A stretch of DNA of 21,418 bases. Source: an uncultured bacterium. GTDB taxonomy: Bacteria > Verrucomicrobiota > Kiritimatiellia > RFP12 > UBA1067. The position numbers and the translations under genes are program-made. Location of the stretch: NCBI GenBank assembly GCA_902779075.1, contig CACZAK010000059.1:1-21418 (forward strand). Direction: 5' to 3'. Every line of letters starts with the position of its first letter. The stretch's first letter is position 1. This document shows, in pieces, positions 1 to 21,418 of the stretch. The notes beneath the pieces are model-generated. The model was not told where the DNA came from, made no database searches, and saw nothing but the letters and a program-made list of their open reading frames with translations.

Positions 1-220
1 GGGCGCGAACTGCTGAACTGCGGTCGCACACACCAATGGCAGGTCATTGCTGAACCATTGACGAGGGGCCTTCGTGGAGCCGAAGGGCTTGCGCACACGT
101 CGTTGGCAGTGGCAAGTGCCCCATTGCCCTTGCGGCTCGCCCGGAGGGCTCGCCCCACCCCGGAGGGCTCGCCCTACCATATTGCCGCGACCGTGAGTCT
201 CGTGTGGGCAGGGCCGCGCA
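1..220. other. Upstream non-coding stretch, no convincing gene
   Basis: I see no supported gene in this stretch. The open frames that cross it on both strands have no family resemblance and run on into guaA in the wrong frame. It holds an imperfect hairpin at about 68-88 (GCCTTCG against CGAAGGGC with one bulged G) without a following T-run, and the tandem GC-rich repeat listed separately. It could be the spacer after an upstream gene that lies outside the window. Confidence 0.5.
142..175. repeat. Two-copy GC-rich short repeat upstream of guaA
   Basis: The 14-base word CGGAGGGCTCGCCC occurs at 142-155 and again at 161-174, a 19-base period, with a related partial copy (CGGCTCGCCC) just upstream at 133-142. 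The two full copies differ in the base that follows. This looks like a dispersed REP-type intergenic repeat. Whether it recurs elsewhere in the genome cannot be seen from this window. Confidence 0.6.
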
Positions 221-233
221 GGTGTGGTATACT
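205..233 (+). promoter_or_regulatory. Extended -10 promoter of guaA, probably leaderless
   Basis: TGGTATACT at 225-233 is an extended -10 element (TGn plus TATACT). A 4-of-6 -35 match, TGGGCA at 205-210, lies exactly 17 bases upstream of the hexamer. The guaA ATG at 242 begins eight bases after the -10 hexamer ends, so transcription would start on or within a base or two of the A of ATG. There is no Shine-Dalgarno sequence before the ATG, which agrees with a leaderless transcript. Confidence 0.6.
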
Positions 234-241
234 ATTGCCCC

Positions 242-1804
242 ATGAAAGACCAGGCACTGCCCACGCAGAAACAATGGATTGCGATCCTCGACTACGGATC
301 GCAGTATACCCAGCTCATCGCCCGCCGCATCCGCGAGCGGGAGGTGTATTCCGAGATCATCCGGTGCGATACGACCGCATCCGACCTCGCCGCGCATCCT
401 CCCGCGGGCGTGATCCTCTCGGGCGGACCCAACAGCGTGTTCGAGGAGGGCGCGCCCACGGTCGATCCCGCGATCTTCGAGATGGGCGTGCCCGTGCTAG
501 GCATCTGCTACGGCATGCAGCTCATGAGCCAGACGCTCGGCGGCAAGGTCGTGCCCGGCGCGGAGCGCGAGTACGGCAAGATGCCGATTGAGGTGATGCC
601 CGGCAACCCGCTCTTCGACGGCATTCCCTCCACGATCACGGCGTGGATGAGCCACGGCGACCGCGTGGAGGCGATCCCCGCCAACTTCGAGCGCGGCGCG
701 GTGTCCGCCACGTGTCCGTTCGCCGCGATGTTCGACAACGCGAAGCGCCTCTACGCGCTCCAGTTCCACCCCGAGGTCGTGCATACGCAGTACGGCACGG
801 ACATCCTCGCGAACTTCGTCTTCAAGGTGTGCGGCTGCACGCGGAGCTGGAAACTTACGACGTGGGTGGAGGACACGGTGGCGCGCCTGCGCGAGCAGAT
901 CGGCGAGGACGAGGTGGTGCTCGGCCTCTCCGGCGGCGTCGACTCCTCCGTGGTGGCCGTGCTCCTCAACAAGGCGATCGGGCGGCGTCTCCACTGCATC
1001 TTCGTCGACAACGGCCTCCTGCGCTACCGCGAGGCGGAGCAGGTGGAGGAGATGTTCAAGAAGAACCTCGGCCTCGACCTCACGGTGGTCCATGCCGAAC
1101 AGCGTTTCTACGACGCGCTGAAGGGCCTCGACGAACCCGAGGCAAAGCGCAAGGCGATCGGGAAGAACTTCATCGACGTGTTCGCCGAGGAGGCGCGGCG
1201 TTTCCGCCACTGCCGCTACCTCGGCCAGGGCACGATCTACCCCGACGTGATCGAGAGCCGCAGCCCGCGCAAGGGTCCGAGCCAGACGATCAAGAGCCAC
1301 CACAACGTGGGCGGGCTTCCCGACGACCTGAAGTTCGAGCTTGTGGAGCCGCTGCGCGAACTGTTCAAGGACGAGGTGCGCGCCGTCGGGCGCGTGATGG
1401 GCATGGCGGACGAACTCCTCGACCGCCAGCCGTTCCCCGGACCCGGCCTCGGCGTGCGCATTCTCGGCGAGGTGACGCGAGAGAAGGTGGAGTTGCTCCA
1501 GCAGGCCGACGTGCGCGTGCAGGAGGAGATCCGCAAGCTGCCCGACTACAAGACAATCTGGCAGACGTTTGCGGTGTTGCTGCCGTGTCGTTCGGTGGGC
1601 GTGATGGGCGACCAGCGCACCTACGAGTACACGTGCGCGATCCGCAGCGTCAATTCCATCGACGCAATGACGGCGGACTGGACGCGTATCCCATACGATG
1701 TCCTTGCGCGGATGTCGAACCGCATCATCAACGAGGTGCGCGGCATCAACCGCGTGGTGTACGACATCTCTTCGAAACCGCCCGCCACCATCGAATGGGA
1801 GTGA
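242..1804 (+). CDS. guaA: GMP synthase (glutamine-hydrolysing)
   Basis: This 520-residue protein converts XMP, glutamine and ATP to GMP in the cytoplasm, the last step of guanine nucleotide synthesis. The N-terminal class I glutamine amidotransferase domain has the nucleophile Cys89 in GICYGMQ and the catalytic His176 and Glu178 in QFHPEV. The ATP-pyrophosphatase domain has the P-loop SGGVDS at residues 230-235. The C-terminal dimerisation domain ends in the usual IEWE. The length is normal for the family. I chose the ATG at 242 because the frame's earlier GTG at 224 would lie upstream of the promoter -10 box. The stop is followed one base later by the epmA start, so the two genes are probably cotranscribed. 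Confidence 0.97.
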   Translation: MKDQALPTQKQWIAILDYGSQYTQLIARRIREREVYSEIIRCDTTASDLAAHPPAGVILSGGPNSVFEEGAPTVDPAIFEMGVPVLGICYGMQLMSQTLGGKVVPGAEREYGKMPIEVMPGNPLFDGIPSTITAWMSHGDRVEAIPANFERGAVSATCPFAAMFDNAKRLYALQFHPEVVHTQYGTDILANFVFKVCGCTRSWKLTTWVEDTVARLREQIGEDEVVLGLSGGVDSSVVAVLLNKAIGRRLHCIFVDNGLLRYREAEQVEEMFKKNLGLDLTVVHAEQRFYDALKGLDEPEAKRKAIGKNFIDVFAEEARRFRHCRYLGQGTIYPDVIESRSPRKGPSQTIKSHHNVGGLPDDLKFELVEPLRELFKDEVRAVGRVMGMADELLDRQPFPGPGLGVRILGEVTREKVELLQQADVRVQEEIRKLPDYKTIWQTFAVLLPCRSVGVMGDQRTYEYTCAIRSVNSIDAMTADWTRIPYDVLARMSNRIINEVRGINRVVYDISSKPPATIEWE

Positions 1805-1805
1805 G

Positions 1806-2648
1806 ATGAACCTCGCCTGCCTCTCCGAACGTGCGCGCGTACTGCGCGAAATCCGCGCGTTCTTCGACGCGCGCGGCTTCACGGAGGTGGAGACGCCCGT
1901 GCGCATCCCCGCGCCCGCACCGGAGCCGCACATCGACTGTCCGCCCAGCGGCGACTGGTTCTTGCGCGCCTCGCCCGAGCTGCAGATGAAGAAACTGCTC
2001 GCGGCCGGAATGGAGCGCATCTACCAGATCGGGCCGTGCTTTCGGGCGGGCGAGAAGGGGCGTCGGCACAGTCCCGAGTTCACGATGCTCGAATGGTACC
2101 GCGCCAACGCGGACTATTCGGACATCGCGCGCGATGCGGAGGAGTTGTTGGTGGAGATTTTGAGGCCGCGACGGAGCGCGGCCCTCCCGCGTGTGACGGT
2201 GCGGGAGGCCTACCTGCGCTGGGCGGGGTGGGACCCTGTGGAGGCGTGGGATCAGGACCGTTTCGATTTCGACATGGCCACGAAGATTGAGCCGAACCTG
2301 CCGAAGGAGCCGTTGTTCCTCACGGACTACCCCGCGCCCGCCGCGTCGCTTGCGCGGCTCAAGTCGGACGACCCGCGCGTGGCGGAGCGGTGGGAGCTGT
2401 ACGTGGACGGCATTGAGCTCGCGAACGCCTTCACGGAGCTGGTCGATCCCGTTGAGCAGCGTCGGCGTTTTGAGCTCGCCCGCGAGGAACGTCGCGCGCT
2501 CGGCGAGGCCGACTACCCTTTGGACGAGGAGTTCCTCGACGCGCTTGCGCGGATGCCGCCCTCCGGCGGCGTGGCGCTGGGCGTAGACCGGCTCGTGATG
2601 CTCGCCTGCGGCGCGTCCTCGATCGCGGACGTGCAATGTGGTTGTTAA
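1806..2648 (+). CDS. epmA: EF-P lysyltransferase-like protein (EpmA/GenX/PoxA family)
   Basis: This 280-residue protein is a class II lysyl-tRNA-synthetase-like catalytic domain without a tRNA-anticodon-binding domain, as in EpmA, which attaches (beta-)lysine to elongation factor P. Visible signs are motif 1 (FFDARGFTEVETP), motif 2 (FRAGEKGRRHSPEFTMLEWY), the substrate-pocket stretch ELYVDGIELANAFTEL, and motif 3 (GVALGVDRLVML). It is shorter than E. coli EpmA (about 325 residues): the segment after the YLRWAG motif is compact. The C-terminus after SIADV is QCGC, where relatives usually have a hydrophobic V-x-F ending. A palindromic repeat lies in frame at residues 119-127. No efp or epmB gene is in the window, so the target is inferred from the family. 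Confidence 0.85.
   Translation: MNLACLSERARVLREIRAFFDARGFTEVETPVRIPAPAPEPHIDCPPSGDWFLRASPELQMKKLLAAGMERIYQIGPCFRAGEKGRRHSPEFTMLEWYRANADYSDIARDAEELLVEILRPRRSAALPRVTVREAYLRWAGWDPVEAWDQDRFDFDMATKIEPNLPKEPLFLTDYPAPAASLARLKSDDPRVAERWELYVDGIELANAFTELVDPVEQRRRFELAREERRALGEADYPLDEEFLDALARMPPSGGVALGVDRLVMLACGASSIADVQCGC
2164..2183. repeat. Perfect GC palindrome inside the epmA frame
   Basis: GGCCGCG (2164-2170) and CGCGGCC (2177-2183) form a perfect 7-bp stem with a 6-base loop. It encodes a short Arg/Ala-rich segment (RPRRSAAL) between two conserved parts of the enzyme, at a point where family members vary. It resembles a REP-type dispersed element carried in frame. Confidence 0.6.
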
Positions 2649-2676
2649 CAGCGAAAATCAGAAAGGAAAAGGAAAA

Positions 2677-4035
2677 ATGGGATTCTTCAAGGCATACGAC
2701 ATGCGCGGGACGTTCGGGGTTGACTTCGATCTCGACACCGTCTACCGCGTGGGACGCGAACTTCCCGGCGTGATCGGCGCGAAGCGGTTTCTCATCGGGC
2801 GAGACTGCCGCCAGACGTCGCCGCAGGTGGCGGCGGCGCTCATGGCGGGGCTTGCTGAAGGCGGTGCGGAGGTTTCCGACCTCGGCCTCGCCACGACGCC
2901 GATGGTCTACTTCTTCACGGCTGAGGACGACTTCGACGCCTCCGTGATGATCACGGCCTCGCACAATCCGCCCACCGACAACGGCCTCAAGGTTTCCAAG
3001 CGCGGCGCGCTGCCCGTCGGCTACGAGAGCGGCCTCGCCGAGGTCGAGCGTCGGGTGATGGGCGACAAGGGGACGGTGGGGACAGTGGGGACTTTGGCGA
3101 CGGAGGGGACGGACGCGCAGCGGCTTCGCCGGTATATCGAGAGTTTGCGGGTTCTCGCAGGTCGCGACAAGCGCGAAACTCCCGTTTCTGGTTTGAAGTT
3201 CGCGGTCGACTGCTCCGATGGGATGGCGTCGATCCTTGCGCACGAGCTGTTTCCCGGCGCGGTGTTCATCAACGACACGCCCAACGGCGCTTTCCCGCAC
3301 CATTCGCCGAACCCGCTCCTGGCGGTGTCGCGCGAACAGCTCGCCGCCGTCGTGCGCGAGCAGGGGCTCGACTGCGGCGTGATCTTCGACGGCGACGCCG
3401 ACCGGTGCATGTTCGTGGACGAGACGGGCGCGTTCATCCAGCCCGACTACCTCATTCCCGTGCTCGCCTCGACCTACCACGAGCCGGGCGCCACCGTCAT
3501 CCACGACGTGCGGACGTCCCGGGCCGCCATCGAGGCGATTCGTGCGCAGGGCGCGACGCCCGTGATCGGCAAGGTCGGGCACGCCTACGCGAAGGTGCTT
3601 CTGCGCGAGGTGAGGGCGGTGTGCGGCGGAGAGCTCGCCGGACACTACTACTTCCGCGACTTCCACGGCTGCGACTCGGGCGAGCTCGCCGCGTTGCGCA
3701 TTCTCGGCGCGTTCGCGGAGGCGAAGGCGCACGGCCAAACGGTGAGCGCGTTCATGGCGCCGCTTCTCGGCAAGTACGCCAACTCGGGCGAGGTGAATTT
3801 CAAGGTGGAAGATAAACCGGCGGCCATCGCGCGCGTGCTGGAGACCGCGAAAGGGCTTGCACCGGAGATCGGGCGCACGACGATTGACGGCTACCGCCTC
3901 GAGTACGACGCCGGATGGGTGAGCGTGCGGCAGTCGAACACGGAGCCCTACCTGCGCCTGATAGTGGAGTGTGACACGCGCGCGCGCCTGGACGACTGGC
4001 TCGGACGCCTTACATCCGCCATTGAGGGAGTGTAA
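2677..4035 (+). CDS. Phosphomannomutase / phosphoglucomutase family protein
   Basis: This 452-residue alpha-D-phosphohexomutase interconverts hexose 1- and 6-phosphates and supplies precursors for surface polysaccharide. The catalytic phosphoserine loop is TASHNP (Ser95). The metal-binding loop is DGDADR at 238-243. The sugar-binding loop GELAGHYYF and the C-terminal phosphate-binding loop RQSNTEPYLRL are both present, so all four family hallmarks are intact. The ATG at 2677 is preceded by a purine-rich ribosome site (AGGAAAAGG, 2664-2672). An upstream in-frame GTG at 2638 would overlap epmA and add an unconserved tail. Residues 131-145 are a Gly-Thr-rich insertion made of repeated DNA. The specific sugar (mannose or glucose) cannot be told from the sequence. 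Confidence 0.93.
   Translation: MGFFKAYDMRGTFGVDFDLDTVYRVGRELPGVIGAKRFLIGRDCRQTSPQVAAALMAGLAEGGAEVSDLGLATTPMVYFFTAEDDFDASVMITASHNPPTDNGLKVSKRGALPVGYESGLAEVERRVMGDKGTVGTVGTLATEGTDAQRLRRYIESLRVLAGRDKRETPVSGLKFAVDCSDGMASILAHELFPGAVFINDTPNGAFPHHSPNPLLAVSREQLAAVVREQGLDCGVIFDGDADRCMFVDETGAFIQPDYLIPVLASTYHEPGATVIHDVRTSRAAIEAIRAQGATPVIGKVGHAYAKVLLREVRAVCGGELAGHYYFRDFHGCDSGELAALRILGAFAEAKAHGQTVSAFMAPLLGKYANSGEVNFKVEDKPAAIARVLETAKGLAPEIGRTTIDGYRLEYDAGWVSVRQSNTEPYLRLIVECDTRARLDDWLGRLTSAIEGV
3068..3112. repeat. GGGGAC-type short repeat within the phosphohexomutase frame
   Basis: The word GGGGAC recurs four times in about 40 bases (GGGGACGGT, GGGGACAGT, GGGGACTTT, then GGGGACGGA). It encodes the low-complexity segment KGTVGTVGTLATEGT. 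It lies between the substrate loop and the second domain, a position that tolerates length change. It looks like a simple-repeat expansion or insertion that kept the frame. Confidence 0.65.
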
Positions 4036-4058
4036 TTTTTCAAATTAAATCTTGCATA

Positions 4059-4076
4059 CGCCTTGCGGGGAAGGCG
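4059..4076 (+). terminator. Weak hairpin after the phosphomannomutase gene
   Basis: CGCCTT (4059-4064) pairs with AAGGCG (4071-4076) around a 6-base G-rich loop. The following bases CAATTTATGG hold only a poor T-run, so this is at best a weak intrinsic terminator. It overlaps the proposed -35 box of the T3SS promoter and so could also affect initiation. Confidence 0.3.
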
Positions 4077-4092
4077 CAATTTATGGTAAAAT
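4063..4092 (+). promoter_or_regulatory. Putative promoter of the T3SS operon
   Basis: TTGCGG at 4063-4068 and TAAAAT at 4087-4092 are separated by 18 bases and match sigma-70-type boxes. Transcription would begin near 4099, leaving a leader of about 25 bases with a strong ribosome site (AGGAGG, 4111-4116) before the ATG at 4123. This is the only clear promoter-sized gap before the secretion genes. No operator repeat is obvious. Confidence 0.5.
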
Positions 4093-4122
4093 TATGGTGT
4101 CTTTCCGCATAGGAGGGCAACT

Positions 4123-4707
4123 ATGGCTGATTTTATACAGGCAAACAACATAACCGGGCTGAAGGTCTACGGCCAGCAGCAGGTTGGTTATACTGTCGAC
4201 GGAGAGGCCGGGTGTGACTTCGGCACCGCCGTTGCGCGGGCGTCGATGCAGCGCGCGGTCTCCGTCGAGAGCGCCACAAGTGCGCTCGCGGACGTCGTGC
4301 GCGCGCGTGAGCGGAAGCTGACGGAAATCGGAGAGGCGCTTGCCTACGTTGCGGCGGCTGCTGCGAATTTCACGTCGAAGAGCAAAACGGACGACTCGAC
4401 GAGTTCGCCCGGCCTGGCGACGGCGAAGGACATCCTCGACCGCTACGGCATCGACACCTCGAACATCGTGGTGGTCGATCTTTCCACGTTGGGTGCCGGG
4501 CGTATCGGCGCCATCCAGAACCAGTACGTGGGCAAGCTGCAGACGGACACGCAGTATGCGCTGGACAAGGAGGACAACTACCTCCAGCAGGACATGGTGT
4601 CCCTCCAGAGCTATTTCTCGAAACGCGACCAGGCGCTGTCGATGGCGGCGTCGCTCGTTAAGAAAGTCAACAACACGATGTCGTCCGGCATCCGGGCGAT
4701 TCGCTAG
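4123..4707 (+). CDS. EspA/SseB-like secreted T3SS filament or tip protein, paralog 1
   Basis: This 194-residue protein has no signal peptide and no membrane segment. It is the first gene of the T3SS operon, after a strong AGGAGG site. The predicted layout is an N-terminal helix (about 35-85), a variable middle with ATAKDILDRYGI, and a C-terminal helix (about 140-194). That is the order in EspA and SseB, which build extracellular filaments between needle and host. Family marks shared with the next three genes are YTVDG at 23-27, RAVSVE at 44-49 and LQS-x4-RD at 161-169. It is closest to paralog 2 (both have R-x-R then GEAL at 70-73). The link to EspA rests on layout and the C-terminal motif, not on a database match. 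A translocator or effector role remains possible. Confidence 0.55.
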   Translation: MADFIQANNITGLKVYGQQQVGYTVDGEAGCDFGTAVARASMQRAVSVESATSALADVVRARERKLTEIGEALAYVAAAAANFTSKSKTDDSTSSPGLATAKDILDRYGIDTSNIVVVDLSTLGAGRIGAIQNQYVGKLQTDTQYALDKEDNYLQQDMVSLQSYFSKRDQALSMAASLVKKVNNTMSSGIRAIR

Positions 4708-4721
4708 GGAAGGAGCAGAAA

Positions 4722-5273
4722 ATGCAAACGATAGAAAGAGTCAACGTGGGATCGGACATCCTGAATTCGTGGGGGATCGAGGCGAACGACTACAAGATTG
4801 ACGGCAAGCAGGTCGACTTCCAGGACATCCTCGTGAACATCTCAAAGAAGCGCGCGGTTGCCGTTGAGGGCGAGATCGTTCCGCTTTCCGCTCGCATTCG
4901 CTCGCGCAACGCGCTGATGGACGTCCTGGGCGAGGCGCTGTCGGTCCTGAGCGGCGCGCAGGCGGCCTTCGCGAGCGACGACGCGGGGTCGAAGACGACG
5001 TCCGTATCGCTTTCTGCCAACACGGTGAAGGCGCTGAAAGCCTGCGGGAAGACGAGTTATAGTACGGGTACCCAGAGCCTGTCGAAGAGCACAGTAGAGG
5101 AACTCGTGCAGCTCGTGAAGTCGAAAATCGACTCGTGCAACAACCAGTCCCAGACGGACATGACGCGTCTCCAGTCGCTCGTAGACAGGCGCGACCAGTC
5201 GTTCACGTCTGCGACGGAGCTGATGACGAACGTGAGCGACACGCGCGGCAACCTGATCTCGAACATCGGGTAA
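4722..5273 (+). CDS. EspA/SseB-like secreted T3SS filament or tip protein, paralog 2
   Basis: This 183-residue protein has no signal peptide or membrane segment. It shares YKIDG (24-28), RAVAVE (44-49), GEAL (70-73) and LQS-x4-RD (150-158) with its neighbours. The spacing of these blocks is almost the same as in paralog 1, with a shorter and different middle. The C-terminal helix ends in NLISNIG, comparable with the amphipathic tails of needle and EspA subunits. The start at 4722 follows AAGGAG (4710-4715), and the gap to the previous gene is only 14 bases. Divergence between the two is high, so this is an old duplication and not a recent copy. The function is inferred, as for paralog 1. Confidence 0.55.
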   Translation: MQTIERVNVGSDILNSWGIEANDYKIDGKQVDFQDILVNISKKRAVAVEGEIVPLSARIRSRNALMDVLGEALSVLSGAQAAFASDDAGSKTTSVSLSANTVKALKACGKTSYSTGTQSLSKSTVEELVQLVKSKIDSCNNQSQTDMTRLQSLVDRRDQSFTSATELMTNVSDTRGNLISNIG

Positions 5274-5306
5274 GCTGGCTGGAACTGAAAAGGAAGTGAG
5301 GGTAAA

Positions 5307-5894
5307 ATGAGCAGCTTTGTTACAGAACAGATCGATCTTTCGATGTGCAGCACCCAGACGGGACTGCCTATGACGGCGAACGTCTACACGCTCGAGGGCG
5401 TGACGGCGGCGGACGGCTCGCCGCGGCTGATGTCCATCGGACAGCTTGTGATGGCCATCTGCCTGCAGCGCGCTGCGGCCCTGGAGAGGGACATAGTGGA
5501 CCTCATGGACGCCATCAACCAGAACACGGCGCTCATCAATGGGCTGACGACGGCGGAGTCGGAGCTCGTGAAGGTCGACGTGGGCGGCACGTTCAACGTG
5601 AACGGCACGTTCACGTACGACGGCAACAGCATCACGTACTATGACTTCCTCACGAACAAGGCGGGCATCACGGGTCTTCCCGCGCGGTCGTCCGACGGCA
5701 AGTGGAATTTCGACCAGGTGCAGACGGTGATTTCCGTACTTGAGGACAAGATGGACTCGCTGAACACGATCAGCCAGGACACGCTCATCAACCTGCAGTC
5801 GCTCACGGCGAAGCGCGACCAGACGTACGACCTCGTGTCGAACGCCCTCAAGAGCTTTAACACGGTGCTCGTGGGCAACGCCAACAACATCTAA
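5307..5894 (+). CDS. EspA/SseB-like secreted T3SS filament or tip protein, paralog 3
   Basis: This is a 195-residue protein with YTLEG at 27-31, RAAALE at 55-60 and LQS-x4-RD at 163-171. The segment IGQLVMAICLQRAAALE pairs it with paralog 4 (LAQLVAAVCIHRGASLE), so the four genes form two pairs. Residues 92-113 are a Gly/Asn/Thr-rich, probably beta-hairpin insertion. Residues 113-150 (FLTNKAGITGLP, then FDQVQTVISVLEDKMD) resemble the EspA loop with its INDPRNDISVTG and DLQTVKAAISAK elements. The ribosome site is GTGAGGG before the ATG at 5307. No export signal other than a T3SS-type N-terminus is visible. Confidence 0.55.
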   Translation: MSSFVTEQIDLSMCSTQTGLPMTANVYTLEGVTAADGSPRLMSIGQLVMAICLQRAAALERDIVDLMDAINQNTALINGLTTAESELVKVDVGGTFNVNGTFTYDGNSITYYDFLTNKAGITGLPARSSDGKWNFDQVQTVISVLEDKMDSLNTISQDTLINLQSLTAKRDQTYDLVSNALKSFNTVLVGNANNI

Positions 5895-5905
5895 CGGGCT
5901 GAACG

Positions 5906-6454
5906 ATGATCGAAATCCAGCAGATAGGCACGAACAGGTATGCGCCGGAGGGCGCGAACGCCGTATGCCTCTACTCCATCGAAGGCGCGGACGGGCTCAC
6001 GCTCGCGCAGCTCGTTGCGGCCGTGTGCATCCACCGGGGCGCAAGCCTTGAGGCACGCGCCGTCGGGCGCATGAACAAGATGACGGTGAACAACACCTAT
6101 CTTCAGGCGATGTCGAGCGTATGCTCGCAGATGGCTGGTGGCGCGTCTCTGGACGACGTTGCGAACATCCCGGACAGCTACGAGATGCGCAAGGCCGCGC
6201 GCGGGTGCAACATTAGGACGTTCCTTGAGACGGAATGCGGAATCACAATCTCCGTCACGGGCTGGTCGTATTCGGACCGCATGACGGTGATCAACCAGCT
6301 GAAGACGGCGATGGACAGCGCAAACACGACAAGCCAGGAGGACGCGATCGAGCTGCAGAGCATGATCAACTGGCGTGACATGACGTTCAACACGTCGAGC
6401 AGCGTTGTGACGCGCTACGGCAATTGCGGCTTGAACACGGCGCAGCACATCTAA
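5906..6454 (+). CDS. EspA/SseB-like secreted T3SS filament or tip protein, paralog 4
   Basis: This 182-residue protein carries YSIEG at 23-27, RGASLE at 44-49 and LQS-x4-RD at 150-158. Residues 111-119 (CGITISVTG) recall the DISVTG loop of EspA. It has six cysteines (21, 41, 73, 101, 111, 174), against one in paralog 1, three in paralog 2 and two in paralog 3, which is unusual for a secreted helical subunit. The ribosome site is weak, so its translation may depend on coupling to paralog 3, 11 bases upstream. It ends directly before a chaperone-like gene. The role is inferred from the family and position. Confidence 0.55.
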   Translation: MIEIQQIGTNRYAPEGANAVCLYSIEGADGLTLAQLVAAVCIHRGASLEARAVGRMNKMTVNNTYLQAMSSVCSQMAGGASLDDVANIPDSYEMRKAARGCNIRTFLETECGITISVTGWSYSDRMTVINQLKTAMDSANTTSQEDAIELQSMINWRDMTFNTSSSVVTRYGNCGLNTAQHI

Positions 6455-6459
6455 CGGAC

Positions 6460-6870
6460 ATGGGCGAACGATTTCCAGCGCGGCTCGCACGAGCCATAGG
6501 TTACCCGGACGCCGTCGCGGCGGACGCGGCGCGCGCCGCGTTGCTGGTGGACGGCGAGGAGGTCGTGGCGTCTGACGAGGGCGGGCGCGCCATCCTGCAG
6601 GCGAACGTGGCCGCCACGCCGTCCGACGGAACGCTGGTTTCCCTGGCGGGTTTCGCGGCCGGGCGCATCCTCCGCGAGGAGGCCGTGCTCGCTTACGAGC
6701 CGAAGGCGGACGTGGCGCTCCTCTGGCAGGCTGCGCCGTCCGACGCGGACGCCCTTGCCCTACGCGAATTCTTCCGCTCATTCACGGCTTCCTGGGACTG
6801 GTGGCGCGCGCGCGCGGCCGAGCTTGAAAGCCCACAACCTTCCTTCCCGGAGGTGATGATTCGGCCATGA
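6460..6870 (+). CDS. Class I (CesT/SycE-type) T3SS chaperone-like protein
   Basis: This is a small acidic 136-residue protein with the class I chaperone pattern: an N-terminal helix, a beta core (GTLVSLAGFAAG), a segment with EEAVLAYEPKADVALLWQ, then a C-terminal helix with FFRSFTASWDWWRAR. Such chaperones bind the N-terminus of a secreted substrate in the cytosol and deliver it to SctV/SctN. The ATG at 6460 lies five bases after the preceding stop. The stop overlaps the sctC start (ATGA). Its place after the four filament-like genes suggests they are its clients, although known EspA and SseB chaperones are a different all-helical type. The family call is from layout only. Confidence 0.5.
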   Translation: MGERFPARLARAIGYPDAVAADAARAALLVDGEEVVASDEGGRAILQANVAATPSDGTLVSLAGFAAGRILREEAVLAYEPKADVALLWQAAPSDADALALREFFRSFTASWDWWRARAAELESPQPSFPEVMIRP

Positions 6871-8666
6871 AGCGATTTTTCCTAGCGTTTCTCTTTTTCT
6901 GTGTGGCGGCGTTCGCCGCGCAGGCGGGCTCCACTAACGCGATCCCCTGGCGCGTAGCGAAATACTCGCTCGTCGCGCGCCAGATGGCGTTGCGCGAGGC
7001 GTTTGAGACATTCGGCGTGACCGAGGGACTGAGCGTGGTGATGAGCGAACGCGTGAAGGGGAGCTTCTCCGGCGACTTCGTGGACATGCCGGCGCAGGAG
7101 TTCCTCGAGCGAGTGTGCACGATGCACAACCTGATCTGGTACTACGACGGCGTGGCGCTGTACATCTATTCATCAGGAGAAGTCCTGAGCCAGCTCGTCG
7201 ACCTCGCCTACATGAAGGCAGGCGAGGTGCGTACGATGCTGCGCGAACTCGGCGTGGAGGACAGCCGATTCCCGATCAAGACGACGAGTAACGACGAGCT
7301 TATCATGGTGTCCGGTCCGCCGCGCTACGTGGAGCTCGTGCTTACGATGATCGAGAAGGCGGACCATCTCAAGCAGCTGCGCACGTTCAACGAATTCGAG
7401 ACGCGCGTCTTCCCGCTCGTCAATACGTGGGCGGACAACGTGAACTTCCGTTCGACCGACCCGGAGTCCGGCGCGCAGATTCGCGGCGTGGCCCAGATAT
7501 TGCAGGATCTGATGTCTGTCGGACGCACCAGCCAGTCACGCGACAAGGAGACGAACCGCGCGGACACTGCCGAGGCGAAGCTCCATGATTCGATCGGCAG
7601 CACGGTGTCGCCCATAATCCGCCCCGACAACCGCCTGAACGCGGTGATCGTGCGCGACGTTGCCACGCGCATGCCCATGTACGAGCGCCTGATCCGCCAG
7701 CTCGACGTGCCGCAGCGCCTTGTGGAGATTGCCGTGACGGTGGTGGAGATGACGCGCGACGACTCGCTCGACTGGCAGCTTTCGCTTGCGGTACACGGCG
7801 CACACAGCGAGTTCGACGCCGCCGCCGGGCAGAACGCCGGCAACCTCTTCGCCCCGGCCGCCCTCGCGGGACGCGGCCTTGCCGGCGCGCTTACGTACCT
7901 CGGCGACCACGTGGACGTGAGCACGTCGCTCTCGGCGCTCCGCACGAAGGGCAAGGCCCGTAACATCTCCCGCACGTCGATCCTCACGACGGACAACCTA
8001 GCGGCCGAAATCACCGACATGCAGAGCTACCACGCGCGTGTTGTCGGCACCGAGGTTGCCGCGCTTGAGGAGGTTACGGCAGGCACTAAGCTCTCCATCA
8101 AGCCGCGCGTCATGATTCCCGCCTCGACCAACGAGGTCCTGCGCCTCTGGCTCGCGATGGACCTGCAGGACGGCGGATTCGAGACCGTAAGCGTGGACTC
8201 CATGCCGATGACGCGCCAGAGCACGCTCCAGACGCAGGCCTCCGTGCCGGAAGGCGAGTCGCTCCTGCTTGCGGGTTACTTCCGCGACGTAAACGAAAAC
8301 GCGGGCTGGGGCATCCCCTGGCTGCGCGACATCCCGTGGATCGGATGGCTCTTCGGCGGGGTCTCCATACAGAAGGAGACAGTGCAGCGCCTCTTCATCA
8401 TCACCCCGCACGTGGTCACGGTCGGCCCGTCGGCTGATATCGCACGCGTGCAGTCCGCCCGCAACCGCGACATCACTTACGAGGAGACGCTCTCCCGCGA
8501 CTCCGATGCCGACGACGAGCAACGCAAGGAACGCGAGGCGCGTCTGGAGGAGCAGGACGAGATCCGCACCGAGCAGCACGAGGAGCGCATGGAGAAATTC
8601 AAGAAGGAAGCCAAGGCTCGGCGCGAGGAGCGCAAGCGGGAACGGGAGGCCCGCAAAGACAAGTAG
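6867..8666 (+). CDS. sctC: Outer-membrane secretin of the T3SS
   Basis: This is a 599-residue protein with a signal peptide (hydrophobic 4-18, likely cleavage after AQA at 20). N0/N1-type periplasmic domains cover about 25-165 and a further N-domain about 180-280. The C-terminal secretin barrel runs to about residue 530 and has the marks VPEGESLLLAGYFRD, IPWLRDIPWIGWLFGG and LFIITPHVV. It forms the outer-membrane ring that the needle passes through. The last 56 or so residues (544-599) are almost entirely Glu, Lys, Arg, Asp and Gln, forming a long charged helix in place of the short hydrophobic pilotin-binding tail of many T3SS secretins. The start overlaps the chaperone stop. No pilotin gene is recognised. 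Confidence 0.93.
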   Translation: MKRFFLAFLFFCVAAFAAQAGSTNAIPWRVAKYSLVARQMALREAFETFGVTEGLSVVMSERVKGSFSGDFVDMPAQEFLERVCTMHNLIWYYDGVALYIYSSGEVLSQLVDLAYMKAGEVRTMLRELGVEDSRFPIKTTSNDELIMVSGPPRYVELVLTMIEKADHLKQLRTFNEFETRVFPLVNTWADNVNFRSTDPESGAQIRGVAQILQDLMSVGRTSQSRDKETNRADTAEAKLHDSIGSTVSPIIRPDNRLNAVIVRDVATRMPMYERLIRQLDVPQRLVEIAVTVVEMTRDDSLDWQLSLAVHGAHSEFDAAAGQNAGNLFAPAALAGRGLAGALTYLGDHVDVSTSLSALRTKGKARNISRTSILTTDNLAAEITDMQSYHARVVGTEVAALEEVTAGTKLSIKPRVMIPASTNEVLRLWLAMDLQDGGFETVSVDSMPMTRQSTLQTQASVPEGESLLLAGYFRDVNENAGWGIPWLRDIPWIGWLFGGVSIQKETVQRLFIITPHVVTVGPSADIARVQSARNRDITYEETLSRDSDADDEQRKEREARLEEQDEIRTEQHEERMEKFKKEAKARREERKREREARKDK

Positions 8667-8669
8667 GCC

Positions 8670-9842
8670 ATGCAGCTAGACGCAGCCCAGATTCTTCGCC
8701 AGTCGATCGCGTCGACGACCTTCGACGCAGGAGCGAAGGCAACCGCCCCGGCAGTAGAGTCGGGAGTGGCGATGGGTTTTGGCGTGCAGGTGATGTCGGA
8801 TCCCACGGCGGAGCTGATGGACTCCATGGAGGAGCTGTCCTTCCAGTTCGAGGAGAAGGAGGCGAAGGAAATATCCGAGCGCAAGCTCGGCGACGCAAGG
8901 CGTGCGCCGAACGTGCAGATCGAGGCCATCCAGTCGTGGATGAAGATGATGCCGGACATGCCCGGCGCGGACTTCATCCGCCGCATGTTGCGCCTCCTCC
9001 GCGCGGCGCAGCCGCCGCCCGGCGCCGAACAGCTGCTGAAAATGCTCGGCGAGGGGTCCGGCGACCCGTCCCACCAGTTCGCGATGCTCGACTGCCTCGA
9101 GAAGTCACTTGCGGAGGGGGAGGCGGAGCTGCGTCAGGCCGTGCAGGACGCGAAGGCGCAGCTTGAGCGCACGAAGGGCCCTGAGATGCGGGCAGGCATC
9201 AACGTGGCCGAGGAGATCAACAAGCGCGTCTCTACGCCCGAGGAGATGCACGACCTTCGCGAACTCTACCGCGGCGAGGTCGTCGGCTTCTCGTCGCCGC
9301 AGCACTGCTTCCGCTCCCTGCTCGCATCGCGCGGGGCGGGACACATCGCGGAGGCGCTCGAATTCCTCATTTCGGCGGCGGGAGTGGACCTTCAGGCCGC
9401 AAATCCGTCGCAGTCCGCCGAGCAGTTGCGCAGCATAATCTCCGACCTCCAGTGCGTTGAGGTGCTCCGTACGGTGATGGACCGGCTCGACCGGCTTGTG
9501 GCGCGTCTCCTCAACCAGTTCGGGGAGCGGAGCCTTCTCGACGGCGAGAAGCTCACGGGCCGCGTGATGGACCTCACCGAGCAGCCGTTCGTGTCGTCCG
9601 CGCAGGTGGGCGGCATCATGACGTCGTGCGGCATCCGTGCGCTTCTTGCGCAGATGGACTTCGCGCGCGAGATGCTGGCCGTGTTCCGCGAGCTGTCGCC
9701 GCGCCTGTTCGCGGAGGCGGCTGACCGCTTCAAGCTCACTGCGGCCGCGCAGGAGCTGTTGGAGGAGACGACCGACCGTCTAGCCGAGGAGGAGGAGAAA
9801 GAGGCCGAGAAGCGGCGCAGGGAGGAGAGACGTCAGAAATGA
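8670..9842 (+). CDS. sctW: T3SS gatekeeper (YopN/InvE/MxiC/CopN family)
   Basis: This 390-residue soluble protein lies just after the secretin gene. It is helical throughout. It has the HrpJ/YopN-like N-terminal domain (about 50-250) and a C-terminal TyeA-like part (about 280-370, with GIMTSCGIRALLAQMDFAREMLAVFRELSPRLF). It therefore has the fused form seen in InvE, MxiC and CopN, not the split YopN plus TyeA. Gatekeepers hold back effectors until contact and set the order of secretion by binding SctV. The last 30 residues are an Arg/Glu/Lys-rich tail of the same type as the secretin tail. The following gene overlaps its stop (ATGA) and looks like its chaperone. Confidence 0.8.
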   Translation: MQLDAAQILRQSIASTTFDAGAKATAPAVESGVAMGFGVQVMSDPTAELMDSMEELSFQFEEKEAKEISERKLGDARRAPNVQIEAIQSWMKMMPDMPGADFIRRMLRLLRAAQPPPGAEQLLKMLGEGSGDPSHQFAMLDCLEKSLAEGEAELRQAVQDAKAQLERTKGPEMRAGINVAEEINKRVSTPEEMHDLRELYRGEVVGFSSPQHCFRSLLASRGAGHIAEALEFLISAAGVDLQAANPSQSAEQLRSIISDLQCVEVLRTVMDRLDRLVARLLNQFGERSLLDGEKLTGRVMDLTEQPFVSSAQVGGIMTSCGIRALLAQMDFAREMLAVFRELSPRLFAEAADRFKLTAAAQELLEETTDRLAEEEEKEAEKRRREERRQK

Positions 9843-10228
9843 GGGCTTCCTGGATAGACAGCGCCGTAGAGGAGTTCGGGCGCCACTTCGGTTTTGCGCA
9901 CTTCGAGCTGAACGAGCGCGGGGTGGCTGCTGCGCGCTTCGAGAACGGGGCGTCCGTGGCTGTCGAACATGCGCGCGAGTCGCTGTGCCTCCAGGTGCGC
10001 GTGCCGATGGCGGCGGACGGCGCGTCCGTGCGCAAGCTGCTCGTAGCGGCGCATCCCGGCAACAGGTTCCCGTTCCCGCTCCGCACCGCCTACCTCGCGA
10101 AGACGGGCCAGGCGATATTCCTCGTGAAGTTCCCAGAACGCGACGTGACGGAGACGGCGCTCTGGCAGGTGTTTTCGGAAATGTGGGCGCTCGCGAAGCG
10201 CTTTGGAGGCGACGTCACATGGAATTGA
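9839..10228 (+). CDS. SycN/CesT-like chaperone, probably for SctW
   Basis: This 129-residue protein has the T3SS class I chaperone layout: helix (WIDSAVEEFGRHFGF), beta strands (GVAAARFENGASVAVEH, LCLQVRVPM), a central helix, strands (GQAIFLVKFP) and a final helix (TETALWQVFSEMWALAKRF). In Yersinia the gatekeeper YopN uses SycN and YscB, and sycN lies between tyeA and yscX. Here the gene lies between sctW and sctX, which makes a SycN-like role likely. Its start overlaps the sctW stop and its end overlaps the sctX start by ten bases. Confidence 0.6.
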   Translation: MRASWIDSAVEEFGRHFGFAHFELNERGVAAARFENGASVAVEHARESLCLQVRVPMAADGASVRKLLVAAHPGNRFPFPLRTAYLAKTGQAIFLVKFPERDVTETALWQVFSEMWALAKRFGGDVTWN

Positions 10229-10602
10229 ACCGGGTGACAAGCGGCGTCCGTTTCGATACGGGCATATCGACCGCGGACTGGACGCGCGGGCCGGTTGGGC
10301 AGACGCCCGGCCAGACGCAGGGTCCGCTCCTCCCTGGCTCGACGACCGTCTCGGAGACGCTGAAGTCGCTATTCCCCACGGGCGCCTCGGTGGGCGCCGA
10401 GATAATGAACGCGCTGGCGGCGGCGGGCGGATCGCCTCTCCTCCGCACTGCGCACGGCTTCCGGTCGGCGGCGGTGCGGACGATCCGCACGCTTCGGGGA
10501 AGGAAGGGCGCCAAGGCGGACGCGGCGGCGCGGGAGCTGGAGAACCTGCTGGCGGATACGGAGCTGCTGGACCACTACCGGGCGGCGCTCCTGGAGACAT
10601 GA
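10219..10602 (+). CDS. sctX: SctX (YscX-like) early T3SS substrate
   Basis: This is a 127-residue protein upstream of sctV, the position of yscX in Ysc systems. The centre has LKSLFPTGAS, which matches the LERLYPTAQS stretch of YscX, and the C-terminus has DTELLDHYRAALLE, comparable with the helical end of YscX. The N-terminus is Gly/Pro/Thr-rich and probably disordered, as expected of a secreted protein. YscX is exported early, binds YscY, and is required for the Ysc export apparatus. Its partner yscY is normally next door, but here a candidate lies about 5 kb away at 15419. The ATG at 10219 overlaps the previous gene. Confidence 0.65.
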   Translation: MELNRVTSGVRFDTGISTADWTRGPVGQTPGQTQGPLLPGSTTVSETLKSLFPTGASVGAEIMNALAAAGGSPLLRTAHGFRSAAVRTIRTLRGRKGAKADAAARELENLLADTELLDHYRAALLET

Positions 10603-10620
10603 TGAACTGAGGACTGCGAC

Positions 10621-12720
10621 TTGAGCAAGGACTGGACAGGATTTGCGAACGTTTTCAGCAAGTACGGCGATCTCGTGCTTGCGTTCCTCGTCGTCGCGAT
10701 CATCGGCCTCTTGATCATCCCGCTTCCAACGCCGGTGGTGGACCTCCTGATCTCCATCAACCTGACGATATCGACGGTGATGCTGATGCTCTCGCTCTAC
10801 CTGCCGAGGGCGCTCGCGTTCTCCACGTTCCCGTCGATGCTGCTCTTCACCACTCTGTACCGCCTCGCGCTGAACGTCACCACCACGCGACTCATCCTGC
10901 TCAAGGCGAACGCCGGCGAGATCATCTACACGTTCGGCAACTTCGTGGTGGGCGGCAACTTCGTGGTAGGCGCGGTGATCTTCCTCATCATCACGATCGT
11001 GCAGTTCGTCGTGATCGCCAAGGGTTCGGAGCGTGTGTCAGAAGTGGCCGCGCGCTTCACGCTGGACGCTATGCCCGGCAAGCAGATGTCCATCGACGCC
11101 GACATGCGCGCGGGCGCCATCGACCTGAACGAGGCCCGCCAGCGCCGTGCCGAGCTAGCGAAGGAGTCGCAGCTCTACGGCGCAATGGACGGCGCGATGA
11201 AGTTCGTGAAGGGCGACTCCATCGCCGGACTCATCATGACGTCCATCAACATCGTGGGCGGCATCTGCGTGGGCGTGTTCATGAACGGCAAGGACGTGGG
11301 CTGGGCCGTGACCAAGTACGGCATCCTCACGATCGGCGACGGACTCGTCTCGCAGATTCCCGCGCTGCTCGTGTCCATCACCGCCGGCGTGATCGTGACG
11401 CGTGTGGGCGACGAGGGCGCGAAACCCCTCGGCCAGGACATCGTCAACCAGTTCTTCGCCCAGCCGAAGGCCATTCTCCTCGGCGCGCTCATGCTCGTGG
11501 CGATCGGCCTCATTCCAGGGTTCCCGAAGCTCCAGATTTTCGGACTGGCCGCGGCCGTGGGAATCGTGGGGTACGCGCTCGTCTCGCGCATGAAGAAGCG
11601 CAAGGCGCAGGAAGCGGCCGCAGAGGACCCGCTTACGGCGGCGCAGCCGTCCGGCGAGGAGGGCAAGCCGAAGAAGCCGAAGAAGGGCGGCGACGACTTC
11701 GCGATGGTCACGCCGCTCATGGTGGACATCGACGCCTCCATCCGTTCGGCGCTCACCTACGAGGAGCTGAACGACCAGATCATCGGCGTGCGCCGTGCCC
11801 TCTACCACGACCTCGGCGTGCCGTTCCCTGGCATCAACCTGAGCCTCAACGAGACGGTGAAGGACGGCAAGTACCGCATCCTCGTGAACGAGGTGCCCGT
11901 CTCGGAGGGTGTGCTGAACCGCGGGCACCTCCTCGCGCTCGAGACGCCGGAGAACCTCTCCGCCGCCGGAATCCCGTTTACGGAAGGGAAGCGCTTCCTC
12001 GCGGACTACGCGACGTGCTGGGTGGAGGAGTCGCACAAGGCGGACCTCGACGCGGGCTGCATCCGCTACCTCGACATCAACGGCGTGCTTTCGTACCACC
12101 TGTCGGGCGTCCTAAAGCGCTACGCCCACGAGTTCCTCTCGATCCAGGAGACGCGCCTGCTCTTCGACCACATGGAGAAGGAGGCACCCGAGCTCGTGCG
12201 CGAGGTGCTGCGCGTGCTGCCGCTCCAGAAGATCACCGACGTGCTGCAGCGTCTCGTGCAGGAGGGCATCTGCATCCGCGACCTCAAGCAGATCACCCAG
12301 ACGCTCATCGAGTGGGGGCAGAAGGAGAAGGACACCGTCCTCCTCGTCGAGTACGTGCGCAGCGCCCTCAGCCGCTACATCTCCTACAAGTTCAGCGGCG
12401 GCCAGAACATCATCGCCGCCTACCTGCTCGACCCGTCCCTCGAGGAGATGGTGCGCAAGAGCGTGCGCCAGACGTCCGCCGGCAGCTATCTCGCGATGGA
12501 CCCGCAGAACGTCCGCCGGATCATCGGCACGGTCAAATCGACGATCGGCGACCTCGCCAACATACCTCAGAAACCCGTACTGATCGTCTCGGTGGACATC
12601 CGCCGCTACTTCCGCAAGATGATCGAGCGCGAGTACTACGAACTGCCGGTGCTCTCCTTCCAGGAGCTGAGCAGCGAGATCAACATCCAGCCCCTGGGCC
12701 GTCTGAAACTGAAGGGCTAA
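10621..12720 (+). CDS. sctV: T3SS export gate protein (FHIPEP family)
   Basis: This is a 699-residue inner-membrane protein. The N-terminal half has about eight membrane helices from residue 17 to 325, including the conserved loop ERVSEVAARFTLDAMPGKQM at 137-156. A Lys-rich linker (about 325-355) leads to the cytoplasmic nonamer-ring domain, ending in IQPLGRLKLKG. It forms the export gate that receives chaperone-substrate pairs and the gatekeeper. The start is TTG at 10621, supported by GAGG (10608-10611) and by the fit of the N-terminus to SctV proteins. The length is normal for the family (about 680-710). Confidence 0.96.
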   Translation: MSKDWTGFANVFSKYGDLVLAFLVVAIIGLLIIPLPTPVVDLLISINLTISTVMLMLSLYLPRALAFSTFPSMLLFTTLYRLALNVTTTRLILLKANAGEIIYTFGNFVVGGNFVVGAVIFLIITIVQFVVIAKGSERVSEVAARFTLDAMPGKQMSIDADMRAGAIDLNEARQRRAELAKESQLYGAMDGAMKFVKGDSIAGLIMTSINIVGGICVGVFMNGKDVGWAVTKYGILTIGDGLVSQIPALLVSITAGVIVTRVGDEGAKPLGQDIVNQFFAQPKAILLGALMLVAIGLIPGFPKLQIFGLAAAVGIVGYALVSRMKKRKAQEAAAEDPLTAAQPSGEEGKPKKPKKGGDDFAMVTPLMVDIDASIRSALTYEELNDQIIGVRRALYHDLGVPFPGINLSLNETVKDGKYRILVNEVPVSEGVLNRGHLLALETPENLSAAGIPFTEGKRFLADYATCWVEESHKADLDAGCIRYLDINGVLSYHLSGVLKRYAHEFLSIQETRLLFDHMEKEAPELVREVLRVLPLQKITDVLQRLVQEGICIRDLKQITQTLIEWGQKEKDTVLLVEYVRSALSRYISYKFSGGQNIIAAYLLDPSLEEMVRKSVRQTSAGSYLAMDPQNVRRIIGTVKSTIGDLANIPQKPVLIVSVDIRRYFRKMIEREYYELPVLSFQELSSEINIQPLGRLKLKG

Positions 12721-12723
12721 CAC

Positions 12724-13992
12724 GTGAACTATCTGCTCAAAATCGTCCAGGGGGCCAATGCGGGCGCGGAAATCGCGCTCGCCGAGGGGACTGTGACCTT
12801 CGGGTCTGCCGACTCCTGCGACATCGTGCTTGCCGACTCGTCCCTGGCCGCAGAGGCATTTGCCATCGAGACGACGGACACAGGCGTAAGCCTTAAGGAA
12901 CTGCCGGACGGCGAGGCCAAGAAAATCGACCTCTACACGTTATTTTCATTCGGAAACTCGTCCTTCGCCGTCGGCGAGAACGGCGCAGCCTGGCCAGAAC
13001 TGAAGTCGCCCGAACCGCCTCCTCCGCCAGAACAGCCTGCGGCGGACACGGAGACGGACGGCTCCGATACTGCGCCGTCCGCCCCATCGGATACGCCGCC
13101 GCCTTCGACAGACGAGGGGCCGCGTCCTGTCACGGAAGAGCCGCGTCCAACCGAGGCCGAGGGTAAACGCTCGTCGCGGCGAAGCTGCCTCGGGTGTCTG
13201 CTCGTGCTGGTACTCATTTTGGTGTTTTTCGCAGTCGGATATTTCCTGGCATTGCGGTACGGGCGTATATGGGAATCCGTGCCTTTTGTTCGCGAAAAGC
13301 TTGGCACGCCTGCGGTAGAGAACGACTCTCCCGTGGTTGAGAGCGTGTCCCCTGCGGAAGCCCTTGCGGCATGGGTCGCTACGAATGGGCTTGACATGGT
13401 GGAAAAGGACGGCGAGACCGTGATTTTTGGCAATTTCGCGAAGCGCGCGGACCGGCTCACTTTCGCGCAGGATGCATACGAGCGCGACGCGAACCTGATA
13501 CTCGACCTTTCCGATGACGAGACGCTGAAGGCGGGTGTTGAGGAGGTGCTGTTCGTCATAACCGAGGGGCGCACGAAATTGGAGGTGGCGACGAACCGCG
13601 TGGTCAAGCTCGCAGGCCGGGCGCGTTCGCGCGACGAGCTGCTCCAGACAGTGGCGACGATCTGCACGGACGTGAACCGCGTTCGGGTGGTGGACGACAC
13701 GGCGGTGGTGTGCGACGACGGGAAGCGGACGGATGCCCCCACTCGCTACCAGGCGCTTTCGTCGCAGGCTGCGCGCAAGCACCCGTTTATCACGCCGGCT
13801 CCTAGGCCGGGCATGCCCGAACCGAAGTGCCCCGTGGCTGGCGTGATTCTCATGCCGTATCCGTGTCTTGTGCTGCGCGACGGCTCGCGCGCGGCGGAAG
13901 GGTCGATGGTCGGAGAGTTCAAGGTGGAGAAGATCGAGGCGGACAAGGTGACGCTGAAACGCGGAGAGGAGACGGTCACATGGAAACCATGA
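12724..13992 (+). CDS. sctD: Inner-membrane ring protein with cytoplasmic FHA domain
   Basis: This is a 422-residue single-pass protein. The N-terminal FHA-like domain (1-90, with VTFGSADSCDIVLADSSL) faces the cytoplasm and contacts the sorting platform through SctK. A long Pro/Glu/Thr-rich linker spans 95-150. The membrane helix is 156-178, just after an RSSRRSC basic stop. The periplasmic part has BON-type ring-building modules and ends in a small beta domain (GEFKVEKIEADKVTLKRG). With SctJ it forms the inner-membrane ring. The start is GTG at 12724, three bases after the sctV stop. The acidic proline-rich linker is longer than in YscD. Confidence 0.88.
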   Translation: MNYLLKIVQGANAGAEIALAEGTVTFGSADSCDIVLADSSLAAEAFAIETTDTGVSLKELPDGEAKKIDLYTLFSFGNSSFAVGENGAAWPELKSPEPPPPPEQPAADTETDGSDTAPSAPSDTPPPSTDEGPRPVTEEPRPTEAEGKRSSRRSCLGCLLVLVLILVFFAVGYFLALRYGRIWESVPFVREKLGTPAVENDSPVVESVSPAEALAAWVATNGLDMVEKDGETVIFGNFAKRADRLTFAQDAYERDANLILDLSDDETLKAGVEEVLFVITEGRTKLEVATNRVVKLAGRARSRDELLQTVATICTDVNRVRVVDDTAVVCDDGKRTDAPTRYQALSSQAARKHPFITPAPRPGMPEPKCPVAGVILMPYPCLVLRDGSRAAEGSMVGEFKVEKIEADKVTLKRGEETVTWKP

Positions 13993-14219
13993 GCAGTGAA
14001 TCGCCGATCCGCCTCCTGGAGATAGAGAAGGAGCTGGCCGGGCCGGACGCAGCCGCTGCGCTCCGACGTTACGATGCCGTGTTGGCGGGACTTGATGCAC
14101 GGCTTGCGGAGGCCCTTGCGCGCGGCCTGCCGCCGGAAGAATACGAGAGGTGCGCGAGCCTAAAAGAGGCGAACGTCCTGGCGCGGAAGGTCCTGCGCCT
14201 CGTGGCGGCGAAAGGATAG
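13980..14219 (+). CDS. YscE-like needle co-chaperone
   Basis: This 79-residue all-helical protein, METMSSESPIRLLEIEKEL onward, has two amphipathic helices split by RGLPPEEYERC. YscE has the same size and helix-turn-helix plan. YscE and YscG hold the needle subunit YscF soluble in the cytosol. The gene lies in the yscE position between sctD and sctF. The ATG at 13980 follows GAGAGGAG with good spacing and overlaps sctD by 13 bases. An alternative ATG at 13989 overlaps the sctD stop but lies farther from the ribosome site. The family is short and diverse, so the call leans on position. Confidence 0.6.
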   Translation: METMSSESPIRLLEIEKELAGPDAAAALRRYDAVLAGLDARLAEALARGLPPEEYERCASLKEANVLARKVLRLVAAKG

Positions 14220-14230
14220 GATTTCATCTT

Positions 14231-14250
14231 CTGTGGCCGAGCGGCCGCAG
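14231..14250 (+). promoter_or_regulatory. Strong hairpin in the leader of the needle gene
   Basis: CTGTGGCC (14231-14238) and GGCCGCAG (14243-14250) form an 8-bp stem (one T-G wobble) with a GAGC loop. It lies in the largest gap inside the operon (61 bases). It is followed not by a T-run but by an A-rich, unstructured leader with the ribosome site AAAGAAAGG before the sctF ATG. It is better placed as an mRNA-processing or stabilising element for sctF than as a terminator. Confidence 0.45.
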
Positions 14251-14280
14251 CAGTCAAACAAACAAAAGAAAGGAAACAAA

Positions 14281-14610
14281 ATGGCAACCTTCATCACAAC
14301 CTCCACGCATCCCGGCACGGGATTGTGCCAGGTCGTCGACAACCAGATGACAATCGAGCGCGTCAATAGCAGCACGAATTTCGTCATCCACCTCGACAAC
14401 GTCTACAACGCGCTCTTCAACGCGGTGGAGACGCTTGAGGATCGTCTGGCGACATCGCTCAAGACGTACCAGGAGCATCCGGACGTGCAGGCGAACCTCC
14501 AGCAGCTGCAGTACGACCTGCAGCAGTGGAACCTCTGCCTCACCACCATGACGAACATCCAGAAGAACATGGCGGACGCATTGTCGTCCATCGCTTCGAA
14601 CATGCGCTGA
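14281..14610 (+). CDS. sctF: T3SS needle subunit
   Basis: This is a 109-residue protein. The C-terminal part (about 67-109, PDVQANLQQLQYDLQQWNLCL, then TNIQKNMADALSSIASNMR) matches the needle-subunit pattern of a P-x-x-L-x-x-L-Q turn followed by a helix that lines the needle channel. The region 34-66 forms the first helix (HLDNVYNALFNAVETLEDRL). Needle subunits are usually 80-90 residues; here about 25 extra N-terminal residues are present. It is flanked by YscE-like and YscG-like co-chaperone genes as in Ysc systems. An A-rich leader and good ribosome site suggest strong translation, as expected for a subunit needed in many copies. Confidence 0.8.
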   Translation: MATFITTSTHPGTGLCQVVDNQMTIERVNSSTNFVIHLDNVYNALFNAVETLEDRLATSLKTYQEHPDVQANLQQLQYDLQQWNLCLTTMTNIQKNMADALSSIASNMR

Positions 14611-14615
14611 GCGCG

Positions 14616-14993
14616 ATGGCCGAAGAAGCGTTTGATCTGCGGCCCGACGAAGCCCGGCTCCTCCTCAACGTCGCCCTCATGGCGACGGGGAAGAACTTTT
14701 TCAAGAGCGCGACGAAGATCCTCGCCGCACTTGAGAAGTTTCGACCCGAGGAGGAGTCCGTGGGCACGGCGAAGGTCGTACTGATGATCAGCCTCGGCGA
14801 ATTCGAGCTGGCGGTCGGCTACATCGACCGCGAGGCGCTCGTCAAGTGGCCGAACTCGGCGATGCTGCGGGCATTCCGCGGCATGGCGCTGATCAGGATG
14901 GGGCGTAAGGACGAAGCGAGGGACTGTCTAGTCGAGGCGGCGCAGTCGGAAGACGAGGCCGCTGCAAACCTCGCTCGCGATTTGTTGGAATGA
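14616..14993 (+). CDS. YscG-like TPR co-chaperone of the needle subunit
   Basis: This is a 125-residue helical protein with TPR-type helix pairs: ARLLLNVALMATGKNFFKSATKIL (about 12-35), VGTAKVVLMISLGEFELAVGYI and SAMLRAFRGMALIRMGRKDEARDCL. YscG is about 115 residues and has the same plan (its start LNVLLAEIALIGTGN aligns with LLLNVALMATGKN here). YscG clamps the needle subunit C-terminus together with YscE. The gene begins six bases after sctF. A TPR chaperone for translocators (SycD class) is an alternative, but those are larger, about 160 residues. Confidence 0.6.
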   Translation: MAEEAFDLRPDEARLLLNVALMATGKNFFKSATKILAALEKFRPEEESVGTAKVVLMISLGEFELAVGYIDREALVKWPNSAMLRAFRGMALIRMGRKDEARDCLVEAAQSEDEAAANLARDLLE

Positions 14994-15006
14994 AGGAGAG
15001 CAAGAA

Positions 15007-15396
15007 GTGCTAGAAGCAGCAGCAATAGAGGCGGTTCGGGCCGCGCAGGCGCCGCAGAGCGTCGCGTACCTGAACGAGCAGCTGGCGACGAACAAGGTCG
15101 CGGACGCAGACGCCGTCAAGGCCTTCCAGGCGGCGATGGGCGTGGGCGGACCCGACCCGATCCCGTTTGCGCAGCAGATCGGCGACACGTGGCGCGTGGC
15201 GCAGGACATGAACCAGGGCATCATGCACCGCATCCACGCCTTGTCGGAGGCGAAGCAGCTCGGCAACACGCCGAGCGTGCTGCAGATGACAGAGCTGCAG
15301 TACGAGGTGGCGAACCTCAGTTTCCAGCAGGAAGTCGTGACGAGCATCGCGAAGAAGGCGAGCAACGCGGTCGAGACGCTGGTTAAGAACGGCTGA
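15007..15396 (+). CDS. sctI: T3SS inner rod protein
   Basis: This is a 129-residue protein. The C-terminal third (SVLQMTELQYEVANLSFQQE, then VVTSIAKKASNAVETLVKNG) fits the YscI pattern of L-Q-x-x-L followed by K-A-x-x-A-x-x-T-L-V-K at the very end. SctI joins the export apparatus to the needle base and takes part in the switch from needle to effector export, with SctP. The start is GTG at 15007, with AAGGAG (14993-14998) well placed in front. The N-terminal 60 residues are Ala-rich and variable. It lies between the YscG-like gene and sctY, near the yscI position. Confidence 0.78.
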   Translation: MLEAAAIEAVRAAQAPQSVAYLNEQLATNKVADADAVKAFQAAMGVGGPDPIPFAQQIGDTWRVAQDMNQGIMHRIHALSEAKQLGNTPSVLQMTELQYEVANLSFQQEVVTSIAKKASNAVETLVKNG

Positions 15397-15418
15397 TGAT
15401 CCAAGGCGGGCGTTTACG

Positions 15419-15766
15419 GTGGAAGCGGAAGAGAGACAGCTGATGCTCACGACTGCGTGGCTTTTCGCCCGGCACGGGCAGGGGCCGCGCGCGCGCGTGT
15501 TGTTGGAAGCCGTCGTGGAGGAGGACCCGCGCGACGGCGTGTCCGCCGCCATGCTTGCCGATCTCCTGCTCGCCGAGCACCAGCCCGCCGCCGCGCTCGA
15601 CGTCGTGCGGTCCGCCGAGTTCCCGCCGAACCTGCGCCGCGCCGAGGCTCTTCTCGAGACGCGCGCGCTGCGGATGCTCGGGAAGAATTCCGAGGCAGAT
15701 GCCCGATGGTCGCGGTTCGTGAAGTCCTCCGCCGGATCCAGCCGCGAATGGGTCGTGGGAGGTTAA
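15419..15766 (+). CDS. sctY: SctY (YscY-like) chaperone of SctX
   Basis: This is a 115-residue TPR-type helical protein. Its N-terminus (RQLMLTTAWLFARHGQGPRARVLLEAVVEEDPRDG) aligns well with YscY (RQQEFLLLNGWLQLQCGHAERACILLDALLTLNPEH). Later stretches (LADLLLAEHQPAAALDVV and LETRALRMLGKNSEADARWSRF) also follow the YscY plan. YscY binds YscX in the cytosol and both are needed for Ysc assembly. In Yersinia yscY follows yscX; here it lies between sctI and sctJ, about 4.8 kb from sctX. The start is GTG at 15419; an internal ATG at 15443 is less likely. A second YscG-like chaperone is the main alternative. Confidence 0.6.
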   Translation: MEAEERQLMLTTAWLFARHGQGPRARVLLEAVVEEDPRDGVSAAMLADLLLAEHQPAAALDVVRSAEFPPNLRRAEALLETRALRMLGKNSEADARWSRFVKSSAGSSREWVVGG

Positions 15767-15769
15767 CCT
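15760..15769. repeat. Perfect 10-base palindrome at the sctY stop
   Basis: AGGTTAACCT at 15760-15769 is a perfect palindrome that contains the TAA stop of sctY. It opens the AT-rich 32-base gap before sctJ, in an otherwise GC-rich operon. It could be chance, or a small protein-binding site. Confidence 0.25.
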
Positions 15770-15798
15770 TAAATAGAGTAAACGAAGGGATTAAAGAG

Positions 15799-16395
15799 AT
15801 GAAGACAATTTGGTTGAGGGCGGCGTGCTGTGCCGCGCTGATGCTCCTCGCGGGGTGCGAGGAGGAGACGACGCTCTACTCGCAGCTAGAGGAGCGTCAG
15901 GCGAACGCAATAGTCGCCGAATTGAAGGCGCACGACATTTCCTGCCGCAAGACGCCCGGCGAGGAAGGCACGTGGAACGTGATGATCGGCGAAAGCAAGT
16001 TCGCGACGGCTGTGGAGCTGCTCGAACAGAAGGGACTTCCCCGCCGCCAGTACCAGGGCGTTGCCGAGAGTTTCAAGAAGACGGGAATGGTGTCCTCGCC
16101 CTCCGAGGAGCGCATCCGGTTCATGGACGCGCTCGCGCAGGATCTCTCCCGCACGATTTCGCAGATCGAGGGCGTAGTTGACGCGCGCGTGCACGTGGTG
16201 CTGCCCGAGAACGACCCGTTCGCCAAGCACGCGAAACCGAGTTCCGCCGCCGTCGCAATCCGCCACCGCTACGACGTGGACATGGCCGATTTCGTCCCCC
16301 AGATCAAGAGCCTCGTGAAGAACGCGATCGAGGGCCTTGACTACTCCAAGATTTCCGTAACACTGTTCCGAGATTCACCTCCGAAGAAGAAATGA
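15799..16395 (+). CDS. sctJ: Inner-membrane ring lipoprotein of the T3SS
   Basis: This 198-residue lipoprotein has a signal sequence and lipobox (LLAGC, Cys20). It has two ring-building motifs: the first (about 24-80, LYSQLEERQANAIVAELKAHDI with the ISCRKTP strand) and the second (about 105-190, with SQIEGVVDARVHVVLPENDPF, SSAAVAIRH and IKSLVKNAIEGLDYSKISV). It forms the periplasmic 24-mer ring with SctD. SctJ proteins commonly have about 240 residues and end in a membrane helix and a short cytoplasmic tail. Here the protein stops at DSPPKKK straight after the second ring domain, so the C-terminal helix is missing. The start overlaps nothing and follows AAGG. The stop overlaps the sctK start. 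Confidence 0.93.
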   Translation: MKTIWLRAACCAALMLLAGCEEETTLYSQLEERQANAIVAELKAHDISCRKTPGEEGTWNVMIGESKFATAVELLEQKGLPRRQYQGVAESFKKTGMVSSPSEERIRFMDALAQDLSRTISQIEGVVDARVHVVLPENDPFAKHAKPSSAAVAIRHRYDVDMADFVPQIKSLVKNAIEGLDYSKISVTLFRDSPPKKK

Positions 16396-17030
16396 CGCAG
16401 CCGATTGACATGAAGGACGCACGGGCACTCGTGCGCGACGAACGGCGATGGCCGCTCGTGCGCGAGTTCCTGTTCGGTTTCGCGTCGCTCGCCGACGCCG
16501 CACGCGTGGACGCGGCCTGCGGCGACGGCACGGCTGCGCGCCGCGGCTTGCCGCGCGTGGACGCCTTCGTGTGCGAACGCCTCGGCGTGACGCCCCTCTT
16601 CCATGCCTTTCCCGCCGAAGACGGCAGCAGACTGCTGTTGCTTGCCGCCGAATCCTACCAGAACATCGGGCTTTGGCTTGCAGCCCTCGCGCGTGCGGAC
16701 GAGTTGCGCAACGTCATTTCCGGCGCGCGCGTGCGCGAGCTGAAGGCCGCGTTGCCGGGCGTCTATCCCGACGTGCTGAAGGTCGCCCCCTATTTCCACA
16801 AGTGGAAACTGCCGGCGTCGGACGGCGACGACTTCGCCGTGAACGGACTCCGTTACCTCGCAACGGTGCTGAAGGACCTGCCTGCGGGGTTGCTCGATAG
16901 ACAGCGCCTGCGTTATCCCGTTGAGCGGGAGGGCGGTTTTGCGCCGCTCGACGGCGAGGTGTCGCTGGCGGAGGTTTCCCGGCTCATGCAGATTCAATTT
17001 CCAAAGGAGTATGCGCTATGCTGCTCGTGA
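16392..17030 (+). CDS. sctK: Sorting-platform protein SctK
   Basis: This is a 212-residue soluble protein between sctJ and sctL, the yscK position. The marks are a central segment with LLLLAAESYQNIGLWLAALARADELRNVISGARVRELK and PDVLKVAPYF, typical of the SctK/YscK group, in which a helix pair precedes the conserved YxFLLxxAP-like motif. SctK bridges the cytoplasmic FHA domain of SctD to the SctQ pods. SctK sequences are weakly conserved, so the call rests partly on order. It overlaps sctJ (ATGA) and sctL (by 13 bases). Confidence 0.68.
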   Translation: MTQPIDMKDARALVRDERRWPLVREFLFGFASLADAARVDAACGDGTAARRGLPRVDAFVCERLGVTPLFHAFPAEDGSRLLLLAAESYQNIGLWLAALARADELRNVISGARVRELKAALPGVYPDVLKVAPYFHKWKLPASDGDDFAVNGLRYLATVLKDLPAGLLDRQRLRYPVEREGGFAPLDGEVSLAEVSRLMQIQFPKEYALCCS

Positions 17031-17575
17031 AAAAGGACACATTCTCGCTTGAATCGGCCTCGCGTCTGGTGAAGGCCGCAGACGTCTCCGCCGTCGCGAA
17101 AATCGACGAGGTGATGAAGGCCGCCCATGACGAGGGCTACGACAAGGGCATCCAGGACGGCAAGATGGAGATCACGATGCAGAAGCTCGATCTCCTGGAA
17201 AGTTCCGTCCAGTACATGGAGAGCGTTGAGGACAAGATGTGCGGCATCGTCCTCAAGGCGTTGCGCAAGTGTGTGGACGAGATCGGCGACGAGGAACTCG
17301 TAGTGCAGGTCACGAAGAAGGCGATGCGCGCCATCGTGCGCAACCAGCAGCAGATCACAGTGCGCGTGAGCACCCGGATGGTGCCAGTGGTGAAGGCCAG
17401 GATACAAGACATACTGAAGGACTTTCCCTCGGTCAACTTCATGGAGGTCGTGGAGGACGGCAAGCTCGACGACCGCGCATGCGTGGTGGAGACGGCTGCC
17501 GGCACGGTGGACGCGTCCGTGGACGCGCAGATCGCCGCCATAGAAAAGTCAATCAGGAAGAATTTCGCGAAGTAG
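17018..17575 (+). CDS. sctL: ATPase-regulating stator SctL
   Basis: This is a 185-residue FliH/YscL-family protein. An N-terminal helical part (about 25-75, with the DEGYDKGIQDGKMEIT coil) leads to a C-terminal globular part with RVSTRMVPVVKARIQDIL, VEDGKLDDRACVVETAAGTVDASVDAQIAAIEKSI. The last stretch is the hallmark C-x-x-E-T-x-x-G-x-x-D-A-S-x-x-x-Q-x-x-x-I-E pattern of FliH/SctL. It connects the SctN hexamer to SctQ spokes and limits ATP hydrolysis. A strong ribosome site, AAGGAG (17004-17009), lies inside the end of sctK. The next gene starts three bases after its stop. Confidence 0.9.
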   Translation: MLLVKKDTFSLESASRLVKAADVSAVAKIDEVMKAAHDEGYDKGIQDGKMEITMQKLDLLESSVQYMESVEDKMCGIVLKALRKCVDEIGDEELVVQVTKKAMRAIVRNQQQITVRVSTRMVPVVKARIQDILKDFPSVNFMEVVEDGKLDDRACVVETAAGTVDASVDAQIAAIEKSIRKNFAK

Positions 17576-17578
17576 GAA

Positions 17579-18904
17579 ATGGGATCGTTCGACTATATCA
17601 CGCAGGTCCTGGACCGTGCCGTTGAGGATGCGCAGCCCATCGAGGTGAAGGGCCGCGTGATCCAGGTCGTCGGCACGATCATCAAGGCAGCGGTACCGGG
17701 CGTGAAGGTCGGGGAGGTGTGCATCCTGCGCAACCCGTGGGAGGACTTCGAGGTACTCGCCGAGGTCGTGGGCTTCACTAAGGAGGCCGTGCTGCTCACC
17801 TCGCTCGGGCAGATGATCGGCATCTCCGCCCAGACGGAGGTGATCCCCACGCGGCGCATCCACATGGTGCCGGTGGGCTACTCGCTGCTTGGGCGTGTGC
17901 TGGACGGCCTCGGGCATCCGATCGAGGCGGACGAGAAGGGCCCCATCCGCCCCGATGCCTACTATCCCGTGTTCGCCGACCCGCCGAGTCCGCTCCACCG
18001 CCGGATCATCTCCAAGCCCCTTTCCCTCGGCGTGCGCGCGCTGGACGGCCTGCTGACCTGCGGCGAGGGACAGCGTATGGGCATCTTCGCGGCGGCCGGC
18101 GGTGGTAAGTCCACCCTCATGGCGCAAATCGTCCGCAACACGAGCGCGGATGTGACGGTGCTCGCGCTCATCGGCGAGCGCGGACGCGAGGTGCGTGAGT
18201 TCATCGAGAAGGACCTCGGCCCCGAGGGCATGCGCAAGAGCGTGGTGGTGTGTTCCACGTCCGACCGCAGCGCGATGGAGCGTCTGAAGGCCGCCTACGT
18301 GGCAACGTCGATTGCAGAGTTCTTCCGCGACAAGGGCGAGAAGGTGCTGCTCCTGATGGATTCCGTCACGCGTTTCGGACGCGCCCAGCGCGAGATCGGA
18401 CTTGCTGCCGGCGAGCCGCCCACGCGTCGCGGCTTCCCGCCGAGCGTGTTCTCGGAGCTGCCGAAGCTGATGGAGCGCGCGGGCAACTCGGACAAGGGCT
18501 CGATCACCGCGCTCTACACGGTGCTCGTGGAAGGCGACGACATGACCGAACCGATCGCGGACGAGACGCGCTCCATCCTCGACGGACACATCATCCTCTC
18601 CCGCAAGCTCGCGCAGAAGAACCACTACCCCGCCATCGACGTGCTCCAGAGCGTCTCCCGCTGCCAGAGCGCGATCATCGAGAAGGACCACAAGGCGGCC
18701 GCCGCGAAACTGCGCGAAATCCTCGCGAAATACGCCGAAGTCGAGCTGTTGCTGAAGATCGGCGAGTACCAGAAGGGCGCGGATCCCTCCACGGACGAGG
18801 CGATCGCGAAGATCGACGCGGTGAACGGGTTCCTCCGGCAGGGTCTTCAGGAGAGGCCGTCGTACGAGGAGACGATTTCAAAGTTGAAGCAGGTGGTTTC
18901 GTAA
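17579..18904 (+). CDS. sctN: T3SS ATPase
   Basis: This 441-residue F1-type ATPase forms the hexamer that strips chaperones and unfolds substrates at the export gate. Walker A is AAGGGKST at 172-179, Walker B is LLLMD at 257-261, the ERGREV loop is at 200-205, and the family signature [11 protein letters not shown] is at 351-361. The N-terminal beta-barrel and C-terminal helical domain have normal length. The stop overlaps the sctO start by one base (TAATG). No catalytic residue is missing. Confidence 0.97.
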
Positions 18905-19398
18905 TGGCATACGCACTCGAGAGCATGCTGCGCATCCGCGTGATGCGCGAAGACCGGGCGGGGAAAGACCTCGTCTCGGCCCGGCATGCCCGCGAGGTGG
19001 CACAGGTGGAACTCGATTCGCGGAAGCGGAAGCTGGACGCCTACGCGCAGACGAAGGAAGAGCGTCGCGACCGGGTGTTCGACACGATTCTGGGACGTCC
19101 CGTGCCGCGGGACGAAATCGACCGCGTGCGGACGGCCATTTCGCAGATCGACGAGGAGGGCGTGCTGCTCACGGATGGAGTCACCCGCGCCAAAGCGGAC
19201 CTTGAAACGCGGGAGCAGGAAGCGGAGAAGGCGCACGGACGTTTCGTCGCGGCCGTGAAGGAACGGGCAAAGGTGTCGCAGCACCGTGAAATATGGGCGG
19301 AGGAGGAACGCCGGATGCAGGAAATGCGCGCCGACGCCGAGATGGAAGAGTTTACAGGAAGGAAGATGACCGATGATGATTCCGACGATTTCGATTGA
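18904..19398 (+). CDS. sctO: T3SS stalk protein SctO (YscO/FliJ family)
   Basis: This is a 164-residue protein that is almost one long charged coiled coil (about 5-145), as expected of the FliJ-like stalk that sits in the SctN hexamer and touches SctV. It starts [19 protein letters not shown], typical of SctO, and ends with an acidic tail (DDDSDDFD). The family has little sequence conservation, but the size, coil and position between sctN and sctP fit. The end overlaps the sctP start by 26 bases. Confidence 0.75.
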   Translation: MAYALESMLRIRVMREDRAGKDLVSARHAREVAQVELDSRKRKLDAYAQTKEERRDRVFDTILGRPVPRDEIDRVRTAISQIDEEGVLLTDGVTRAKADLETREQEAEKAHGRFVAAVKERAKVSQHREIWAEEERRMQEMRADAEMEEFTGRKMTDDDSDDFD

Positions 19399-21418
19399 CG
19401 GGCTTTCGAGTTCCGTCGTTCGGGACGGACCGGGAATTACCCAGACACAGGCCATGTGCCTTGGCATGCTCGTGGGCCAGAACAAGGAGTGCGGCGAGGC
19501 TTTCGAAGCTGCCGTGGAGAAGTTCCAGCAGGCGATGGCCGAAGGACTTTCCGGAGAATCCGGATATTCCGGAGATGCCGGAATTTCCGGATATTCCGGA
19601 GAATCCGGAATTTCCGGTGACGAGACTTCAGAATATGTGGCTTCAGTAGTTCCGCATGTGGTGGTTGAGGTGCCGGTGAAGGCCAGGACAACCGAGACAA
19701 CCAGGACAACCGAGACAACCAGGACGGTAGCACCTCTCCCGCTGGAAGGCGTTGCGGAGAGACCGGTGGTGGTCGAGAAGGTCGTGACGCCTATGACGCT
19801 TGAGGGGCCTACGGTGGTCGCGACAAGCGCGGCCACGCAGCAGGTCGCGACAAGCGCGACCCTCCCGCTGGATGGCGTGGTTGAGAAGTCGGAGGTGATA
19901 GAGAAGGTTGTGACGCCGGTGATGGTTGAGGCTCCCGTGGCGGTTGAGAAGGTTGTGACGCCCGTGGTGGCTGAGGCACCTGTGGCGGTCGAGCGGGTTG
20001 TGACGCCCGTGGTGGCTGAGGCACCTGTGGCGGTCGAGCGGGTTGTGACGCCTGTGGTGGCTGAGGCGCCGATGGCGGTCGAGCGGGTCGAGAAGCCTGT
20101 TGTGGCTGCGGTGCCTGTGGCGGTCGAGCGGGTCGAGAGGCCTGTGGTGGCTGAGGCGCCGGTGGTGGTCGAGCGGGTTGTGACGCCCGTGGTGGTTGAG
20201 GCACCGGTAGCGGTCGAGCGGGGTGTGACGCCCGTGGTGGCTGAGGTGCCGGTGGCGGCTACCGATGAAGAGCAAGTAGTGCCGAATGCCGAGCTCGGAA
20301 ATCTCGGAAATTCCGGTGCCAAGGCTCCTGATTATGCGGCTTCAGCAGTTCCGCCTGTGGCGGGCGAGGTAGCTGCGAAGGCCGGGACAACCGGGACAAC
20401 CAGGACAACCGAGACGACTGCGGCAAGCGCGACCATTCCGCTGGAGGGCGTTGCGGAGAGACCGGTGGTGGTCGAGAAGGTCGAGAGGCCTGTGGTGGCT
20501 GAGGTGCCGGTGGCGGTCGAGGGGGGTGTGACGCCCGTGGTGGCTAAGGCACCGGTAGCGGTCGAGCGGGGTGTGACGCCCGTGGTGGCTGAGGTGCCTG
20601 CGGCGGTCAAGCGGGTTGTGACGCCCGTGGTGGCTGAGGCACCAGTGGCGGTTGAGAGGGTCGAGCGGGTTGTGACGCCTGCGGTAGCTGAGGTGCCTGT
20701 GGCGGTCGAGAGGGTTGTAACGCCTGTTGTGGCTGAGGCACCTGTGGCGGTCGAGCGGGTCGAGCGGGTTGTGACGCCTGTGGTGGCTGAGGCACCGGTG
20801 GCGGTTGAGAGGGTCGAGCGGGTTGTGACGCCTGCGGTAGCTGAGGTGCCTGTGGCGGTCGAGCGGGTTGTGACGCCTGTGGTGGCTGAGGCGCCGGTGG
20901 CGGTCGAGCGGGTCGAGCGGGTTGTGACGCCCGTGGTGGCTGAGGCACCTGTGGTGGTCGAGCGGGTCGAGAGGCCTGTGGTGACTGAGGTACCGGTGGC
21001 GGTCGAGCGGGTCGAGAGGCCTGTGGTGGCTGAGGCACCGGTGGTGGTCGAGCGGGTTGTGACGCCTGTGGTGACTGAGGTGCCTGTGGCGGTCACCGAT
21101 GAAGAGCAAGTAGTGCCGAATGCAGAGCTCGGAAATCTCGGAAATTCCGGTGCCAAGGCTCCTGATTATGCGGCTTCTGAGATGCCGCCTGTGGCGGGCG
21201 AGATGGCTGCGAAGGCCGGGACAACCGGGACGAACGGGACAACCAGGACAACCGAGACAACCGAGACAACTGCGGCAAGCACAACCCTCCCCCTGGAGGG
21301 CTTGGTGGAGAGGCCGGTGGTGGCCGAGAAGGTCGAGAGGCCTGTGGTGGCAGAGGCACCTGTGGTGGTCGAGGGGGTTGTGACGCCCGTGGTGGCTGAG
21401 GCACCGGTGGCGGTTGAG
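19373..21418 (+). CDS. sctP: Giant repeat-rich SctP needle-length ruler, 3' end outside window
   Basis: The frame is open from ATG 19373 (ribosome site AGGAAGG at 19356-19362) to the last base, 682 codons without a stop. It sits where yscP lies, straight after sctO. Residues 1-58 (MMIPTISIDGLSSSVVRDG onward, ending in a helix EAFEAAVEKFQQAMAEG) look like a secreted N-terminus. Next come Ser-Gly-x triplets (60-82), an RTTETT block, and then about 23 units of a Val/Pro/Glu repeat whose common form is VVTPVVAEAPVAVER. YscP is about 515 residues in all, and ruler length sets needle length. The C-terminal T3S4 substrate-switch domain that would prove the call is not in the window. If it is absent downstream, this could be another secreted repeat protein. 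Confidence 0.7.
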   Translation, partial: MMIPTISIDGLSSSVVRDGPGITQTQAMCLGMLVGQNKECGEAFEAAVEKFQQAMAEGLSGESGYSGDAGISGYSGESGISGDETSEYVASVVPHVVVEVPVKARTTETTRTTETTRTVAPLPLEGVAERPVVVEKVVTPMTLEGPTVVATSAATQQVATSATLPLDGVVEKSEVIEKVVTPVMVEAPVAVEKVVTPVVAEAPVAVERVVTPVVAEAPVAVERVVTPVVAEAPMAVERVEKPVVAAVPVAVERVERPVVAEAPVVVERVVTPVVVEAPVAVERGVTPVVAEVPVAATDEEQVVPNAELGNLGNSGAKAPDYAASAVPPVAGEVAAKAGTTGTTRTTETTAASATIPLEGVAERPVVVEKVERPVVAEVPVAVEGGVTPVVAKAPVAVERGVTPVVAEVPAAVKRVVTPVVAEAPVAVERVERVVTPAVAEVPVAVERVVTPVVAEAPVAVERVERVVTPVVAEAPVAVERVERVVTPAVAEVPVAVERVVTPVVAEAPVAVERVERVVTPVVAEAPVVVERVERPVVTEVPVAVERVERPVVAEAPVVVERVVTPVVTEVPVAVTDEEQVVPNAELGNLGNSGAKAPDYAASEMPPVAGEMAAKAGTTGTNGTTRTTETTETTAASTTLPLEGLVERPVVAEKVERPVVAEAPVVVEGVVTPVVAEAPVAVE
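19550..19618. repeat. TCCGGA-based 9-base repeat encoding Ser-Gly-x triplets
   Basis: Seven or more consecutive 9-base units of the type TCCGGANNN encode S-G-E, S-G-Y, S-G-D, A-G-I, S-G-Y, S-G-E, S-G-I. TCCGGA is itself a palindrome, so the DNA is repeated on both strands and can form alternative hairpins. Shorter relatives recur at about 20292-20318 and 21126-21152 (CTCGGAAAT, then CTCGGAAATTCCGG). Confidence 0.8.
19685..19729. repeat. RTTETT-coding ACAACC repeat, first copy
   Basis: Nine-base units built on ACAACC preceded by AGG or GAG encode R-T-T-E-T-T. Related blocks with GGG ACA ACC occur at 20384-20419 and about 21218-21270, once in each higher-order repeat of sctP. Confidence 0.75.
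19777..21418. repeat. 45/54-base Val-Pro-Glu repeat array in sctP
   Basis: About 23 imperfect units of 45 bases (15 residues, VVTPVVAEAPVAVER type) or 54 bases (18 residues, with an added VER) run to the window end, interrupted by the higher-order junctions at 20261 and 21095. Substitutions are mostly conservative (A/V, T/R, K/R). The repeats have no stop codon in several frames, which creates long false open frames on the other strand. Confidence 0.85.
20261..21418. repeat. 834-bp higher-order repeat in sctP
   Basis: The segment starting ACCGATGAAGAGCAAGTAGT at 20261 recurs at 21095, 834 bases (exactly 278 codons) later. After it both copies carry the same order: DEEQVVPNAELGNLGNSGAKAP, DYAAS, a Gly-Thr-Thr block, an (I/L)PLEG linker, then the 15-residue array. 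A more diverged first unit begins near 19619. The third unit is cut by the window end. Confidence 0.85.

What the first reader, a model, noticed from the sequence alone, without database searches (positions are those of the whole stretch)
4123..6454. Four tandem EspA/SseB-like paralogs: a possible multi-subunit T3SS filament
All four proteins share Y-x-[VIL]-[DE]-G near the N-terminus, an R-[AG]-x-[AS]-[VL]-E block 20-28 residues later, and L-Q-S-x(4)-R-D about 20-30 residues from the C-terminus. The middles differ. They fall into two pairs (1 with 2, 3 with 4). EspA and SseB systems are usually built from one filament protein. Four divergent copies at the head of an Ysc-type operon suggest a mixed or segmented filament, or several tip proteins, which I do not know as a described arrangement. 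The EspA link is from layout, not a search.
Basis: partly seen in the sequence, partly recalled or inferred. Interest (0 to 1): 0.85.

Follow-up and report, generated by a model that had tools for sequence, protein, structure and literature searches.

The report
Four-protein tip set of injection machine
Gut bacteria of the Kiritimatiellae and their kin carry an injection machine whose outer tip or filament, normally built from one protein, appears to be built from a conserved set of four related proteins; a similar four-gene set was noted before in one other bacterium.

Summary
Four tandem genes (4123-6454) encode four related proteins in two pairs (P1+P2, P3+P4), each with two long helices around a variable middle.

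They are four old, separate lineages. Among 76 loci fetched with a P3 profile, 44 of the 50 with room on both sides keep all four; in 59 relatives, 21 of 26 genomes with any member have all four. In relatives the usual order is chaperone - SseC-type translocator - second membrane protein - P1-P2-P4-P3 - CesT-like chaperone - SctC-SctW-SctX-SctV, which is where the tip/filament gene (SctA: EspA, SseB, LcrV) sits in known systems.

One locus has P1 and P2 fused in one protein. Some P3 copies carry a large middle insert, as variable flagellins do.

The arrangement is not wholly new: four EspA homologues in two gene pairs are in print for Chromobacterium violaceum. Mixed versus segmented assembly is untested.

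The parts
4123..4707 (+). P1: EspA-like helix-middle-helix protein, 194 aa; AGGAGG ribosome site upstream
   Evidence: model: helices 33-80 and 133-193, mean pLDDT 73; EspA profile, E 0.0032 at best, in 4 of 38 relatives
4722..5273 (+). P2: paralogue of P1, 183 aa; fused to P1 in one relative (L115)
   Evidence: not modelled
5307..5894 (+). P3: 195 aa; duplicated and carrying large middle inserts in some relatives
   Evidence: model: helices 44-88 and 135-194, mean pLDDT 80.6; needle profile, E 1.4e-4 at best, in 19 of 58 relatives
5906..6454 (+). P4: paralogue of P3, 182 aa
   Evidence: (needle profile, E 8.7e-5 at best, in 14 of 47); not modelled
6460..6870 (+). P5: probable CesT-type chaperone; also present in G017, which has no quartet
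   Evidence: CesT hits below cut-off in both relatives scanned (20.9 and 14.7 bits of 22); nothing for the window copy
6867..8666 (+). SctC secretin
   Evidence: TIGR02516, 348 bits over cut-off 238
8670..9842 (+). SctW gatekeeper with TyeA part
   Evidence: TIGR02568 and TIGR02511 over cut-off
9839..10228 (+). SycN-type chaperone
   Evidence: PF21665 over cut-off
10228..10602 (+). SctX (YscX-like)
   Evidence: TIGR02502, 29.9 bits of 30
10621..12720 (+). SctV export gate
   Evidence: TIGR01399 over cut-off
12724..13992 (+). SctD
   Evidence: TIGR02500, 73 bits of 86
14281..14610 (+). SctF needle subunit: the system has its own needle
   Evidence: PF09392, 30.7 bits over cut-off 29.4; the NCBIfam needle model is not passed (16.7 of 41.7)
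14616..15396 (+). SctY-like TPR protein (14616-14993) and SctI inner rod (15007-15396)
   Evidence: below cut-offs, right place
15419..15766 (+). second SctY-like protein
   Evidence: NF052415, 49.9 bits of 70
15862..18904 (+). SctJ (15862-16395, over cut-off), SctK by position only (16392-17030), SctL (17018-17575, below cut-off), SctN ATPase (17579-18904, over cut-off)
18904..19398 (+). SctO-like stalk protein
   Evidence: FliJ profile, 21 bits of 50; position
19373..21418 (+). repeat-rich ORF in SctP (needle ruler) position, open at window end
   Evidence: translation; name from position only

Best explanation
P1-P4 are four subunits of the extracellular needle extension (SctA position) of a Ysc-like type III secretion system of gut Kiritimatiellae and kin. 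They are exported after the needle. They pack through two long helices, whose length is nearly constant, into a hollow filament or elongated tip on the SctF needle, with the variable middle facing outward, and they hold the SseC-type translocon against a eukaryotic cell, perhaps rumen protists or the animal host. P1+P2 and P3+P4 are the natural partner pairs. P3 is probably the main exposed subunit, since it is the one that is duplicated most and gains large middle inserts. Shown: paralogy, the pairs, retention as a set, the place beside translocon and machine genes in relatives, two-helix prediction for P1 and P3. Inferred: secretion, polymerisation, co-assembly, order in the filament, target cell.
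For: Place: in relatives the order is cc269 - LcrH-like TPR chaperone - SseC translocator (PF04888, E 2e-16 in L038) - T583 - P1-P2-P4-P3 - P5 - SctC - SctW - SycN - SctX - SctV. Translocon genes lie upstream in 35 of 52 loci with 2.5 kb or more upstream; P5/SctC/SctW lie downstream in 27 of 56 with 2.5 kb or more downstream; SseC and SctC are both on the fetched DNA in 10 of 76. In G001, nearest to the window, the translocon genes sit at another locus (L162). Co-occurrence over 59 relatives: quartet members in 26, SctC over cut-off in 22, both 21 (Fisher p 2e-10); SseC in 20, both 19 (p 8e-9). Retention: all four in 21 of 26 genomes with any member (my reading of bit scores) and in 44 of 50 P3-bearing loci with room on both sides (58 of 76 in all). 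Fold: two long helices in both models. The C-terminal block is 60 residues in 42/42 P1, 42/43 P2, 48/50 P3 and 47/47 P4; the middle is 24-37% identical against 50-68% for the C-terminal block, over 435 pairs of 30 loci. P1-P2 fusion protein in L115. P3 forms of 321-338 aa that keep both ends. Weak profile hits of the right kind: needle PF09392 is the commonest family in P3 (19 of 58) and P4 (14 of 47) relatives, EspA PF03433 the commonest in near P1 relatives (4 of 38). No LcrV or IpaD-type tip in 59 relatives, though no control genome rang.
Confidence: 0.65

Rival explanations
1. A mixed, non-filamentous needle tip: the four proteins form one small ring or cap, as LcrV or IpaD does with about five copies of one protein.
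For: Same gene place; the machine has parts that I recall as Ysc-type (SctX, SctY, SycN, TyeA; profile hits), and tips are mostly pentameric (PMC10333785 passages). Four co-kept subunits suit a fixed ring.
Against: Size 182-195 aa and a bare two-helix plan resemble EspA more than tips of about 290-340 aa (sizes recalled). No LcrV or IpaD profile match in 59 relatives, without a positive control. Extra and enlarged P3 copies suit a polymer.
Confidence: 0.15
2. Only one or two of the four (P3, or P1) make the filament; the others are assembly factors or intracellular partners, such as built-in chaperones.
For: Some loci or genomes do without part of the set: L103, L106, L119 and others, G022 with P1 only. 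That lone members at fetched loci are P3 is partly by design, since the loci were sought with P3. EspA needs a chaperone that pairs with its coiled coil (PMC5073101 passages).
Against: All four share the two-helix frame and the motif set, unlike a filament protein with an unrelated chaperone; P5 already looks like a chaperone.
Confidence: 0.12
3. The four are secreted effectors or translocator accessories, not structural.
For: Genes beside translocators; several relatives have giant repeat proteins near the set.
Against: Nearly constant helix lengths and the four-way set kept in most relatives; no effector domain over cut-off in P1-P4 (one P3 relative has an Effector_1 hit at E 0.0086); needle- and EspA-profile trends instead.
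Confidence: 0.08

Closest known systems
EspA of attaching-and-effacing E. coli (Pfam PF03433)
   Same: About 190 aa (recalled), C-terminal coiled coil needed for polymerisation (PMC5073101 passages), gene beside the translocators; the fold alignment spans 153 residues of a 174-residue EspA chain.
   Different: One gene there, four here; no profile match over cut-off here; the structural score does not stand out.
Chromobacterium violaceum CseB1-CseB4 (Cpi-2 by recall)
   Same: [quoted passage not shown] in each pair a short one and a long one with a central insert; heterodimers were proposed (PMC1084347 passages). Here too: two pairs by descent, and in L110, L113, L116 and L123 a normal-length P3 lies next to or near a long P3.
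   Different: A proteobacterium, EspA homologues by sequence. Here the four are deep lineages kept in three families of one order and in contigs labelled Victivallales and Lentisphaeria, outside the EspA profile. I could not fetch CseB sequences, so common origin is untested.
SseB of Salmonella SPI-2
   Same: Listed with EspA-like proteins in PMC1084347; filament role and size recalled.
   Different: One SseB is listed there; no match to the EspA/SseB profile over cut-off here.
LcrV/PcrV and IpaD/SipD needle tips
   Same: SctA position, coiled-coil core (PMC10333785 passages).
   Different: Larger (recalled), mostly a pentamer of one protein; no profile match.
Flagellin and flagellar axial proteins
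   Different: No flagellin profile match; different machine.

Membership tests
EspA (PF03433) | Match to the Pfam profile over its cut-off | tested here: not met
   No match at E <= 5 for P1-P4; 0 of 59 relatives over cut-off, sub-threshold hits not at the quartet contigs; best P1 relative E 0.0032
EspA-type SctA | Two long helices around a variable middle, about 190 aa | tested here: met
   Models of P1 and P3; conservation by region for all four; P2 and P4 not modelled, linked by profile comparison
EspA-type SctA | Structural match to the EspA filament subunit | tested here: inconclusive
   [not shown]
EspA-type SctA | Gene beside the translocator and chaperone genes | tested here: met
   35 of 52 relatives' loci with room upstream; not in the window itself, where the upstream neighbours are housekeeping genes and the nearest relative has the translocon elsewhere
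EspA-type SctA | Polymerises into a hollow filament on the needle | not testable with these tools
   Needs electron microscopy
EspA-type SctA | Dedicated chaperone that holds the subunit before export | tested here: inconclusive
   P5 is CesT-like below cut-off and is also present in G017, which has no quartet
LcrV / IpaD tip | Match to PF04792 or PF06511 | tested here: inconclusive
   No match for P1-P4 at E <= 5; 0 of 59 relatives, but no control genome rang
SctF needle (PF09392) | Match over cut-off (29.4 bits) | tested here: not met
   P1-P4: none. Weak hits in 19 of 58 P3 and 14 of 47 P4 relatives (best E 8.7e-5, while an SctF at E 2e-5 scores 25.1 bits, so these lie below cut-off). The window has a separate SctF
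Type III secretion system | SctC, SctV, SctN and SctJ over their cut-offs | tested here: met

The most novel reading that the evidence does not exclude
The injection machine ends in a four-subunit filament: either P1+P2 and P3+P4 heterodimers polymerise together, or each paralogue fills its own zone (needle junction, shaft, shaft with exposed domain, cap that meets the translocon), as axial proteins do in the flagellum. This would be a second, older origin of the multi-EspA plan sketched for C. violaceum.
Probability: 0.35. Interest if true: 0.85.

Novelty: new variant of a known kind. Interest (0 to 1): 0.6.

Why it matters
So far as I know, every well-studied injection machine has a tip or filament made of one protein. 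A set of four deep paralogues kept together across uncultured gut bacteria would make the heterodimer idea proposed for EspA filaments (PMC1084347, passages) testable, and would show how a one-protein polymer becomes a multi-part appendage. It also points to a little-studied injection system in rumen bacteria: one rumen study linked T3SS genes to methane yield and assigned part of them to unidentified ruminal species (PMC5549432, passages).

Tried and rejected
Pfam, NCBIfam and PHROGs scans of P1-P4 gave no family over cut-off. PDB sequence profiles of the P3 and P1 families found nothing (best E 0.74 and 1, unrelated). DUF2443 hit of P3 (E 0.0036, 17.8 of 25 bits): recurs in only 4 of 58 relatives, treated as chance. 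The VIA list is a mix of long helices (Rad50, prefoldin, IpaB, flagellins), so I do not use rank as evidence. hhalign of each of P1-P4 against 13 other families of these operons (SctF, SctI, SctW, SctE, T583, cc269, LcrH, P5, SycN, SctX, SctY, sE, SctD): none convincing; SctJ, SctK, SctL, SctN and SctO were not compared. The third large protein search (P2 alignment, E up to 10; 1043 hits, 120 listed) showed only P2-like proteins in the rows listed, none labelled EspA. Literature: in the rows listed by searches I saw no title on a Kiritimatiellae injectisome tip; several of these lists were capped (69: 15 of 29; 74: 8 of 44; 93: 10 of 59; 99: 15 of 125), and the five papers of one search were not opened. 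PMC1084347 came up as the C. violaceum precedent. PMC7812819 (EspA filament structure) is not held.

Bias to tell: the 76 loci were fetched with a P3 profile, so each holds P3 by design and sets without P3 would be missed; the four separate genome searches do not have this bias. The genomes are related and incomplete, so the Fisher values overstate independence.

Rows dropped: A1 has 58 rows chosen from the 120 listed of 433 hits, A2 38 of 104. A3-A6 hold only ORFs of the window and L056-L131 with a stop, 140-260 aa, score 100 or more, and under 80% identity to a kept row; so the long P3 forms and the L115 fusion are not in those alignments. The per-genome 'strong' calls (21 of 26) were read by eye from bit scores; G014's P4 is cut by a contig end.

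Full report
What is there. The window carries a type III secretion operon on the + strand. After guaA, an epmA-like gene (both named from the sequence) and a phosphomannomutase-like gene (below cut-offs) come four genes, P1-P4, at 4123-6454. They are followed by a probable chaperone (P5), SctC, SctW, a SycN-type chaperone, SctX, SctV, SctD, SctF, SctI, SctJ, SctL, SctN and an SctO-like gene (some below cut-off, see parts). The gaps between P1, P2, P3, P4 and P5 are 14, 33, 11 and 5 bases by the coordinates. P1 has a full AGGAGG ribosome site. Named relatives of P3 are from Kiritimatiellae bacteria. The window's own genome is not held; the nearest held genome is G001, with half of the window's sampled words.

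The observation. BLASTP of single pairs gives 27% identity for P1-P2 and P3-P4 and 25% for P2-P3. Profile comparison joins all four. The tree gives four groups and the two pairs.

How widely the set is kept. A profile of P3 found 76 loci among genome contigs whose titles name Kiritimatiellae, Verrucomicrobia, Victivallales and Lentisphaerae, or only 'uncultured bacterium', many from rumen and gut. Every one of these holds P3 by design. Reading them with profiles of all four: 58 of 76 hold all four; of the 18 with fewer, 12 lack room on one side. Of the 50 with at least 1.5 kb before and 0.6 kb after the cluster, 44 hold all four. The six that do not are L100 and L103 (P4-P3), L106 and L119 (P2-P4-P3), L124 and L125 (P3). 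The order is P1-P2-P4-P3 in 44 of the 58, and P1-P2-P3-P4, as in the window, in 6. In 59 genomes related to G001, 26 have a member, from three of the six families sampled; 21 of the 26 have all four by strong hits. The other five are G005, G013 and G023 (fragments), G022 (P1 only) and G035 (no P1). This search does not depend on P3.

Where it sits. The full order in relatives is: coiled-coil gene cc269, TPR chaperone of the LcrH kind, an SseC-family translocator, a larger protein with a hydrophobic stretch (T583, no Pfam family), then P1-P2-P4-P3, P5, SctC, SctW, SycN, SctX, SctV, SctD, SctF, SctI. The set thus lies between translocon and machine, which is where espA/sseB/lcrV genes belong in known systems (general knowledge). 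Translocon genes are upstream in 35 of 52 loci with room, P5/SctC/SctW downstream in 27 of 56 with room, and 18 of 76 show neither. In the window's lineage the translocon genes are at another place: in G001 they lie together at L162. Presence goes with SctC (21 of 26 against 1 of 33, p 2e-10) and with SseC (19 of 26 against 1 of 33, p 8e-9); the genomes are incomplete and related, so these p-values overstate independence. G017 has SctC and machine genes but neither the quartet nor an SseC match, so the two may be lost together; one case only.

Shape. AlphaFold models of P1 and P3 show two long helices (33-80 and 133-193; 44-88 and 135-194) with a small middle part (mean pLDDT 73 and 81, pTM 0.53-0.54, so the relative packing is uncertain). 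In all four proteins of the window the N-terminal block spans 53 residues and the C-terminal block 60. Across relatives the C-terminal block has 60 residues in 42 of 42 P1, 42 of 43 P2, 48 of 50 P3 and 47 of 47 P4. The N-terminal block has 53 residues in 42 of 42 P1, 35 of 43 P2 and 37 of 47 P4 (its first 48 residues, 33-80 in P1 and P2 and 31-78 in P4, show no length change in any row), but it varies in P3 rows. The middle ranges from 17 to 68 residues and is the least conserved part. Subunits that share a helical lattice would keep such a frame; this is an inference.

Two natural experiments. In L115 P1 and P2 are one 364-residue protein, P1 over 1-182 and P2 over 179-363. Fusions of this kind often join proteins that work together (general knowledge); it is a single case in an assembled contig. 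P3 has long forms of 321-338 residues, with the insert in the middle and both ends kept, in L110, L113, L116, L123, L127, L129 and L130. In L110, L113, L116 and L123 a normal-length P3 lies next to or near the long one. This recalls variable flagellins and the short-long pairs of C. violaceum.

Known or new. The review PMC10333785 (passages) describes SctA as a mostly pentameric tip, or in EPEC/EHEC a filament. The LEE analysis PMC1084347 (passages) lists CseB1-4 of C. violaceum, four EspA homologues encoded by two adjacent gene pairs, each pair short plus long, and proposes heterodimers. That is a clear precedent for the arrangement. New here, so far as the searches named under Tried and rejected go, are the bacterial group, the depth and regularity of the set, the fusion, and a machine with SctX, SctY, SycN and TyeA parts joined to an EspA-like set.

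Verdict. A real, conserved four-part SctA-like set; mixed, paired or segmented assembly remains a prediction. Interest 0.6: the precedent lowers the surprise, the set makes the heterodimer idea testable.

Noticed in passing
window 19373-21418 (+): ORF of at least 682 residues in SctP (needle-length ruler) position, open at the window end, made largely of repeats like PVVAEAPVAVERV. If it is SctP, repeat number could set needle length. Not in the list because it has no stop.
   Followed up: partly
window 14281-14610: SctF has about 37 residues before the needle domain (PF09392 matches 38-108), which I recall as unusual for a needle subunit.
   Followed up: no
L038:9486-11237 (-) and other loci: T583, mostly about 560-620 aa, between the SseC translocator and P1, with a hydrophobic stretch; no Pfam family over cut-off in the five copies scanned: a candidate second translocator of a new family.
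   Followed up: partly
L046:8415-16001, L048:8605-14838, L053:4202-10240, L081:14224-20609, L122:1384-7626, L058:2469-8537: Giant ORFs (about 2000-2500 aa) near the quartet; the one scanned (L053) has Listeria-Bacteroides and weak beta-helix repeats. Possible secreted effectors or adhesins.
   Followed up: partly
G017 (L163): A genome rated 100% complete with T3SS machine genes and P5 but no quartet and no SseC match: perhaps a machine with another tip or another job.
   Followed up: partly
window 10228-10602, 14616-14993, 15419-15766: SctX-like and two SctY-like genes (all below cut-off), which I recall as Ysc-type parts, in a Kiritimatiellae system.
   Followed up: no
L103:10571-13735: Glycine-rich protein with a signal-peptide-like start directly after P4-P3.
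   Followed up: no
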